Positions 1 to 64,000 of a stretch of DNA of 64,000 bases are shown piece after piece. The position numbers and the translations under genes were made by a program. Every line of letters begins with the position of its first letter. The first letter of the stretch is position 1. Source of the DNA: Hyphomicrobiales bacterium. GTDB taxonomy: Bacteria > Pseudomonadota > Alphaproteobacteria > Rhizobiales > Aestuariivirgaceae. Where the stretch lies: NCBI GenBank assembly GCA_016185245.1, contig JACPNZ010000009.1, positions 62,001-126,000 of the forward strand, in the 5' to 3' direction. The notes beneath the pieces are model-generated. The model ran no database searches. It was not told the DNA's origin and saw only the letters and a list, made by a program, of their open reading frames with translations.

Positions 1-390
1 CGCAGGCTCTATGCGGTGGGCGACGATCCCGACGCGGCCGAGCTATCCGGCGTTCCGGTCAAGCGCATGCTGCTGGGTGCCTACACTATCTCTGGCCTGA
101 TCTGCGGCCTGGCCGGCTGGGTGCTGATCGGCCGCATCGGTTCGGTGTCGCCGACCTCGGGCGAATACGCCAACATCGAATCGATCACCGCCGTGGTGAT
201 CGGCGGCATCTCGCTGTTTGGCGGCCGCGGCTCGATCCTCGGCATGATTTTCGGCGGCCTCACCGTCGGTGTCTATTCGCTTGGCCTGCGCCTGCTCGGC
301 GCCGATCCCCAGTACACCTATCTGCTGATCGGCATTTTGATCATCGCCGCCGTGGCCATCGACCAGTGGATCAGAAAGGTATCGGCCTGA
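1..390 (+). CDS. frcC: Fructose-type sugar ABC transporter permease, C-terminal part (5' end outside window)
   Basis: The reading frame is open from base 1, so the start lies upstream; about 129 C-terminal residues are visible. They contain hydrophobic membrane segments and the glycine-rich stretch ITAVVIGGISLFGGRGS, typical of RbsC/FrcC-type inner-membrane permeases of carbohydrate uptake (CUT2) ABC transporters. The C-terminus (AIDQWIRKVSA) matches what I recall of rhizobial FrcC, the fructose/mannose/ribose importer permease. The TGA stop overlaps the ATG of the ATPase gene (ATGA), as expected for an frcC-frcA pair. The substrate is inferred from family resemblance; other sugars are possible. 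The binding protein FrcB is not in the window. Confidence 0.85.
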   Translation, partial: RRLYAVGDDPDAAELSGVPVKRMLLGAYTISGLICGLAGWVLIGRIGSVSPTSGEYANIESITAVVIGGISLFGGRGSILGMIFGGLTVGVYSLGLRLLGADPQYTYLLIGILIIAAVAIDQWIRKVSA

Positions 391-1172
391 TGTCGCGCCA
401 GCCCATTCTCACTACTCGCGGCCTCACCAAGCGCTTTGGCCGCGTCGTCGCCCTGGACCGCGCCGACTTCGAACTCTACGACGGCGAGATCCTCGCGGTT
501 ATCGGCGACAACGGTGCGGGCAAGTCAACCCTGATCAAGGCCATTGCCGGAGCCGTTACACCCGACGAGGGCGAGATCACCCTCGAGGGCAAGCCGGTTC
601 ACTTCCGCTCGCCGATGGAGGCGCGTGCCGCCGGCATCGAGACGGTCTACCAGAACCTGGCGCTGTCGCCGGCGCTGTCAATTACCGACAACATGTTCAT
701 GGGCCGTGAGTTGCGCGTGCCGGGCGTGCTTGGCTCGGTCTTCCGCATGCTCGACCGCGCCACCATGGAGAAGCGGGCGCGTGAAAAGCTCAGCGAGCTT
801 GGCCTGCTGACCATCCAGAACATCGGCCAGACGGTGGAAACCCTGTCGGGCGGCCAGCGCCAGGGTGTCGCCGTCGCCCGCGCCGCCGCCTTCGGCACCA
901 AGGTGCTGATCATGGACGAGCCGACGGCGGCGCTCGGCGTGAAGGAATCGCGCCGAGTGCTGGAATTGATGCTCGATGTGAAGAAGCGCGGCCTGCCGAT
1001 CGTGCTCATTTCGCACAACATGCCGCATGTTTTCGAGGTGGCCGACCGCGTCCATATCCATCGGCTGGGGCGGCGGCTGTGCACCATCGATCCCAAGCAC
1101 TTCACCATGTCGGATGCGGTCGCCTTCATGACCGGCGCCAAGCTACCGCCGGCGGAGCTGGCGGCGGCCTGA
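390..1172 (+). CDS. frcA: Fructose-type sugar ABC transporter ATP-binding protein
   Basis: 260-residue single-domain ABC ATPase that would power sugar uptake with the preceding permease. Walker A is GDNGAGKST near residues 39-47, the signature is LSGGQRQGVAVARA, Walker B is VLIMDEPTAAL, and the switch histidine lies in LISHNMPHVFEVADR. The single-ATPase length fits FrcA rather than the tandem RbsA type. The ATG at 390 overlaps the permease stop by the ATGA arrangement, so I prefer it to the upstream in-frame start at 366, which would lie inside frcC. In rhizobia frcA is usually followed by the kinase gene frcK; here a DUF1330 gene follows instead. Confidence 0.92.
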   Translation: MSRQPILTTRGLTKRFGRVVALDRADFELYDGEILAVIGDNGAGKSTLIKAIAGAVTPDEGEITLEGKPVHFRSPMEARAAGIETVYQNLALSPALSITDNMFMGRELRVPGVLGSVFRMLDRATMEKRAREKLSELGLLTIQNIGQTVETLSGGQRQGVAVARAAAFGTKVLIMDEPTAALGVKESRRVLELMLDVKKRGLPIVLISHNMPHVFEVADRVHIHRLGRRLCTIDPKHFTMSDAVAFMTGAKLPPAELAAA

Positions 1173-1202
1173 GGGTTCGCCGCGCCTGAGGGAGGACATG
1201 AC

Positions 1203-1490
1203 ATGCCCAAGGGATATTGGATCGCCCATGTGACGGTGACCGATGCCGACCGCTACAAGGTCTATGCCGACGCCGCCGGCGAAGCCTTCCGCAAATATGG
1301 CGCCACCATTCTCGCCCGGGGCGGGGCGTACCGGCAGATGGAAGGCCAAGACCGGCCGCGCAATGTGGTGGTGGAGTTTCCCTCGCTGCAGGCGGCGATC
1401 GACTGCTACAACTCGCCCGAATATCAGGCAGCCAAGGCTAACCGCAAGTCCGCCGGCATCGTCGAAATGGTGCTGGTTGAAGGCGTGTGA
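1203..1490 (+). CDS. DUF1330 domain-containing protein
   Basis: 95-residue soluble protein of the DUF1330 family (dimeric alpha/beta barrel, ferredoxin-like fold). It starts MPKGYWIAHVTVTD, has the family pattern of a tyrosine-rich N-terminal strand, the central RNVVVEFPSLQAAIDCYNSPEYQAA segment split over a strand and helix, and ends IVEMVLVEGV. No catalytic residues can be assigned and the family has no established reaction. A purine-rich stretch (GAGGGAGGACATGAC) lies just upstream and could hold the ribosome binding site. It follows frcA by 30 bases and may be cotranscribed with the importer, but a functional link is not shown. Confidence 0.85.
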   Translation: MPKGYWIAHVTVTDADRYKVYADAAGEAFRKYGATILARGGAYRQMEGQDRPRNVVVEFPSLQAAIDCYNSPEYQAAKANRKSAGIVEMVLVEGV

Positions 1491-1544
1491 CGCTTTCAAT
1501 GGCGGCTGGCGATTGCTAAGACTGCCGACGAAAGGGGAATTCCC

Positions 1545-2345
1545 ATGAAGCTAGCGATCGCCGGGGCCGGAGGCCGCATGGGCCGGGTGCTGACCCGGAT
1601 CGTCCATGAAACGCCGGGGGCCGAGGTGGCGGGCGGCCTCGAGGCCAAGGGCTAGCCCCATATCGGCGCCGATCTCGGAACGCTCGCCGGCGTGGGCGCC
1701 CTGGGGATTGCGGTCAGCGACGATCCGCTCGCCCTCTTCACCAGGATCGACGGGGTCATCGATTTCACCGTGCCCGCCGCCTCCCTGGCGTTCGCCGAGC
1801 TTTCGGCCCAGGCCCGCATCGTCCATGTGATCGGCACGACCGGCATCGACGAAGCGGGTGAAGCGGCGATCAAGGCTGCCGCCCGCCATGCCTGCATCGT
1901 CAAGTCGGGCAACATGAGCCTCGGCGTCAATCTGCTTGCCGCCATGGTGCGGAAGGTGGCGGCGGCACTTGGCGAGGAATTCGATATCGAGGTTCTCGAA
2001 ATGCATCACCGGGCCAAGATCGACGCGCCTTCGGGCACCGCACTCCTCCTCGGCAAGGCGGCGGCGCAAGGCCGCGGCATCGATCTGAAGCAGCGTTCGG
2101 TCCGGGTGCGTGATGGACATACGGGGGCGAGGCCTGCGGGCGACATCGGCTTTGCCACGCTGCGTGGCGGCTCGGTCGTCGGCGAGCACACGGTGATGTT
2201 CGCCGGGCCGGCCGAGCGCATCGAGCTCACCCACAAGGCGGAAAGCCGCGACATCTTCGCCAGAGGCGCGGTCAGGGCGGCGTTGTGGGCCATGGACCAG
2301 AAGCCCGGGCTTTATGCGATGAGCGACGTTTTGGGATTGGAGTGA
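1545..2345 (+). pseudogene. dapB: 4-hydroxy-tetrahydrodipicolinate reductase with in-frame amber stop
   Basis: Encodes DapB, the NAD(P)H-dependent reductase of lysine and meso-diaminopimelate synthesis. From the ATG at 1545 (preceded by AAAGGGGAATTCCC) the frame gives the Rossmann motif [10 protein letters not shown], but codon 37 is TAG (1653-1655) in the stretch [12 protein letters not shown], where relatives usually have Ser. The frame then continues intact to 2345 with VIGTTG, the catalytic [15 protein letters not shown] region and a normal C-terminus, 266 codons in total. A GTG at 1692 could restart translation but would lack the nucleotide-binding loop. TCG to TAG is a single-base change. 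The neighbour gpmA is the usual partner. The interruption is either a real nonsense mutation, a suppressed amber, or a sequence error. Confidence 0.85.
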
Positions 2346-2347
2346 TC

Positions 2348-2965
2348 ATGGACCGCCTGCTGGTGCTCGTCCGCCATGGCCAGAGCGAATGGAACCTCAA
2401 GAACCTGTTCACCGGCTGGCGCGACGTGGGGCTGTCCGAAAAGGGCATCGCCGAAGCGCGTGCTGCCGGAAAGAAGCTGAAGGACAAGGGCTTCCAGTTC
2501 GACGTGGCCTATACCAGCGCGCTTTCCCGGGCCCAGCATACTTTGACCCTGATGCTCGAAGAGCTCGGCCAGCCGGGGTTGCCGACGATCAGGGACCAGG
2601 CTCTCAACGAACGCGATTATGGCGACCTCACGGGCCTCAACAAGGACGATGCCCGCAAGAAATGGGGCGAGGAGCAGGTCCATATCTGGCGCCGCTCCTA
2701 TGACGTGGCGCCCCCCGGCGGCGAAAGCCTGAAGGACACGCTGGCCAGGTCGCTGCCTTACTACATGAAGCTCATCCAGCCCGATGTCTTGTCGGGCAAG
2801 CGGGTGCTGGTCTCGGCCCACGGCAATTCCATCCGTTCACTGATCATGGCGATCGAGGGGCTGACGCCGGAACAGATTTTGAAACGCGAGCTCGAGACCG
2901 GGGTGCCTGTCGTGTATCGGCTGGGGGCCGACTCGCGGCCCCTTTCGGTGGAAACCCTTGCCTGA
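2348..2965 (+). CDS. gpmA: 2,3-bisphosphoglycerate-dependent phosphoglycerate mutase
   Basis: 205-residue cofactor-dependent phosphoglycerate mutase interconverting 3- and 2-phosphoglycerate in glycolysis and gluconeogenesis. The phosphohistidine motif [10 protein letters not shown] is at residues 6-15, followed by [15 protein letters not shown], the [15 protein letters not shown] substrate loop, and the second catalytic histidine in [10 protein letters not shown]. It is shorter than the enterobacterial enzyme (about 250 residues), as is normal for the alphaproteobacterial form. The gene starts two bases after the dapB stop and its own TGA overlaps the ATG of the GNAT gene, so the three are probably one operon. 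Confidence 0.95.
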
Positions 2966-3465
2966 TGCGGGTTGCCCTGCTCTCGCCGGCTGAGTTTCGC
3001 GCCGCCATGCCGCGGCTTGGCGAAATCCTCGCCGATGCGGTTGTGGGCGGCGCCGGGGTGAGCTTCATGCTGCCCTTCTCGGCCGCCGAGGGAGCGGCGT
3101 GGTGGGCCGGTGTCGATCCTGCGAAGAAGCAGGTTTTCGCGGCGAGCCAAGACGGTCAAATCGCCGGAGTGGTCATTCTCGAACGGGCCTGGCAGCCGAA
3201 CCAGCCCCATCGTGGCGAAATCTCCAAGTTGCTGGTGCATCGCTCATTCCGCCGGAAAGGCATCGGCAAGCTGCTGCTTCAAGCGGTCGAGAGGGAGGCC
3301 CGGGCGCAGGGCCTGACGCTCCTCAACTTCGACACGGTGGCGGGAAGTCCCGCCGAAGCCTTCTACCGCAGCCTCGGTTTCACCTGTGCCGGCACCATTC
3401 CGGGCTATGCCTATTCGCCCGACGGCCGCCTCGACGACACGGCGATTTTCTATAAGCAGCTCTGA
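2965..3465 (+). CDS. GNAT family N-acetyltransferase
   Basis: 166-residue acyl-CoA-dependent N-acetyltransferase. The acetyl-CoA binding motif A is visible as KLLVHRSFRRKGIGKLLLQAVE (the R/Q-x-x-G-x-G/A pattern is RRKGIG), followed by motif B in LNFDTVAGSPAEAFYRSLGF, where the tyrosine of AFYRSLGF is the usual general-acid position. The acceptor substrate cannot be predicted. Its ATG overlaps the gpmA stop, so it is likely translationally coupled to gpmA. It converges on the Ada-like gene, with the two stop codons abutting at 3465/3466. Confidence 0.9.
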   Translation: MRVALLSPAEFRAAMPRLGEILADAVVGGAGVSFMLPFSAAEGAAWWAGVDPAKKQVFAASQDGQIAGVVILERAWQPNQPHRGEISKLLVHRSFRRKGIGKLLLQAVEREARAQGLTLLNFDTVAGSPAEAFYRSLGFTCAGTIPGYAYSPDGRLDDTAIFYKQL

Positions 3466-4338
3466 TCAGGCGGCGCGGGCCGAGATGCCCGCTTCCCAGC
3501 CGAGGATGGCGCGCTTGCGGGTAAGTCCCCAGTGATAGCCGCAGAGCCCGCCGGATTTTCCCAGCACCCGGTGACAGGGCACCACGAAGGAAATGGGATT
3601 CTTGCCGACCGCCGTTCCCACCGCCCGGGCGGCACTCGCCTTGCCGAGATGGGCGGCGATGTCGGAATAGGTCGTCGCCTTGCCGAGCGGAATGCGCAGA
3701 AGCGTTTCCCACACCCGGATCTCGAAATCCGAACCGATGAAGACGACGCGTAGTGGCCGGTCCGGCGACCAGGCATTGGTGTCGAAGATACGCGCCGCGT
3801 AGGGTGCCGTCGCCGCCAGGTCCTCGACATAGTCGGCTTCGGGCCAGCGCCCCATCATGTCGGCGAGTACCGAACGCTCCTCGCCCGCATCGGCGAAGGC
3901 AAGTCCGCACAGGCCCATCTCCGTCACCATGACGAGGGCCCGGCCGAAGGGGCAGTCGTGGAAGCCATAGGAGACGGTGAGCCCCCTGCCCCTGGCCTTG
4001 TAGGTGCCGGGCGACATGCCCTCGTGGGTGACAAACAAATCGTGCAGTCGGCCCGGCCCCGAAAGCCCCACCTCATAGGCCGTATCGAGGATCGAGGCGG
4101 AATCGCGCAAGAGCTCGCGAGCATGATCAATGGTGATCGCCTGCAGGAAGGCCTTGGGGCTCAAGCCGGCCCAGCGGGTGAAAAGCCGCTGCAAATGATG
4201 GGGGCTGACGCCGCTGCGCGCGGCCAGTTCGTCGAGCGACGGCTGGTCGCGCCAGTTCTCGGTGAGAAAGGCGAGGCTGCGGCGCACCATGTCATAATCG
4301 CGGGCGGCAGTGGCGGTTTCGAGGGGCATCGTGTTCAT
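3466..4338 (-). CDS. AraC-type HTH / methylated-DNA-[protein]-cysteine S-methyltransferase (Ada-like)
   Basis: 290 residues. The N-terminal third is an AraC-type helix-turn-helix (LDELAARSGVSPHHLQRLF, then SILDTAYEVGLSGPGRLHDLF), and the C-terminal half is an O6-alkylguanine-DNA alkyltransferase with acceptor Cys255 in the canonical PCHRV motif. It removes O6-alkyl groups from guanine by a suicide transfer. Compared with E. coli Ada it lacks the N-terminal zinc-cysteine domain that senses methylphosphotriesters, so an Ada-like inducible activator role is not supported by that route. It is monocistronic, convergent with the GNAT gene and adjacent to nth, another base-damage repair gene. Confidence 0.93.
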   Translation of the reverse strand: MNTMPLETATAARDYDMVRRSLAFLTENWRDQPSLDELAARSGVSPHHLQRLFTRWAGLSPKAFLQAITIDHARELLRDSASILDTAYEVGLSGPGRLHDLFVTHEGMSPGTYKARGRGLTVSYGFHDCPFGRALVMVTEMGLCGLAFADAGEERSVLADMMGRWPEADYVEDLAATAPYAARIFDTNAWSPDRPLRVVFIGSDFEIRVWETLLRIPLGKATTYSDIAAHLGKASAARAVGTAVGKNPISFVVPCHRVLGKSGGLCGYHWGLTRKRAILGWEAGISARAA

Positions 4339-4386
4339 GGGCCGGAATTTAGGAGGCGCGAAAGCCCGCCGCCACCCGATTCTTGC

Positions 4387-4863
4387 TCAGATGCGGGGCG
4401 TGGCCAGCGCCGCCTTGAGTGCGGTGGCCAGCTCCCGGCGCTCGAAGGGGGCGAGAAAGCTGCCGATTTCCGTGCGCTGCCCGTGGGATGCGATGAACAG
4501 CCGGCCGATCAGCTCGCGCTCCCGGTCGATCTCGAGGTCGACCCTCGCCCAGCGGCGGACGAAACGCTGCGCCTCCGGGGCCAGGCCCTCGGGCAGCCGT
4601 TCCAGCACCAGTTCGTGCTCGGTGATCTCGATCCGTTCGGCCCGGCGGCCGTCGGCGAAATTGCGCCGGAACGCCAGCCACAGGATGGCGACGTCGAGGC
4701 CGCAGAAGCCGATCACCGGCCAGGCGCCGATCAGGAAGAAGACCAGGCCGGCTATAAGATTCATCGCCACGATCAGGCCCATCACCGCCAGGAAGCCATG
4801 GCGGGTGAGCGAGCGGTGCGGCGTCAGGGTCGCCACCCAGCTTTTCGGGTTGCTTCGTTCCAT
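4387..4863 (-). CDS. DUF2244 domain-containing membrane protein
   Basis: 158-residue protein of the DUF2244 family. Two membrane-spanning segments sit near residues 23-62 (GFLAVMGLIVAMNLIAGLVF and GAWPVIGFCGLDVAILWLAF), followed by a soluble domain of short beta strands (IEITEHELVLERLP and RWARVDLEI) and an LAPFERRELATALKAAL helix at the end. No enzymatic motif is present and the family's function is unknown. It is divergent from nth with only about 40 bases between the starts, an arrangement I recall as common in Rhizobiales. Confidence 0.85.
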   Translation of the reverse strand: MERSNPKSWVATLTPHRSLTRHGFLAVMGLIVAMNLIAGLVFFLIGAWPVIGFCGLDVAILWLAFRRNFADGRRAERIEITEHELVLERLPEGLAPEAQRFVRRWARVDLEIDRERELIGRLFIASHGQRTEIGSFLAPFERRELATALKAALATPRI

Positions 4864-4904
4864 CGTCCCGTCCTACTGGTAGGCGTCAATTCAACAGGGA
4901 TTCC

Positions 4905-5564
4905 ATGGCCAGGACAAGGAGGCTCTCGCAAGCCGAGGTCGAAGAGGTGTTCCGGCGCTTTCAGGCGGCCGAACCCGAGCCCAAGGGCGAACTCGAATCG
5001 GTCAATACTTTCACCTTTCTGGTGGCGGTGGTGCTCTCGGCCCAGGCGACCGATGCGGGTGTGAACAAGGCGACCCGGGCGCTGTTCAAGATCGCCGACA
5101 CGCCGCAGAAGATGCTGGCGCTCGGCGAAGAAGGTTTGCGCGAGCAGATCAAGACCATCGGTCTATTCCGCGCCAAGGCGAAGAATGTGATCGGTCTGTC
5201 GAAGGCCCTGGTCGAACTGCATGGTGGCGAGGTGCCCGACAGCCGCGAGGCGCTGGAAGCGCTTCCCGGGGTTGGCCGCAAGACAGCGAATGTGGTGCTG
5301 AATATCGCCTTCGGCGAGCCCACCATCGCGGTCGATACGCACATCTTTAGGCTCGGCAACCGCATCGGGCTGGCTCCCGGCAAGACGCCGCTCGAGGTCG
5401 AGCAGAAGCTCATGAAGGCGGTGCCGGCGAAATATCTGCGCCACGCCCATCACTGGCTCATCCTGCATGGGCGCTATCTGTGCAAGGCGAGGAAGCCCGA
5501 ATGCTGGCGCTGCCCGATCGCCGACCTCTGCCGCTTCAGCGCGAAGACGCCGAAACCCGCTTGA
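4905..5564 (+). CDS. nth: Endonuclease III (DNA glycosylase/AP lyase)
   Basis: 219-residue base-excision repair enzyme removing oxidised pyrimidines and cleaving abasic sites. The helix-hairpin-helix LPGVGRKTANVVLN lies near residue 120 and includes the catalytic lysine; the catalytic aspartate is in VDTHIFRLGNR. The C-terminal [4Fe-4S] ligands follow the C-x6-C-x2-C-x5-C spacing in CKARKPECWRCPIADLC. Length is typical. The last 29 bases overlap the 3' end of the convergent EI24-family gene. Confidence 0.97.
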   Translation: MARTRRLSQAEVEEVFRRFQAAEPEPKGELESVNTFTFLVAVVLSAQATDAGVNKATRALFKIADTPQKMLALGEEGLREQIKTIGLFRAKAKNVIGLSKALVELHGGEVPDSREALEALPGVGRKTANVVLNIAFGEPTIAVDTHIFRLGNRIGLAPGKTPLEVEQKLMKAVPAKYLRHAHHWLILHGRYLCKARKPECWRCPIADLCRFSAKTPKPA

Positions 5565-6198
5565 ACAGGTGGACGAAATAGGAGGTGGCAAAGAGCGGCA
5601 CGGCGAGATTGAGGATCGGCACCAGCGCCAGGAGTGCCGGCAGGAGCCCCGCCGCGAACACCAGGGGCCCATTCCGCTGCCGCAACTCGCGGGCCTCGTC
5701 AACGCCCAAGTGCCGCATCGCGGCCATTTCGAAATATTCGCGGCCGATAAGATAGGCGTTGATTGCCACCAGTGCGGCGGCCCCCACCCCGGTGAAGACG
5801 AGCGGCAGGGCGGCGAGGTTGACCAGGAGCACCATGGCGCCGAAACGCAGCGCGATGACGATGGCCTGGCGGGAGCCGAGCGGCTGGCCCGGCGGGTCGC
5901 GCGGATAGTGCCGGCGTTCGACCTCGGCGGCGATGGCGTCGAGAAAGAGCCCGGCGAACAGCGCAATCACCGGCGCCATGAGGAAGAAGAAGGCGGCGAC
6001 GAGCGCTACCCCGGTGCCGATCGCCAGCAACGCCTCGGCCCAGGGCCAGGGCAGGAGCGTGAGGCCCGCGATCAGGACTTCGACGGCGACGAAGACCACG
6101 ATGAACAGCGCCAGCGTCAGCGCGATGGCCTTGCCCAGCACGGCTCGGAAGCCGGGCGCGGCGAGGTCGGCCAGGGCCTTGACGGCGGCGGGGATCAT
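5536..6198 (-). CDS. EI24/CysZ-like integral membrane protein
   Basis: 220-residue polytopic membrane protein of the EI24 domain family, which includes CysZ sulfate permeases. Hydrophobic segments include ALTLALFIVVFVAVEVLIAG, LVAAFFFLMAPVIALFAG, FGAMVLLVNLAALPLVF and a C-terminal LFATSYFVHLF. The signature block NAYLIGREYFEMAAMRHLG is characteristic of the family. The ATG at 6198 was chosen because homologous sequence begins there. There is no cys gene nearby to support sulfate transport, so I keep the family name only. The 3' end overlaps nth by 29 bases on the opposite strand. Confidence 0.85.
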   Translation of the reverse strand: MIPAAVKALADLAAPGFRAVLGKAIALTLALFIVVFVAVEVLIAGLTLLPWPWAEALLAIGTGVALVAAFFFLMAPVIALFAGLFLDAIAAEVERRHYPRDPPGQPLGSRQAIVIALRFGAMVLLVNLAALPLVFTGVGAAALVAINAYLIGREYFEMAAMRHLGVDEARELRQRNGPLVFAAGLLPALLALVPILNLAVPLFATSYFVHLFKRVSASSR

Positions 6199-6279
6199 GG
6201 CTCCCACAGCTAATGGCGGCGGCTTGCCTGCGCAAGGGCCATCGGCTATCGGCAGGCGGAGCCTTTCACGGGAGTTTGC

Positions 6280-7275
6280 ATGACCGCGCCTGACATCGAC
6301 GTTCTCTGCATCGGCAACGCCATCGTCGATGTGATCGCCAGGGTCGACGAAGGCTTCATCGAAAAGCACGGGCTGGTGAAGGGCTCGATGAACCTGATCG
6401 ACGAGGTCCGGGCCGAGCTGCTCTATGCCGACATGGGCCAGGCGATCGAGGTGTCGGGCGGATCGGCCGGCAACACGGCGGCGGGTGTTGCCTCCTTCGG
6501 CGGCAGGGCCGCCTATTTCGGCAAGGTCAAGGCCGACCAGTTGGGCCATATCTACCGGCACGACATGCGGGCGCAAGGGGTGCGCTTCGATTCAGGCGCG
6601 GCAAGCGAGGGTCCGGCCACGGCGCGCTCCTTCATCCTGGTGACGCCCGAGGGCGAGCGCACCATGAACACCTATCTCGGCGCCTGCGTGAATCTTACGA
6701 CCGCCGACATCAATGCGGACGTCGTTTCGGCGGCAAAGGTCACCTACATGGAAGGCTATCTGTGGGACCGGCCGGCGGCCAAGGAGGCCTTCAAGCTCGC
6801 CGCCAAGATCGCCCGGGCCCAGGACCGCCTCACCTCGATCACGCTTTCCGACTCCTTCTGCGTCGAGCGCCATCGCGAGAGTTTCCTAGAATTGATCCGC
6901 AACGACATCGACCTGATCTTTGCCAACGAGTCGGAGATCAAGTCGCTGTACCAGACCCAGAATTTCGATGGCGCCATGCAGGCGATCCGCAAGGATTGCC
7001 CGATCGCGGTGCTCACCCGGTCGGCTGCCGGCTGCGTGGTGGTGAAAGGTTCCGAGACGCTCTCGGCCCCGGCCTATCCGGTCAACAAGGTGATCGATGT
7101 GACCGGGGCGGGCGATCTCTTCGCCGCCGGCTTTCTCTTCGGCTTCACCGCCAACCGGCCGCTGGCTCACTGCGCCCAGCTCGGAGCGCTTGCGGCTGCC
7201 GAAATCATCTCGCATATCGGTGCCCGGCCCGAAGTGAACCTCAAGGCCCACGCCCGCGCCGTGGGGCTGTTATAG
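6280..7275 (+). CDS. Adenosine kinase (PfkB family)
   Basis: 331-residue PfkB-family sugar/nucleoside kinase. The N-terminal signature [13 protein letters not shown] is followed by [18 protein letters not shown] and the C-terminal PfkB signature [18 protein letters not shown], in which DTGAGD-type Asp is the catalytic base. Homologues with this N-terminus in Rhizobiales are annotated adenosine kinase, phosphorylating adenosine to AMP for purine salvage; other nucleoside or sugar substrates cannot be excluded. A GGGAG ribosome-binding-like sequence lies 7 bases before the ATG. The stop overlaps the coaA stop region by 6 bases in convergent orientation. Confidence 0.85.
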
Positions 7276-8220
7276 CTTCCTCAGGAACACGCTGCGCACG
7301 AAGTGGTCAGCACCCTTGCGCAGGACGAGATCGGCGCGCGGCCGGGTGGGCAAGAGGTTCTCGCGCAAATTCACCAGATTGATCGTCTCCCACAGCCTGG
7401 CCGCCGTGGCTCGGGCTTCGGCGTCGCTTAAATTCGCGTAGCGGTGAAAATAGGATTTGGGATTGCGGAAGGCGCCGTCGCGCAGCGACAGGAAGCGGTC
7501 GATGTACCATTGGCGCAGGTCGTCGACATCGGCGTCGAGAAAGATCGAGAAGTCGAAGAAGTCGGAGGCATTGGGAATGCCGCGGCCGTCGCGCGGCGGC
7601 CGCCCGGTCTGCAACACGTTGAGGCCCTCGACGATCAGGATGTCGGGGTGGTCGATGCTGACCCGCTCGTTCTTCAAGACGTCGTAGGAGAGATGCGAAT
7701 AGAGCGGCGCGGTGACATGCGGGTTCCCCGCCTTGATGTCGGAAAGAAAGCGCAGGATCGAGGGCAGATCGTAGCTCTCGGGGAAGCCTTTCCGGTTCAT
7801 CAGCCCCTCGCGCTCAAGGACAGCGTTGGGCAGGAGGAAGCCGTCGGTGGTGACGAGATCGACCTTCGGGTGCTTGGGCCAGCGGGCCAGAAGCCGCTGC
7901 AGGATGCGCGCCGTGGTGCTCTTGCCGACGGCGACGCTGCCCGCCATGCCGATCACATAGGGAACCTTGCGGTCGTTGCTATGGAGGAAATTGTTGGTAG
8001 CGCGGAACAGGCCTTGGGTCGCCGCCACATAGAGATTGAGGAGGCGCGACAGCGGCAGGTAAATAGTCTCGACCTCGGCCAAGTCGATGCGGTCGTTGAG
8101 GCTGCGCAGCTCGTCGAGGTCGGCCTGGGTCAGCGTCATCGGCGTGTCGGCGCGCAGTGCCGCCCATTCGTCGCGCGAAAATCGCCGGAATGGCGAGACT
8201 TCCTTGGCAAGATCGTCCAT
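7270..8220 (-). CDS. coaA: Pantothenate kinase, type I
   Basis: 316 residues, the same length as E. coli CoaA. It catalyses the first step of coenzyme A synthesis, ATP-dependent phosphorylation of pantothenate. The P-loop is [17 protein letters not shown], followed by [16 protein letters not shown], the family block RKGFPESYD, and [12 protein letters not shown]. The start [19 protein letters not shown] at 8220 resembles relatives. It lies two bases downstream of hisE on the same strand, so it may be read from the his operon; this grouping of hisE and coaA is familiar in Rhizobiales. Confidence 0.97.
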
Positions 8221-8222
8221 GG

Positions 8223-8555
8223 TCAGTCCTTCCGGCGCGAGGCTTTCTCGGCGATGCCGCTGACGGCCTTGCGGCGAGCGAGTTCCGCCATCACCGCGGC
8301 GAGCGGCACTTCGGTTGCCTCGAGCAGCACCAGCAGATGGTAGAGAAGGTCGGCCGCTTCCGCCGTCACCTGGGGTTTGTCGCCGGTGACCGCCGCAAGG
8401 GCCGCCTCGATTGCCTCCTCGCCCAGCTTCTTGGCGCATTTCTCGACGCCCTGGGACAAGAGCCTGGCGGTATAGGAGGTCTCGGGCGAAGCGCCGCGCC
8501 GGCTTGCGATCGCGTCGGCAAGCTCCGCCAGAATGTCCAGCCGGTGGTCCCCCAT
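8223..8555 (-). CDS. hisE: Phosphoribosyl-ATP pyrophosphatase
   Basis: 110-residue all-alpha nucleotide pyrophosphohydrolase catalysing PRATP to PRAMP, the second step of histidine synthesis. The MazG-like acidic motif is [14 protein letters not shown] with [13 protein letters not shown] following. I place the start at 8555 ([12 protein letters not shown]), preceded by TAGGTAAGGCC; a GTG at 8570 overlapping the hisF stop is an alternative that adds five residues. HisI, the next enzyme, is not fused and not in the window. Confidence 0.93.
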
Positions 8556-8566
8556 GGCCTTACCTA

Positions 8567-9325
8567 TCACAGCCGCACCGCCACGCCATAGGCGGAAAGA
8601 TGACGCTTGGCCTCGCCGATCGAATAGGTGCCGAAATGGAAAATCGAAGCGGCCAGGACGGCCGCCGCATGGCCGTCGCGAATGCCTTCGACCAGATGAT
8701 CGAGATTGCCGACGCCGCCCGAGGCGATGACCGGCACGGGAACCGCGTCGGCCACGGCCCGGGTCAGCTCAATGTCGAAACCCTTGCCGGTGCCGTCGCG
8801 ATCCATGGAGGTCAGCAGGATCTCGCCGGCGCCAAGGTCCGTCACGTCACGCGCATAGTCGACGGCGTCGATGCCGGTGGGCTTGCGGCCGCCGTGGGTG
8901 AAGATCTCCCAGCGGCCCTCGCCCACCTGCTTGGCATCGATGGCGACGACGATGCACTGGCTGCCGAATTTCTCCGCCGCACGGGCAACGAATGAGCGGT
9001 CGGCGACGGCGGCCGAATTGATCGACACCTTGTCGGCGCCGGCGAGCAAGAGCTTGCGGATATCGTCGAGCGTACGCACCCCGCCGCCCACGGTCAGCGG
9101 CATGAAGCAGGCTTCCGCCGTCCGCGCCACCACGTCGAAGATGATGGCGCGGTCCTCGTGGGTCGCGGTGATGTCGAGGAAGCAAAGCTCATCGGCGCCG
9201 GCCGCGTCATAGGCCTTGGCGATCTCGACGGGGTCGCCGGCATCGCGCAGGTCCACAAAATTGACGCCCTTGACGACGCGGCCATCCTTCACGTCGAGAC
9301 AGGGAATGAGGCGGACCTTCAGCAT
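8567..9325 (-). CDS. hisF: Imidazole glycerol phosphate synthase cyclase subunit
   Basis: 252-residue (beta/alpha)8 barrel that, with the HisH glutaminase, converts PRFAR and ammonia to imidazole glycerol phosphate and AICAR. It begins [20 protein letters not shown], with the catalytic aspartate in this segment, contains the half-barrel phosphate sites TVGGGVRT and VIASGGVGN, and the second catalytic aspartate in [12 protein letters not shown]. It starts three bases after the SDR gene stop rather than directly after hisA, which is unusual (see findings). Confidence 0.97.
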
Positions 9326-9328
9326 GAT

Positions 9329-10075
9329 TCAGCGGCCTCCCGTCACCCGCAGCACCGAACCGGTGATGTAGGAGGCGGCATCGCTCAGTAGAAACATGAC
9401 AGCCTCGGCGATTTCTTCGGGCTGGCCGATGCGCTTCATCGGGATCGACGGGCGGATGCGCTCGACCCGGGCCGGATCGCCGGTCGAGCGCTCGTGGATT
9501 TCGGTTTCGGTCATGCCGGGGGCCACGGCGTTGACCCTGATCCCCTCCTCGGCCAGTTCCTTGGCCATGCCGTAGGTGAGCGAATCGATGGCGCCCTTGC
9601 TCGCCGCATACCAGACATATTCGCCGGGGCTGCCGATGGTGGTCGCCGCCGAAGAAATGTTGACGATGGCACCGCCCGTGCCGCCATGGCGGGGCGACAT
9701 GCGGCGCACCGCCTCGCGCGCCACCAGGATCGCTCCGGTGGTATTAATATCGATGCAACTGCGGATGGTTTCGGCCGAGGCCTTGTCGAGGCGGCTGCTG
9801 GGCCCGGTGATGCCGGCATTGTTGACCATATGGGTGACCGGCCCCAGAAGGCGGGCCGCCTCGTCGAAGAGATGCACCACGTCGGCCTCGCGGCTGACAT
9901 CGCCGGCAATGGCGATGGCCCTGCCGCCGGCCGCGGCGATTTCGGCGATGAGCGCCTCGGCCCGCTCCTTGTCCGAGACATAGTTGACCGCTACAAGGTA
10001 ACCAAGTGCAGCCGCCTGGCGCGAAATGGCGGCACCGATGCCCCGGCCGCCGCCGCTAACCACGAGAACCTTCAT
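9329..10075 (-). CDS. SDR family oxidoreductase inserted in the his operon
   Basis: 248-residue classical short-chain dehydrogenase/reductase. The cofactor loop is [11 protein letters not shown] near residues 7-17, followed by the structural motif VNNAGI, the catalytic serine in VNISSAA, and the Tyr/Lys pair in YAASKG. FabG/glucose-dehydrogenase-like folds share this layout, so the substrate cannot be named. The start ATG at 10075 overlaps the hisA stop (ATGA) and the gene ends three bases before hisF, so it is expected to be translated with histidine enzymes. No known histidine step needs an SDR; its role there is unknown. Confidence 0.9.
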
Positions 10076-10809
10076 GTTCCAAGCATCCCTGCTATGAGTT
10101 GCAATGCTTCTTTCGCGTCGAGTCTTCCGTCGTAGAGTGCCCGGCCCGAAATTGCACCCTCGAGCAGTTTGCAGTCGGGTTCGAGCAGGCGCTTGACATC
10201 GGCAATCGAGGCAAGCCCGCCCGAGGCGATGACCGGAATGGAGGTGCTGCGCGCCAAGGCCAGGGTCGATTCGATGTTCAATCCCTTCAGCACCCCGTCG
10301 CGGTCGATGTCGGTGAAGATGATGGCCGCAACACCCGCGTCCTCGAAACGCCGGGCCAGCTCCGGGGCCGACATGTCGGAGGTTTCGGCCCAGCCCTCGA
10401 CTGCCACAAGGCCGCCCCTCGCATCGATGCCGACGGCGATGCGGCCAGGAAATTCGCGGCAGGCCTCGCGCACAACCTCTGGCTGGCGCAACGCCACGGT
10501 GCCGAGGATCACCCGGGTGACGCCATAGGTGAGCCAGTCCTCGATCTGTCCCAAATTGCGGATACCACCGCCCAACTGCACCGGAATGTTGACCGCTTCG
10601 AGAATGTCCTCGACGGCGGCACCATTGACCGACTGGCCGGCGAAGGCGCCGTTCAGATCGACAAGATGCAGCCAGCGGAAGCCCTGGTGCTCGAAAGCTT
10701 TCGCCTGGGCGGCGGGATTGTCGTTGAACACCGTCGCCTGGTTCATGTCGCCGAGCTTCAGGCGCACGCAGAGCCCGTCCTTGAGATCGATCGCAGGGAA
10801 CAGGATCAT
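10072..10809 (-). CDS. hisA: ProFAR isomerase (HisA)
   Basis: 245-residue (beta/alpha)8 barrel performing the Amadori isomerisation of ProFAR to PRFAR. The start [12 protein letters not shown] at 10809 is the family start and carries the catalytic Asp; the phosphate-binding loops are VQLGGGIRN and VIASGGLAS, and the second catalytic Asp is in [10 protein letters not shown]. The ATG at 10809 overlaps the hisH stop (ATGA), which makes it preferable to the codon nine bases upstream. Confidence 0.97.
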
Positions 10810-11456
10810 GGCCGCCACGCCAGGAAGTTGCCGATGAGAGCGAGGCCCAGCGCCTGGCTCTTCTCGGGATGGAACTGGGTGCCGGCGATGTTATCGCGCC
10901 CCACCATGGCGGTGATCGGCATGCCATAGGGCGTGGTGGCGACGATGTCGGAGGATTCCTCGGTGGCGAGATGATAGGAATGGACGAAATAGGCGTGGAG
11001 ACCGTTGGGGCCCAGCGTCAGCCCGTCGAGCAGCGGGTGCGGCCGGTGCGGCTCCAGCGTGTTCCATCCCATGTGCGGAATCTTCAGGGCGGGATCGGCC
11101 GGAGTGATCCGCACCACGTCGCCGGCGATCCAGTCGAAGCCGTCCGATACATCGTGCTCGCGGCCGCGCCGGGCCATCAGCTGCATGCCGACACAGATGC
11201 CGAGAAACGGCTTGCCGCGGGCCATGACCTCGTGTTCCAGGGTTTCCCACATGCCGGGCACGGATTTGAGGCCGTTGCGGCAATCCTTGAAGGCACCGAC
11301 CCCCGGTAGCACGATGCGCGCGGCGCGGCGCACCATGTCCGGATCGGCGGTCACGATGATCTCCTCGGAGCTCCCACGGTCGCGGGCGGCGCGTTCGAAG
11401 GCCTTGGCGGCCGAGTGCAGATTGCCGGACCCGTAGTCGATGATGGCGACGCTCAT
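10806..11456 (-). CDS. hisH: Imidazole glycerol phosphate synthase glutaminase subunit
   Basis: 216-residue class I glutamine amidotransferase supplying ammonia to HisF. The oxyanion segment is LPGVGAF, the nucleophile is Cys88 in GICVGMQ, and the catalytic His and Glu are in FHPEKSQ near the C-terminus. It begins [20 protein letters not shown]. It is 9 bases downstream of the DUF2628 gene on the minus strand and overlaps hisA by four bases. Confidence 0.97.
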
Positions 11457-11465
11457 GGCGCGAGA

Positions 11466-11915
11466 CTATCCGGCGCCGAACAGGCCGAGCGGGTCGGCGG
11501 AATGGCGCGGGGCGAGAGCCTGAGGCACAATCGATGCTTCCCTGACAAGTCCCTCGCCGAGGCCGAGAAAATAGTTGAGTTCGGCTTCCTCGGTGCTGGC
11601 GCCGGTGGCGAGTCCCGTCTCCTTCCAGCCGGCGCGGCGCAGCGCAGCCATGCGCAAGGCTTGTGCCTCGAAGCCGAAGATCAGGCTGGCCGCCAGTCCC
11701 ATGCTGGCGACGGTCAAGTCGCCGAAGCCGGCCAGGGGTCCACTGACGGAAATCGCCGCCTGCACGGCAAGGAGGATGGCCGCCGCTACCCACATGCGGT
11801 GCCAGAGGGCCCAAACGGGACCAAACAGGAAGGCCCAGCCGCTGAAACCATCGGCGACGAACACCGCGTCTTCCGGTGGAGCACCTGGCTTCCTATGGAT
11901 GGTATAGACAGTCAT
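11466..11915 (-). CDS. DUF2628 domain-containing protein
   Basis: 149-residue protein with the DUF2628 layout: a short N-terminal strand (MTVYTIHRK), a conserved DGFSGWAFLFGPVWALWHRMW block, and three hydrophobic segments (AAAILLAVQAAISVSG, LTVASMGLAASLIFGF and the first block), suggesting an inner-membrane location. The C-terminal tail is soluble. The family sits between hisB and hisH in many alphaproteobacteria, and here its start overlaps the hisB stop (ATGA). Its function is unknown; the conserved operon position is the only hint. Confidence 0.85.
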   Translation of the reverse strand: MTVYTIHRKPGAPPEDAVFVADGFSGWAFLFGPVWALWHRMWVAAAILLAVQAAISVSGPLAGFGDLTVASMGLAASLIFGFEAQALRMAALRRAGWKETGLATGASTEEAELNYFLGLGEGLVREASIVPQALAPRHSADPLGLFGAG

Positions 11916-12508
11916 CAGCCCTTGAGCGTTCCCTTGGTCGAGGGGATGCGATCCTTCTGGCGGGGGTCGATCTCAATGGCCTGGCGCAAGCATCGCGCCA
12001 GCGCCTTGAAGCAGGATTCGGCGATGTGGTGGCTGTTGGCCCCATACAGCGTCTCGATATGCAGCGTCACCCCGGCATTGATGACGAAGGCCTGGAACCA
12101 CTCGCGCACCAGCTCGGTGTCGAAATCGCCGATCTTGGAGGTGGGGAATACGGTCTTCCATACCAGAAAAGGCCGGCCGGAGACATCGATGGCCGCCCGG
12201 GTAAGCGCTTCATCCATGGCCAGATCGAGGCTGGCATAGCGGCGGATGCCCTTGCGACCGCCGAGTGCCTGGGCCACCGCCTGGCCTAGCGCAATGCCGC
12301 AATCCTCCGTGGTGTGGTGGAAATCGATATGGCTGTCGCCCTTGGCCTCGACCTTCACGTCGATCAGCGAATGGCGCGACAATTGCTCCAGCATGTGGTC
12401 GAGGAAGCCCACGCCGGTGGCTATGTCGAAGCTGCCGGTGCCGTCCAGGTCGACGGTGACGGTGACCTGGGTTTCGCTGGTCTTCCGGTCGATCTTGGCC
12501 TTGCGCAT
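11915..12508 (-). CDS. hisB: Imidazoleglycerol-phosphate dehydratase
   Basis: 197-residue monofunctional IGPD, without the N-terminal phosphatase domain of the enterobacterial enzyme. Metal-binding motifs are [12 protein letters not shown] near residue 35, the [14 protein letters not shown] block, [11 protein letters not shown], and [16 protein letters not shown]. It dehydrates imidazole glycerol phosphate to imidazole acetol phosphate. It is the first gene of the seven-gene his cluster in this window and its promoter must lie in the 135 bases shared with hslV. Confidence 0.97.
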
Positions 12509-12643
12509 GGACCCTGCTCGTGCCGCCAACGGGCGGTGGCGGCCTCTTACCGCATTCCCCGCCGGGGCGAAACGGCTTTCCTGCCACCGCTTTTCTTTCC
12601 GGTCCCGCTCGCCTACATGGGGCGGGCAGTCGAAAGGATACCC

Positions 12644-13186
12644 ATGGCAGACCCGCAACAGTGGCACGGCACCACCATTCTCACGGTGCGCAAGGGCAGT
12701 TCGGTGGTGATCGCCGGCGACGGCCAGGTAAGCCTGGGCCAGACGGTCATCAAGGCCAATGCCCGGAAGGTGCGGCCGATCGGCACCGGCGGCCAGGTGA
12801 TCGCCGGTTTCGCGGGTGCGACCGCCGATGCCATGACGCTGTTCGAGCGGCTCGAGGGCAAGCTCGAGAAATATCCCTCCCAGCTCGCCCGGGCCTGCGT
12901 CGATCTGGCCAAGGATTGGCGCACCGACCGCTATCTGCGGCGGCTCGAGGCGATGATGCTGGTGGCCGACCGCACGGTGACGCTGGTTTTGACCGGCACC
13001 GGCGACGTCCTCGAACCTGAGGGCGGGGTGGCGGCCATCGGGTCGGGCGGCAACTATGCGCTCGCCGCCGCCCGGGCGCTCATCGACAGCGACATGGATG
13101 CCGAAGCGATCGCCCGCAAGGCCATGGCAATCGCCGCCGAGATTTGTGTCTACACCAACACCAATCTGACGATTGAAAAACTGTGA
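12644..13186 (+). CDS. hslV: ATP-dependent protease HslVU peptidase subunit
   Basis: 180-residue proteasome-like peptidase. After MADPQQWHG the mature protein would begin at the catalytic threonine of TTILTVRKG. The conserved [16 protein letters not shown] and [18 protein letters not shown] segments are intact. A GAAAGGAT sequence lies about 6 bases before the ATG at 12644, deciding that start over more upstream in-frame codons. The stop overlaps the hslU start (TGATG). Heat-shock control is usual for the family, but I could not identify a convincing RpoH promoter upstream. Confidence 0.97.
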
Positions 13187-14490
13187 TGTCCGAACTGACC
13201 CCCCGCGAGATCGTCTCGGAGCTCGACCGCCATATCGTCGGACAGTTGGAGGCCAAGCGCGCCGTCGCCATTGCGCTGAGGAACCGCTGGCGCAGGAAGC
13301 AGCTCCAGGGGCCTTTGCGCGACGAAGTGATGCCGAAGAACATTCTGCTGATCGGCCCCACCGGCGTCGGCAAGACCGAGATCGCCCGGCGTCTCGCCCG
13401 CCTCGCCAATGCGCCGTTCCTCAAGGTGGAGGCAACCAAGTTCACCGAGGTGGGCTATGTCGGCCGCGATGTCGACCAGATCGTGCGCGATCTCCTCGAA
13501 GCCGGCATCGCCATGGTCAAGCTGGCCAGGCGGCGCGGTGTCGAGGCCCAGGCCGAGCTCAATGCCGAGGCCCGGGTGCTGACGGCACTGGTCGGCGCCA
13601 ATGCCTCGGAGGCGACCCGCGACAGCTTCCGCCGCAAGCTGCGAGCGGGCGAGCTTGACGACAAGGAGATCGATGTCGAAGTGGCCGATACGGGCGGCGT
13701 CCCGAGCTTCGACATTCCCGGCATACCCGGCTCCTCGGCCAGCGTCATCAACCTCTCCGACATGCTGGGCAAGGCCTTCGGCGGCCGCACCAAGACGCGG
13801 CGGGTGACGGTCAAGGCCAGCCACGCCCTGCTGCTGGCCGAGGAAGGCGAGAAGCTGCTCGACCAGGAGGAAATCGTCGCCGCGGCGATCGACGCGGTGG
13901 AGAACAACGGTATCGTGTTTCTCGACGAGATCGACAAGATCAGCGCCCGCTCGGAACGGAGCGGGGCGGACGTGAGCCGCGAAGGCGTGCAGCGCGATCT
14001 CCTGCCGCTGATCGAGGGCACCACGGTTTCGACCAAGCACGGGCCGGTGAAGACCGACCACATATTGTTCATCGCGTCGGGGGCCTTCCATATCGCCAAG
14101 CCGTCCGACCTGTTGCCGGAACTGCAGGGCCGGCTGCCGATCCGGGTCGAGCTCAAGGCCCTGGTGCGCGAGGATTTCGAGCGCATCCTGACCGAGCCCG
14201 AGGCGAGCCTGCTGAAACAATACACCGCCCTGCTGGCGACCGAGGGTGTTGCCCTCGAATTCACGGTGGACGGCGTGGCGGCCATCGCCCGGATCGCCGC
14301 CGACGCCAATGCGGCGATCGAGAACATCGGCGCGAGGCGGTTGCAGACGGTTTTGGAGCGGGTGCTCGACGAGGTGAGCTTCGCCGCCACCGATCGCAGC
14401 GGCGAGACTACTATTGTCGATGGGGCTTACGTCGAGCGCCATGTCGGCGATCTCGCCCGCAACATCGATCTGTCGAAATTCATACTGTAG
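13186..14490 (+). CDS. hslU: ATP-dependent protease ATPase subunit HslU
   Basis: 434-residue AAA+ unfoldase partner of HslV. Walker A is [15 protein letters not shown], followed by [19 protein letters not shown]; Walker B is [11 protein letters not shown]; the sensor/arginine region and the C-terminal peptide IDLSKFIL, which inserts into HslV, are present. An intermediate (I) domain with ETRDSF-like segment lies between. The ATG at 13186 overlaps the hslV stop; a GTG three bases earlier is also in frame. The gene ends in TAG, showing amber is used as a normal stop here. Confidence 0.97.
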
Positions 14491-14504
14491 GTGGTGCCCG
14501 CTCA

Positions 14505-14554
14505 GACCCCACCCGGCGCTTCGCGCCACCCTCCCCGCTGCGCGGAGAGGGATG
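14505..14554. repeat. Palindromic repeat (half-element), copy 1
   Basis: About 50 bases between the convergent hslU and hydroxyacid dehydrogenase genes. It contains GGCGC-TTC-GCGCC and an imperfect CCCTCCCCGC/GCGGAGAGGG stem. It closely matches the right half of the element at 51241-51361 (shared GACCCCACCCGGCGC, CGCCACCCTCCCCGC and GAGGGATG). Such mosaic palindromes are dispersed in Hyphomicrobiales genomes. Its stems may also act in 3' end formation between the two genes, which is inference. Confidence 0.75.
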
Positions 14555-14563
14555 AGGTGGCCC

Positions 14564-15553
14564 CTACAGCATCGCTGGCAGCACGCGATCGGGGGGATTG
14601 TGGCCGTCGACCCAGGTCTTGATGTTGATGATGACCTTCTCGCCCATGTCGATGCGGCCTTCGATGGTGGCCGAGCCCATGTGCGGCAGGAGGACCGCCT
14701 TCTTGGCCTTGAGGAGGCGCGGATTGACGGCGGGTTCGTGCTCGAAGACGTCGAGGCCGGCGCCGCCCAGTTCGCCCGCCTCCAGCATGCGGGCCAAGGC
14801 ATTCTCGTCGATCACCTCGCCGCGCGCCGTGTTGACGATAATCGCCTCGCGCTTCATGAGTTTCAGGCGCCGCGCCGACAGGAGATGGTAGGTCGCGGGC
14901 GTGTGCGGGCAGTTGACCGAGACGATGTCCATGCGGGCCAGCATCTGGTCGAGGCTTTCCCAGTAGGTGGCCTCGAGCTCCTCCTCCACCTTGGCATGAA
15001 CGGGCTTGCGATTGTGATAATGGATTTGCAGGCCGAAGGCCTTGGCGCGGCGGGCCACCGCCGTGCCGATGCGGCCCATGCCGATGATGCCGAGGCGCTT
15101 GCCCCAGATCCTATGGCCGAGCATCCAGGTGGGCGACCAGCCGGCCCAGCTGTTGTCGGCGCCGATCACTTTGGCGCCTTCGATCAGGCGGCGCGACACC
15201 GCCAAGATCAGCGCCATGGTCATGTCGGCGGTATCCTCGGTCAAGACCCCTGGCGTGTTGGTGACGGTGATGCCGCGCGAGAGGGCGGTCTCGACGTCGA
15301 TGTTGTCGACGCCGGTGCCGAAATTGGCGATGAGCTTCAACTGGTCGCCGGCCTGCAGGAGGACGGATTTGTCGATGCGGTCGGTGACGGTGGGGACCAG
15401 CACCTCGGCACTCTTCATGGCCTCGGCCAGGGCCGCCCGACCCATGGGCTCGTCGCTGGCGTTGAGCCTGGTATGGAACAGCTCCATCATCCGCGTCTCG
15501 ACCACGTCCGGCAGCTTGCGAGTGACGACGACGAGAGGTTTGCGCTTGGTCAT
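14564..15553 (-). CDS. D-2-hydroxyacid dehydrogenase (glyoxylate/hydroxypyruvate reductase type)
   Basis: 329-residue NAD(P)-dependent D-isomer-specific 2-hydroxyacid dehydrogenase. The nucleotide loop is LGIIGMGRIGTAVARRA, the substrate arginine is in VNTARGEVIDE, the glutamate in GAGLDVFEHEP, and the catalytic histidine in LLPHMGSAT. The sequence resembles GyaR/glycerate dehydrogenase-type enzymes reducing glyoxylate or hydroxypyruvate; formate or phosphoglycerate forms are less likely on length and motifs. The start at 15553 (MTKRKPLVVVTRKLP) was preferred over an upstream codon at 15583 because homology begins there. Confidence 0.88.
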   Translation of the reverse strand: MTKRKPLVVVTRKLPDVVETRMMELFHTRLNASDEPMGRAALAEAMKSAEVLVPTVTDRIDKSVLLQAGDQLKLIANFGTGVDNIDVETALSRGITVTNTPGVLTEDTADMTMALILAVSRRLIEGAKVIGADNSWAGWSPTWMLGHRIWGKRLGIIGMGRIGTAVARRAKAFGLQIHYHNRKPVHAKVEEELEATYWESLDQMLARMDIVSVNCPHTPATYHLLSARRLKLMKREAIIVNTARGEVIDENALARMLEAGELGGAGLDVFEHEPAVNPRLLKAKKAVLLPHMGSATIEGRIDMGEKVIINIKTWVDGHNPPDRVLPAML

Positions 15554-15742
15554 TCCGGGTCCTATGGGCTCAGTTCTTGACACAATTTTAACCCTGCCGG
15601 GGCCATCGTGTCACGGGCAGCAGGGCGTCCATCCGTTGCACGGGTGGACCCATGGTGTAAACTGGCGTTGTAGGCCGGTTCGCCGGGCGGGGCGAGCCCT
15701 GCGGCCTCAGGCCTGGTGAAGACAAGGGGTTTCGGACCGATC

Positions 15743-16357
15743 ATGGCGAGGACGACAGCGGCGAGACGGCGCATCGGCTCCGTCGTGCTGGCCTTGGCCT
15801 GCCTTGGGGTGGCCGGCGGCATCGGCTGGTCGGTGTTCGGCAAACAGGCCGATTCGCAGGCGAGTGCTGTGCCCGCCGACGGCAAGGAAATGACCGGGTC
15901 CCTCGACGCCGGCCCCAAGACGCTGGGCCCCTCGGGGTTCCCCATCCCGCGTTTCGTCTCGCTCAAGACCGATAAGATCAACGTGCGGAAAGGCCCGTCG
16001 AGCGAGCATCCGGTGGCCTGGGTGTTCCAGCGCAAGGGCATGCCGGTCGAGATCGTCGCCGAATTCGAGAACTGGCGGCGCATCCGCGACAGCGACGGAG
16101 CCGAAGGCTGGATCCTGCAGAACATGCTGACAGGAAAGCGCACTGCCGTCGTGGCCCCGTGGCGGCCGGGCAAGACCATCGCACTGCGCCGGGAGGCCAA
16201 CCGCGACAGCCCGCCGGTCGCCGAACTTGCCTCGGGCGTCCTTGCCGACATCGCGTCCTGCACCGGCAAATGGTGCGAGATCGGCACCGGCGGCTATGAC
16301 GGCTATGTCGAGCAGGCCAAGTTGTGGGGGGTCTATCCCGGCGAAGCGGTGAACTGA
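15743..16357 (+). CDS. Bacterial SH3 domain protein, membrane-anchored or exported
   Basis: 204 residues from the ATG at 15743. The N-terminus has basic residues (ARRR) then a hydrophobic stretch SVVLALACLGVAGGIGWSVF, a signal anchor or uncleaved signal. The rest has two SH3-like repeats: KTDKINVRKGPSSEHPVAWV with WRRIRDSDGAEGWI, and a second with GKWCEIGTGGYDGYVEQAKLW. These domains usually bind peptidoglycan or cell-wall peptides outside the inner membrane. A GTG at 15716 is an alternative start adding nine residues. It is monocistronic, convergent with the GFA gene. Confidence 0.85.
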   Translation: MARTTAARRRIGSVVLALACLGVAGGIGWSVFGKQADSQASAVPADGKEMTGSLDAGPKTLGPSGFPIPRFVSLKTDKINVRKGPSSEHPVAWVFQRKGMPVEIVAEFENWRRIRDSDGAEGWILQNMLTGKRTAVVAPWRPGKTIALRREANRDSPPVAELASGVLADIASCTGKWCEIGTGGYDGYVEQAKLWGVYPGEAVN

Positions 16358-16367
16358 GGCTCGCCTT

Positions 16368-16778
16368 TCACATCGGCGGCATGCCGGGGAAGGCGACCAG
16401 GCTGTCGTCGAGCAAATCCCACGGCACCGCATGCTTGGTGAAGAACGCCATCTTCGGCACGATCGCCGCCGGATCGTCGAGCATCGACAGGGTGATCGCC
16501 ATGACCCCCGGCATGCCCTTGGTTGTGCCATAGACCGGCGCGCCGCAGGTCGGGCAATGGTGACGGGTCGCCACATTGCCGCTGTCGGCGGTGTAGCTCC
16601 ATGAGGCGAGCTTGCCCGACATTCTCACCGCCGCTTCGGGAAAGGCGGCGAAGCTCGAATGCGGCGCCCCCGACAGTTTCTGGCAGCGGCTGCACTGGCA
16701 GTGGCCGGCCATCATCGGCTCGGCGTCGGTCTCGAAATGCACCGCACCGCAAGCACAGCGCCCGGAATATCTGGCCAT
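16368..16778 (-). CDS. GFA family protein (glutathione-dependent formaldehyde-activating enzyme-like)
   Basis: 136-residue zinc-binding protein of the GFA/CENP-V fold. The metal-binding cysteines are in CACGAVHF near the N-terminus, HCQCSRCQKLSG, and HHCPTCGAPVYG. Despite the family name most members are not shown to act on S-hydroxymethylglutathione, so I assign only the fold. It is convergent with the SH3 gene and lies downstream of polA on the same strand, separated by a 22-base stem-loop. Confidence 0.85.
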   Translation of the reverse strand: MARYSGRCACGAVHFETDAEPMMAGHCQCSRCQKLSGAPHSSFAAFPEAAVRMSGKLASWSYTADSGNVATRHHCPTCGAPVYGTTKGMPGVMAITLSMLDDPAAIVPKMAFFTKHAVPWDLLDDSLVAFPGMPPM

Positions 16779-16791
16779 AGTAACCCCCGCC

Positions 16792-16813
16792 GGTAGCTTC
16801 CTCCGGAGCTACC
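16792..16813. other. Stem-loop between polA and the GFA gene
   Basis: GGTAGCTTC and its near-complement GGAGCTACC form a 9-base-pair stem (one G-T pair) with a CTCC loop, 33 bases past the polA stop on the minus strand. No T-run follows on either strand, so an intrinsic terminator is only a possibility; an mRNA-end stabilising hairpin fits equally well. Confidence 0.4.
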
Positions 16814-16845
16814 TTAGCAGCTTCGGGAGGCGGAGCCTACCGGGC

Positions 16846-19806
16846 TTAATGGGCCTCTTCCCAATTGTGGGCGGCTCGGGCGTCGACCTGCAAGGGCACG
16901 GAGAGTTTCACCGCCGGTTCCGGCGCTTTCTCCATGACGTGCTTCACGACCGTCATGGTCTTCTCCACTTCGGCGTCGGCTGACTCGAAGATCAGCTCGT
17001 CATGGACCTGCAGCAGCATCTTGGCGCCAAGGCCGGCCGCCGCAAGTGCATCCTCCATGCGCACCATGGCGCGACGGATCACGTCGGCGGCGGCCCCCTG
17101 GATCGGCGCATTGATGGCGGCGCGCTCGAGGAAGGCGCGCTCCGACGGGTTGGGCGAGTTGATGCGCGGGAAATGGCAGCGCCGGCCGAAGATGGTCTCG
17201 ACATAGCCCTGGTCGCGGGCCAATTTCCTGGTCGCCTCCATGTAGTCGCGGATGCCGGGAAAGCGCTTGAAATAGGTCCTGATGTAGTCGCCCGCCTCGT
17301 CGCGGGAAATCGACAGCTGGTTGGCCAGGCCGAAGGCCGAGATGCCGTAGATGATGCCGAAGTTGATCGCCTTGGCGCGGCGGCGCACGGCGGCGTCCAT
17401 GCCCTTGACCGGCACCCCGAACATTTCGCTCGCCGTCATGGCGTGGATGTCGAGGCCGTCGGCGAAGGCCTGGCGGAGCTGGGCAATGTCGGCGACATGG
17501 GCCAGCACGCGGAGTTCGATCTGGCTGTAGTCGGCGCTGATGAGCTTCGATCCCGGAGGAGCGATGAAGGCCTGCCTGATCTTGCGGCCCTCCTCGGTGC
17601 GGACCGGAATGTTCTGCAAGTTTGGATCGGTGGAGGCGAGACGCCCGGTCGAGGTCGCCGCCATGGCATAGCTCGTGTGCACCCGGCCGGTGTCGGGATT
17701 GATGTAACCGGGAAGCGCATCGGTATAGGTCGAGCGGAGCTTGGCCAATTGCCGCCAGTCGAGGACGCGGCGGGCGAGTTCGACGCCTTGCGCGGCGAGA
17801 TCCTCGAGCGCGTCCGAATCGGTCGACCAGGCGCCGGTTGCGGTCTTGCGGCCGCCCGCCAGCCCCATGCGGCCATAGAGAATGTCGCCGAGCTGCTTGG
17901 GACTCGCAATGTTGAAGCGCTCGCCGGCGAGCTCGTAGACGTTGGTTTCGATGGCGGCGGCGGCGGCGGAAAATTCGTTGGAGAGCTTCTTCAACACTTG
18001 CGGATCGACCAGAATGCCGCGGCGCTCCATGCGCGCGAGGACGCTCACCAGCGGCCGTTCCAGGGTCTCGTAGACGGTGAGCTTGTGTTTGGCGAGAAGC
18101 TGCGGCTTGAGCAGCAGCCACAGCCTGAGGGTCACATCGGCGTCCTCGGCGGCATAACGGGTGGCGCGGTCGATGGCGACGCGATCGAAGGTGATGGCGG
18201 ATTTGCCCGAGCCCGCCACTTCCTTGAAGGCGATGGGCTTGTGGCCCAGATGGCGCTCCGACAATTCGTCCATGCCGTGGCCCACGTCACCCGATTCGAG
18301 CACATAGGAGATGAGCATGGTGTCGTCGATGGGGGCGACGTCGATGCCATGGCGGACAAAGACCTCGATATCGTATTTGAGGTTCTGGCCGATCTTGAGG
18401 ATCGAGCTGTCCTCCAGCATCGGCTTGAGGAGGGCGAGTGCCTTGTCACGGTCGATCTGGCCGGCGATCGCTTCGCCGCCGAACAAGCCGCCGCCTTCGG
18501 CCCGGTGGGCCAGCGGAATGTAGCAGGCCTTGCCCGGAGCGGCTGCCAGCGACACGCCGACGAGCCCCGCCTGCATGGCATCGAGGGAATCGGTTTCGGT
18601 ATCAACGGCGATGGTGCCCTCGTCAAAGGCCGCGGCGATCCAGGCCTTGAGCCGGTCAAGCGAGGTGACGGTCTCGTAGTCGGCATGGTTGATAGGAATG
18701 GCGCGGAGAGCGGCATTGCCCTCCTCCCCTTGCGGGAGAAGGTCCGGCGAAGCCGGGGACGAGGGGGCCATAGCCGCGCCCGCCCGGCCCCTCACCTCCC
18801 CATCGCTAACGCGATGGGTCCCTTCCTCTCCGGCAAGGGGAGAGGACGAATCATCCGGCGGCCAGTATTTGATCTCCACCGGAACCGGATCGATCGCCGC
18901 CATGTCGGCATCGAGCTCGCCCGCTACCTTCTTGGTGAAACTCGAGAACTCCAGGGTCTTGAGAAAGCCGATGAGCTGTTGGGCCCTGGGCTGGTCGACG
19001 GCGAAGGAGCCGACATCGTGCTCGACCGGCACGTGGTCATCGAGGGTCACAAGCTTCTTCGACAGCCGTGCCTGTTCGGCGAATTCGATGAGGTTCTCGC
19101 GGCGCTTCTGCTGCTTGATCTCGGGGGCGCGGCTGAGCAGGGTTTCGAGATCGCCATATTCGTTGATAAGCTGGGCCCCAGTCTTGATGCCGATCCCCGG
19201 CACGCCTGGTATATTGTCGACCGAATCGCCGGAGAGCGCCTGCACCTCGATCACCTTGTTGGGCGGCACGCCGAATTTCTCCAGAACCTCGGCCTCGCCG
19301 ATCTCCTTGTCCTTCATGGTGTCGTAAAGGGCGACACCGGGGCGGACGAGTTGCATCAGGTCCTTGTCGGAGGAAACGATGCGGCAGGTGGCACCTGCCT
19401 CCGCCGCCTGCCTGGCATAGGTGGCAATGAGATCGTCGGCCTCGTAATTGTCCTGCTCGATGGCCGCGATGTTGAAGGCGCGCGTCGCCTGCTTGATCAG
19501 GCCGAATTGGGGGCGCAAATCGGCCGGCGGCTCGGGCCGGTGGGCCTTGTAGTCGGGATAGATGTCATTGCGAAAGGTCTTCGAGGATTTGTCGAAGATG
19601 ACGGCGAGATGGGTGGGCTTCTGGCCGGCGTTGGTCTCCTTGAGGAGCTTCCACAGCATGTTGCAGAAGCCCTGGACGGCGCCGACGGGGAGCCCGTCGG
19701 ACTTGCGCGTCAGGGGCGGCAGTGCGTGGTAGGCACGGAAGATGTAGCCGGAACCGTCGATCAGATAGAGATGGTCACCGGGCTTGAGAGCATGCGATTT
19801 CGCCAT
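16846..19806 (-). CDS. polA: DNA polymerase I with repeat-derived linker insertion
   Basis: 986-residue family A polymerase for Okazaki-fragment processing and repair synthesis. The N-terminal 5'-3' exonuclease domain (about residues 1-310) has DGSGYIFRAYHAL, NYEADDLIATYA and SGDSVDNIPGVPGIG. The 3'-5' proofreading domain retains all three motifs (VDTETDSLD, QNLKYDIEV, YAAEDADVTLRL). Polymerase motifs A (DYSQIELRVLAH), B (RRRAKAINFGIIYG) and C (LQVHDELIFE) are intact. Between the first two domains, residues about 321-362 are translated from a palindromic repeat (18721-18845). The ATG at 19806 follows a GTG nine bases upstream that is a less likely start. The start region overlaps the 3' end of the acyltransferase gene by 32 bases. 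Confidence 0.96.
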   Translation of the reverse strand: MAKSHALKPGDHLYLIDGSGYIFRAYHALPPLTRKSDGLPVGAVQGFCNMLWKLLKETNAGQKPTHLAVIFDKSSKTFRNDIYPDYKAHRPEPPADLRPQFGLIKQATRAFNIAAIEQDNYEADDLIATYARQAAEAGATCRIVSSDKDLMQLVRPGVALYDTMKDKEIGEAEVLEKFGVPPNKVIEVQALSGDSVDNIPGVPGIGIKTGAQLINEYGDLETLLSRAPEIKQQKRRENLIEFAEQARLSKKLVTLDDHVPVEHDVGSFAVDQPRAQQLIGFLKTLEFSSFTKKVAGELDADMAAIDPVPVEIKYWPPDDSSSPLAGEEGTHRVSDGEVRGRAGAAMAPSSPASPDLLPQGEEGNAALRAIPINHADYETVTSLDRLKAWIAAAFDEGTIAVDTETDSLDAMQAGLVGVSLAAAPGKACYIPLAHRAEGGGLFGGEAIAGQIDRDKALALLKPMLEDSSILKIGQNLKYDIEVFVRHGIDVAPIDDTMLISYVLESGDVGHGMDELSERHLGHKPIAFKEVAGSGKSAITFDRVAIDRATRYAAEDADVTLRLWLLLKPQLLAKHKLTVYETLERPLVSVLARMERRGILVDPQVLKKLSNEFSAAAAAIETNVYELAGERFNIASPKQLGDILYGRMGLAGGRKTATGAWSTDSDALEDLAAQGVELARRVLDWRQLAKLRSTYTDALPGYINPDTGRVHTSYAMAATSTGRLASTDPNLQNIPVRTEEGRKIRQAFIAPPGSKLISADYSQIELRVLAHVADIAQLRQAFADGLDIHAMTASEMFGVPVKGMDAAVRRRAKAINFGIIYGISAFGLANQLSISRDEAGDYIRTYFKRFPGIRDYMEATRKLARDQGYVETIFGRRCHFPRINSPNPSERAFLERAAINAPIQGAAADVIRRAMVRMEDALAAAGLGAKMLLQVHDELIFESADAEVEKTMTVVKHVMEKAPEPAVKLSVPLQVDARAAHNWEEAH
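18721..18845. repeat. Mosaic palindromic repeat inside polA, copy 2
   Basis: About 125 bases made of consecutive palindromes: CCTCTCC/GGAGAGG at one end, CCCATCGC-TAAC-GCGATGGG, CCGGC-GAA-GCCGG, and a CTCC/GGGAG hairpin at the other end. It stays in frame with polA and has no stop in that frame, giving a Ser/Pro/Gly/Glu-rich peptide. Elements of this type are normally intergenic in Hyphomicrobiales. The boundaries are judged from the palindromes and the break in PolA-like sequence, so they are approximate. Confidence 0.8.
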
Positions 19807-20836
19807 GGGGCGCACTATGCCACCCCGCTCCCCGGGAAGAAAGCCTCAGCCATTGCGGCCTTGTGAACAGGAAGGCGGCCCTGGTGTGGCGGACGCTCCA
19901 GAACAGCAGCACCGGTCCCACCACGCCTGCGGCCGTAACAAGCAGCGACACGGCGGCGAGGTTTCCGGCGAGTGGCGAGGCGAGCAGAACGCTGCGGCTG
20001 GCCGCCATGAACAGGAAGAAGGCGAGATAGATGACGATGGAATTTTCCCCGCAATAGCGCAGCGGCTCGGCAAGCCGGGTCTTGGAGAGAGCCACGCCGG
20101 CGCTCACCACGGCACCGGCGCCGACAAATCCCATGACCAGACTGATGCCGGGAAACCGCGACCAGCCATGGGCGACGATGAAGTAATTGGCAAAACCCCA
20201 GACGAACAGGCCGGCGAGGATCACACCCGCGTCGCGGCGGCCGACGCCGGCGGCGAGGGCGAAGATATGGGGCGCCAGCCAGAAGCCCGCATAGAAATAG
20301 ACGAAGCGGGCGGCGAACTCGTCGATCAATAGCCAGCCGGTCGCCACATGGGACATTTCGAGAAGGGCGCCCACGGCGAAGATCAGAAGCGGCGGAGCCC
20401 CACGGGTTGCCTTCGCCACCACGAAGAATACCGCCAGCATGTAGATGAACCACAAGGTGCCGAAGGGCTCGATGAAAGCAAGCCCAAAGGCCTGGGCCAC
20501 GCCGGCGAGGCCTTCGGTCTGGTAGATGCCCCAGGACTTGGTGGCGAACTGGATGGTCATCCACAGAAGGTAGAAATAGACGAAGTGCAGGACCTTGGAA
20601 TCGCCATAGCTGCGCCACGGATTGTCGATGCGCGACGCCAGAAACAGACCGGAGATCATGAAGAAGTCGGGCATGCGGAAGGGCCGCGCCCATTCGATGA
20701 AGCCGTTGAGGGCGGAAAGCTCGCCCGCCGCCTTCTCGACCCCCAGGGTCGAATGCATCATCACCACCAGGACGATACAGATGCCCTTGGCATAGTCGAC
20801 CCAGTCGATGCGGGGTGAGCTGGCGGTCTGCGGCAT
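19775..20836 (-). CDS. Acyltransferase family (acyltransferase 3) membrane protein
   Basis: 353-residue polytopic inner-membrane protein. It opens with [20 protein letters not shown], the typical first membrane helix of acyltransferase-3/OpgC-like proteins with the conserved histidine at its end, then [16 protein letters not shown], about ten hydrophobic segments and [15 protein letters not shown]. These enzymes acylate extracytoplasmic sugars or glycans; the substrate is unknown. The last 32 bases overlap the start of polA on the same strand, so polA translation may be partly coupled to this gene. Confidence 0.88.
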
Positions 20837-20951
20837 GGCGGGCTCCTTGGCTGTCCCGATTGGGGACGGTTCCTATCTCGAGAGCCCATCTTGCAAGCCC
20901 CGGACCAGCGCCTTGCGTAGGGCTTGGCCCATCGGCTATAGGGCTTCCCAG

Positions 20952-21028
20952 GCACCCGTAGCTCAGCTGGATAGAGTGCTGCCCTCCGAAGGCAGAGGTC
21001 ACAGGTTCGAATCCTGTCGGGTGCGCCA
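20952..21028 (+). tRNA. tRNA-Arg (anticodon CCG)
   Basis: A complete 77-base cloverleaf including an encoded CCA end. Acceptor arms GCACCCG and CGGGTGC pair; the D arm is GCTC...GAGT; the anticodon stem CTGCC/GGCAG encloses the loop CTCCGAA with anticodon CCG at 20986-20988; the T arm is ACAGG-TTCGAAT-CCTGT. It reads CGG codons. The next gene starts 30 bases after the tRNA end. Confidence 0.97.
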
Positions 21029-21058
21029 AACGGCCGGGGTTCATTCCGGAGAGTTGCC

Positions 21059-22090
21059 ATGATCTTTCGCCAGCTGTTCGACAGCGTGTCCGGCACCTAC
21101 AGCTATCTGATCGCCAGCCGCAAGGGGGCCGAGGCGCTGATCATCGATCCGGTGCTCGAGAAGGTCGACCGCTATATCCAGCTGATGAACGAGCTCGATC
21201 TGCGCCTGGTCAAGGCGGTCGACACCCATCTCCATGCCGACCACGTGACCGGGCTGGGGGCGCTGCGCGACCGCACCCGCTGCGTCACCGTGATGGGCGA
21301 GAATAGCAAGGCCGATGTCGTCTCCATGCGGCTTGCCGACGGCGACAAGCTCGAGATCGAGGGGGTCGGCCTCGATGTCGTCTACACGCCGGGCCATACG
21401 GATGATTCCTATTCCTTCACCATGGCGGATCGGGTGTTCACCGGCGACACGCTGCTGATCCGCGGCACGGGGCGCACCGATTTCCAGAACGGCAATGCGC
21501 GGGCCCAATATGATTCGATCTTCAACCGCCTGCTCAAGCTGCCCGACGAGACGCTGGTCTATCCGGCCCACGACTACAAGGGCGACACGGTGAGCACCAT
21601 CGGCGAGGAGCGGCGCTCGAACCCCCGCCTGCAGGTGAAATCGGTCGACGACTATGTCGAGCTGATGAACAATCTGAAGCTGCCTAACCCCAAGATGATG
21701 GATGTGGCCGTCCCCGCCAACATGAAGATCGGGCTGGCTCAGGATGCGGTCGCCCAGAAGGGCTGGGCATTGATGGCGGCCGATGCCCTGGGCCTGGTCG
21801 GACGGCCCGATGTGGCGCTGGTCGATCTCCGCGAAAAGACCGAGTGCCAGCGCCATGGCAGCATTCCCGGCGCGCTGCACGAGCCCTACCCCAATCTTCG
21901 CGATAATCTGGCAAGCGGCGGGTTGCTGCGGGCGCTGGGCAGCGGCAAGCGCATCGTCTTCTATTGCGCCTATGGCGAGCGTTCGGCCATGGCGGTGCAG
22001 GCGGCCCAGGATGCAGGCCTCACTTCGACCACCCATATCCAGGGCGGCATGGCCGCCTGGAAGGCGGCGGGCGGGCCGGTGGAGAGATAA
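21059..22090 (+). CDS. Persulfide dioxygenase-rhodanese fusion protein
   Basis: 343 residues. The N-terminal about 230 residues form an ETHE1-type metallo-beta-lactamase domain with THLHADH at residues 56-62, [26 protein letters not shown] and YPAHDY, the pattern of glutathione-persulfide dioxygenases. The C-terminal rhodanese domain has active-site Cys303 in [10 protein letters not shown]. The fusion would oxidise persulfide sulfur to sulfite and transfer sulfur, detoxifying sulfide. A GGAGAG ribosome binding site precedes the ATG. The two YeeE/YedE genes follow at once, supporting a sulfur role. No BigR-type repressor gene is nearby. Confidence 0.92.
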
Positions 22091-22096
22091 CCAGTC

Positions 22097-22531
22097 ATGA
22101 CCGAATTCGCGCCGCTCCACGGCCTGATCGGCGGAGCTCTCATCGGGCTTGCTGCCGTACTCTTGATGCTGACCTTGGGCCGCATCGCCGGGGTCTCCAC
22201 CATCTCCTTCGGCCTCCTTGCTCCCGCCGACAGCGCCAACCGGCCATGGCGGCTTGCGTTCCTGGTCGGCCTGCCGCTTGGTGCCCTGCTGGTGACGATG
22301 TTCGGCCTCAAGGACTGGAGTACGCTCACGTTCCCGGCTTCGGTGCCAGTGACCATCGTGGCCGGGCTCCTGGTCGGCATCGGCACGACCTATGGCTCGG
22401 GCTGCACCAGCGGCCACGGCGTATGTGGGCTCGCCCGCCTGTCGCCGCGCTCGCTGGTGGCGACGATTACGTTTGTGGCTGTGGCGGCGATCACCGTCTT
22501 CATCTTCCGCCATCTGATGCAGGCGCCATGA
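22097..22531 (+). CDS. YeeE/YedE family sulfur transport protein, first half
   Basis: 144-residue membrane protein of the YeeE/YedE (DUF395) family. About four hydrophobic segments are visible, with the signature [23 protein letters not shown] carrying the conserved cysteines that are thought to relay thiosulfate or reactive sulfur. It is a half-size member; the second half is the next gene, whose ATG overlaps this stop. With the preceding dioxygenase-rhodanese gene six bases upstream, the three form a tight sulfur-handling operon. The transported sulfur species is inferred only. Confidence 0.9.
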
Positions 22532-22941
22532 TGCCGGTTCTTCTCTCGCTTGTTGTCGGGACGGTCTTCGGCGCCGGGCTGGCGCTCTCCGACATGGTCA
22601 ATCCGGCGCGGGTTCTGAACTTCTTCGACCTGGCAGGAAGCTGGGACCCGACGCTGGCCTTCGTCATGGGCGGAGCGCTTGCCACCACCTTCGTCGGCTA
22701 TCGCCTGGTCTTCGCCCGCGGCGCAAGCCTGACCGGCGGCAGTTTCAATTTGCCAACGGCGAAGCAGGTCGATCTGCCGCTGGTGGGTGGGGCAGCACTC
22801 TTCGGCCTCGGCTGGGGGCTCGCCGGATTCTGTCCGGGACCGGCGCTGGCCGCACTGGTTTCGCTCAAGCCCCAGGTTTTTCTGTTCGTCGCCGCAACGG
22901 CGGCGGGCATGGTGGCGACGCGCGCCTGGCGCGGGCGGTAG
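22528..22941 (+). CDS. YeeE/YedE family sulfur transport protein, second half
   Basis: 137-residue membrane protein forming the partner of the preceding half. It has [25 protein letters not shown], the DUF395 second-half signature, then [24 protein letters not shown] with the conserved cysteine. Two-gene versions of this family occur together in many proteobacteria next to sulfide-oxidation or BigR-type loci. The ATG at 22528 overlaps the previous stop (ATGATG). It ends 79 bases before the flavoprotein gene. Confidence 0.9.
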
Positions 22942-23020
22942 GGGCGGGCCGCGCCTCGGATCAGGCGCCGCAGCGCCGTTGCACTTTGCCGCCCGCCCGG
23001 CCATTCTGCGCCGGGGGAAC

Positions 23021-25048
23021 ATGGCATTGCCGGAAAACCGCTATCGGAAGCTGTTCGAGCCGGTGCAGATCGGCCCGGTCACCGCACCCAACCGCTTCTA
23101 CCAGACGCCCCATGCCACCGGCATGGGCTGGCGGGCGCCCAGGGCGTCGGCGGCGCTGCGCGAGGTCAAGGCGGAGGGCGGCTGGGGGGTGGTTGCGACC
23201 GAATACTGCTCCATTCATCCGTCCTCGGACGATTCCCCCTTCGCCTATCTGTCGCTGTGGGACGAGGACGACGTGCGGGCCTTGGCGGTTACCGCCGAGG
23301 CGGTGCACCGGCACGGCAGCCTGCTGGCGGTGGAGCTGTGGCATGGCGGCTTTCACACCAACAACCGGATGACCCGCGAGGCGGCGCTTTCACCCTCGGG
23401 CCAGCGCCTGAAGCTTCTCGGACCCGGATCGGCCCGGGCCATGGACAAGGCCGACATCCGAGCCTTTCTCGGCTGGCAAGGAGCGGCGGCGGAACGGGCG
23501 AAACGGGCCGGGGCCGACATCGTCTATGTCTATGCCGGCCACGACTACCTGCCCTTGCAGTTCCTGTCGCCGCGGGTCAACCGGCGGAGCGACGAATATG
23601 GCGGCTCGACGGAGAACCGCACCCGCCTCATCCGCGAGATGATCGAGGTGACGCGCCAGGCAACCGGGGGCGCTTGTGCTGTCGCATTGCGCTTCGCTGT
23701 CGACGAACTGCATGGAGCCGAGGGTATCACTTTTGATGGCGAAGCCCGCGATATCGTTTCACTCTTGGCCGAACTGCCGGATTTGTGGGACGTGAACCTC
23801 GCCGGGGCGCTTGGCAACGATTCGCGCAGCGCCCGGTTTTCGGAGGAGGGTTTCCAGGAATCCTATGTCGCTTTCGTCAAATCACTGACGAGCAAGCCGG
23901 TGGTCGGCGTCGGGCGCTTCACCTCGCCCGAAACCATGCTGCGCCAGGTGCGCGAGGGCGTGCTCGATCTCATCGGCGCGGCCCGTCCGTCGATTGCCGA
24001 TCCGTTCCTGCCGGTCAAAATCCGCGATGGCCGCGCCGATGAAATCCGCGAGTGCATCGGCTGCAACATCTGCCGGGCCGCCAACAACGAAGCGGTGCCG
24101 CTCCGCTGCACCCAGAACCCGACGATCGGCGAGGAATGGCGGCGCGGCTGGCATCCGCAGCGTATCGCCGGCAAGGCCAGCGACCGGCGCATTCTGATCG
24201 TCGGCGGCGGGCCGGCGGGACTGGAGGCCGCGCTGGCGCTGGGAACACGCGGCTATGAGGTGGTCCTTGCCGAAGAACGGCGCGAGCTCGGCGGACGGCT
24301 TCTGTTCGAGGCGCGGCTTCCCGGGCTTTCCACCTGGATCAGGGTGCGCGACCATCGCCAGCACATGCTGTCCAAGCTCGCCAACGTCACGATCTACCGG
24401 GAAAGCCGGCTCACCGCCCGGGACATCGTCGAGTTCGGCGCCGACCAGGTGGTGCTGGCGACGGGGAGCCGCTGGCGGCGGGATGGCATCGGAGTGGCCG
24501 GCGAGCGGCCCCTTTCCATCGCTAGTGCGGCGTCGGTCGCAACACCCGACGATCTCGAAAGCCTGCGCGATCCCATCCTCATCTACGACGACGACAATTA
24601 TTTCATGGGCGGGGCGCTGGCCGAGAAGCTCGCCCGCGAGGGCCGCGCCGTAATCTATGTGACCAGCCAACCCATCGTCTCGGCCTGGACCCAGATGACC
24701 GACGAGCAATATCCGGTGGAGGCGCGGCTGGTGGAACTCGGCATCGATATCCGCGTCGGCCATGTGCTGGCCAAGGTGGAGACGGATCATGCAGTGTTTC
24801 AAACGGCGCTGTCCCGCGAGAGCATCGCCATCGCCATGGGAAGCCTGCTCCTGGTGACCGGCCACGAGCCGGTCGATCATCTCTACACCGATTTGACGGC
24901 ACGCGCCGATGCCCCGCCCGTCACCCGCATCGGCGACTGCCTGGCGCCCAGCCATGTGGCCGACGCGGTGTGGTCCGGCCATCGCTTTGCCCGCGAGTTC
25001 GACCAACCCTCGATCCCGCCGCCCCGCCGCGAAAGGCCACAACCATGA
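23021..25048 (+). CDS. Trimethylamine-dehydrogenase-like iron-sulfur flavoprotein
   Basis: 675 residues. An N-terminal old-yellow-enzyme barrel (about 1-340) is followed by a [4Fe-4S] motif C-x2-C-x2-C-x11-C in CIGCNICRAANNEAVPLRC and a C-terminal pyridine-nucleotide-disulfide-type domain (ILIVGGGPAGLEAALALG). Many blocks match what I recall of trimethylamine dehydrogenase: TEYCSI, PLQFLSPRVNRR, ARPSIADPFLP, EEWRRGWHP. The position of the FMN-linking cysteine in that enzyme (PHCIGAG) is alanine here (PHATGMG), so covalent 6-S-cysteinyl FMN is not expected. A demethylase acting on a methylated amine or betaine is likely; the exact substrate is unknown. It overlaps the MttB-like gene by four bases. 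Confidence 0.88.
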   Translation: MALPENRYRKLFEPVQIGPVTAPNRFYQTPHATGMGWRAPRASAALREVKAEGGWGVVATEYCSIHPSSDDSPFAYLSLWDEDDVRALAVTAEAVHRHGSLLAVELWHGGFHTNNRMTREAALSPSGQRLKLLGPGSARAMDKADIRAFLGWQGAAAERAKRAGADIVYVYAGHDYLPLQFLSPRVNRRSDEYGGSTENRTRLIREMIEVTRQATGGACAVALRFAVDELHGAEGITFDGEARDIVSLLAELPDLWDVNLAGALGNDSRSARFSEEGFQESYVAFVKSLTSKPVVGVGRFTSPETMLRQVREGVLDLIGAARPSIADPFLPVKIRDGRADEIRECIGCNICRAANNEAVPLRCTQNPTIGEEWRRGWHPQRIAGKASDRRILIVGGGPAGLEAALALGTRGYEVVLAEERRELGGRLLFEARLPGLSTWIRVRDHRQHMLSKLANVTIYRESRLTARDIVEFGADQVVLATGSRWRRDGIGVAGERPLSIASAASVATPDDLESLRDPILIYDDDNYFMGGALAEKLAREGRAVIYVTSQPIVSAWTQMTDEQYPVEARLVELGIDIRVGHVLAKVETDHAVFQTALSRESIAIAMGSLLLVTGHEPVDHLYTDLTARADAPPVTRIGDCLAPSHVADAVWSGHRFAREFDQPSIPPPRRERPQP

Positions 25049-26553
25049 CCAGACGCAGCAACCGGGCCGAGCGCGGCGGGACGGGGCTCATGCAGCGGCC
25101 GTTCCGTCAGACCGAACTCACCTATCGACCAATCGAAATCCTCTCCGCCGACCAGATCATGGCGATCCACCGGGCAGCACTTACCATTCTCGAAGAGGTG
25201 GGATTCAAGGTGCTGTCCGAGCGGGCCCGCGAGCTCTACCGGCAAGGCGGGGCCGATGTCGTGCCGGGCTCGGACCGGGTGCGCTTCTCCCGCGCCATGC
25301 TGATGGAGTGGATCGGCAAGGCGCCGGCGCAATTCACCCTCGCCGCCCGCGATCCCGCCAAGGCGGTAAAAGTCGGCGGACGACATTGCATCTTCGCGTC
25401 GGTCGGCGGGCCGGCCTATGTGTGCGATCTCGACAAGGGCCGCCGCACCGGCACCCATGCCGAGCAGTGCGACTATCTGAAACTCGTGCAGAGCCTCAAC
25501 GTGCTGCACCAGGAAGGCGGCGGACCCTTCGAGGCCCTCGACCTCGACCCGCGCACCCGCCATCTCGATCTCTACTATGCCCAGGCCACGCTGCTCGACA
25601 AGAACTGGCAGCCCCAGGGGCTGGGTACCCGGGTGGCGCTCGATGCCCTCGACATGGCGGCGATCTCGTTTGCAACGACCCGCGAAGCCTTGCGCGACAG
25701 GTGCGTGTTCACCACCGTCATCAACACCAATTCGCCATTGCAGCTCGACATTCCCATGGCCGAGGGGCTGATCGTCATGGCCGAGCACGGCCAGTGCAAT
25801 GTGATAACGCCGTTCACGCTCTCCGGCGCCATGAGTCCGGTGACCATCGCCGGGTCGCTGGCCCAGCAGCATGCCGAGGCGATGGCCGGCATCGTACTCG
25901 CCCAGATCGTGCGGCCGGGAGTGCCGGTCATGTATGGCGGCTTCACCTCGAACGTCGACATGAAGTCGGGAGCGCCGGCCTTCGGCACGCCGGAATATAC
26001 CCAGGCCGCCCAGGCCTCGGGCCAACTCGCCCGGCTCCTCAAGCTGCCGTTCCGCTCCAGCAATGTGACGGCGGCCAACGATGTCGACGCGCAAGCCGCT
26101 TACGAGAGCATGATGTCGCTGTGGGGGGCGGTGATGGGCGGCGCCAATCTGGTGCTGCACGCGGCGGGTTGGCTCAACGGCGGGCTCACCGCCTCCTTCG
26201 AGAAGCTGATCATCGATGCGGAACTGTTGCAGATGATGCAGGCCTATTGCGAACCCTTCGCGGTGACGCCGGAAACGCTGGCCCTCGAGGCGGTGCGGGA
26301 TGTGGGGCCGGCCGGGCATTTCTTCGGCACGGCGCACACGCTGGCCCGCTACCAGACGGCCTTCTACAAGCCGCTCCTCTCCAACTGGGACAATTACGAT
26401 AGCTGGGTCGAGCGCGGCCGCGATACCGCTCCGCAAAAGGCCAATCGCATCTGGAAGCAACTCCTGGCGGATTATCAGAAGCCGCTGCTCGATCCGGCGA
26501 TCGACGACGCTCTCAAGGATTTCGTGGCAAGGCGGAAGCGCCAATATGGATGA
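25045..26553 (+). CDS. MttB-family methyltransferase without pyrrolysine
   Basis: 502 residues of the trimethylamine methyltransferase (MttB) superfamily, which move a methyl group from a quaternary or tertiary amine to a corrinoid protein. Family blocks seen are ALTILEEVGFKVLSERARELY, GRHCIFASVGGPAYVCD, SGAMSPVTIAGSLAQQHAEAM split across strands, and PVMYGGFTSNVDMKSGAPAFGTPE. There is no in-frame amber, so it is of the non-pyrrolysine type that includes glycine betaine methyltransferase MtgB. No corrinoid protein or reactivase is in the window. The start overlaps the flavoprotein stop (ATGA), linking the two enzymes. The 3' end overlaps the convergent ABC ATPase gene by 41 bases. Confidence 0.88.
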   Translation: MTRRSNRAERGGTGLMQRPFRQTELTYRPIEILSADQIMAIHRAALTILEEVGFKVLSERARELYRQGGADVVPGSDRVRFSRAMLMEWIGKAPAQFTLAARDPAKAVKVGGRHCIFASVGGPAYVCDLDKGRRTGTHAEQCDYLKLVQSLNVLHQEGGGPFEALDLDPRTRHLDLYYAQATLLDKNWQPQGLGTRVALDALDMAAISFATTREALRDRCVFTTVINTNSPLQLDIPMAEGLIVMAEHGQCNVITPFTLSGAMSPVTIAGSLAQQHAEAMAGIVLAQIVRPGVPVMYGGFTSNVDMKSGAPAFGTPEYTQAAQASGQLARLLKLPFRSSNVTAANDVDAQAAYESMMSLWGAVMGGANLVLHAAGWLNGGLTASFEKLIIDAELLQMMQAYCEPFAVTPETLALEAVRDVGPAGHFFGTAHTLARYQTAFYKPLLSNWDNYDSWVERGRDTAPQKANRIWKQLLADYQKPLLDPAIDDALKDFVARRKRQYG

Positions 26554-27490
26554 GATGACAGGCGATCTGCCGGCCGCGCACGGTTTCGAGAGGCGGAAGC
26601 AGGTTGCGACAGGTGTCGAAGGCCTGGGGGCAGCGGGGATGAAAGGGACAGCCGGGCGGTATATGCTCGGGGTTCGGCGGATCGCCCGAAAGCACGATGC
26701 GCTGGCGCTTGGCGGCAGGATCGATCTCCGGCACGGCCGAGACGAGCGCCTGGGTATAGGGATGAAGCGGGTTGCTCAGCACGTCCTCGGTCTTGCCATG
26801 CTCGACGATGCGCCCGAGATACATGACCGCCACCGCATCGCTCACATGCTCGACGACCGAGAGATCGTGCGAGATGAAGATGTAGGAGAGCCTGAGCCGT
26901 GCCTTGAGATCGGCGAGGAGATTGAGGATCTGCGACTGGATCGAGACATCGAGGGCCGAGACCGGTTCGTCCAGCACCACCAGCCGGGGCTCCAGCGCTA
27001 TCGCCCGGGCGATGCCGATGCGCTGGCGCTGGCCGCCGGAAAATTCGTGCGGGTAGCGGCCGGCGGCGGCAGGATCGAGACCGACGAGGTCGAGGAGCTC
27101 CAGCGTTTTCGTGCGCCGCTCCGCGCGACTGCCGATGCCGTGAATGTCGAGGGGCTCGGCGATGATCGAAGCAATCGTCATGCGCGGATCGAGCGAGGCA
27201 TAGGGGTCCTGGAAGACGATCTGGATGTCGCGGCGGCGTTTGCGCAGGGCTGCGGCATCAAGGTCAATAAGGCTTTCGCCGCGGAACAGGATGTCGCCCG
27301 AGGTGGGCTCGATGAGGCGGAGCAGGAGGCGGGCGAGAGTCGATTTTCCGCAGCCCGACTCGCCGACGATGCCGAGCGTCTCGCCTTCGGCGACGGCGAG
27401 ACTTACTTCGCTCACCGCTTTCACCACCGCCTTGCCGTCGCGCGACGGGAAGTGCTTGGCAAGCGACCGGGCCTCGATCAGTGCGGTCAT
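26513..27490 (-). CDS. Dipeptide/oligopeptide-type ABC transporter ATP-binding protein (DppF/OppF-like)
   Basis: 325-residue ATPase of the peptide/nickel uptake family. Walker A is [15 protein letters not shown], the signature FSGGQRQRIGIARAIA, Walker B LVVLDEPVSALD, and the C-terminal oligo_HPY extension includes HPYTQALVSAVP and the cysteine-containing PPGCPFHPRCP. The start at 27490 overlaps the upstream ATPase stop (ATGA). It is the last gene of the transporter operon and overlaps the MttB-like gene tail by 41 bases. Confidence 0.94.
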   Translation of the reverse strand: MTALIEARSLAKHFPSRDGKAVVKAVSEVSLAVAEGETLGIVGESGCGKSTLARLLLRLIEPTSGDILFRGESLIDLDAAALRKRRRDIQIVFQDPYASLDPRMTIASIIAEPLDIHGIGSRAERRTKTLELLDLVGLDPAAAGRYPHEFSGGQRQRIGIARAIALEPRLVVLDEPVSALDVSIQSQILNLLADLKARLRLSYIFISHDLSVVEHVSDAVAVMYLGRIVEHGKTEDVLSNPLHPYTQALVSAVPEIDPAAKRQRIVLSGDPPNPEHIPPGCPFHPRCPQAFDTCRNLLPPLETVRGRQIACHLIHIGASALPRNP

Positions 27491-28458
27491 GGCACCGGGT
27501 TCCAGCAGGCGGCGGCGCCCGCGCCGAAACTCGCAAGCGGCGGCAATTCGCGGCGGCAGCGGTCGGTGACCCTGCCGCAGCGGTCGGCGAAGCTGCAGCC
27601 CGTGCTCCGCTTTCCGGGCGGCGGCACCAGGCCCGGAATGCTGGGAAGCCTTTCGCCTCTTCTTGCCTGACGCGGCGAGGAGGAAAGAAGCCCCGCCGTA
27701 TAGGGATGGCGGGGGCGCGCGAAGACGGTGGCGGCGGGGCCCGTCTCGACGATGCGGCCGGCATACATGACGGCGAGCGAGCGGCACATTTCGGCCACCA
27801 TGCCGAGATCGTGGGTGATGAGCAGGATGGCAAGGCCCAGCTCGCGCTGCAGCGCCTTCAGCAGTTCCATGATCTGCGCCTGGATGGTGACATCGAGCGC
27901 CGTAGTCGGCTCATCGGCGATCAGCAGCTTGGGCCGGCAGACGATCGCCATGGCGATCATCACCCGCTGGCGCAGGCCCCCCGACAGCTCATGGGGGTAT
28001 TGGTCGAGGCGGCGCTCGGCATTGCCGATCCCCACCTTCCGCAAGGCGTCGATTACCGACTCCTTCGCCTGGGTGTAGTTCATGCCGCGATGCAGCGCCA
28101 GCACCTCGGCGATCTGGCGACCGATGCGCTGGGTGGGATTGAGGCTGGTCATCGGCTCCTGGAAGACCATGCCGATGCGGTCGCCGCGGACCTTGCGCAT
28201 GCGGGGTTCGGGCAGCACCACAAGATCCTCGCCCTCGAAGCGGATGCGGCCGCCGTCGATGCGGGCCGGCGGGCTGGGCAGAAGCCGCATGATGGTCTGG
28301 GCCGTCACACTCTTGCCGCAGCCCGATTCGCCGACCAGCCCCAGGGTCTCGCCGGCGACAACCGAAAAGCTCACGTCCTCGACGACGCGAACCGGACCTT
28401 CTTCCGTATTGAAGCCGACGGTCAGCCCTTCGACGCTGAGCAGCGCCTCTGCGCTCAT
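27487..28458 (-). CDS. Dipeptide/oligopeptide-type ABC transporter ATP-binding protein (DppD/OppD-like)
   Basis: 323-residue ATPase pairing with the next gene. Walker A is [15 protein letters not shown], the Q-loop [11 protein letters not shown], the signature [15 protein letters not shown], Walker [13 protein letters not shown], and the C-terminal [12 protein letters not shown] plus CSFADRC cluster-like cysteines typical of OppD/DppD. Its ATG overlaps the stop of the acetamidase gene, so translation is probably coupled. Confidence 0.94.
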
Positions 28459-29390
28459 TCGAAAACGACGCGCGGGAAATAGAAGGAGACGACCCAGTTC
28501 GGCAGATCGACGATCTCGCTGATCCTGAGGTCGCCGCAGACGCTGCACAACATGTAAGCATCGACCGCCGCAAGGTTGTGGCGCTTCGACAGGAGATCGA
28601 TCATGCCGGAGACGGCGGCTTTCGCCGCCTCCATCAGGTCGGGGCCGATGCCGGTTGTCGCCTCATAGCCCTTGCCGTCGAGATGGCGCGACACCGGACC
28701 CGGCGTGGTGAAGCGTGGGAAGGCTAGTCTTGCACCCTTCACCAGCTCGAATTTCGCGGCGAGCGAGCACGGGCTCTCGATGGCCGTGCCGCAGACTTCG
28801 CCGTCGCCCTGGCTTGCATGGGTGTCGCCGACGCTGAACAGCCCGCCCGCCACCTCGACCGGCAGGTAGAGTTCGGTGCCCGCCGCCATGTCGCGGATAT
28901 CCATGTTGCCGCCCATGCGACGCGGTGGCACGATGGAGTGGAGGCCCGCTTCGGCGGGGGCGAGGCCGATCGTCCCGCAGAAGGGTTTCAACGGCACGCG
29001 GCCTCCGGGTCCGTACATCGCGGGAGCGAGCGTTCCAGGATCGTATTTCCAGATGTGCAGGGCCGGGTCCTTGAACTGCTCGGCGAGGAGCCCGAAGCCC
29101 GGGATATTGGCGGTCCAGCCCCAGCCCGAGGGGGTAAAGCCCAGGAGCGTCACCTTGATGGCATCGCCGGGCTCGGCCCCATCGACATAGACGGGACCGG
29201 CCACCGGGTTGACCTTGGCGAAGTCGAGTTTCGCGATATCAGCCACACTTGATGTTGCGGTCAACTGGCCGCCGGAGGAATCGACCGGGTGGAACTCGAC
29301 CGTCTCGCCGGGGGCGATCCTGACCACCGGCGGATTGGCGTTGTTCCAGCCGAAATGGCACTGGTGCTTGTGGATGGTGTGATGGTGCAT
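28455..29390 (-). CDS. Acetamidase/formamidase family amidohydrolase
   Basis: 311-residue FmdA/AmdA-type enzyme hydrolysing short-chain amides to the acid and ammonia. The N-terminus is histidine-rich (MHHHTIHKHQCHFGW). The family blocks are GDAIKVTLLGFTPSGWGW, PLKPFCGTIGLAP, PPRRMGGNMDIRDM, FSVGDTHASQGDGEVCGTAIE and DAYMLCSVCGDLRISEIVD. It sits inside an oligopeptide-type ABC operon between the binding protein and the ATPases, suggesting the imported compound is an amide or yields one. A perfect hairpin separates it from the binding protein gene. Confidence 0.92.
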   Translation of the reverse strand: MHHHTIHKHQCHFGWNNANPPVVRIAPGETVEFHPVDSSGGQLTATSSVADIAKLDFAKVNPVAGPVYVDGAEPGDAIKVTLLGFTPSGWGWTANIPGFGLLAEQFKDPALHIWKYDPGTLAPAMYGPGGRVPLKPFCGTIGLAPAEAGLHSIVPPRRMGGNMDIRDMAAGTELYLPVEVAGGLFSVGDTHASQGDGEVCGTAIESPCSLAAKFELVKGARLAFPRFTTPGPVSRHLDGKGYEATTGIGPDLMEAAKAAVSGMIDLLSKRHNLAAVDAYMLCSVCGDLRISEIVDLPNWVVSFYFPRVVFE

Positions 29391-29405
29391 GGGAAACCCC
29401 AAGAC

Positions 29406-29435
29406 GGGCGTTCCTCCGCCGACGGAGGAACGCCC
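29406..29435. other. Perfect 13-bp hairpin after the binding-protein gene
   Basis: GGGCGTTCCTCCG and its exact complement flank a four-base loop (30 bases in all). It lies 9 bases past the binding protein stop on the minus strand and 16 bases before the acetamidase start. There is no T-run. Hairpins here commonly protect binding protein mRNA from 3' decay and set unequal expression within ABC operons; partial termination is the alternative. Confidence 0.7.
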
Positions 29436-29443
29436 GCCGCCGG

Positions 29444-31060
29444 TTACTGCGCGTCCTTGGCGTAGATATAGTCGTAGTTCACCGGAATATGGATCGGGTC
29501 GGTGTAAAGCAAAGGATCGCCACCCAGCCTGGCCGAATGATAAGTGAAGCGTTTCTCGTTGAAGATCGGCGCCCAGGGGGCGTCCTTCAGCACGTCGTCG
29601 AAGATGCCGCTCCACGCCGCCATGCGGGCCTTCATCTGGTCGTCCTTGACCATGGCGTCGGCCTTGGCGGCGCGGGCATCGAGGTCCTTGTTGCAGTACT
29701 TCGACCAGTTCCAGCCGCCCTCGACGGCGCCGACGCAGCCGAGAATGCCGTAATAGAAATTGGCGGGATCGGGGAAGTCGGCGATCCACGCCATGCCGCC
29801 CGACCAGATCATCGGCGCCTTGCCGGAGCCGCCGGCGGCAATGACCTCGGCCTGGGCCAGTGAGCGGATTTCCGCCTTGATGCCGACCGCTGCAAGGTCC
29901 TGCTGAATGGCTTGCGCGATGCGCGGATTGGGATCGACGTTCATGGCATAGAGCTCGGTCGAAATGTCGGTTGCACCCGCCTCGGCAAGGAGTTTCTTGG
30001 CGCCGTCGGGATCGTAGGGGTAGCCCTTGTTCGCCGTATTGTAGCCGGGCATGGCGGGCGGCAGCGCCTGGCTCGCCGGCACGCCGCGATTGTTGATGAG
30101 CCGAACGATGCGCTCCTTGTTGATCGCCATGTTGACCGCCTGGCGAACCTTGAGATTGTCGAAGGGCGGCTGGGTCACGTTCATGGTGACGTAGCCCGTA
30201 TGGAGCTGGTCGCCGGCGGCGATCAGGTCCTTGTTGGCCGGGTCGGCCATGATCTCGGCGAACTGGGCCGGCGGCACGCCGTCGCCGACGATGTCGATCT
30301 CGCCCTTCTTGAGACGCAGCACGGCGACGGTCGGGTCCTGGCCAAACTCGAAGGTGAGCTTGTCGAGATAGGGCACGCCGGCCTTGTAGTAATCCTTGTT
30401 GCGTTCCAGCGCGATGCGCTGGCCCGGCAGCCATTCGACGAACTTGAAGGCGCCGGTGCCCACCGGCTTCTTGCCCCAGTCGGCTCCCGCCTTCTCGACT
30501 TCTTCCTTGGGCACGATGTAGCCGAAGTTGATGGCCATCAGATGCAGGAAGGTGGCGTCGGGCCGGGTCAGTTTGAAGATTACCGTCTTGGCGTCGGGCG
30601 TCTCGATGCCGGAGAGGGCCTCGGCCTTGCCGCCCGCCACATCGTCGTAGCCGGCAATCGCGCTGAAATAGCCGCCGCCCGGGCTCTGGGTCTTGGGATT
30701 GACGGCGCGCTCGAAGGAATACTTGACGTCGGCAGAGGTCATCGGGCGGCCGTTGTGAAACTTGACACCGTCGCGCAACTTGAAGGTGTAGGTGAGGCCG
30801 TCGTCGGCAACGGTGTAGCTCTCGGCCAGGTCGGGCACCAGCTCGGTGGTGCCGGGCTTGTAGTCCATGAGCCCGTCGAAGATCGACTTGATGACCGACC
30901 AGTTCTGCCAGTCGTAACCGACCTGGGGGTCGAGTGTCGTCAGATCGTTATTGAAAGTGACGGTTGCGGCACCGCCCTGCTTGGGGGCGGCCGCCAGGGC
31001 AACCGGTGCGGCGGCGAGAATGGCCAAGGCGGCGGCGGCGGTGATCAGAAAGCGCTTCAT
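29444..31060 (-). CDS. ABC transporter periplasmic substrate-binding protein, family 5
   Basis: 538-residue extracytoplasmic solute-binding protein of the DppA/OppA class. A signal peptide is clear (MKRFLITAAAALAILAAAP then ALAA). Family blocks include YTVADDGLTYTFKLRDGVKFHNG (split over strands), YSFERAVNPKTQSP, PVGTGAFKFVEW, RQAVNMAINKERIV and FPDPANFYYGILG. The ligand cannot be read from sequence; dipeptides, opines and other small solutes are all used by the family. A GGGAGA ribosome binding site precedes the ATG. Confidence 0.94.
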   Translation of the reverse strand: MKRFLITAAAALAILAAAPVALAAAPKQGGAATVTFNNDLTTLDPQVGYDWQNWSVIKSIFDGLMDYKPGTTELVPDLAESYTVADDGLTYTFKLRDGVKFHNGRPMTSADVKYSFERAVNPKTQSPGGGYFSAIAGYDDVAGGKAEALSGIETPDAKTVIFKLTRPDATFLHLMAINFGYIVPKEEVEKAGADWGKKPVGTGAFKFVEWLPGQRIALERNKDYYKAGVPYLDKLTFEFGQDPTVAVLRLKKGEIDIVGDGVPPAQFAEIMADPANKDLIAAGDQLHTGYVTMNVTQPPFDNLKVRQAVNMAINKERIVRLINNRGVPASQALPPAMPGYNTANKGYPYDPDGAKKLLAEAGATDISTELYAMNVDPNPRIAQAIQQDLAAVGIKAEIRSLAQAEVIAAGGSGKAPMIWSGGMAWIADFPDPANFYYGILGCVGAVEGGWNWSKYCNKDLDARAAKADAMVKDDQMKARMAAWSGIFDDVLKDAPWAPIFNEKRFTYHSARLGGDPLLYTDPIHIPVNYDYIYAKDAQ

Positions 31061-31104
31061 GTCGTTCTCCCTGTCTTGCGTTCTCTTGTCGTTGGCGGCG
31101 CATA

Positions 31105-32025
31105 TCAGCGCAAGCGGATGCGCGGGTCAATGAGGGGGGCCGCGAGGTCGGCAACGAGATTGCCGAGGACGATGAAGCAAGCGGCAACCGTGGTCACCCC
31201 CATGATGATCGGAATGTCGAGGGACTGGATCGCCTGCCACATGAGTTGGCCGATGCCGGGCCAGCCATAGACGTTCTCGACCACCACCACACCCGACATG
31301 AAGATGCCGACGTCGAGGCCGACCATGGCGACGATCGGCACAATGGCGTTGCGCAACCCGTGGCCGAGAATCACCCGCCACTCAGGCATCCCTTTGGCCC
31401 TTGCGGTGCGGATATAGTCGTTGCGCAGCACCTCGATCATCGAGGAGCGCATCATCCGCGAATACCAGCCGCCGCCGGCCAGCCCCAGGGTCAGCGCCGG
31501 CAGGATCAGGTGCGAGAGGCTGCCATAGCCGCCGAGCGGAAACCAGTTCAAGAGATAGGCGAAGAGATAAATGAGCGTCAGGCCCAGCACGAATTGCGGG
31601 GTGGAGACGCTGACAAAGGACAGGGTCATCGCCACCTTGTCGCCGGTGCGGCCCCGGCGGCTGGCGGCATAGATGCCAGCCGGCAGGCCGATCAGCAGTT
31701 CGGCGACGATCGCCCCCAGCATGAGCAGCAGCGTCGGCGGCAGGCGCGAGACGATGAGCGGTCCGACATCGGATTTGCGCGCATAGGAGCGGCCGAGATC
31801 GCCCTGGACCAGGCGGCCGAGATAGCTGGCATACTGCGCGGGGAGCGGTCGGTCGAGGCCAAGCTGATGGCGGATCTGTGCACGCACTTCGGCGGTCGAG
31901 TTGCGGCCGGCGATCATCGCCACCGGATCGGCGGGGATCATGAAGGTGAGGCCGAAGGTGACGACGCTGATGCCCAGAAGAATGAGCAGCGACGCGGCCA
32001 GCCTCCGGGCCAGATAGGCGAGCAT
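31105..32025 (-). CDS. ABC transporter permease (DppB-like)
   Basis: 306-residue inner-membrane permease of the peptide/nickel family. It begins MLAYLARRLAASLLILLGISVVTF and has the family's large first periplasmic loop with QLGLDRPLPAQYASYLGRL. About six membrane segments follow; the coupling EAA motif is in YIRTARAKGMPEWRVILGHGLRNA. The start at 32025 overlaps the stop of the other permease gene (ATGA). The binding protein gene follows 44 bases on. Confidence 0.93.
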   Translation of the reverse strand: MLAYLARRLAASLLILLGISVVTFGLTFMIPADPVAMIAGRNSTAEVRAQIRHQLGLDRPLPAQYASYLGRLVQGDLGRSYARKSDVGPLIVSRLPPTLLLMLGAIVAELLIGLPAGIYAASRRGRTGDKVAMTLSFVSVSTPQFVLGLTLIYLFAYLLNWFPLGGYGSLSHLILPALTLGLAGGGWYSRMMRSSMIEVLRNDYIRTARAKGMPEWRVILGHGLRNAIVPIVAMVGLDVGIFMSGVVVVENVYGWPGIGQLMWQAIQSLDIPIIMGVTTVAACFIVLGNLVADLAAPLIDPRIRLR

Positions 32026-32876
32026 CAGCCGCGCCCCCGCTGGGTGGGATCGAGCACGTCGCGCAGGCCATCGCCCACCAGGTTGAAGGACAGCGCCAGG
32101 ATCAGGATGGCGGCTCCCGGAACGAATACGAGCCACGGGGCGTTGAGGAAATAGGACTGGCTTTCGAAGATCATCATGCCCCAGGCGGGCGTTGGCGGCT
32201 GCACGCCGCGGCCGAGGAAGGACAGCATCGATTCGAGCAGCACCGTGGTGGCGATGCCAAGCGTCGCATAGACGATGACGGTGGGCACGAGATGCGGCAG
32301 CAGGTGGCGGACCAGGATGCGGCCCGTGCCGGCGCCGAGGGCGCGGGCTGCTTCGATATATTCGCGCTCCGAAAGGGCCACCGTCTCGGTATAGATCACC
32401 CGGGCGATCTGCACCCAGTTGACCAGTGCTATTACCAGAATGACGATGTTGAGGCCGGGTTTCAAAATCGCTGCAAGTGCAATGGCCAGCAGCAGCGGCG
32501 GAAACGCCATCATCAGATCGGTGAAGCGCATGATGGCGGCGCCGGCAAGGCCCCGTACATAGCCGGCCACCAGTCCGAGGCTGGTGCCGATAAGGACGGC
32601 CAGCCCGTTGGCGACGATGCCGATCAGCAGCGAAGTGCGGGCGCCGAACAGGAGCCGCGAGAACTGGTCGCGGCCGTTGGTGTCGGTGCCGAACCAGAAA
32701 CGCGAACCCGGCGGCAGGGGCGAGCCTTCAAGCGTCAACCCGTCAAAGAATTGCTGGGAGGGATCGTAGGGAGAAATCAGCGGCGCCAGCAGGGCGGCGG
32801 TGACGAACAGGACAATGACCGCCAGTCCTGCGACCGCCAGCCGGTCGCGCCGGTATCGCTTCCACAACTCTGCCAT
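32025..32876 (-). CDS. ABC transporter permease (DppC-like)
   Basis: 283-residue partner permease. It opens with the DppC-type N-terminal segment (WKRYRRDRLAVAGLAVIVLF) and FWFGTDTNGRDQFSRLLFGART, and has the EAA coupling motif in YIEAARALGAGTGRILVRHLLPH. I chose the start at 32876 because AAGGAG lies seven bases upstream; a codon at 32915 would add 13 unrelated residues. This is the first gene of the transporter operon, with its promoter in the 153 bases shared with the divergent XRE gene. Confidence 0.93.
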   Translation of the reverse strand: MAELWKRYRRDRLAVAGLAVIVLFVTAALLAPLISPYDPSQQFFDGLTLEGSPLPPGSRFWFGTDTNGRDQFSRLLFGARTSLLIGIVANGLAVLIGTSLGLVAGYVRGLAGAAIMRFTDLMMAFPPLLLAIALAAILKPGLNIVILVIALVNWVQIARVIYTETVALSEREYIEAARALGAGTGRILVRHLLPHLVPTVIVYATLGIATTVLLESMLSFLGRGVQPPTPAWGMMIFESQSYFLNAPWLVFVPGAAILILALSFNLVGDGLRDVLDPTQRGRG

Positions 32877-33029
32877 GGGGTGCTCCTTATCGGGGCAAAG
32901 GCGAGTGTCGCGCAAGGGCGGGTGAAGCGACCATGGCCTCGGCTAGGGGATTTTCCCTCATAATTGATGCACTGGACATCAGACTTCACGGATGTTAGGT
33001 CTGTAACCACTTGCAGGGCTCATGCAGCC

Positions 33030-33284
33030 ATGTTGACGGCACCGCAATTGAGGGCAGCCCGGGCGCTGCTCGGCATCGACCAGCAGACCCTGGCCGACAT
33101 GGCCGGCGTGTCGCTGCCGACGATCCAGCGCATGGAAGCCAGCAGCGACTATGTGCGCGGCGTGGTCGGCACCCTCACCAAGGTTCTCGAGGCCCTTGAC
33201 CGGGCCGGCGTCGAAGTGATCGGCGACAACGCCACAAGTTCCGGCGGCGGCCGCGGCGTGCGCTTCAAGGTGCCGGCGCGATGA
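33030..33284 (+). CDS. Small XRE-type HTH regulator coupled to the Hyf-like operon
   Basis: 84-residue DNA-binding protein. The helix-turn-helix is ARALLGIDQQTLADMAGVS followed by the recognition helix LPTIQRMEAS, near residues 9-38. The C-terminus is a short strand-rich tail (GVEVIGDNA, GVRFKVPAR). Its stop overlaps the hyfB start (ATGA), so it is probably the first gene of the complex operon and a candidate for its regulator. An upstream ATG at 32964 is in frame, but the XRE-like sequence begins at 33030. Confidence 0.88.
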   Translation: MLTAPQLRAARALLGIDQQTLADMAGVSLPTIQRMEASSDYVRGVVGTLTKVLEALDRAGVEVIGDNATSSGGGRGVRFKVPAR

Positions 33285-35305
33285 GCCCGGAAATGGCCAC
33301 GCCACTGCTTGCCGCGATCATTGGGGCAATCGCGATCTATGGTCTGGCGGCCCTTCTGGCTGGAGCAATTGGCGGTCGAGCCTTGGCGCTGGTCTATCCT
33401 ACCGCCATCGCCGGCGCGGCCCTGGCCGCGGGCGGCGACCTTGCAGCGCTTGTCGGCCAGAGCGACGCCATGCTGCAACTGCCGATGGGCCTGCCGGCGA
33501 CCGGCCTCCATCTCCGGCTCGACGGGCTTTCGGCCTTCTTCGGCCTGATCGTCAATGTCGGCGTGCTGGCGGCCGCAATCTACGGGCTGGGGCTCGACCG
33601 CGAGCACGGTCTCAACCCCCGCGTCGAGCCCTTCTTCGCGCTCTTCGCGGCGGCGATGAACCTGGTGCTGATCGCCGCCGACGCCTTCAGCTTCCTGTTC
33701 TCCTGGGAACTCATGTCGCTCGCCTCCTGGGCCCTGGTGGTGGCGCGCCACGATGACGCCGACAACCGCCACGCGGGCCATGTCTATCTGGTGATGGCGG
33801 CGATGGGCACAACGGCGCTGCTCTTTGTCTTCGGCGGGCTGGCCGGGATCGCCGGCAACTATTCTTTCGCCGCCATGCGCGAAGCCCATCCCTCGGTGAC
33901 GGTCGTCGCTTTGGTGTTGACCGGCACCATCGTCGGCGCCGGATCGAAAGCGGGCCTCGTACCGCTCCATGCCTGGCTGCCGCTCGCCCATCCGGCGGCG
34001 CCCAGCCATGTTTCGGCGCTGATGAGCGGGGTCATGACCAAGGTGGCGATCTACGGAATGATTCGCATCGTCTTCGATCTCCTGGGGGCGCCCTCCTGGT
34101 GGTGGTCGCTGCCGTTCCTGCTGCTGGGGGCGGCCTCGGCGGTGATGGGCCTTCTCTATGCGGTGCTCGACCGCGACCTGAAGCGGATGCTCGCTTACTC
34201 GACGGTGGAAAACGTCGGCATCATATCGGTGGGGCTGGGGCTGGCGCTGGCCTTCAAGTCGTCGGGGCTCGATGCCGCCGCGGCGGTCGCGACGTCGGCC
34301 GCCCTGCTCCACTCGCTCAACCATTCGTGGTTCAAGTCGCTGCTCTTCCTGGGTGCCGGTGCGGTGCTGCATGGCACCGGGCGGCGCGACTTCGACGGAC
34401 TGGGCGGCCTCATCCACCGCCTGCCGGTCACCGCCGCATTGTGGCTGGTGGGCGTCATGTCGATCGCGGCACTTCCGCCGTTCAACGGCTTCGTCTCGGA
34501 ATGGCTGCTGTTCCAGGCGGTGCTGGCGGGGCCGCAGTTCCCCTATCCGATCCTGCGCTTCCTGTCGCCCGCCGTCGGCGCCATGCTGGCGCTGGCCGCC
34601 GCCCTTGCCGCCGCCTGTTTCGTGCGCGCCTATGGCACGGTGTTTCTCGGCCGGCCGAGGAGCCCCGCCGCCGCCGTTGCCCGCGAGGCGAACCGGCCGC
34701 AGCTGGCCGCCATGGGGCTGCTCGCCGTGCTGTGCCTCTTTGGCGGGTTGTTCAGCGTCTTCACCATCGCTCTCATCCAGCCGCTTCTGGTGCAATATGC
34801 CGGCATGCCGATGGCGAGCGCGGGTGCCGGCCCCACCTTCTTCTCGCTGGTGGCGATCAGCGCGGCGCGCAGCACCTATGACGCGCCGATCATCGCGCTG
34901 TTCCTGATCGTTTCGGGAACCGTCACGACCATGGCGGTGCACCGGCTGGCGGCGCGGCGCACCAGGCGCAGCGCCGCCTGGGACTGCGGCTTTCCCGACG
35001 CCTCGCCCGCCACGCAATATACCGCCTCGAGCTTCGCCCAACCGTTGCGCCGGGTCTACGGGACGGCGATGTTCGGCTCGAGCGAGCGCGTCGACATGCC
35101 GGAGCCGGGCGATCTACGGCCGGCGCGTCTCGACGTGCGCTTCGTCGATTATGTCTGGCAGGGCCTGCATGCGGCACCGGCAGGCATGGTGCTCAGTCTG
35201 TCGGAATGGCTCAACCGTCTGCAGTTCCTGTCGATCCGCCGCTATCTGATGCTGATGTTCTCGGCCCTCATCGTGCTCCTTCTCATCGCGGCAGTGTGGT
35301 TCTGA
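33281..35305 (+). CDS. hyfB: Hydrogenase-4-like membrane subunit HyfB (proton-translocating antiporter-like)
   Basis: 674-residue polytopic protein of the NuoL/MrpA/HyfB family, close in length to E. coli HyfB. The Proton_antipo_M domain is visible with SFLFSWELMSLASWALV, GAGSKAGLVPLHAWLPLAHPAAPSHVSALMSG split across helices, KRMLAYSTVENVG and HSLNHSWFKSLLFLGAGAV, including the membrane Glu, Lys and His positions used in proton translocation. A C-terminal soluble loop (AWDCGFPDASPATQYTASSF) is HyfB-typical. It starts the six-gene membrane complex and overlaps both neighbours. Confidence 0.92.
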   Translation: MSPEMATPLLAAIIGAIAIYGLAALLAGAIGGRALALVYPTAIAGAALAAGGDLAALVGQSDAMLQLPMGLPATGLHLRLDGLSAFFGLIVNVGVLAAAIYGLGLDREHGLNPRVEPFFALFAAAMNLVLIAADAFSFLFSWELMSLASWALVVARHDDADNRHAGHVYLVMAAMGTTALLFVFGGLAGIAGNYSFAAMREAHPSVTVVALVLTGTIVGAGSKAGLVPLHAWLPLAHPAAPSHVSALMSGVMTKVAIYGMIRIVFDLLGAPSWWWSLPFLLLGAASAVMGLLYAVLDRDLKRMLAYSTVENVGIISVGLGLALAFKSSGLDAAAAVATSAALLHSLNHSWFKSLLFLGAGAVLHGTGRRDFDGLGGLIHRLPVTAALWLVGVMSIAALPPFNGFVSEWLLFQAVLAGPQFPYPILRFLSPAVGAMLALAAALAAACFVRAYGTVFLGRPRSPAAAVAREANRPQLAAMGLLAVLCLFGGLFSVFTIALIQPLLVQYAGMPMASAGAGPTFFSLVAISAARSTYDAPIIALFLIVSGTVTTMAVHRLAARRTRRSAAWDCGFPDASPATQYTASSFAQPLRRVYGTAMFGSSERVDMPEPGDLRPARLDVRFVDYVWQGLHAAPAGMVLSLSEWLNRLQFLSIRRYLMLMFSALIVLLLIAAVWF

Positions 35306-36270
35306 TGGGCAACACTCTCATCCTGCTGGTGGGGCAAGGGATCCAGATGTTCCTGGTGATTCTGGTGGCGCCGGCGGTGACCGGCATCGTGAGAAGGGTC
35401 AAGGCACGCTTCATGCGGCGGCGTGGGAGCCCCATCGCGCAGCCCTACCGCGATCTCCTCAAGCTTCTCCGCAAGGAGGCGGTGGTCGCCGGCAACGCCT
35501 CGTGGCTGTTTCGCGCCGCGCCCTATGCCATTCTCGCCTTCACCTGGGTGGCGGCGGCCCTGGTGCCGACCTTCGCCTCGGGGCTGATGTTCAACTGGGC
35601 GGCCGACGCGGTGGCACTCGTCGCTCTCCTCGGCGCGGCCCGGGCCATCCTGGCGCTCGCCGGCATGGATGTCGGCACCAGTTTCGGCGGCATCGGCGCC
35701 TCGCGCGAGATGATGATCGCGACGCTGGCCGAGCCCGCCATGCTGCTGGTGCTCCTCACCATGGCGCTTACCGCCCACACCACCAGGCTTCCGGAAATCG
35801 CCGACTACTTCATCGGCGCGCCGATCACGGTCCGGGTGTCGCTGGCCCTGGCGCTGGCTGCGCTCACCATGGTGGCGCTGGCCGAGAACGCCCGCATCCC
35901 GGTCGACAATCCCGCCACCCATCTCGAACTCACCATGGTGCACGAGGCCATGGTGCTGGAATATTCCGGCCGCCACCTGGCCGTGATCGAGCTCGCCGCC
36001 CAGCTCAAGCTGGTGCTCTATATTTCGCTCATCGCCAGCCTGTTCCTGCCCTTCGGCATGGCTCCCGCCACGGCGGGCGTCGTCGCCTGGATCGCCGGGG
36101 CCGCCACTTACCTGGCCAAGCTCGTCTTCGCCGCCGTGCTTCTCGGCGTGTGGGAGGTGAGCATCGCCAAGATGCGCATCTTCCGGGTCAGCGAATTCCT
36201 GGGTGGCGCCTTCGTTTTCGCCTTCCTGGCTATTCTCCTTGCCTTCCTTACCGGCGAGGTGACGCGATGA
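35305..36270 (+). CDS. hyfC: Hydrogenase-4-like membrane subunit HyfC (NuoH-like)
   Basis: 321-residue membrane protein of the NuoH/HycD/HyfC family, the subunit joining the peripheral arm to the membrane arm. The first cytoplasmic loop has RRGSPIAQPYRDLLKLLRKE, the family signature, followed by GGIGASREMMIATLAEPAML and ENARIPVDNPATHLELTMVH with conserved acidic and arginine residues. Eight or so hydrophobic segments are visible. The ATG overlaps the hyfB stop. Confidence 0.92.
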   Translation: MGNTLILLVGQGIQMFLVILVAPAVTGIVRRVKARFMRRRGSPIAQPYRDLLKLLRKEAVVAGNASWLFRAAPYAILAFTWVAAALVPTFASGLMFNWAADAVALVALLGAARAILALAGMDVGTSFGGIGASREMMIATLAEPAMLLVLLTMALTAHTTRLPEIADYFIGAPITVRVSLALALAALTMVALAENARIPVDNPATHLELTMVHEAMVLEYSGRHLAVIELAAQLKLVLYISLIASLFLPFGMAPATAGVVAWIAGAATYLAKLVFAAVLLGVWEVSIAKMRIFRVSEFLGGAFVFAFLAILLAFLTGEVTR

Positions 36271-36926
36271 ACTACGCCTACAACGTCTCGCATCTCCTTG
36301 CTGGCCTCATGCTGGTGGCAAGCTTCGCGCTTCTCTACCAGGACCGTATCTTCGCGGTGCTCAACACCTTCGCCGCCCAGGCCATGCTGCTCGCCATGTC
36401 GGTGGGCTGGGAGGGGTGGAGTCAGGGGCGGCCCAATCTCTATATCACCGCGGCCATCGCCCTCATCCTCAAGGGCATCGTCATACCGGTGGCGCTGCAC
36501 CGGATGATCGTCAGGCTCGGCATCCACCGCGACGTCGAGCAGGTCCTGAATGTCGGCAAGACGCTGCTCATCGGGCTGGCGCTCACCGCCTTGTCGCTGC
36601 TCCTCGTTCTCAAGGTGACGGCGGCGGCCCAAAACTTCACCCGCGAGGGCCTGGCCCTGGCGCTGGCCATCATCCTGCTCGGCCTCCTGATGATGATCAC
36701 CAGGCGCAACGCCGTCACCCAGATCGTCGGCTTCATGTCGCTGGAGAACGGGCTGATCCTCGCCGCCACGGGGGCACGCGGCATGCCGCTAGTGGTCGAG
36801 GTGAGCGTCGCCTTCTCGGTGCTGATCGCACTCTTCGTCTTTGCCGTCTTCGTGTTTCGCATCCGCGAGCGCTTCGACAGCGTCGATATCGACGCCCTCG
36901 AACAGGTGCGGGGCGACCGCAAATGA
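36267..36926 (+). CDS. hyfE: Hydrogenase-4-like membrane subunit HyfE
   Basis: 219-residue membrane protein of the HyfE family, distantly related to NuoK. Hydrophobic segments alternate with short loops; the NuoK-like block VTQIVGFMSLENGLILAATG carries the membrane glutamate expected in a proton channel. The C-terminus is cytoplasmic and acidic (RFDSVDIDALEQVRGDRK). The start overlaps the hyfC stop and the stop overlaps the hyfF start. Confidence 0.9.
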   Translation: MNYAYNVSHLLAGLMLVASFALLYQDRIFAVLNTFAAQAMLLAMSVGWEGWSQGRPNLYITAAIALILKGIVIPVALHRMIVRLGIHRDVEQVLNVGKTLLIGLALTALSLLLVLKVTAAAQNFTREGLALALAIILLGLLMMITRRNAVTQIVGFMSLENGLILAATGARGMPLVVEVSVAFSVLIALFVFAVFVFRIRERFDSVDIDALEQVRGDRK

Positions 36927-38359
36927 TCGCTTCTGTCAGCCTGGTGATCGGCATTCCCTTCGCGGCAGCGCTGGTGATGACGCTCATCCCCTCTTACCGG
37001 CTGTCGGCCTTCGGCAATGTGCTGGCGATGGGGGCGACTTTCGCCGCCGGCCTGTCGCTGCTCGGCGTCACCCAGGAGGCCGGCACCTATTTCATCATCG
37101 ACGACGTCAACATCCTGTTCGTCATCCTCAACACGCTCGTCGGCTTCACCACCTCGGTGTTCAGCGCCAGCTACATCGGTCACGAGATCGAGACCGGGAG
37201 GCTCACGCCCCTCTTCGTGCGCTTCTACCACGCCATGTTCCTCGCCATGATGGGGGCGATGAACCTGGCGCTCACCGCCAACAACATCGGCCTCCTGTGG
37301 GTGGGCCTGGAGCTCGCCACCCTGATCACCGTGGTGATGGTCGGCATCTACCGCACCCCGGCGGCGATCGAGGCGGCGTGGAAATACTTCATCCTCGGCA
37401 GCGTCGGCATCTCGCTGGCCTTCTTCGGCACCATCCTCATCTATCTCGCCGGCCAGGCAGCGCTCGGCGAAGGCATGCCGGCGATGACCTGGAGCCTGTT
37501 GCAGGCCAATGCCGCCAAGCTCGACGCCTCGCTCCTCAACCTCGCCTTCATCTTCCTGCTCATCGGCTACGGCACCAAGGTGGGTCTCGCTCCGCTCCAT
37601 GCCTGGCTGCCCGACGCCCATGCCGAGGGTCCCACACCCATATCGGCGGTGCTCTCGGGGCTTCTCCTCAATGTCGCACTCTATGCGCTGTTGCGCTTCA
37701 AGATGATCGTGGCGGCCCATCCGGCGGCCATCGATCCCGGCCCGGTGATGATCGTCATGGGCCTCATCTCGCTCATTTTCGCCGCCTTCATGCTGTACCA
37801 GCGGCGCGACATCAAGCGGCTCTTCGCCTATTCCTCGATCGAGCACATGGGGCTCATCGTCTTCGCCTTCGGCATGGGCGGCATGCTGGCCAATTTCGCC
37901 GGGCTCCTGCACATGGCGATACACAGTCTCACCAAGTCGGCGATCTTCTTCACCGTCGGCCATGTGGCGCAGGCCAAGGAGACCCAGCGCATCGCCGACA
38001 TCCGGGGCTTGAGCGTCAGCCATCCGGCCCTTGCCATAGGCCTTGCGGCCGGCGTTTTCGCCATTTCAGGCCTGCCGCCCTTCGGCGCCTTCATGAGCGA
38101 ATTCCTGATCGTCACCACCACCTTCGCGCGGAGCCCCTGGCTCGCTCTGTTCCCGGTCTTCGGACTGCTCATCGCCTTCGGCGCCATGCTGCTGCGGCTG
38201 CAGGACATGCTCTTCGGCGAGCCGGTGGGGCCGTCACACCGGGTGAAGGCCTCGTCCCTGCCGCTGGTGCTGCATCTGGGGCTCGTCCTGATCGCCGGGC
38301 TCTATTTGCCGCCGCATCTGGCGGGCTGGCTCGAACGGGCCTCGGAGCTGCTCAAGTGA
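36923..38359 (+). CDS. hyfF: Hydrogenase-4-like membrane subunit HyfF (proton-translocating)
   Basis: 478-residue NuoL/M/N-type subunit. Key features are LLWVGLELATLITVVMVG with the helix-5 Glu, WKYFILGSVGISLAF, GTKVGLAPLHAWLPDAHAEG, PTPISAVLSGLLLNVALYAL, KRLFAYSSIEHMGLIVFA and HSLTKSAIFFTVGH. These match antiporter-like proton channels, so with HyfB the complex has two candidate pumping subunits. The ATG overlaps hyfE; the TGA overlaps the GTG start of hyfG. Confidence 0.92.
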   Translation: MIASVSLVIGIPFAAALVMTLIPSYRLSAFGNVLAMGATFAAGLSLLGVTQEAGTYFIIDDVNILFVILNTLVGFTTSVFSASYIGHEIETGRLTPLFVRFYHAMFLAMMGAMNLALTANNIGLLWVGLELATLITVVMVGIYRTPAAIEAAWKYFILGSVGISLAFFGTILIYLAGQAALGEGMPAMTWSLLQANAAKLDASLLNLAFIFLLIGYGTKVGLAPLHAWLPDAHAEGPTPISAVLSGLLLNVALYALLRFKMIVAAHPAAIDPGPVMIVMGLISLIFAAFMLYQRRDIKRLFAYSSIEHMGLIVFAFGMGGMLANFAGLLHMAIHSLTKSAIFFTVGHVAQAKETQRIADIRGLSVSHPALAIGLAAGVFAISGLPPFGAFMSEFLIVTTTFARSPWLALFPVFGLLIAFGAMLLRLQDMLFGEPVGPSHRVKASSLPLVLHLGLVLIAGLYLPPHLAGWLERASELLK

Positions 38360-39870
38360 CCGGCCTGCAACCTTTGAGTCTTGCCGCCCTCCTGGCCGAC
38401 AAGCCGGGAGAGGGCGGGGTGGCGCGGGTGAGCGTCACCGACCGGGTATGGCGGGCCGTCGCCCTTGGCTGCCGCGACGGGCTGCATGATCTTCTGGGAC
38501 TGTGGGTCGACCGCAATTGCGTGCACATGGCGCTTGCCGATTGCGAGCGGCGGCTCCTTGCCATCGCGGCGCTGAAGCTCGGGCGCGGCGAATATCCTTC
38601 GGTCGGGCAGTTCCATGCGCCGGCCTTGCGACTTGAACGGACGCTCCGCGATCTCAAGGGGGTTACGCCGCTCGATCTTCCCGACACACGGGCCTGGATC
38701 GACCATGGCGTCTGGCCGGCACCGCCTCCCGGTCACCGGCACTGGCAGAGCCCTGAGAAACAATATGCCTTCCTCACCGCCGACGGCGGTGGCGAGGGCC
38801 TGCACCAGATCGCGGTAGGGCCGGTCCATGCCGGGATCATCGAACCGGGGCACTTCCGCTTCACCGCCAATGGCGAGGCGGTGGTCAGGCTCGAGGAACG
38901 GCTCGGCTATGTGCACAAGGGCATCGAAGCGCTTGCTACGGGAGCGAACCTCGACCAGGGGGCGCGGCTCGCCGCGCGGATTTCCGGCGACAGCACGGTG
39001 GCCTATTCCTATGCCTTCGCATTGGCCGCCGAACAGGCGACGGGAATTACGCCGCCGCGCCGTGCCGTGCTCATCCGCGCCATCATGGCCGAGCTCGAGC
39101 GCGTGTCGCATCATGTCAACGACGTCGGCGCCATCTGCAACGACGCCAGCGTCGTGGCGCTGCATGCCCGGGCCACGATCATTCGCGAGGACATGCTGCA
39201 AACGCAAGTCCGGTGCTTCGGCCATCGCCTGATGATGGACAAGATCGTGCCGGGCGGGGTTGCCACCGACCTTTCGCCCGAAGGGGCGGCCGAAATCGAA
39301 GCGCTGCTGCGGCGGGTGGAAACCGGCTTTGGCCAGATCGTGCGGGTCTATGACGAGGCGCCGTCGCTGCAGGATCGCACCGTCACCACCGGCATCCTGA
39401 AGCCCGAGCTCGCCCGCCGCTTCGCCGCCGGCGGCTTCGTCGGGCGGGGCTCGGGCCGGGCCTTCGACACCCGTGCCATCTTCCCCTATCCGCCCTATGA
39501 CGAACTTTCCTTCCGGCCAGCGCTGCGCAGCGAGGGCGATGTCAATGCCCGGGTGTGGATCAGGATCGACGAGGTGAGATCAAGTTTCGATCTGATCCGG
39601 CAATTGCTGAAGCTCCTTGAACCCGGCCCCACTCACAACCCGGTGCCGCCGACGGAGGGCCAGGGTTTCGCGCTGGTCGAAAGTTTTCGCGGCGACGTGC
39701 TGGTGGCGCTGAGAATGGACAGCGAGGCCCGCGTCGCCGGCTTCCATGCCCGCGATCCCTCGTGCTTCCAGTGGCCGCTGCTGGAAGCGGCGGTCGAGGG
39801 CAACATCGTCGCCGACTTCCCGCTGTGCAACAAGTCCTTCAACTGCTCCTATTCCGGACACGACATGTAA
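38356..39870 (+). CDS. hyfG: HyfG/NuoD-like large subunit lacking the [NiFe] ligand motifs
   Basis: 504 residues from a GTG overlapping the hyfF stop. The N-terminal part (to about 175) resembles the NuoC/30-kDa domain, and the rest the NuoD/hydrogenase large subunit (RLGYVHKGIEAL, IMAELERVSHHVNDVGAICND, RFAAGGFVGRGSG). The N-terminal hydrogenase motif RxCGxC is replaced by ARISGDST (ISGDS at 209-213), and the C-terminal DPCxxC by NKSFNCSYSGHDM (492-504), leaving only Cys497. A Ni-Fe site is therefore not expected. This matches energy-converting-hydrogenase-related (Ehr) complexes. The actual reaction is unknown. Confidence 0.9.
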   Translation: MTGLQPLSLAALLADKPGEGGVARVSVTDRVWRAVALGCRDGLHDLLGLWVDRNCVHMALADCERRLLAIAALKLGRGEYPSVGQFHAPALRLERTLRDLKGVTPLDLPDTRAWIDHGVWPAPPPGHRHWQSPEKQYAFLTADGGGEGLHQIAVGPVHAGIIEPGHFRFTANGEAVVRLEERLGYVHKGIEALATGANLDQGARLAARISGDSTVAYSYAFALAAEQATGITPPRRAVLIRAIMAELERVSHHVNDVGAICNDASVVALHARATIIREDMLQTQVRCFGHRLMMDKIVPGGVATDLSPEGAAEIEALLRRVETGFGQIVRVYDEAPSLQDRTVTTGILKPELARRFAAGGFVGRGSGRAFDTRAIFPYPPYDELSFRPALRSEGDVNARVWIRIDEVRSSFDLIRQLLKLLEPGPTHNPVPPTEGQGFALVESFRGDVLVALRMDSEARVAGFHARDPSCFQWPLLEAAVEGNIVADFPLCNKSFNCSYSGHDM

Positions 39871-39871
39871 C

Positions 39872-40390
39872 ATGCGCACCCTCCTCCTGCGTTCCCTCCT
39901 CGAAGGCGTTGCGGTCATCGATCCGCCCAGGCCCGATCAGCAGGCGGTGGCCGAACTCGCCGCCGCCCTGGGCCGGACGACGCGCCAGAGACTCGGCCGG
40001 TCGCTCGCCATCCGCGAGGTCGATGCCGGATCGTGCAATGCTTGCGAACTCGAAATCCACGCCCTCAGCAATCCGGTTTATGACGTCGAGCGCTTCGGCG
40101 TGAAGTTTGTCGCCTCGCCCCGCCATGCCGACGTGCTGATGGTGACGGGGCCGGTCACCTGGAACATGCGCGAGGCGCTGGAGCGCACCTATGCGGCAAC
40201 CCCTCACCCGAAATTCGTCGTGGCGGTGGGCGACTGCGCGGCCAATTGCGGGGTGTTCGCCGGTAGCTATGCCTGCGCCGGCAGGGTGGCCGACATCGTT
40301 CCCGTCGACATTCACGTGCCCGGTTGTCCGCCAGCGCCGCTCGATCTCTTGAAGAGCCTTCTGGCGCTGGTCGGGGCGATGGCGAAATAG
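39872..40390 (+). CDS. hyfI: HyfI/NuoB-like small subunit with [4Fe-4S] ligands
   Basis: 172 residues of the NuoB/hydrogenase small-subunit family. Cysteines fit one [4Fe-4S] cluster: Cys55 and Cys58 in GSCNACELE (CxxC as in hydrogenases, not the tandem CC of NuoB), Cys122 and Cys126 in VGDCAANCG, and Cys152 in VPGCPPAP. It would carry electrons next to the HyfG-like subunit. It starts one base after hyfG. No ferredoxin-type HyfA/HyfH gene follows, so the electron partner is not encoded here. The last 79 bases overlap the convergent MFS gene. Confidence 0.92.
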   Translation: MRTLLLRSLLEGVAVIDPPRPDQQAVAELAAALGRTTRQRLGRSLAIREVDAGSCNACELEIHALSNPVYDVERFGVKFVASPRHADVLMVTGPVTWNMREALERTYAATPHPKFVVAVGDCAANCGVFAGSYACAGRVADIVPVDIHVPGCPPAPLDLLKSLLALVGAMAK

Positions 40391-41556
40391 CCGGCAATCG
40401 ACAGGACGGCGAAACCGGCCCCGGCGAGGAAGGTGGCGTCGGGGCCCAGCCAGTCCCACAGGACGCCGGCGATGAGGCTGGCGAGCAACAGCGCCACGCC
40501 GGTAATCAGGTTGAACATGCCGAAGGCAGTGCCACGCAGTTCGGCGGGTGCCGTATCGGCGACAAGGGCCGATAGCAGGCCCTGGGTGAGGCCCATGTGC
40601 AGGCCCCACAGCACCACGCCAAGGCCGGTCAGGGCGAGCGAATCGGCGAAGGCGAGAACCAGGTCGGCGGCGACCAGCAGCACAAGCCCCACCACCAGCA
40701 CCCGGTCGCGGCCGCCCGGTCCGTCGGCCAGAATGCCGGCGGGAAAGGAGGCAAGCGCATAGACGACATTCATCAGCACCAGGACGGCCGGGATGAAATC
40801 GATCGCCAGCCCCACCCGCTGGGCCTTGAGCAGGAGAAAGGCCTCGCTGAAACGGGCCAGCGTAAAGGCGGTGGCGACCGCGATCACCAGCCAGTAGGCT
40901 TTGGGCAGACGCCCGATCTCGGAGCGATGCAGCGGGAATTTCACCTGGCGCAGGCCGGCCGGCCGGGCGGGCTCCGCCACTGCGAAGGCGATCAGCGCGA
41001 AAGAGATGAAGGCCGGCAACACGGCGGCCCAGAACACCAGACGGAAATTGCCGGCGCTGGCTAGCATCAGACCGATTGCCGCGAGCGGCCCGAGGAAGGC
41101 GCCGATCGTATCCAGCGACTGGCGGAGCCCGAAGCTCGCCCCGCGCAGCTCAGGCGGAGCGAGATCGGCAACCAGAGCATCGCGCGGGGCGCCGCGGATG
41201 CCCTTGCCGACCCGGTCGATAAAACGCGCCGCCACCAGCCAGCCGATCGAGGCGGCGAGCGGAAAAATAGGCTTGGTGAAGGCGGCAAGCCCGTAACCCA
41301 CCACCGCCAGCAGCTTGCGCCGGCCGAGCCAGTCGGACAAAGCGCCGGAGAAGACCTTGGTGATCGCCGCGGTCGCCTCGGCGATGCCCTCGATCACGCC
41401 CACCGCCAGGGCCGAGGCGCCGAGCCCGGTGACGAGATAGATGGGCAACAGCGCGTGGATCATCTCGGATGAGATGTCCATGAACATGGAGACCAGCCCC
41501 AGGGCCCAGATGGCGCGGGGAATTGCCGACACTGTCTTGAAGTCAAGCTGCGCCAT
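40312..41556 (-). CDS. MFS transporter
   Basis: 414-residue major facilitator with about 12 membrane segments. The MFS loop 2-3 motif is GALSDWLGRRKLLAVVGYG, and the second half repeats a similar pattern (GILADGPGGRDRVLVVG). MFMDISSEMIHALLPIYLV at the first helix is typical of a conserved alphaproteobacterial MFS group of unknown substrate. It is divergent from the GH3 gene (118 bases between starts), which suggests but does not prove that it moves a glycoside or its product. Its 3' end overlaps hyfI by 79 bases. Confidence 0.88.
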   Translation of the reverse strand: MAQLDFKTVSAIPRAIWALGLVSMFMDISSEMIHALLPIYLVTGLGASALAVGVIEGIAEATAAITKVFSGALSDWLGRRKLLAVVGYGLAAFTKPIFPLAASIGWLVAARFIDRVGKGIRGAPRDALVADLAPPELRGASFGLRQSLDTIGAFLGPLAAIGLMLASAGNFRLVFWAAVLPAFISFALIAFAVAEPARPAGLRQVKFPLHRSEIGRLPKAYWLVIAVATAFTLARFSEAFLLLKAQRVGLAIDFIPAVLVLMNVVYALASFPAGILADGPGGRDRVLVVGLVLLVAADLVLAFADSLALTGLGVVLWGLHMGLTQGLLSALVADTAPAELRGTAFGMFNLITGVALLLASLIAGVLWDWLGPDATFLAGAGFAVLSIAGYFAIAPTSARRLFKRSSGAGGQPGT

Positions 41557-41674
41557 GCACGGCCCTCTCGAACGAGTTCGAGGTTTGCATGCCAAGCCGA
41601 TCACGCACAAGTGTGGCCGGCGGCTTTTGCGGCAATCGCGGTTGTGACATGCTGACAGCGGAATCGCGATTCGC

Positions 41675-43858
41675 ATGACGACAGGGACTTCTCCAGACCT
41701 TTCCGCACTCATCGCCCGCATGAGCCTCCCTGAGAAGATCGGGCAGCTCACCATGGTCACCGGCCACTGGGCGGTCACCGGCCCACGCGCCGACCCATTG
41801 TCGCTCGCCACCTTCCGCGACGGTTCGGCGGGCTGCATTCTCAATCTGTGGAGCCCCGAGGCGATGCGCGAGGCCCAGCGCGCCGCCAGCGAGGAAAGCC
41901 GCCTCGGCATTCCGCTGATCATCGGCTTCGACGTGGTGCACGGCCACCGCACGGTGTTTCCCATTCCCCTGGGCGAGGCGGCGAGCTTCGATCCGGCACT
42001 CTGGCAGGAGACGGCGGCGGCGGCGGCGAAGGAAGCCGCAGCCGACGGCATTTCGCTCACCTTCGCACCGATGCTCGATGTGGCGCGCGATCCGCGCTGG
42101 GGCCGCATCTGCGAGGGGCCGGGCGAGGATCCCTATGTCGGCCAAGTCTTCGCCGTGGCCAAGGTCAAGGGCTTCCAGGGACGCTCGCTCGATGATCCCG
42201 CTCGCCTTGCCGCCACCGCCAAGCACATCGGCGCCTATGGCGCAACGCTCGCCGGGCGCGACTATGCCAGTGCCGATCTCTCCGAGAGCGACATGGCGGA
42301 AGTCCAGCTTCCGGCCTTCGCCAGCGCCGTTGCGGCGGGCGTTGCGGCGATCATGCCGTCGTTCAACGATATCGCCGGACTGCCGTCGACGGCCAACGCC
42401 GCGCTGCTCACCGGCCTCCTCCGCCAGCGCTGGGGCTTCGATGGCATCATTGTCAGCGACTACAATGCGGTTGCCGAGCTCATCGTCCATGGGGTGGCGG
42501 CCGACCATGCCGAGGCGGCAGCGCTCGCACTCCGGGCCGGCGTCGACATCGACATGATGGGCGGCTCCTACTCGCGCGGGCTGGCGGAGGCGCTGGTACG
42601 CGGCCTCGTCACGTTGCCCGAAATCGATGCGGCAGTTCTGCGGGTCCTTCGCCTCAAGGAGCGCCTCGGCCTCTTCGCCGATCCCTATCGCGGCATCGGC
42701 CCGGATGCGGAACCGGCACGTGTCGCCCATCGCGGGTTAGCGAGGCGGGCTGCGGCCGCGGCCATGGTGCTGCTCAAGAACGAGGCGAAGGCCCTGCCGC
42801 TCTCTTCGACCGGCGGCGCCATCGCGGTGATCGGGCCTCTCGCCCAGGCTGCCGATGACATGCTCGGCCCCTGGTCGGGAGCGGGGCGGGCCGAGGATTG
42901 TGTTACACTGCTCGACGGCATCCGCGCCGCATTTCCGGGCCGCACCATTCTTTATGAACCGGCCAGCGGCTTCGATTCCGCCAAGGCCACCATGGCGCTA
43001 GCCCGCGAGGCGGAGGCAATCGTCTTCTGCGGCGGCGAAACGCGGCGGATGAGCGGCGAGGCGAATTCGCGCGGCGAGCCCGACTTGGCCCTCGCCCAAC
43101 GCCGGCTGGCAACCAAACTCATCGCAACCGGCAAACCGGTCATCGCCATCATCTGCTGCGGCCGGCCCATCGTGCTGCCGCCGGTTCTCGTCGACAAGGC
43201 CGCCGCCATCCTGGTTGCCTGGTTCGGCGGCAGCGAGGCGGGAACCGCACTCGGCGATGTTCTCAACGGCCACAGCGAACCGGGCGGCCGGCTGCCGGTC
43301 ACCTGGCCCGCCGCCATCGGGCAGATTCCCATCTATTACGCCCGGCGCCGTTCGGGCCGGCCGGCCGACGCCCGGCAGCACTACACCTCGAAGTATCTCG
43401 ACATTCCGGTCGAGCCGCAATTCGCCTTCGGCCATGGCCTCGGCTATGCGCCGTTGCGCTTCGCCAATGCGCAGGTTGACCGCGCCACGATCGGCCCCGG
43501 CCAGAGCCTCACGGTGAGCGTCGATGTAGTGAACGACGGCAACCGCGAAGGGGCCACCGTAGCGATGCTCTATGTACAGGATCCGGTGGCCAGCCTGGCG
43601 CGGCCCATAATGCTGCTCAAGCGCTTTGAGAAAATCTCCGTCGCCCCAGGTGCTGTGGCGACGGTGCATTTCACCCTCACGACCGATGTCTTTGCCTTCC
43701 TTGGCATCGACATGGAGCGGATCGTCGAAAGCGGCCGCATCGATCTTCTGATCGGCGGGCGGGCGGTGGAAGAGGAACTGCTGCGGCTTACCATCGAGGT
43801 GACCGGCGGTCGCAGCCACATCGCTGCCGCATCCGTCCGAGCCGCCGTCAATAGGTGA
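41675..43858 (+). CDS. Glycoside hydrolase family 3 (beta-glucosidase-like), cytoplasmic
   Basis: 727 residues. The GH3 N-terminal barrel has the substrate-binding blocks GFDVVHGHRTVFPIPLG, RDPRWGRICEGPGEDP and KHIGAYGA, and the nucleophile Asp in IIVSDYNAVAEL. The C-terminal sandwich holds LLKNEAKALPL and the FGHGLGYAPLRF segment, then a fibronectin-III-like tail with LKRFEKISVAPGAVATVHF. No signal peptide is seen, unlike periplasmic BglX, so it should act in the cytoplasm on imported beta-glycosides. It ends overlapping the convergent pilus gene by 11 bases. Confidence 0.92.
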   Translation: MTTGTSPDLSALIARMSLPEKIGQLTMVTGHWAVTGPRADPLSLATFRDGSAGCILNLWSPEAMREAQRAASEESRLGIPLIIGFDVVHGHRTVFPIPLGEAASFDPALWQETAAAAAKEAAADGISLTFAPMLDVARDPRWGRICEGPGEDPYVGQVFAVAKVKGFQGRSLDDPARLAATAKHIGAYGATLAGRDYASADLSESDMAEVQLPAFASAVAAGVAAIMPSFNDIAGLPSTANAALLTGLLRQRWGFDGIIVSDYNAVAELIVHGVAADHAEAAALALRAGVDIDMMGGSYSRGLAEALVRGLVTLPEIDAAVLRVLRLKERLGLFADPYRGIGPDAEPARVAHRGLARRAAAAAMVLLKNEAKALPLSSTGGAIAVIGPLAQAADDMLGPWSGAGRAEDCVTLLDGIRAAFPGRTILYEPASGFDSAKATMALAREAEAIVFCGGETRRMSGEANSRGEPDLALAQRRLATKLIATGKPVIAIICCGRPIVLPPVLVDKAAAILVAWFGGSEAGTALGDVLNGHSEPGGRLPVTWPAAIGQIPIYYARRRSGRPADARQHYTSKYLDIPVEPQFAFGHGLGYAPLRFANAQVDRATIGPGQSLTVSVDVVNDGNREGATVAMLYVQDPVASLARPIMLLKRFEKISVAPGAVATVHFTLTTDVFAFLGIDMERIVESGRIDLLIGGRAVEEELLRLTIEVTGGRSHIAAASVRAAVNR

Positions 43859-44816
43859 CGGTGACCACCACATTGTCGGTGTAGGTCATGGGGGGCGGCG
43901 TCGTCTGTACGGGCACCCGGCCATAGCCCGTATAGTTTTGCGCGGCACCCGTGCCGGTGGCGGTGAGGGTGTCGGTGCCGGAGGTGCTGCCCCAGGGCTG
44001 GCTCATGGCCGCATCCCGGTAGATGCCATAGGTGACCTTGCTGGTGGTGGCGGTGTTGCTCATCTTCCGCGCCGTAGGGCCGGTTCCGCCGGAAGAGCCG
44101 TTGCTCAGGCCTACCTCGTAGAGCGTTCCGGAGGTGCAGTTCACCGAAATGCTGTTGGTGGTGGTCTTGACCGTGGCAAGCGTGCCGGTGCTGCCGAAGG
44201 CCAGGTTGGTGGCCGAAACCGTGCAGGTCGATTCATTGGTGAGGCGCACGATGAAGGGCGCCTGGGTGAGATTGGGCAAGGGTGCCGGCTGGCAGTTCTG
44301 CACATTGGAGTAGTTGTAGGCGATCTGGGTGTTGTTGCCGCCGAAAGACGACAGGAAGGTGCCGGTCGGAATGCCGGTCTGATTGTTGGCGAGGCGAGCA
44401 TAGATGGTCCGGGTAAGCGTTCCGGTGCCGTTGGCGCCGAGCGACAGCAGCATGCCGGGCGGGCGCGGCGAGCGGTTCCACAGGGCGGTGAAGGACCCCC
44501 ACACCTGGCCGAAGCCATTGTTGGTATAGATGTTGTAGGCAAGCCGGGTCACGCCCTGCAGCATGTAGCGCAGCGAGCCGTCGCTGTTGGCGCCGCCACT
44601 GCCGGCATTGAAATTGGCGCAGATGCGCACCTGGGTGTTGGGCGTGCCGGTGCAGGTGGCGGTGAAGGTGCCGGTGGTCTGGATATTGTTGGAGGTGGCG
44701 ACCCCGACATTGCCGAAATCGAGGCCGGTATTGGTGAAGCTGCATGCCTGGGCCCCAGCCGGCTGGCTGGAGATTGCGAGCAACGCCACCGCCAGGGCGA
44801 GCGCTCTCAACCGCAT
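43848..44816 (-). CDS. Csu-type pilus tip/minor subunit with two spore coat U domains
   Basis: 322-residue exported protein. The signal peptide MRLRALALAVALLAISSQPAGA is followed by two spore-coat-U (SCPU) beta-sandwich domains, one from ACSFTNTGLDFGNVGV and one from STCTVSATNLAFGSTG, each with paired cysteines and ending in strand-rich repeats (YTDNVVVTVTY at the C-terminus). Two-domain subunits at this operon position correspond to the CsuE-like tip adhesin. It is the last gene of the four-gene operon and overlaps the usher stop by 10 bases. Confidence 0.88.
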   Translation of the reverse strand: MRLRALALAVALLAISSQPAGAQACSFTNTGLDFGNVGVATSNNIQTTGTFTATCTGTPNTQVRICANFNAGSGGANSDGSLRYMLQGVTRLAYNIYTNNGFGQVWGSFTALWNRSPRPPGMLLSLGANGTGTLTRTIYARLANNQTGIPTGTFLSSFGGNNTQIAYNYSNVQNCQPAPLPNLTQAPFIVRLTNESTCTVSATNLAFGSTGTLATVKTTTNSISVNCTSGTLYEVGLSNGSSGGTGPTARKMSNTATTSKVTYGIYRDAAMSQPWGSTSGTDTLTATGTGAAQNYTGYGRVPVQTTPPPMTYTDNVVVTVTY

Positions 44817-47176
44817 GGCAGGGGCCCGATGCTGGCCTGGCCGGAGGCTTCCGGCTTGAAGGCGAAATGGACCTGGCAGGTGCGGGGGCCGTCGGTCACC
44901 GTCACGTCGTTCTGCGGACCCACTCCCGTCAGATAGACCTGGCCATCATAACCCATGGTGAATGTCTCCGGCGATCCGGCGAGGCTGACGGTCGCGCCCG
45001 GCGTCAGGTCCTTGCCGTCGCCATCCTTCAGCGTCAACAGGGCCGCTGTCTGGTCGGTCTTGACCCCAAAATCAACGACGACGCCGCTCAACTCGCGCGG
45101 CACGATCTCCACTTCAGCTTGCGGAGCAACCGCAGCCAGCGGCAGGTCGTTGACGTTGATGGCGATCTTGTTGCGTTCGAAAGAGCGCAATTGCGGCAGC
45201 AGCAGCTTGCCGTCGCCGCCGGTGGTGCCGGCATAGCGGTTTTCATACTCGACCTTGACCCCCGGGGCCCCGGCATCGATGACGGCGAAACTGTCAGCGA
45301 TATGATTTCCCAGCAGCAGCCCGCCGTTGGCCGCCACCACGGCGCCATCGATCGCCACATTGGCGTTGACCGCGCCGCCGCGTTCGATGATGCGGCCCTC
45401 GAGGCGGGCATTGCTCGTCTGGTAGCTGGCACCGGCAGCACTGTAGGAGGTGTTGCCCTCGCCGTCGGCAACGGTCCAGCCATAGGAGCCGGGGGTTCCG
45501 TCGCTGGTCTTGGTCGCTTCCGCCACCGCCGTCCAGCTCTTGCCGGCGGTGGCGATGCCGGCCGAGATCGAGACATCGCCCAATGGCATCGAGAAGCCGG
45601 CGAAGGCGCCATAGTCGCGGGCCCTGCCGAAATCGGAAAAGCCGCTGACATAGGCGGTGAGATTGTGGCCGAAGCTCTGGGTATAGCTGCCGCTGACGAT
45701 CAGCGAGCGCTTGCCATCGGCCGCCAGCTGGTGGACGAAATTGACGCCAATTCCCGCCTTGAGCTCGGGAAAGCCGTAGTTGACGCCGATCTGGTCGAGG
45801 GCCCTGGGAACTCCCGACCACAGGCTGTCGTTCGATGTGGGTCTGGCGGTGACCGCCGCCAGATCGTTGAAATCGCCGAAGGCCCGGCTGGTCGACAGGT
45901 TGAGGCCGAGGCGGCCGAAGCGGGCCTCCCAGCCGGCATGGACGAAGAGGCCCGTGTCGCCCTTGTAGTCGCTGGCGGCGATTGCGGCGTTGAACAGGCC
46001 GAAGCGTCCGGCCGAGACGAGGCTGCCGACGCCCACGTCGATCAGGTCGCGCTGGGCTTCGGCGTGGAATTCGGCGGTCATCATGTCGGCCAGACCATAG
46101 CGCAGGCTGGCCGCCGCCGCCGCATTGTCATAGCCGAAGGATTCGCTGCCGAAGCCGGTGCGGGCCACGCCCGCCTCAAGGGAGAAATCGTAGAGATCCT
46201 TCTTCAACAGATCGGGCGAGGTGAAGAACTCCTGTTCGCTGTCGATCTCGCGGCCGGTCGCGTCGGTGAGCACCACGCGCGCCGTCCCGGAACTGGTGTA
46301 GACCGGCAGGTTCTCGATGCGAAAGGGGCCGGGCGAGACATCGCTGGAATAGGTCTCGATGCCGCCGACGAAGACCTTGACCGTCGAGGGCACCTCGGCG
46401 CTGCCGTCGATCTGCGGCAGCGGCATGGTGATGAGATCGGGCCTCAGGCCGAAGTTGCGCCGCACCTGGATGCCGCCCATGCGGATCGGCCGGGTCCAGG
46501 CCAGGCCGCCGCTGATGATGTCGCCCAACTGATAGGTGCGCAAGCTCCCGGGGTCCGACCAGGTCCAATTGGTATCGAGGCGAAGGGCGGTGAAATCCGA
46601 AAACGTGGTGGTGCCGACGATGCCGGTCTGGCGCAGCGCGCCAAAGCGCGAAAAGGCCCGGGCATCGAGCGACAGGTTGGCGCCATCGACGGCAGTGGTC
46701 GAGTTGGGGATATTGTAGTTGGCCGAACCGTGGGCGGTATAGTTGACGACCGCTCCGGTCGAGCTCGCGGGCATCAGCAGATCGCCCTTGCCGGCGCCGT
46801 CGATGGTCTTGGCGGCGCGGGACCCATCGGGCAGTTCGATGGCGATCGACTGGGCCGCCTCGTCATAGACATAGGTAACGCCGGCAATCGAGTTGAGGCG
46901 GATCAGCTCGTCGGGCGGGCCGTCGCCCGGCACCAGGATGCCGATGTCGGTCAGTTCCGAGCGGGCCGAGGCGAGCTGGCCATCGGGCAACAGGGCAAAG
47001 GCAGCGATGACATTCGCCGGATAGCCGTTGAGGCGGACCTCGAGTTGCAGGGAAACCGGCGGAGGTTCGGCTGTCGCGGCCTGCCCGGCAAGCGGAATCA
47101 GAAGCAGGGCAAGCAGAACGGCCAACCGCGCGCTAGTTCGCCGCAACCACCCGCACTGTCGCTTCGATCGGACCAT
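44807..47176 (-). CDS. Csu-type fimbrial outer-membrane usher
   Basis: 789 residues. A basic N-terminus and hydrophobic core (RLAVLLALLLIPLAGQAATA) form the signal peptide. The remainder is a FimD/PapC-type usher: an N-terminal chaperone-binding domain, a long beta barrel (RTYQLGDIISGGLAW, IRMGGIQVRRNFGLRPDL), a plug-like insert (VEVPSTVKVFVGGIETYSSDV region), and C-terminal domains ending CQVHFAFKPEA. It would secrete and assemble pilin. The start at 47176 lies 44 bases inside the chaperone reading frame. It depends on the interrupted chaperone gene upstream. Confidence 0.9.
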   Translation of the reverse strand: MVRSKRQCGWLRRTSARLAVLLALLLIPLAGQAATAEPPPVSLQLEVRLNGYPANVIAAFALLPDGQLASARSELTDIGILVPGDGPPDELIRLNSIAGVTYVYDEAAQSIAIELPDGSRAAKTIDGAGKGDLLMPASSTGAVVNYTAHGSANYNIPNSTTAVDGANLSLDARAFSRFGALRQTGIVGTTTFSDFTALRLDTNWTWSDPGSLRTYQLGDIISGGLAWTRPIRMGGIQVRRNFGLRPDLITMPLPQIDGSAEVPSTVKVFVGGIETYSSDVSPGPFRIENLPVYTSSGTARVVLTDATGREIDSEQEFFTSPDLLKKDLYDFSLEAGVARTGFGSESFGYDNAAAAASLRYGLADMMTAEFHAEAQRDLIDVGVGSLVSAGRFGLFNAAIAASDYKGDTGLFVHAGWEARFGRLGLNLSTSRAFGDFNDLAAVTARPTSNDSLWSGVPRALDQIGVNYGFPELKAGIGVNFVHQLAADGKRSLIVSGSYTQSFGHNLTAYVSGFSDFGRARDYGAFAGFSMPLGDVSISAGIATAGKSWTAVAEATKTSDGTPGSYGWTVADGEGNTSYSAAGASYQTSNARLEGRIIERGGAVNANVAIDGAVVAANGGLLLGNHIADSFAVIDAGAPGVKVEYENRYAGTTGGDGKLLLPQLRSFERNKIAINVNDLPLAAVAPQAEVEIVPRELSGVVVDFGVKTDQTAALLTLKDGDGKDLTPGATVSLAGSPETFTMGYDGQVYLTGVGPQNDVTVTDGPRTCQVHFAFKPEASGQASIGPLPCG

Positions 47177-47858
47177 TGTCACTCTGAGCGATGATTTTGA
47201 CGGTTGTACCGGGAACCAGTTTCTTGCCGGCCTTGGCGGTCCATTGCCGGCCCGAATGGCCGAGCACATAGCCCGCCAGACCGTCGCCGAAGCTGACGGC
47301 GGAGCCCGACTGGGCAACAGCCCTTAGGGCCGACAGCTTGATGCGGCGGGCCCCGGCATTGTCGGCCGACAGGGTGAGGGCACCCTAGCTGAGTTCGGCC
47401 CTCCAGGAAATCTCGGGTGCTATGCCGGCGGTGGTGAAGAACACTGGGATCGAATAGCGGACATTGAAGTTGACGCCGTTGATGCCGGGCTTGAGGGCGG
47501 CCGGAATTTCGTCGACGACGAGGCGATAGCCTTCCTCGCCGGCGATCGGCTGCTTCGTGGTGCGGACGATGCGAATGACCGACTTCTGTCCGGCCACCAT
47601 CCTGACGGCCGGCGGGCTGACCACCGCATCGGTGGTGGCGACGAGGTCGTCCCTGCCGCCCGTCTGCTGCCATCGGAAGATGCGAATCTGGGCGTTGACC
47701 ACCGTCGCGCCCAGATTCTCGAGAGTGAGCGTCGTTGCCGCCCCCGGTGCCGGAACCTCGATGTTGACAGGTGCCACCTGCAGCGACGCGGCCGAAGCCG
47801 CGCCGGCCGCGGCCAGCAATTGCATGACAAGGACAGTTCCGGCAACGGAGATACGCAT
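47133..47858 (-). pseudogene. Csu-type pilus chaperone interrupted by an in-frame amber codon
   Basis: Starting MRISVAGTVLVMQLLAAAGAASA (signal peptide), the protein shows the periplasmic chaperone N-terminal Ig domain (RIFRWQQTGGRDDL, SVIRIVRTT, YRLVVDEIP, VRYSIPVFF). Codon 158 is TAG (47385-47387). The same frame then continues without further stops for 83 codons, through DNAGARRIKLSALRAVA, GYVLGHSGRQWTAKAGKKL and DNGPIEATVRVVAAN, the expected second domain, to a terminal TAG at 47133-47135. Full length would be 241 residues. The truncated 157-residue product would lack the second domain, so assembly of this pilus is doubtful unless the amber is suppressed or is a sequence error. Confidence 0.85.
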
Positions 47859-47868
47859 GGCGACGACC

Positions 47869-48321
47869 TTAGTAGGTAACGTAGACGGTCTCGGTGTCGG
47901 TGTAGGTGGCAGACGACGGCGTGTTCTGCGCCGGCACGTTGCCACCAACCGTGTAGCTCTGCACGCTACCGTTGCCGGTGCCGCCGGTCGACGACAGTGT
48001 GGCAGTGTAGGCCACATCCTCGCCGTTGCCGGCGTTGGTCATCGCCGCGGTGATCGAACCGACGGTCGCGCTGTTGCTCAGCGAGATCGCGTAGCCGGTG
48101 CCGTTGGTGCATTGGATATCAAGCCCGGCCGAGGCGGTGCGGGCCGTGTCGAGCACGCCATAGCTGCCGAAGTTCAGATTGCCCAGAGACTGGATCTTGC
48201 ATTCGGCCTGGATGGTGATCGAGGCATTGAAGTTGCTGCTGACCGTCGTTGCTGCGACGGCGGCGGCGGAGGCACTGGCGATCGCCGCCACGGCGGCGAT
48301 CGGAAGAACGAGTTTACGCAT
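47869..48321 (-). CDS. Csu-type pilin subunit (spore coat U domain)
   Basis: 150-residue exported pilin. The signal peptide MRKLVLPIAAVAAIASASAA is followed by one spore-coat-U domain with two cysteines (AECKIQSLGNLNFGSYG and LDIQCTNGTGYAISLSN) and the usual C-terminal strand ETVYVTY. It is the first gene of the operon, as expected for the major subunit. AGGAAG precedes the ATG at 48321. The chaperone gene starts 10 bases after its stop. Confidence 0.9.
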   Translation of the reverse strand: MRKLVLPIAAVAAIASASAAAVAATTVSSNFNASITIQAECKIQSLGNLNFGSYGVLDTARTASAGLDIQCTNGTGYAISLSNSATVGSITAAMTNAGNGEDVAYTATLSSTGGTGNGSVQSYTVGGNVPAQNTPSSATYTDTETVYVTY

Positions 48322-48638
48322 GACACTTCCTATTACGCTGTGTTGACGGAGCCGAACCGGCCGAAACATGTCGCCATGTCCAGGCCCCCTTCCGTCTCCG
48401 GCGGAATTTCTATTCAATTAGACTCTAAGTTGAGGTCAATAATTCTACTTAAGTGCACCATAAGCGAATGCGCCAGTTTGAGTCACAACGCCGCCCACCC
48501 CGGCACTTCAAGGAGTTGCCGGGCAGACGGTTCGACCTACGAGTCAAGCCTGTGAAAGATGAGTTGTCGCGTAACGAATCAGCGCGACACGCTTTGTAAA
48601 GCATGGCACGCGAATGGCCTTCGGCCGTAGTCGGAGCG
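48322..48638. other. Intergenic region upstream of the pilus operon
   Basis: 317 bases between the pilin gene start and the end of the small HTH gene. I see no supported gene in it. It is less GC-rich than the surroundings around 48410-48480, holds the candidate pilus promoter, and presumably any operator for the pilus operon. No clear RNA gene or terminator hairpin was recognised. Confidence 0.6.
48411..48439 (-). promoter_or_regulatory. Candidate promoter of the pilus operon
   Basis: On the minus strand TTGACC and TGAATA are separated by 17 bases, about 90 bases upstream of the pilin start, in a locally AT-rich stretch. The -35-like hexamer is good and the -10 weak. It is a pattern match only. 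Confidence 0.3.
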
Positions 48639-48905
48639 TCAGTCCTTGATCATGTAGATGTAGGCGGTGCTGACGCCGAACTTCTTGGCCAGCCGGGCCG
48701 CCGGAACGCCCTTGGACCTGAGCGCCAGGACCTCGGCCCGCATGCGCTTGGTCTCGACCGCGGTGCGCCTGGTGCGCGCCCCCGGCCGGCGGACCGGGCC
48801 CGCCTTCGCCGCTATCTTCGCCACCCGTTCGGCCTCGCGCTGGAAATCCTTGAGCAAGGTGACGATCTTGTCGAGCCGGTTGATCTGCCGTTTGGTCAGC
48901 GCCAT
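48639..48905 (-). CDS. Small basic protein with resolvase-type HTH
   Basis: 88 residues from the ATG at 48905 (MALTKRQINRLDKIVTLL). The N-terminal half is a basic amphipathic region; the C-terminal half is a helix-turn-helix resembling the DNA-binding end of Hin/resolvase proteins (AEVLALRSKGVPAARLAKKFGVSTAYIYMI). There is no recombinase catalytic domain. It could be a small regulator or a nucleoid-type DNA-binding protein; it lies upstream of the pilus operon on the same strand, 317 bases away. Function unknown; the reading frame is plausible but unconfirmed. Confidence 0.6.
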   Translation of the reverse strand: MALTKRQINRLDKIVTLLKDFQREAERVAKIAAKAGPVRRPGARTRRTAVETKRMRAEVLALRSKGVPAARLAKKFGVSTAYIYMIKD

Positions 48906-49022
48906 TTTCCAGTCCCCGTTAGTTATCCGGGATTGACTAGACTGTCGGCGCGCCGCAAGCAACCGAATTCGCGCCAAGCAAACGGACCGATACGCGCATA
49001 ACTACAAAGGCCGCCCCGGCCG

Positions 49023-49343
49023 CTACTGGGTCACCACCGCGATTGCCGTCATGCTCGGGTGGCGCTTGCAGAAATAACTATAGGTGCCGGGCTTGGCGAA
49101 AGTGAAAGCAAAGCCGACATCCTTGCCGAAGAATCCGGAATCGAATGCGCCGTCGGGCCGGCCCGGCGGACCGGCGGTGACCGAGTGCTCGATGCCGTCG
49201 CCATTCATCCAGGTGACCGTGGCTCCGGCCTTCACCTCGAGCGACTTGGGGCTGGTACTGAAACAGCTTGATGGCGATCGTGGCATCGCCGGCAGGGGCA
49301 ATGGCGCCGGCGGCGACCTCGAATTCATTGCGGCGGCCGCCAT
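49023..49343 (-). pseudogene. Cupredoxin (plastocyanin-like) gene with frame disruptions
   Basis: The last about 70 residues form a good cupredoxin: SLEVKAGATVTWMNGDGIEHSVTAG with the first copper histidine, and YSYFCKRHPSMTAIAVV with Cys, His and Met ligands. The preceding part is in another frame: EFEVAAGAIAPAGDATIAI then KLFQYQP joins KSLEV only if one base of the GGGG run at 49248-49251 is removed. The only start in the downstream frame, ATG at 49343, is separated from that segment by a second frame change. Read straight, the frame stays open (106 residues) but with an unrelated proline/serine-rich middle. No signal peptide is visible. Decay or base-calling error in a homopolymer are both possible. 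Confidence 0.65.
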
Positions 49344-49401
49344 CACAAGTTCTTGTGAAAATTGTGGAGGCACCGGTGCAACTTCCAGCACCACTGCCGC
49401 G

Positions 49402-50097
49402 TTATGTCGGATTCGCGCTTTCGAGGGCGGCGGCGATCCGGGCGGCGCGCGGGTCGGTTGACGCCGCACGGGTGGCGGCGAACACGGCGGTCGACTTGAG
49501 GATCACGCCATCGTCGAGAATTTTGAGATGGTTGGCGGCGAGTGTCGAGCCGGTGGTGGTGATGTCGACGATGATCTCGGCAAGCCCCGCGGCGGGAGCG
49601 CCTTCGGTGGCGCCAAGGCTTTCGACGATGCGATAGCCGGTCACCCCCTTCTCGGCGAAGAAGCGGCGGGTGAGGTTGTGGTACTTGGTGGCGACCCGCA
49701 GCCTTCGCCCATGGCGCTCGTAAAAGCTTTCCGAGACCTCGTCGAGATCGGCCATGGAAGCGACATCGAGCCAGCATTCGGGCACGGCCACCACGACGTT
49801 CGCCGGGCCGAAGCCGAGTCCCAGGAGGATTTTGGTCGAAGGATCGCCGGGGGCGATCGTCTCGTGCAGAAGGTCGGCGCCGGTGATGCCGAGATCGACC
49901 TTACCGTCCTTGAGCTTCTGGGCGATCTCCGAGGCGGAGAGGAAGGCCACCTCGACGGTGTCCAGGCCGGCGAGCCTGCCGCGATAGCCGCGCTTGGCAC
50001 CCAGCCGCTCGATGGCGAGGCCGGCCCGGGCCAGCCGTTCGGCGGCGGCTTCCATCAAGCGGCCTTTGGAGGGAATAGCGAGAGTGAGCACACTCAT
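49402..50097 (-). CDS. hisG: ATP phosphoribosyltransferase catalytic subunit, short form
   Basis: 231 residues, the short HisG that lacks the C-terminal regulatory domain and needs HisZ. It starts the histidine pathway by joining ATP and PRPP. Blocks seen are [38 protein letters not shown] and the PRPP loop region [16 protein letters not shown]. Its ATG overlaps the hisZ stop (ATGA). The frame-disrupted cupredoxin follows on the same strand. Confidence 0.96.
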
Positions 50098-51233
50098 GCC
50101 AGCACCGCCTTCAGCCGGTCGGTGTGAATGGCGCAGCCCATCGCCGGCACCGGCAGCGGTGAACCCATGTCGGCGAGCAGATTGTCATAGCGCCCGCCGC
50201 CCGCTACGGCCACAGGGCCCGAGGCCGTGTCGGCTTCGATCTGGAAGGTGAAGCCGGTATAATACTCGATCTCGCGGCCGAAGGTGGCGGCGAAGCGGAA
50301 GCGGCGTGGGTTGAGGCCGAGCTCTTCCATTTCGAAGAGGCGCCGGTCGAAGTGTTCGCGTGCGGCGGAAAACCGCCCGGCCCCGCCGACGCCCGCGAAA
50401 TCCTTGGCCACCGCCGCCGCCTCTCCGGCAATGGCGAGATAGGCATTGAGGCGCTGGGCCTTGTCGCGTGACAAGGGCGCCTCGCGCCGGTCGGCGGCCT
50501 TGCCTTCGAGGCGTTCGGCGATTTCGGCCACCTCGCGGCCGCCGACCAATGGCAGCTTGCGGGCGTCGAGTTCGGCTTCGACGGTGGTGAGTACCGCGCC
50601 TTGCGAAACACGGTCGACGAGATCGGAAATGCTGGTGCGGGAGCGGCTATGGCCGGCACAGAAACTATCGAGCAATTCGCGGAAGGCGGCGGGCCGCCAG
50701 AAATGATGACCGAGCCTTCGGCGCCAACGCTCCGGCATTTCGGTATCGGCAAGGAGCGCCGAAAACAGGCCGAGGTCGCCCAGCGTGACGCGGAACTTCG
50801 TGAGCCCCGCGGCCTCAAGGGCCGAGATCGCCAGCTTGAGAATGCGGGCCTCGGCGGCGGCGGGCTGGGGGGCGGCGAACCATTCAAGCCCCACTTGGGT
50901 GAATTCCTGGGGACTCAAGGTCTCGTCGGGAAAGCGGAAGGCGGGGCCGCAGTAACAGTAGCGCGCTTCGTGATCTGCCCGTGCCGCATGGCTCAGATGA
51001 TAGCGGCAGGCGGGCACGGTGAGGTCGGGCCGCAAGCACATTTCGGCACCGGAAGGATCGGTGAACACAAAAGTCCGTGCACGGATATCCTCGCCCGAGC
51101 GTTCGAGGAAGATATCGGCGGGCTGCAAGATGTCGGGGGCGATGTGGTCGAAGCCGGCGCGCTCGAACAGCGCCATGATGGTGGCGTTCTGGCGCTCCAG
51201 CGCCTCGCGTTCGGGACGGGATTTACCGGCCAC
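50094..51233 (-). CDS. hisZ: ATP phosphoribosyltransferase regulatory subunit HisZ
   Basis: 379 residues from a GTG at 51233. HisZ is a HisRS paralogue without tRNA-charging activity that activates and feedback-regulates short HisG. Class II core motifs are recognisable ([43 protein letters not shown]). The frame stays open upstream through the palindromic repeat, but that part is repeat-derived; GGAGG nine bases before the GTG supports this start. It lies between hisS and hisG. Confidence 0.93.
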
Positions 51234-51240
51234 GGCAGTT

Positions 51241-51361
51241 TTCCTCCCTCCCCCGCGAAGCGCGGGGAGAGTGCCGAGCGCGAGCGAGGCGGGTGGGGGC
51301 CACGGCGGCGACCCCACCCGGCGCCTTCGGCGCCACCCTCCCCGCAAGGGGGAGGGATGCA
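51241..51361. repeat. Mosaic palindromic repeat between hisS and hisZ, copy 3
   Basis: About 120 bases composed of CCCCGCG-AAG-CGCGGGG, GGCGCC-TTC-GGCGCC and CCCTCCCC-GCAAG-GGGGAGGG hairpins. Its right half (51310-51359) matches the single half-element at 14505-14554. It fills the whole hisS-hisZ gap. On the minus strand its end provides the GGGGGAGGGAGG tract that contains the apparent hisZ ribosome binding site. Confidence 0.8.
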
Positions 51362-51371
51362 TAAAGACATC

Positions 51372-52898
51372 TCATTCCCGGGCCAACGCCTTCTTCACCG
51401 CCGCGACCAGTTCCGCTTCGGGCACCGAAACCTGCGCCAGTCTTTGCGATGCATATTCCTCGCGGGATGCGATGCCGGAAGCGAGCTCGGCACCGAGCCG
51501 CAAATCCTTGATCTGCACTTCGCCCTTGGCCTTTTCATCTCCACCCTGGATGACGACGAGGGGAGCTCCCCGCTTGTCGGCATATTTCATCTGGGCCTTC
51601 ATCCCGGCGGTGCCGACATACATCTCGGCCCGGATGCCTGCCTTACGGAGCTCACTCACCATGCGCCAGTAATCGCCTTGGGCGCCCTTGTCCAAGACCA
51701 GCACGACGACGGGGGCAAGCGTTGCGCGCTCCTCGGCCTTGCCGACGAGCTTCAGCGCCGAGTAAAGTCTCGACACGCCGATGGAAAATCCGGTCGCCGG
51801 CACCGGCTGGCCGGTGAAGCGGGCGACGAGATCGTCATAGCGCCCACCGCCGCCCACCGAACCAAAGCGCACCGTGTGGCCGTCTTCGTCCTTGGTCTCC
51901 ATCAGCAATTCGCATTCGAAGACCGGGCCGGTGTAATATTCGAGGCCGCGGACGACTGTTGGGTCGATGCGGACGCGCTCGCCATATCCAGATGCCCCGA
52001 CGAGATTGGCAATTTGCTTGAGTTCGTCGAGACCGGCTTTTCCGGTGACGCCAAGTTCAACGCGATTCTCGAGCCATTCGAGCCATCCTTGATTGGTGTT
52101 GGCGCTCGCATGAAGCAAATTGTCCTTGATATAACCACGCTCTACATTTCTGCTGAAACCCAAGAACCGCATAACGTTGTCGGCCTGTGCGTCGGAGAGT
52201 CTTGCACCTTCCGTGAAATCACCGCTTTCGTCTTTGCGGCCCTCAGTCAAGAGAGAGAAGACCCCCTGCGGACCAAGTCTGTCTAGTTTATCGGTAGCGC
52301 GAAGAACACGGAGCCGCCTATCCTGACCAATTGCTTGACCAATCGAAATTGCCTCTAGCAGGCCATCCAAGATTTTTCGGTTGCTGACTTTGACCACATA
52401 CTTGCCGCGCTCGATCCCCAGCGCTTCCATCGTATCGGCCGCCATCATGCAAACCTCGGCGTCGGCGGCAGGAGAAGCGCTGCCCACCGTGTCGGCGTCG
52501 AACTGCATGAACTGGCGGAAGCGGCCCGGCCCCGGCTTTTCGTTCCGGAACACCCAGCCCTGGCGATAGCTGCGATAGGGGGTGGCCAGCTTCTGCTGGT
52601 TCTCGGCCACATAGCGGGCGAGCGGTGCGGTCAGATCATAACGCAAGCTCAGCCACTGCTCGTCGTCGTCCTGGAAGGAGAACACGCCGTCATTGGGCCT
52701 ATCCTGGTCGGGCAGGAATTTTCCCAAGGCATCGGTATATTCGACGAAGGGCTGTTCCACCGGCTCGAAGCCATAGGCTTCGTAGACGGCCTCGATCTTG
52801 GCCAGCATGCGGCGAAGCCCGCGGATTTCCTCAGGCGCCACGTCACGGAAGCCCTTGGCGAGGCGGGCCTTGGGGCGGGAATTCTTGTCGGCAGTCAT
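51372..52898 (-). CDS. hisS: Histidyl-tRNA synthetase
   Basis: 508-residue class II synthetase charging tRNA-His. Class II and histidine-specific features include the motif 2 region [18 protein letters not shown], the [12 protein letters not shown] histidine loop, and [10 protein letters not shown]. Motif [14 protein letters not shown] (instead of the LRPEGT of most bacteria) is the alphaproteobacterial/eukaryote-like type known to accept tRNA-His without G-1. A segment coding for about residues 173-273 has visibly lower G+C (about 52%) than the rest. It is the first gene of hisS-hisZ-hisG. Confidence 0.96.
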
Positions 52899-52947
52899 GG
52901 CGGGCTTCTAGAGGATGGGTGCCATGGCGGCAAGCCGGTCCATCTTG

Positions 52948-53433
52948 TCAGAGGGCCGCCCGGTGATAGCCGCCGCGCCAGAAGACCAGGGGCCGGCCCT
53001 TGGGGTCATGGTCGAAGTTAATGACTTCGCCGACGAAGATCACGTGGTCGCCGCCCTGATAGGTATAGGCCGTCCGGCATTCGAAGATCGCCAGGGCATT
53101 GGGCAGGATCGGGCAGCCGGTCTCCCAGGTCTCGTAGTCGATGCCCTGCCACTTGTCGCCCAGCGACTTGCCGAAGCGCACCGACAGCTCCTCCTGGCCC
53201 TCGCGCAGCACGTTGACGGCGAAATGATCGGCCCCGAGATAGGACTTGAAGCTGTAGGCGGTGCGCGACAGGCTCCACAGCACCAAGGGCGGCTCGAGCG
53301 ACACCGAATTGAACGAACTCGCGGTGTTGCCGATAAGCTCGCCCTTGGGGCCTCTGGTGGTAATGACGGTCACCCCCGTGGCGAAGGTGCCAAGGGCCGA
53401 ACGGAAAGTGAGCGGGTCGACGGGCTGCGGCAT
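52948..53433 (-). CDS. Flavin reductase domain protein
   Basis: 161-residue FMN-binding split-barrel protein of the flavin reductase/DIM6-NTAB family. Typical blocks are FRSALGTFATGVTVITT, GNTASSFNSVSLEPPLVLWSL split over strands, HFAVNVLREGQEELSVRF, and a C-terminal HxxFVGEV (HVIFVGEVINFDHD). Such proteins supply reduced flavin to a two-component monooxygenase, but no oxygenase gene is adjacent, so the partner is unknown. Monocistronic by spacing. Confidence 0.9.
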   Translation of the reverse strand: MPQPVDPLTFRSALGTFATGVTVITTRGPKGELIGNTASSFNSVSLEPPLVLWSLSRTAYSFKSYLGADHFAVNVLREGQEELSVRFGKSLGDKWQGIDYETWETGCPILPNALAIFECRTAYTYQGGDHVIFVGEVINFDHDPKGRPLVFWRGGYHRAAL

Positions 53434-53480
53434 GGGACGTTTCTAGCAAATCGGCTGCCGCAGACCAGCGGCAATGGGCC

Positions 53481-54233
53481 TTACTTGACCAGTTGCGCCA
53501 CCATGGCCTTGATCAGCCGCGGCAGGTCATAGGGAAAGCGCGCCGTGATCAGATTGCCGTCGACCACGCAGGGCTCGTCGAGCACGGTCGCCCCGGCGTT
53601 TTCGAGGTCGATCTGGATGTTCCACACGGCGGTCGCCTTCTTGCCCTTGAGCATTTTGGCGCTGACCATCACCCACTGGCCGTGACAGATGGCGCAAGTG
53701 GGTTTTCCCGCCGCATGCATGTCGCGCAGGAAGGCCTGGGCCAGCTTGTCGGCGCGCAGGAAATCCGGGTTCCAGCAGCCGCCGGGTGCTAGAACCGCGT
53801 CGTAGTCGGCGACCCTGGCCTGGTCGAGATGACAGTCGATCTTCAGCCAGCCGGCATTCTCCATCAGGCGGATGGCCAGCACATGGGTGGCGCACTGGGG
53901 CGGGAAGCGAAGCCCGAGGCTTGGCGGAAATTCGCCGATGCGCGGCGACACGATGTGTACGGTCGCCCCATGCTCGGTGAGCCAGCGCATCGACCCGGTG
54001 ACCTCGACCTCCTCGACGCCATTGGTGCAGCAGATGGCGATGCGCTTGCCCTTCAGCAGATTGGGATTGGACGGCGGATCGAACAGGAAGCTGTGGAGCT
54101 CGCGGTTCAGTTCGCCGTCGGCGGTGGCGAGGAGCTCGGTCGAGATCGAGGGCACCGGCGAGGAGGTCATGAACTGCTGCATGCGGCCAAGGGCGGCGTT
54201 GTGGACCGAGATCGGATCGTGCGGCTTGTTCAT
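53481..54233 (-). CDS. DJ-1/PfpI family protein
   Basis: 250 residues with a class I glutamine-amidotransferase-like fold. The nucleophile elbow is in CAICHGQWVMVSA (Cys then His), after VLAPGGCWNPDFLR; the glutamate expected in the DJ-1 fold is in GVEEVEVTG. A roughly 60-residue N-terminal extension precedes the core, longer than in most members. Roles across the family include protein or glyoxal deglycation, chaperone and protease activity; none can be chosen here. It is divergent from the HutD/Ves gene. Confidence 0.85.
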   Translation of the reverse strand: MNKPHDPISVHNAALGRMQQFMTSSPVPSISTELLATADGELNRELHSFLFDPPSNPNLLKGKRIAICCTNGVEEVEVTGSMRWLTEHGATVHIVSPRIGEFPPSLGLRFPPQCATHVLAIRLMENAGWLKIDCHLDQARVADYDAVLAPGGCWNPDFLRADKLAQAFLRDMHAAGKPTCAICHGQWVMVSAKMLKGKKATAVWNIQIDLENAGATVLDEPCVVDGNLITARFPYDLPRLIKAMVAQLVK

Positions 54234-54326
54234 GGTTGCCTCCCAGGTGTGGCTGTGCGATGCCCGAACCTCTCACCTTTCGCCGGCGGCGTCCAGACGG
54301 GCGACATGCCGCATTTCCGGAGCCCG

Positions 54327-54878
54327 ATGCTCAGCATTTTCCCCGCCGACCGGTTCACCGAGACCCGCTGGCGCAACGGCCAGGGCCTCGCCTGGGAGAT
54401 CGCCAGCGAACCGCCGGGGGCTGCCGCCGACAATTTCGACTGGCGCTTCGCCATCGCCCGCATCAACGGCGATGCTCCTTTTTCCCACTATCCGGGGATC
54501 GACCGGATTTTCACCCTGACCGCCGGCAACGGTGTCGATCTCACGGTCGAAGGGCAAGGCACCCTTACCGTCCATGAGCGTTTCGTTCCGCACCGCTTTC
54601 CCGGCGATGCCGCCACCTCCTGCCATATCGACAGCGGTCCGTGCATGGCCCTCAACCTGTTCCTGCGCCGGGGCCGGTGGCGGGCTGAAATAAAACTGCT
54701 GCGCGACCGGGGTATCATCGACCACGGTGGCACCACGCTCCTTTTCGCCCTTGAAGGAAATGTCGGGGTTGGAAACCAGACGCTCTCCCGTGGCGATGCC
54801 GCCCGGACCGAGGGCACCTTCCCCTATCGGGCGGGTGGCGGCCTCCTCTATGCCGCCCAGCTCGACGGGTCCGGGTGA
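54327..54878 (+). CDS. HutD/Ves family cupin-like protein
   Basis: 183 residues from ATG 54327 (MLSIFPADRFTETRWRNGQG), where HutD-like sequence begins; GGAG sits four bases upstream. ATG 54306 is an in-frame alternative adding seven residues. Family marks are WRNGQGLAWEIA and FDWRFAIARINGDAPFSHYPGIDR, with a bicupin-like fold. E. coli Ves and the HutD of histidine-use operons belong here, yet no hut genes are near. It is followed after three bases by the EamA gene, so the two are likely one operon. Confidence 0.82.
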   Translation: MLSIFPADRFTETRWRNGQGLAWEIASEPPGAAADNFDWRFAIARINGDAPFSHYPGIDRIFTLTAGNGVDLTVEGQGTLTVHERFVPHRFPGDAATSCHIDSGPCMALNLFLRRGRWRAEIKLLRDRGIIDHGGTTLLFALEGNVGVGNQTLSRGDAARTEGTFPYRAGGGLLYAAQLDGSG

Positions 54879-54881
54879 GCC

Positions 54882-55745
54882 ATGCAGGCGGTCCTCCTGG
54901 GGGTCGTCGCCGCCGTCTGCTGGTCGGTGCACGATCTCATCACCCGCAGCGTGGCGGCCCATCTCGGACCCTTCCGGCTGGCCGGCCTGGTGATGGTCCT
55001 TGGCTTCGTGCTGCTCACCGGGGTCATTCTTTGGAACGGCACCATCGCCCAGGCTTCCGGCACCGGCATTGGCTTGGCGCTGCTGATGGGCCTGGCCTAT
55101 GGATTTGGCGCTGCCGGACTGTTCAAGGCCTTCGCCATGGCGCCGATCTCGGTGGTGGCACCCATCACCGCCACCTATCCGGTTCTCATCGTCCTGTGGG
55201 GCGTGACCCAGGGCCTGGTCCCGACGGCCCCGCAATGGGCGCTGGTTGCCACCACCGTGGGTGGCGCGGCAATCGTCGGCCGGACCGGGTCCGCCAACGG
55301 CGGCATCCGCCTGGTCGAGCCTGCCGCCATTCCAGCCCTTATCGGCTACTGCCTGCTCGCCTGCGTCGGCTATGGCGCCTCGGTGGTGCTGGGCCAGGAT
55401 GCGGCAATCGCCATCGGCGAAACCGAAGCGGCATGGATTTCCCGGCCCACCGCCCTCCTAGTCCTTGTGCCCTTCGTGCTGCGCGACAAGTCGGGCGGAC
55501 TGATAGAGCCGCGGCACTGGCTCGCCATGCTGGCCATGGCGGCTCTCGATGTCGGCGGCGTCGTCGCGGTCAATGCCTCAGGGCTCCTGCCGGGGCGCGA
55601 ATTCGCGGCCGTCGGCATTTCCGCCTATGGCGCCATGGCGGTTATCCTCGGCATGGCGGTGCTGGGCGAGAAGGTCTCGCTTGGCCAGGGCGCCGGCATC
55701 GGCCTGATCGTGCTTGGCGTTGCCGGGCTGGCGGCGACGGGATAG
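54882..55745 (+). CDS. EamA family (DMT superfamily) transporter
   Basis: 287-residue inner-membrane protein with ten hydrophobic segments arranged as two EamA repeats (about 3-130 and 150-285). Visible are LLGVVAAVCWSVHDLITRSVA at the start, APISVVAPITATYPVLIVLWG and GAMAVILGMAVLGEKVSLGQG, the usual C-terminal repeat signature. EamA proteins export or import small metabolites; the substrate is not predictable. It ends in TAG, 98 bases upstream of glgP. Confidence 0.88.
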   Translation: MQAVLLGVVAAVCWSVHDLITRSVAAHLGPFRLAGLVMVLGFVLLTGVILWNGTIAQASGTGIGLALLMGLAYGFGAAGLFKAFAMAPISVVAPITATYPVLIVLWGVTQGLVPTAPQWALVATTVGGAAIVGRTGSANGGIRLVEPAAIPALIGYCLLACVGYGASVVLGQDAAIAIGETEAAWISRPTALLVLVPFVLRDKSGGLIEPRHWLAMLAMAALDVGGVVAVNASGLLPGREFAAVGISAYGAMAVILGMAVLGEKVSLGQGAGIGLIVLGVAGLAATG

Positions 55746-55766
55746 ACAGGCTAAAGCCTTCCGGAC

Positions 55767-55791
55767 AATAAATCAGTTTGATTGATTTATT
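55767..55791. promoter_or_regulatory. AT-rich perfect palindrome upstream of glgP (candidate operator)
   Basis: AATAAATCA and its exact complement TGATTTATT are separated by seven bases (GTTTGAT). It ends three bases before the -35-like hexamer of the glgP promoter. A 9+9 palindrome of such low G+C in this genome is unusual and fits an activator or repressor site; the stem is too weak for a terminator. Confidence 0.55.
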
Positions 55792-55793
55792 CT

Positions 55794-55821
55794 TTGCAAG
55801 GGTCCGCAAATCTGCAATAAT
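55794..55821 (+). promoter_or_regulatory. Candidate glgP promoter
   Basis: TTGCAA and AATAAT are separated by 16 bases and end 22 bases before the glgP ATG. The -10-like element is a 5 of 6 match. This is the only good sigma-70-like pattern in the gap and would drive the glg operon. If used, the leader is very short. Confidence 0.5.
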
Positions 55822-55843
55822 CGCACAAGAAAAGTGGTTCAGC

Positions 55844-58348
55844 ATGACCCCTCCCGCCCAATCCAAACCCCGCAGCAAAAGCGAGACCACCCCCTTGGGA
55901 TCCATGCCGAAACCCGCTCCGCGCACCTCCGATGCCGAAACCATCAAGGCGCAAATCCTCGAAAAGCTGGCCTATGCCATCGGCAAGGACCCGATCGTCG
56001 CCAAGGATCACGACTGGCTCGCCGCCACCATCCTGGCGCTGCGTGACCGGGTCATCGACCGCTGGATGGAATCGACCCGGTCGACCTACCGGGCCCAGGC
56101 CAAGCGGGTCTATTACCTGTCGCTGGAATTCCTCATTGGCCGCCTGCTGCGCGATGCGCTCAGCAATCTCGAATTGACCGAGCCGTTCCAGGATGCTCTC
56201 GCCGGGCTGGGCGTCCGACTCGACCTGGTCGAGGCGCTGGAGCCCGATGCGGCCCTCGGTAACGGCGGCCTGGGGCGCCTTGCCGCCTGCTTCATGGAGA
56301 GTCTGGCGAGCCTCGACATTCCCGCCTATGGCTACGGCATCCGCTACGACCATGGGCTGTTTCGCCAGAAGATCGTCGACGGCTGGCAGATGGAACTGCC
56401 GGAAGACTGGCTGGAGAACGGCAACCCCTGGGAGTTCCCGCGCCGGGAGGCGGCCTATGAGGTGGGCTTCGGCGGCAGCGTGGCCCTGGAATCGGCCCCC
56501 GACGGCAAGCAGCGGCGGCACTGGCGCCCGGCCGAGACGCTTCTGGCGGTGGCCATCGACACCCCCATGGTGGGCTGGCGCGGCAAACGGGTGAACACGC
56601 TCAGGCTGTGGACCGCCCGGGCCATCGATCCCATTCGCCTCGATGCCTTCAACAGCGGCGACTATGCCGGGGCGCTTGGCGAAAGCAACAAGGCGGAACT
56701 CATTACCCGGGTGCTCTATCCTTCGGATTCCACCCCGGCGGGCCAGGAGCTTCGCCTGCGCCAGGAGTTCCTGTTCACCTCGGCGTCGCTGCAGGACATC
56801 CTGCGCCGCCACCTGCAGCAATATGGAGACGTTCATTCACTACCCGAAAAGGTCGCGATCCAGCTCAACGACACCCATCCCGCCGTGGCGGTGGCCGAGC
56901 TGATGCGGCTGCTCATGGACGTGCACGGTCTGGTGTGGAAGGAGGCCTGGGACATCACCCAGGCGGTCACCTCCTACACCAACCACACGCTGTTGCCCGA
57001 GGCCCTGGAAAGCTGGCCGGTGCATCTGTTCGAGCGCCTGCTGCCGCGCCACATGCAGATCGTCTACGCCATCAACGCCAAGCTCATCGGCGAGGCCCAG
57101 GAACTTCCCTCCTCCACTCCGGAATTCCTGGCTTCGGTGTCGCTCATCGACGAGCACGGCGGCCGGCGGCTGCGCATGGGCCAGCTCGCCTTCGTCGGCT
57201 CGCACTCGATCAACGGCGTTTCGGCGCTGCACACCTCGCTGATGAAGGAGAGCGTGTTCCGCGACCTCAACACGCTTTATCCCGGACGCATCAACAACAA
57301 AACCAACGGCATAACCCCCCGGCGCTGGCTTCTCGGCGTCAATCCCGGGCTGATGCGGCTATTGCGCGATACGGTGGGCGACAAGGTGCTCGACGATGCC
57401 GCAGCACTGAGCGAGGCCCGGCCCTTCGCCAAGGACAAGGCCTTCCAGGATCGCTTTGCCGCGATCAAGCACCAGAACAAGGTGGCGCTCGCCAACCTGA
57501 TCGGCGAGCGCCTGGGATTTTCCGTCGATCCCGCCGCCATGTTCGACGTGCAGGTGAAGCGCATCCACGAATACAAGCGCCAGCTCCTCAACATCCTCGA
57601 GACTATCGCCCTCTACGAGAGCATCCGCGCCCATCCCGATCGGCCGTGGGTGCCGCGGGTCAAGATCTTCGCCGGCAAGGCGGCGGCGAGCTACGTCCAG
57701 GCCAAGCTCACCATCAAGCTCGCCAACGATGTCGCCGCGGTGGTCAACAACGACCCCGACATCCGCGATCTCTTGAAGGTCGCCTTCATCCCCAACTACA
57801 ATGTGAGCCTGGCCGAAACCATCGTACCGGCGGCCGATCTCTCCGAGCAGATTTCAACCGCCGGGATGGAGGCCTCGGGCACCGGCAACATGAAATTTGC
57901 CCTCAACGGGGCGCTCACCATCGGCACCCTCGACGGCGCCAATGTCGAGATCCTCGAGCGGGTGGGCCGCGACAATATCGCGATCTTCGGGCTCACCGCC
58001 GAGGAGGTGGAAAAGAAGCGGCGCACCGGCCACGATCCGCGCGCCGTGATCGCCGCATCGCCCGACCTGCAGGGGGCCCTCGACAGCCTCGCCTCGGGCC
58101 TGTTCTCGCCCGACGATCCCAACCGTTACCGGCCGATCGCCGACAGCCTCTACAACGGCGACTGGTTCATGGTTGCGGCCGATTTTGCCGCCTATGCCGA
58201 GGCCCAGCGCAATGTCGCCGCCATCTGGCGCCGACCTTCGGACTGGACGGAAAAGACAATCCTCAATACGGTGAACATGGGCTGGTTCTCTTCCGACCGG
58301 ACGATCCGGGAATACGCGCGCGACATCTGGAAGGTGCCGGCAAGCTAG
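55844..58348 (+). CDS. glgP: Glycogen phosphorylase
   Basis: 834-residue GT35 enzyme releasing glucose-1-phosphate from glycogen. The family blocks are [36 protein letters not shown], and the pyridoxal phosphate lysine in [20 protein letters not shown] near residue 680. The ATG at 55844 ([12 protein letters not shown]) was chosen over an upstream GTG-type frame start because it follows the promoter-like sequence. An N-terminal about 45-residue Ser/Pro/basic stretch precedes the conserved domain. First gene of glgPBCA-pgm; glgB follows after ten bases. Confidence 0.97.
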
Positions 58349-58358
58349 GGAACAGGTG

Positions 58359-60554
58359 ATGACCGAGGCCGAGTGGAAGACCGACGGTGCTGAAATCGAG
58401 GCCATCGTCTCGGGCCGGCACGGCGATCCGTTCAAGCGCCTCGGACTGCACCGGGTCGCCGGCGGCTGGATTGCCCGGGCCTTCATCCCGGGGGCCGAAA
58501 CGCTTTCGGCCGAAAGCCTCGACGGCACCGGGCTTGGAACCCTCGAACGCCGCCATGACGCGGGCTTTTTCGAAGGCCGGGTGAAGCTCAAGGAACGCGC
58601 CACGGTGCGCTATGTGGCGGGCCGCGGCGCCGACCGCTGGTCGTTCATCGACGCCTATGTTCTGGGACCGGTCTTGGGGCCGCTCGACGACTACTATCTG
58701 GCCGAAGGCACCCACCTCCGTCTCTATGACCGGCTCGGCGCCCATCCGATGGTCCATGAAGGGGCCGAGGGCGTGCATTTCGCCGTGTGGGCGCCCAATG
58801 CGGGCCGCGTTTCGGTGGTCGGCGACTTCAACGGCTGGGACGGCCGCCGCCATGTGATGCGGAAGCGTCTCGACATCGGGGTGTGGGAGATCTTCGTGCC
58901 CGGAGCCAGCGAGGGCCAGGGCTACAAATACGAACTGCTCGATCCCGGCGGCAAGCTCCTGCCGCTCAAGGCCGATCCCTTCGGCTTTGCCTCGGAGCTG
59001 CGCCCCAAGACCGCCTCGCGGGTGGCCCGCACCGACAACTTCGCCTGGAGCGATGCCCCCTATCTCGAGGCCCGCAGCGGCAAGGATCACCGCCGCACCC
59101 CGATCAGCGTCTATGAAGTCCATCTGGGCTCGTGGCGGCGCAAGGACGGCAATGCCTTTCTCAGCTATGGCGAGCTGGCCGAGACGCTCATCCCCTATGT
59201 CGTCGACATGGGCTTCAGCCATATCGAACTCTTGCCGGTAACCGAGCATCCCTTCGATCCGTCCTGGGGCTACCAGCCGACCGGGCTCTATGCGCCGACC
59301 GCCCGCTTCGGCGATCCCGCGGGCTTTAGCCGTTTCGTCGATGCTGCCCACCGGGCCGGGATCGGCATCATCCTCGACTGGGTGCCGGCGCATTTCCCCA
59401 CCGACGAACACGGGCTTGCCCGTTTCGACGGCACAGCGCTTTACGAACACGAAGACCCGCGCCAGGGTTATCACCCGGACTGGAACACGGCGATCTACAA
59501 TTTCGGCCGGCGCGAGGTTTCGAGCTATCTGATCAACAACGCCCTGTTCTGGCTCGACCGCTATCATCTCGATGGCTTGCGGGTCGATGCGGTGGCCTCG
59601 ATGCTCTATCTCGACTATTCGCGCAAGGAAGGCGAGTGGATTCCCAACCGTCACGGCGGCCGCGAGAACCTCGAAGCGATCGCCTTCCTGCAGCGCATGA
59701 ACCACGAGGCCTATGGCCAGAAGCCGGGAGTGATGACCATCGCCGAGGAATCGACCGCTTTTCCCGGCGTGTCGCAGCCCACCCATGCGGGCGGCCTCGG
59801 CTTCGGCTTCAAGTGGAACATGGGCTTCATGCACGACACGCTGGAGTATCTGAAGCGCGATCCCGTCCACCGCCGCCACCATCACCACGAGCTGACCTTT
59901 GGCCTCCTCTATGCCTTCTCGGAGAATTTCGTGCTGCCGCTCTCCCACGACGAGGTGGTGCACGGCAAGGGCTCGCTGCTCGCCAAGATGGCCGGCGACG
60001 ACTGGCAGAAGTTCGCCAACTTGCGGGCCTATTACGCCTTCATGTGGGGCTATCCCGGCAAGAAGCTCCTGTTCATGGGCCAGGAAATGGCGCCGTGGAC
60101 CGAGTGGAGCGAGGCCGGCAGCCTCGACTGGCACCTTCTCGACCATGCTCCCCACAAGGGCATGCAGTCGCTGGTGCGCGACTTGAACGGTCACTACCGC
60201 AAGCGTCCGGCGCTGCACGCCCGCGACTGCGAGGGCGAAGGCTTCGAATGGCTGATCGCCGACGATCACGAGAATTCGGTCTATGCCTGGGCCCGCCATT
60301 CCGGCAGCGACGATCGCGACATCGCGGTGGTCAGCAATTTCACGCCGGTGCCGCGCGACAACTACCTACTGCCCTTGCCGCGGGCCGGCCGCTGGCGTGA
60401 AATCCTCAATACCGATGCGGGCATCTATGGCGGCAGCGGCCACGGCAATCTGGGCGCCGTGGTGGCCCGGCCGGAGAGCTCGCACGGCAAGCCGGCGTCG
60501 GCCCGCATAGCGCTGCCGCCGCTGGCCACCTTGTATCTGGCCTACGAACCATAA
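58359..60554 (+). CDS. glgB: 1,4-alpha-glucan branching enzyme
   Basis: 731-residue GH13 enzyme adding alpha-1,6 branches to glycogen. An N-terminal CBM48-like domain ([20 protein letters not shown]) precedes the (beta/alpha)8 domain. Catalytic residues are the Asp in [18 protein letters not shown], the Glu in [13 protein letters not shown] and the Asp in [14 protein letters not shown] 58359 is preceded by an AGGGAACAGGT ribosome-binding-like sequence and immediately follows an in-frame GTG. Spacing to glgP (10) and glgC (33) indicates one operon. Confidence 0.97.
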
Positions 60555-60587
60555 GAGGACGACGCCTAAAACAGGGGAGTTGCAACG

Positions 60588-61849
60588 ATGACCGACAAGC
60601 GCCGAAACGCCCCACTGGCCCGCGATGCCATGGCCTATGTGCTGGCCGGAGGCCGCGGCAGCCGGCTTCTCGAACTCACCGACAAGCGGGCCAAGCCCGC
60701 CGTCCCCTTCGGCGGCAAGTCGCGGATCATCGACTTCGCGCTCTCCAACGCGCTCAACTCCGGCATCCGCCGCATCGGCGTGGCCACCCAGTACAAGGCC
60801 CACAGCCTGATCCGCCACATGCAGAAGGGCTGGAACTTCTTCCGGCCCGAGCGCAACGAGAGCTTCGACATATTGCCCGCCTCGCAGCGTGTCTCCGAGG
60901 ACCAGTGGTATGCCGGCACGGCGGACGCGGTCTACCAGAACCTCGACATCATCGAGAGCTATGGCCCGCGCTACATCGTGCTCCTGGCCGGCGACCACAT
61001 CTACAAGATGGACTACGAGATGATGCTGCAGCAGCACGTCGACTCGGGCGCCGACGTCACCATCGGCTGCCTCGAGGTGCCGCGCCTGGAGGCGTCGGGC
61101 TTCGGCGTCATGGCGGTCGACAAGACCGACCGCATCGTCGATTTTGTCGAGAAGCCGAAGGACCCGCCGGGCATTCCCGGCAGTCCCGACTGGGCCCTGG
61201 CCTCGATGGGCATTTATGTGTTCGAGACCAAGCTGCTCGCCGACGAGCTGCGCCGCGATGCCGCCGACAAATCCTCAAGCCGCGACTTCGGCAAGGACAT
61301 CATTCCGTATCTGGTCAAGGGCGGCAAGGCGGTGGCGCATCGCTTCACCAAGTCGTGCGTGAGGACCGAGCACGAGCCCGAGGCCTACTGGCGCGATGTC
61401 GGAACCGTCGATGCCTATTGGGAGGCCAATGTCGACCTGACCGATACGCTCCCGGCCCTCGATCTCTACGACCAGAGCTGGCCGATCTGGACCTATTCGG
61501 AAGTTACCCCTCCGGCCAAGTTCGTGCATGACATGGAGGGCCGCCGCGGCTACGCCACGACCTCGCTGGTTTCCGGCGCCTGCATCGTTTCGGGGGCCTC
61601 GATCCGCCGCTCGCTCTTGTTCACCGGGGTCAGGGTCAACTCCTACTCCTCGCTCGAGGAGGCGGTGGTGCTGCCGCAGGTGCAGGTCGGCCGCAACGTG
61701 TCGCTCAAGAAGGTGGTGATCGACCGCGGCGTGACGATCCCCGAGGGTCTGGTGGTGGGCGACGATCCCGAACTCGACGCCAAGCGCTTCCGGCGCACCG
61801 CCATGGGTGTCTGCCTGATCACCAAGCCGATGATCGACAAGCTCGCCCT

Positions 61850-61853
<4 letters not shown>
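60588..61853 (+). CDS. glgC: Glucose-1-phosphate adenylyltransferase
   Basis: 421-residue ADP-glucose pyrophosphorylase, the committed step of glycogen synthesis. The N-terminal nucleotidyltransferase motif is [20 protein letters not shown], followed by [33 protein letters not shown], and the glucose-1-phosphate site in [10 protein letters not shown]. The C-terminal left-handed beta-helix is present ([20 protein letters not shown]). GGGAG lies 8 bases before the ATG. The stop overlaps the glgA start. Confidence 0.97.

Positions 61854-64000
<2,147 letters not shown>

Follow-up and report, generated by a model that had tools for sequence, protein, structure and literature searches.

A hyqRBCEFGI operon in a Hyphomicrobiales genome encodes a hydrogenase-like complex devoid of the [NiFe] ligands

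The window (the whole stretch of DNA analysed, 64,000 nucleotides) hosts a run of seven genes transcribed in the same direction. The last two lines below refer to segments of hyqG.

33030..33284, + strand: hyqR, first gene of the operon, XRE/HipB-like helix-turn-helix regulator (HTH_3, 1.8e-6)
33281..35305, + strand: hyqB, 674 aa, HyfB-like, NuoL/M-type antiporter-like subunit (NF005086 'hydrogenase 4 subunit B', 755 bits, above cut-off)
35305..36270, + strand: hyqC, 321 aa, HyfC/NuoH-like membrane anchor (PF00146, 7e-36)
36267..36926, + strand: hyqE, HyfE-like, C-terminal half related to NuoK (NF008556, 4e-23; PF00420, 6e-5)
36923..38359, + strand: hyqF, 478 aa, HyfF-like antiporter-like subunit (NF005043 'hydrogenase 4 subunit F', 763 bits, above cut-off)
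38356..39870, + strand: hyqG, GTG start, 504 aa, fused NuoC/NuoD-like large subunit without NiFe ligands (PF00346, 1e-36)
39872..40390, + strand: hyqI, 172 aa, HycG/NuoB-like small subunit with one [4Fe-4S] site, C55, C58, C122 and C152 (PF01058, 2e-31)
38983..38994, + strand: HyqG S210-G211-D212-S213, at the place of the N-terminal CGxC in the alignment to HycE, MbhL and Nqo4
39826..39867, + strand: HyqG C491-NKSFN-C497-SYSGHDM, at the C-terminus, where hydrogenases carry DPCxxC

Subunits were assigned to complex I and Hyf families by Pfam and NCBIfam profiles; the two hyqE matches, of which NF008556 denotes a 'hydrogenase 4 membrane subunit', are both below the curated cut-offs. All six hyqBCEFGI reading frames are present and open within 33281-40390. 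Genes overlap by 1-4 nt, the exception being hyqG and hyqI, which are set apart by 1 nt, and the homologues of HyfB, C, E, F, G and I form one operon, as the first-pass annotation had it. The same annotation included neither hyqR, nor the operon name hyq, nor the published mutant phenotypes. The end of hyqR overlaps the start of hyqB (the hyfB homologue) by 4 nt, and the regulator is found at the same position in relatives; an HTH gene is annotated in this place in Rhizobium johnstonii 3841 and in Bradyrhizobium. Of the 80 related loci compared (the best among 584 or more relatives), 47 show all seven genes in exactly the order R-B-C-E-F-G-I, and many of the other loci are cut by contig ends. 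The locus is a hyqRBCEFGI operon; it encodes a six-subunit minimal member of the complex I/energy-converting hydrogenase superfamily and is headed by the gene of an XRE regulator.

An operon of this name was described in Azorhizobium caulinodans in 2009, and its product was called an 'endo-hydrogenase' (PMC2650096, PMC2930871, PMC3357923). The two operons share the seven genes in the same order, a 504-residue HyqG from which both CxxC motifs are missing, and the four cluster cysteines of HyqI; HyqG residues C261, C491 and C497 correspond by position and context to Cys258, 491 and 497 of the Azorhizobium protein. The window complex is thus a new copy of the known, poorly understood Hyq complex. 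The loss of the HyqG cysteines has been in print since 2012, yet both uptake and evolution of H2 were found by these authors to depend on Hyq (PMC2930871, PMC3357923).

The closest solved relative of HyqG, both by sequence and by Foldseek (TMq 0.83), is E. coli HycE (7z0s_E). In the HMMER alignment to HycE (E 1.1e-47), as well as in the multiple alignment, SGDS (210-213) lies on CGIC, and N-C-S-Y-S-G on D-P-C-Y-S-C; the end of the protein reads NKSFNCSYSGHDM at the DPCxxC position. The multiple alignment comprises 55 rows, namely HyqG of the window and 54 relatives 53-70% identical to it. None of the rows contains either CxxC. G211 and D212 are invariant (55/55 each), S210 is replaced once by Cys (54/55) and S213 three times by Ala (52/55), and this conservation argues that the cysteines were not lost by chance mutation. 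The absence of CGxC and DPCxxC, already remarked in the first-pass annotation, is seen in the pairwise alignment, in the multiple alignment and in the 55-row conservation. The 24 Alphaproteobacteria genomes with HyqG (see below) hold 26 copies of it, none of which has the C-terminal CxxC; the N-terminal one is likewise absent in the 25 copies where this site was read (locus L082 excepted). The pair is also absent in 36 genomes of a phylum sample, hydrogenases and genome G026 set aside.

Two hallmarks of group 4 [NiFe] hydrogenases are accordingly missing from HyqG. The N- and C-terminal CxxC ligands are replaced by SGDS and NCSYSG, and there is no C-terminal extension to be removed by a protease, as HyqG, unlike the proteins of loci L098-L100, stops 3 residues past the C-terminal motif. 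Its last residue is the Arg that marks the cleavage site of HycE. Subunit homology is shared with hydrogenase-4 and formate hydrogenlyase (Hyf, Hyc), from which the window operon differs in lacking NiFe ligands and C-terminal extension; equivalents of HyfA, HyfD and HyfH, which belong to the E. coli gene set, are also absent from the operon.

Glu163 and Asp263 are found in all 55 rows. The former aligns with Mbh Glu21, a residue named as key for proton reduction (PMC7684303), the latter with Nqo4 Asp139. Complex I shares with Hyq the NuoB, CD, H, K and L/M homologues and the Asp139 equivalent; the hyq operon in contrast has no NADH module and no NuoI, and in HyqG the positions of the quinone ligands His38 and Tyr87 are taken by Ile162 and Gly211. 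A three-cysteine metal site taking the place of NiFe was considered. C491 is kept in 55/55 rows and C497 in 52/55, Gly being found in the other three; C261 is lost in genomes G035 and G200 of the class sample, and C491 is often a different residue across the wider clade of Cys-less proteins, which weakens the idea. In the AlphaFold model of HyqG (mean pLDDT 82.9) residues 136-184 and nearly all of 482-504 score below 50. These segments should form the site, and for this reason no active-site geometry was drawn.

The cluster cysteines C55, C58, C122 and C152 of HyqI are kept in 106/106 rows (the window and its duplicate L081 included). The CxxC spacing matches that of hydrogenase rows, and the nearest solved structures are 7z0s_G and 6cfw_J. 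The small subunit of complex I has adjacent cysteines instead (PMC7684303). Among the membrane subunits, E143, K223, K254 and K352 of HyqB (79 rows) and E130, K219 and K338 of HyqF (99 rows) are at least 99% conserved, in agreement with the notion that both antiporter-like subunits are intact; E135, E143, E194, E208, E214 and E219 of HyqC are conserved as well (84 rows). Hyq has thus lost the NiFe ligands and retains a single proximal [4Fe-4S] site along with the antiporter-like Glu and Lys residues. These data bear on two further explanations. HyqG lacks the NiFe cysteines and the His38/Tyr87 pair alike, as would a degenerate redox arm, catalytically dead, mounted on a working ion channel or antiporter; the strong conservation of the HyqI cluster cysteines and of SGDS and NKSFN in HyqG makes this most improbable. 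Archaeal MBS, the sulfane reductase, is similarly devoid of the NiFe site and of His38/Tyr87 (PMC7684303), and by analogy the old cavity of Hyq could be where the proximal cluster reduces a disulfide or sulfane sulfur. MBS chemistry depends on a cluster with three ligating cysteines and on a shortened loop, and the counterpart of Glu163 is lost in MBS (PMC7684303), whereas Hyq has four cysteines at hydrogenase spacing and keeps Glu163. An MBS-like reaction is very unlikely.

In a tree of 49 rows, 41 Cys-less sequences stand apart from three hydrogenases and five NuoD proteins. The Cys-less clade, which includes Hyq and wider relatives from other genomes, has support 100/99. Sequence relationships therefore support the placement of the window complex among NiFe-less 'Ehr-type' relatives rather than hydrogenases, in keeping with its initial designation as Ehr type. 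As described for Ehr complexes, the large subunit resembles that of group 4 hydrogenases and has no NiFe cysteines. Ehr complexes such as Geobacter GSU0739-0745, likened here by description only, are hydrogenase-like, are described as free of NiFe cysteines and feature HyfE- and NuoL-like subunits. The short hyqR found no match in related gene sets of other genomes, and no hyqR-like gene is annotated ahead of hyfB in the incomplete gene tables of Variovorax, Burkholderia stagnalis and Allomeiothermus. A literature search, partly at title level, retrieved no paper joining the Hyq reports with the Ehr literature.

The main addition made here is a survey of the co-occurrence of HyqG with hypD, hypE and nifD. 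HyqG is present in 24 of the 289 Alphaproteobacteria genomes of the class sample. Matches to both hypD and hypE are absent in 19 of the 24, and nifD is absent in 21, so that in this sample the complex resides mostly in genomes without these genes. The genome of the window (G000, 97.2% complete) has no nifD, hypD or hypE match, and the Hyp maturation genes typical of group 4 [NiFe] enzymes were accordingly not found in it. This and the want of a convincing sigma-54/NifA site in a crude scan distinguish the window from Azorhizobium. Named loci, 45 of the 80, were traced to their genomes (completeness not being stated), and 28 of these 45 genomes lack hypD too; hypE is missing as well from nine nifD-positive rhizobia that lack hypD. 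When the 19 class genomes and the nine rhizobia were searched with PF00374 (NiFe large subunit), every match fell inside HyqG, and G233 gave none. The five hypD-positive class genomes carry elsewhere additional PF00374 matches above cut-off, which span the full length in three genomes and are split in two in G093 and G095, and their hyp genes can therefore be explained without Hyq. As a control, genomes with CGIC/DPCxxC proteins carry hypD in 3/3 cases. Other counts point in the opposite direction, against a NiFe-free complex. In the class sample hyq shows enrichment together with hypD (odds ratio 4.7, p 0.014) and with nifD (odds ratio 7.4, p 0.02), both values uncorrected for ancestry or genome size. 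In the phylum sample (G459, a partial match, left out) the Cys-less type is found in 36 genomes, 14 of which have hypD; among the 16 with a completeness of 99% or more, 11 have it.

The Azorhizobium group proposed for Hyq an H2:quinone oxidoreductase function. Hyq would then be a true H2-activating complex operating without NiFe cysteines or Hyp maturation, and a novel type of hydrogenase. Mutant phenotypes speak for it. In N2-fixing culture at 20 uM O2 a hyq deletion evolves about 15 times the H2 of the parent; below 1 uM O2, H2 evolution drops from 61,000 in dHup to 14,000 in dHup dHyq, and a nifK dHup strain still evolves 56,600 (PMC3357923). H2 recycling in nodules is lost only in the double mutant, and hup/hyp deletion strains are said to retain it (PMC2930871). 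The retention of Glu163, which belongs to the hydrogenase proton path, fits as well. Against it, many genomes with HyqG have no nifD, hypD or hypE, Cys491 and Cys497 are not conserved across the wider clade, and the two class genomes named above have lost Cys261. A NiFe site is considered unlikely by the Azorhizobium authors too, a cell-free assay of H2 uptake is said not to be available (the 2012 paper), and no complementation is found in the sections consulted. Overall the H2:quinone oxidoreductase is an unlikely explanation, and true H2 chemistry at some non-NiFe site is unlikely in general. That Hyq activates H2 at a nickel-free, Hyp-independent site, making a further kind of hydrogenase beside [NiFe], [FeFe] and [Fe], is a decidedly doubtful claim; if true, H2-activating Hyq would be widespread in proteobacteria, and overlooked because the known motifs are absent. 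The first-pass statement that hydrogen cannot be the substrate by the known mechanism stands as far as the mechanism is concerned; as to H2 being a substrate, the Azorhizobium mutants are experimental evidence in its favour.

No further conserved gene was found by clustering ORFs, crudely called, around the 80 loci. The cluster seen at 21 loci consists of an ORF that runs on the reverse strand within the operon, the next one (17 loci) is scattered over differing places and strands, and both were rejected as electron partners. Nor is a NuoI-like or ferredoxin-like subunit encoded within the operon, and the initial remark that the electron partner is not established still holds as far as was found. 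Soluble formate dehydrogenase is one candidate. Hyq would be its energy-converting partner, passing electrons from formate to quinone, as hypothesised for FDH-Ehr complexes (PMC6349859); in Geobacter, levels of the Ehr subunits are higher with formate than under hydrogen-containing conditions (PMC7894505). Fdh-alpha (E up to 1e-100) was found in 22/24 HyqG genomes, that of the window included, vs 143/265 others (p 2e-4, uncorrected for size or ancestry). Two HyqG genomes, G043 and G170, lack it, however, and no fdh cluster is found among conserved neighbours of the 80 loci. The cbb3 oxidase gene ccoN is enriched too (16/24 vs 100/265, again uncorrected for size or ancestry), and genome size or lifestyle may account for both. 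Neither formate dehydrogenase nor cbb3 oxidase was retained as a specific Hyq-associated function, and the partnership with formate dehydrogenase is rather unlikely.

Hyq is most likely a putative NiFe-free, ion-pumping oxidoreductase. Electrons would run through the HyqI cluster, from or to a soluble carrier or dehydrogenase of the cytoplasm. The other redox partner would be a small hydrophobic acceptor, most likely ubiquinone, lodged in the former NiFe/quinone cavity, where the conserved SGDS, NKSFNxSY and the hydrogenase-type Glu163 would take over. HyqB, C, E and F would use the reaction to translocate ions, which accords with the energy-converting role first assigned to the complex. The H2 phenotypes of Azorhizobium would reflect altered electron flow, and not catalysis at a NiFe centre. 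Taken as a whole, from the NiFe-free complex and the HyqI path to a quinone-like acceptor and coupled ion translocation, this explanation is favoured tentatively, with a chance of being right slightly below even. Since His38 and Tyr87 are replaced, a quinone would require a new binding mode, and the lack of a NuoI/ferredoxin-like subunit in the operon and of a conserved neighbour as candidate donor also counts against the explanation. The large Hyq-dependent H2 effects reported for Azorhizobium, the nifK background and nodules included, weigh against it too (PMC3357923, PMC2930871), as does the hypD and nifD enrichment.

Published mutants thus imply that Hyq handles H2, and the sequence that it does not do so by NiFe chemistry. 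The survey sharpens this conflict, HyqG being mostly found in the class sample without hypD, hypE and nifD. Its resolution would either reveal new H2 chemistry, or show that Hyq is misnamed and open the search for the real substrate. R. johnstonii 3841, which has hyq and nifD and no hypD or hypE match, is a natural test strain.

NifA/sigma-54 control, as in Azorhizobium, was not seen here. In a crude scan the best site in the window has 6/11 matches, no TGT-N10-ACA occurs in 350 bp, and the genome has no nifD. Scores of at least 8 were reached by 5/55 upstream regions vs 165/1100 mononucleotide shuffles, hence not above shuffles, with gene starts of the loci estimated and generic consensus patterns used. 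Such control characterises a single species rather than the Hyq protein family. The Mesorhizobium 'hypE' mutant, considered as a possible misnamed HyqG, was set aside, as the gene encodes a HypE of 355 residues (PMC10454058).

Six complete genes, hyfB-C-E-F-G-I, fill positions 33281-40390 of the window, in agreement with the first-pass annotation, and are preceded by a seventh gene, which overlaps hyfB by 4 nt:

33030-33284, + strand, XRE/HipB-like regulator
33281-35305, + strand, hyfB
35305-36270, + strand, hyfC
36267-36926, + strand, hyfE
36923-38359, + strand, hyfF
38356-39870, + strand, hyfG
39872-40390, + strand, hyfI

Neighbouring hyf genes share 1-4 nt, except that hyfG and hyfI are separated by 1 nt. 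Subunit assignments by Pfam and NCBIfam are concordant, hyfE being matched below cut-off only. The operon is flanked upstream by a divergent oligopeptide transporter gene set, and downstream by an MFS transporter gene on the opposite strand.

The same seven genes, named hyqRBCEFGI, are known from a 2009 description of Azorhizobium caulinodans (PMC2650096). The observation is already published, the cysteine loss since 2012. Identity to the Azorhizobium operon is based on gene order, protein length, three cysteines and carrier relatives, the Azorhizobium protein being compared by description. The relatives include those of R. johnstonii 3841 and Xanthobacter autotrophicus, which are species, or near kin of species, named as hyq carriers (PMC2650096); in Cupriavidus the six-gene set was noted as hyfBCEFGI (PMC2864759). 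Public records (CP053209.2 (H9) and other plasmid records) label HyqG (the large subunit, HyfG) as 'hydrogenase expression protein HypE' or 'NADH-quinone oxidoreductase subunit C', names that conceal the family from name-based searches.

HyqG can be aligned to E. coli HycE (7z0s_E, E 1.1e-47), Thermus Nqo4 and Pyrococcus MbhL, and HycE is the best Foldseek match of its structure model (TMq 0.83), in which the NiFe-site region is not resolved. SGDS is found in place of HycE CGIC, and N-C-S-Y-S-G in place of D-P-C-Y-S-C, so that the CGxC and DPCxxC ligands are missing as first noticed. The protein ends three residues past N-C-S-Y-S-G, at the position where HycE is cleaved on maturation. Glu163, G211, D212, C261, D263 and C491 are each conserved in 55/55 aligned rows, S210 in 54, S213 and C497 in 52. 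By alignment position, Glu163 corresponds to MbhL Glu21 and Asp263 to Nqo4 Asp139; complex I His38 and Tyr87 are replaced by Ile162 and Gly211. The four cysteines of the small subunit HyqI are kept in 106/106 rows, and their CxxC is spaced as in the hydrogenases aligned. Glu and Lys residues, which in complex I are the pump residues, are retained in the antiporter-like subunits.

A phylum search gave matches in 46/200 genomes, hydrogenases included. Large subunits of the wider clade share the C-terminal end of HyqG and carry motifs resembling SGDS and NKSFN. Cys491 is often replaced in them, and two (L149, L152) carry SGDC, still no cysteine pair. In a 49-row phylogeny the 41 Cys-less rows form one clade (100/99 support), adjoining three NiFe hydrogenases and separate from five NuoD. 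Hyq as labelled here is not strictly monophyletic within it, and several rows are long-branched, L101 the most. Five wider-clade loci have a different HTH gene ahead of hyfB, with a cupin domain in the one examined; Burkholderia stagnalis, Variovorax and Allomeiothermus have the six genes without an annotated short regulator. At the L101 locus (G026:C1:750000-766000), highly diverged counterparts of HyqG (25% identity) and HyqI (35%) form a pair; HyqB, C, E and F had no match in that stretch, and the pair may be a soluble derivative or a different complex. On an Alicyclobacillus sp. ALC3 plasmid (L122, 8599-10095) a HyqG-like gene stands alone, with DUF190 genes nearby.

Among 289 alphaproteobacterial genomes, HyqG was matched (E 1e-60 or better) in 24, in 26 copies. 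CxxC occurs in none of 26 C-terminal and 25 N-terminal motifs. HypD is present in 5/24 genomes, HypE in exactly the same five, and NifD (over cut-off) in three; the 19 genomes at least 90% complete include all of these (HypD 5, NifD 3). A second set comprised 45 loci out of the best 80 of at least 584 relatives, chosen before the result; HypD is found in 17 and NifD in 23 of these genomes, whose completeness is not given. Nine, R. johnstonii 3841 included, have NifD without HypD, and no HypE was matched in them; 19 have neither HypD nor NifD. PF00374 was searched in the 24 class genomes and these nine: in the 28 lacking HypD it matched HyqG itself alone, and nothing at all in G233, while the five HypD-positive genomes had extra matches over cut-off, split in two in both G093 and G095. 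As a control, genomes of the CGIC/DPCxxC type were checked, and 3/3 carry HypD. The genome to which the window belongs is 97.2% complete; it encodes a single HyqG together with complex I NuoD, cbb3 oxidase and Fdh-alpha, and HypD, HypE and NifD were all without a match in it.

Other counts point the other way. In the class sample, without correction for ancestry or genome size, HyqG shows enrichment with both hypD and nifD, at odds ratios of 4.7 (p 0.014) and 7.4 (p 0.02), respectively. HypD is found in 14/36 Cys-less-type genomes of the phylum sample, motifs being read in all 36, and in 11/16 of those at least 99% complete. Absence of Hyp among HyqG genomes is therefore common, not universal. 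Given the genome survey, the 2010 claim that hyq is generally missing from non-diazotrophs (PMC2930871) is not borne out. One genome, recorded at 0.9 Mb with 100% completeness (G170:C21:12988-14424, L104), has hyqC-E-F-G-I, the contig end cutting the rest, and no HypD, NifD or Fdh-alpha matches; a reduced genome keeping Hyq would be informative.

In N2-fixing culture, Azorhizobium deleted for hyq is reported to evolve about 15-fold more H2, and at very low O2 to evolve less; the authors had no cell-free assay of H2 uptake available (PMC3357923). Nodule H2 recycling was abolished when hyq and hupSL were both deleted, strains without the hup/hyp operon are said to retain it, and Rhodocista centenaria is described as having hyq and lacking hup/hyp (PMC2930871). 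Should these reports hold, Hyq would act on H2 by a route other than NiFe chemistry. The initial interpretation, an energy-converting complex unable to use hydrogen by the known mechanism, stands as to the lost ligands and the Glu/Lys-bearing antiporter-like subunits, but overlooked a named operon with reported H2 phenotypes.

In the HyqG cavity, as aligned, both known ligand sets are gone, and a hydrogenase-type Glu and conserved polar residues remain. Most likely, and this is the reaction we prefer, Hyq would couple proton and electron transfer to a quinone-like substrate, which would drive ion pumping. The presence of one cluster only, the absence of a ferredoxin-like subunit from the operon, and a search around hyq loci that found no conserved neighbour gene suggest direct docking of a soluble donor or acceptor on HyqG-HyqI. 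Formate dehydrogenase is found in 22/24 HyqG genomes vs 143/265 others; the association is not specific, because cbb3 oxidase also co-occurs (16/24 vs 100/265). The survey makes the unsolved Hyq reaction more testable.

In a more distant relative, the Allomeiothermus silvanus plasmid (L121, 11230-12102) encodes a small subunit of 290 aa with a NuoB-like domain at 147-247 and, seemingly outside it, a Cys-rich stretch with CxxCxxC and a ferredoxin-like look; this is possibly a fused electron-input domain, hinting at the Hyq donor.

Elsewhere in the window, a glycogen operon (55778-63280, + strand) encodes phosphorylase, branching enzyme GlgB, a GlgC-like nucleotidyltransferase and starch/glycogen synthase. 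At 22787-26553 (+ strand), an FMN/pyridine-nucleotide oxidoreductase gene precedes one of the MttB family (trimethylamine methyltransferase); a possible role is methylamine or betaine demethylation. Spore-coat-U domain proteins encoded beside a large ORF (44807-47317) that is usher-like judging from its sequence, at 43848-48417 on the - strand, look like a chaperone-usher type adhesin cluster.
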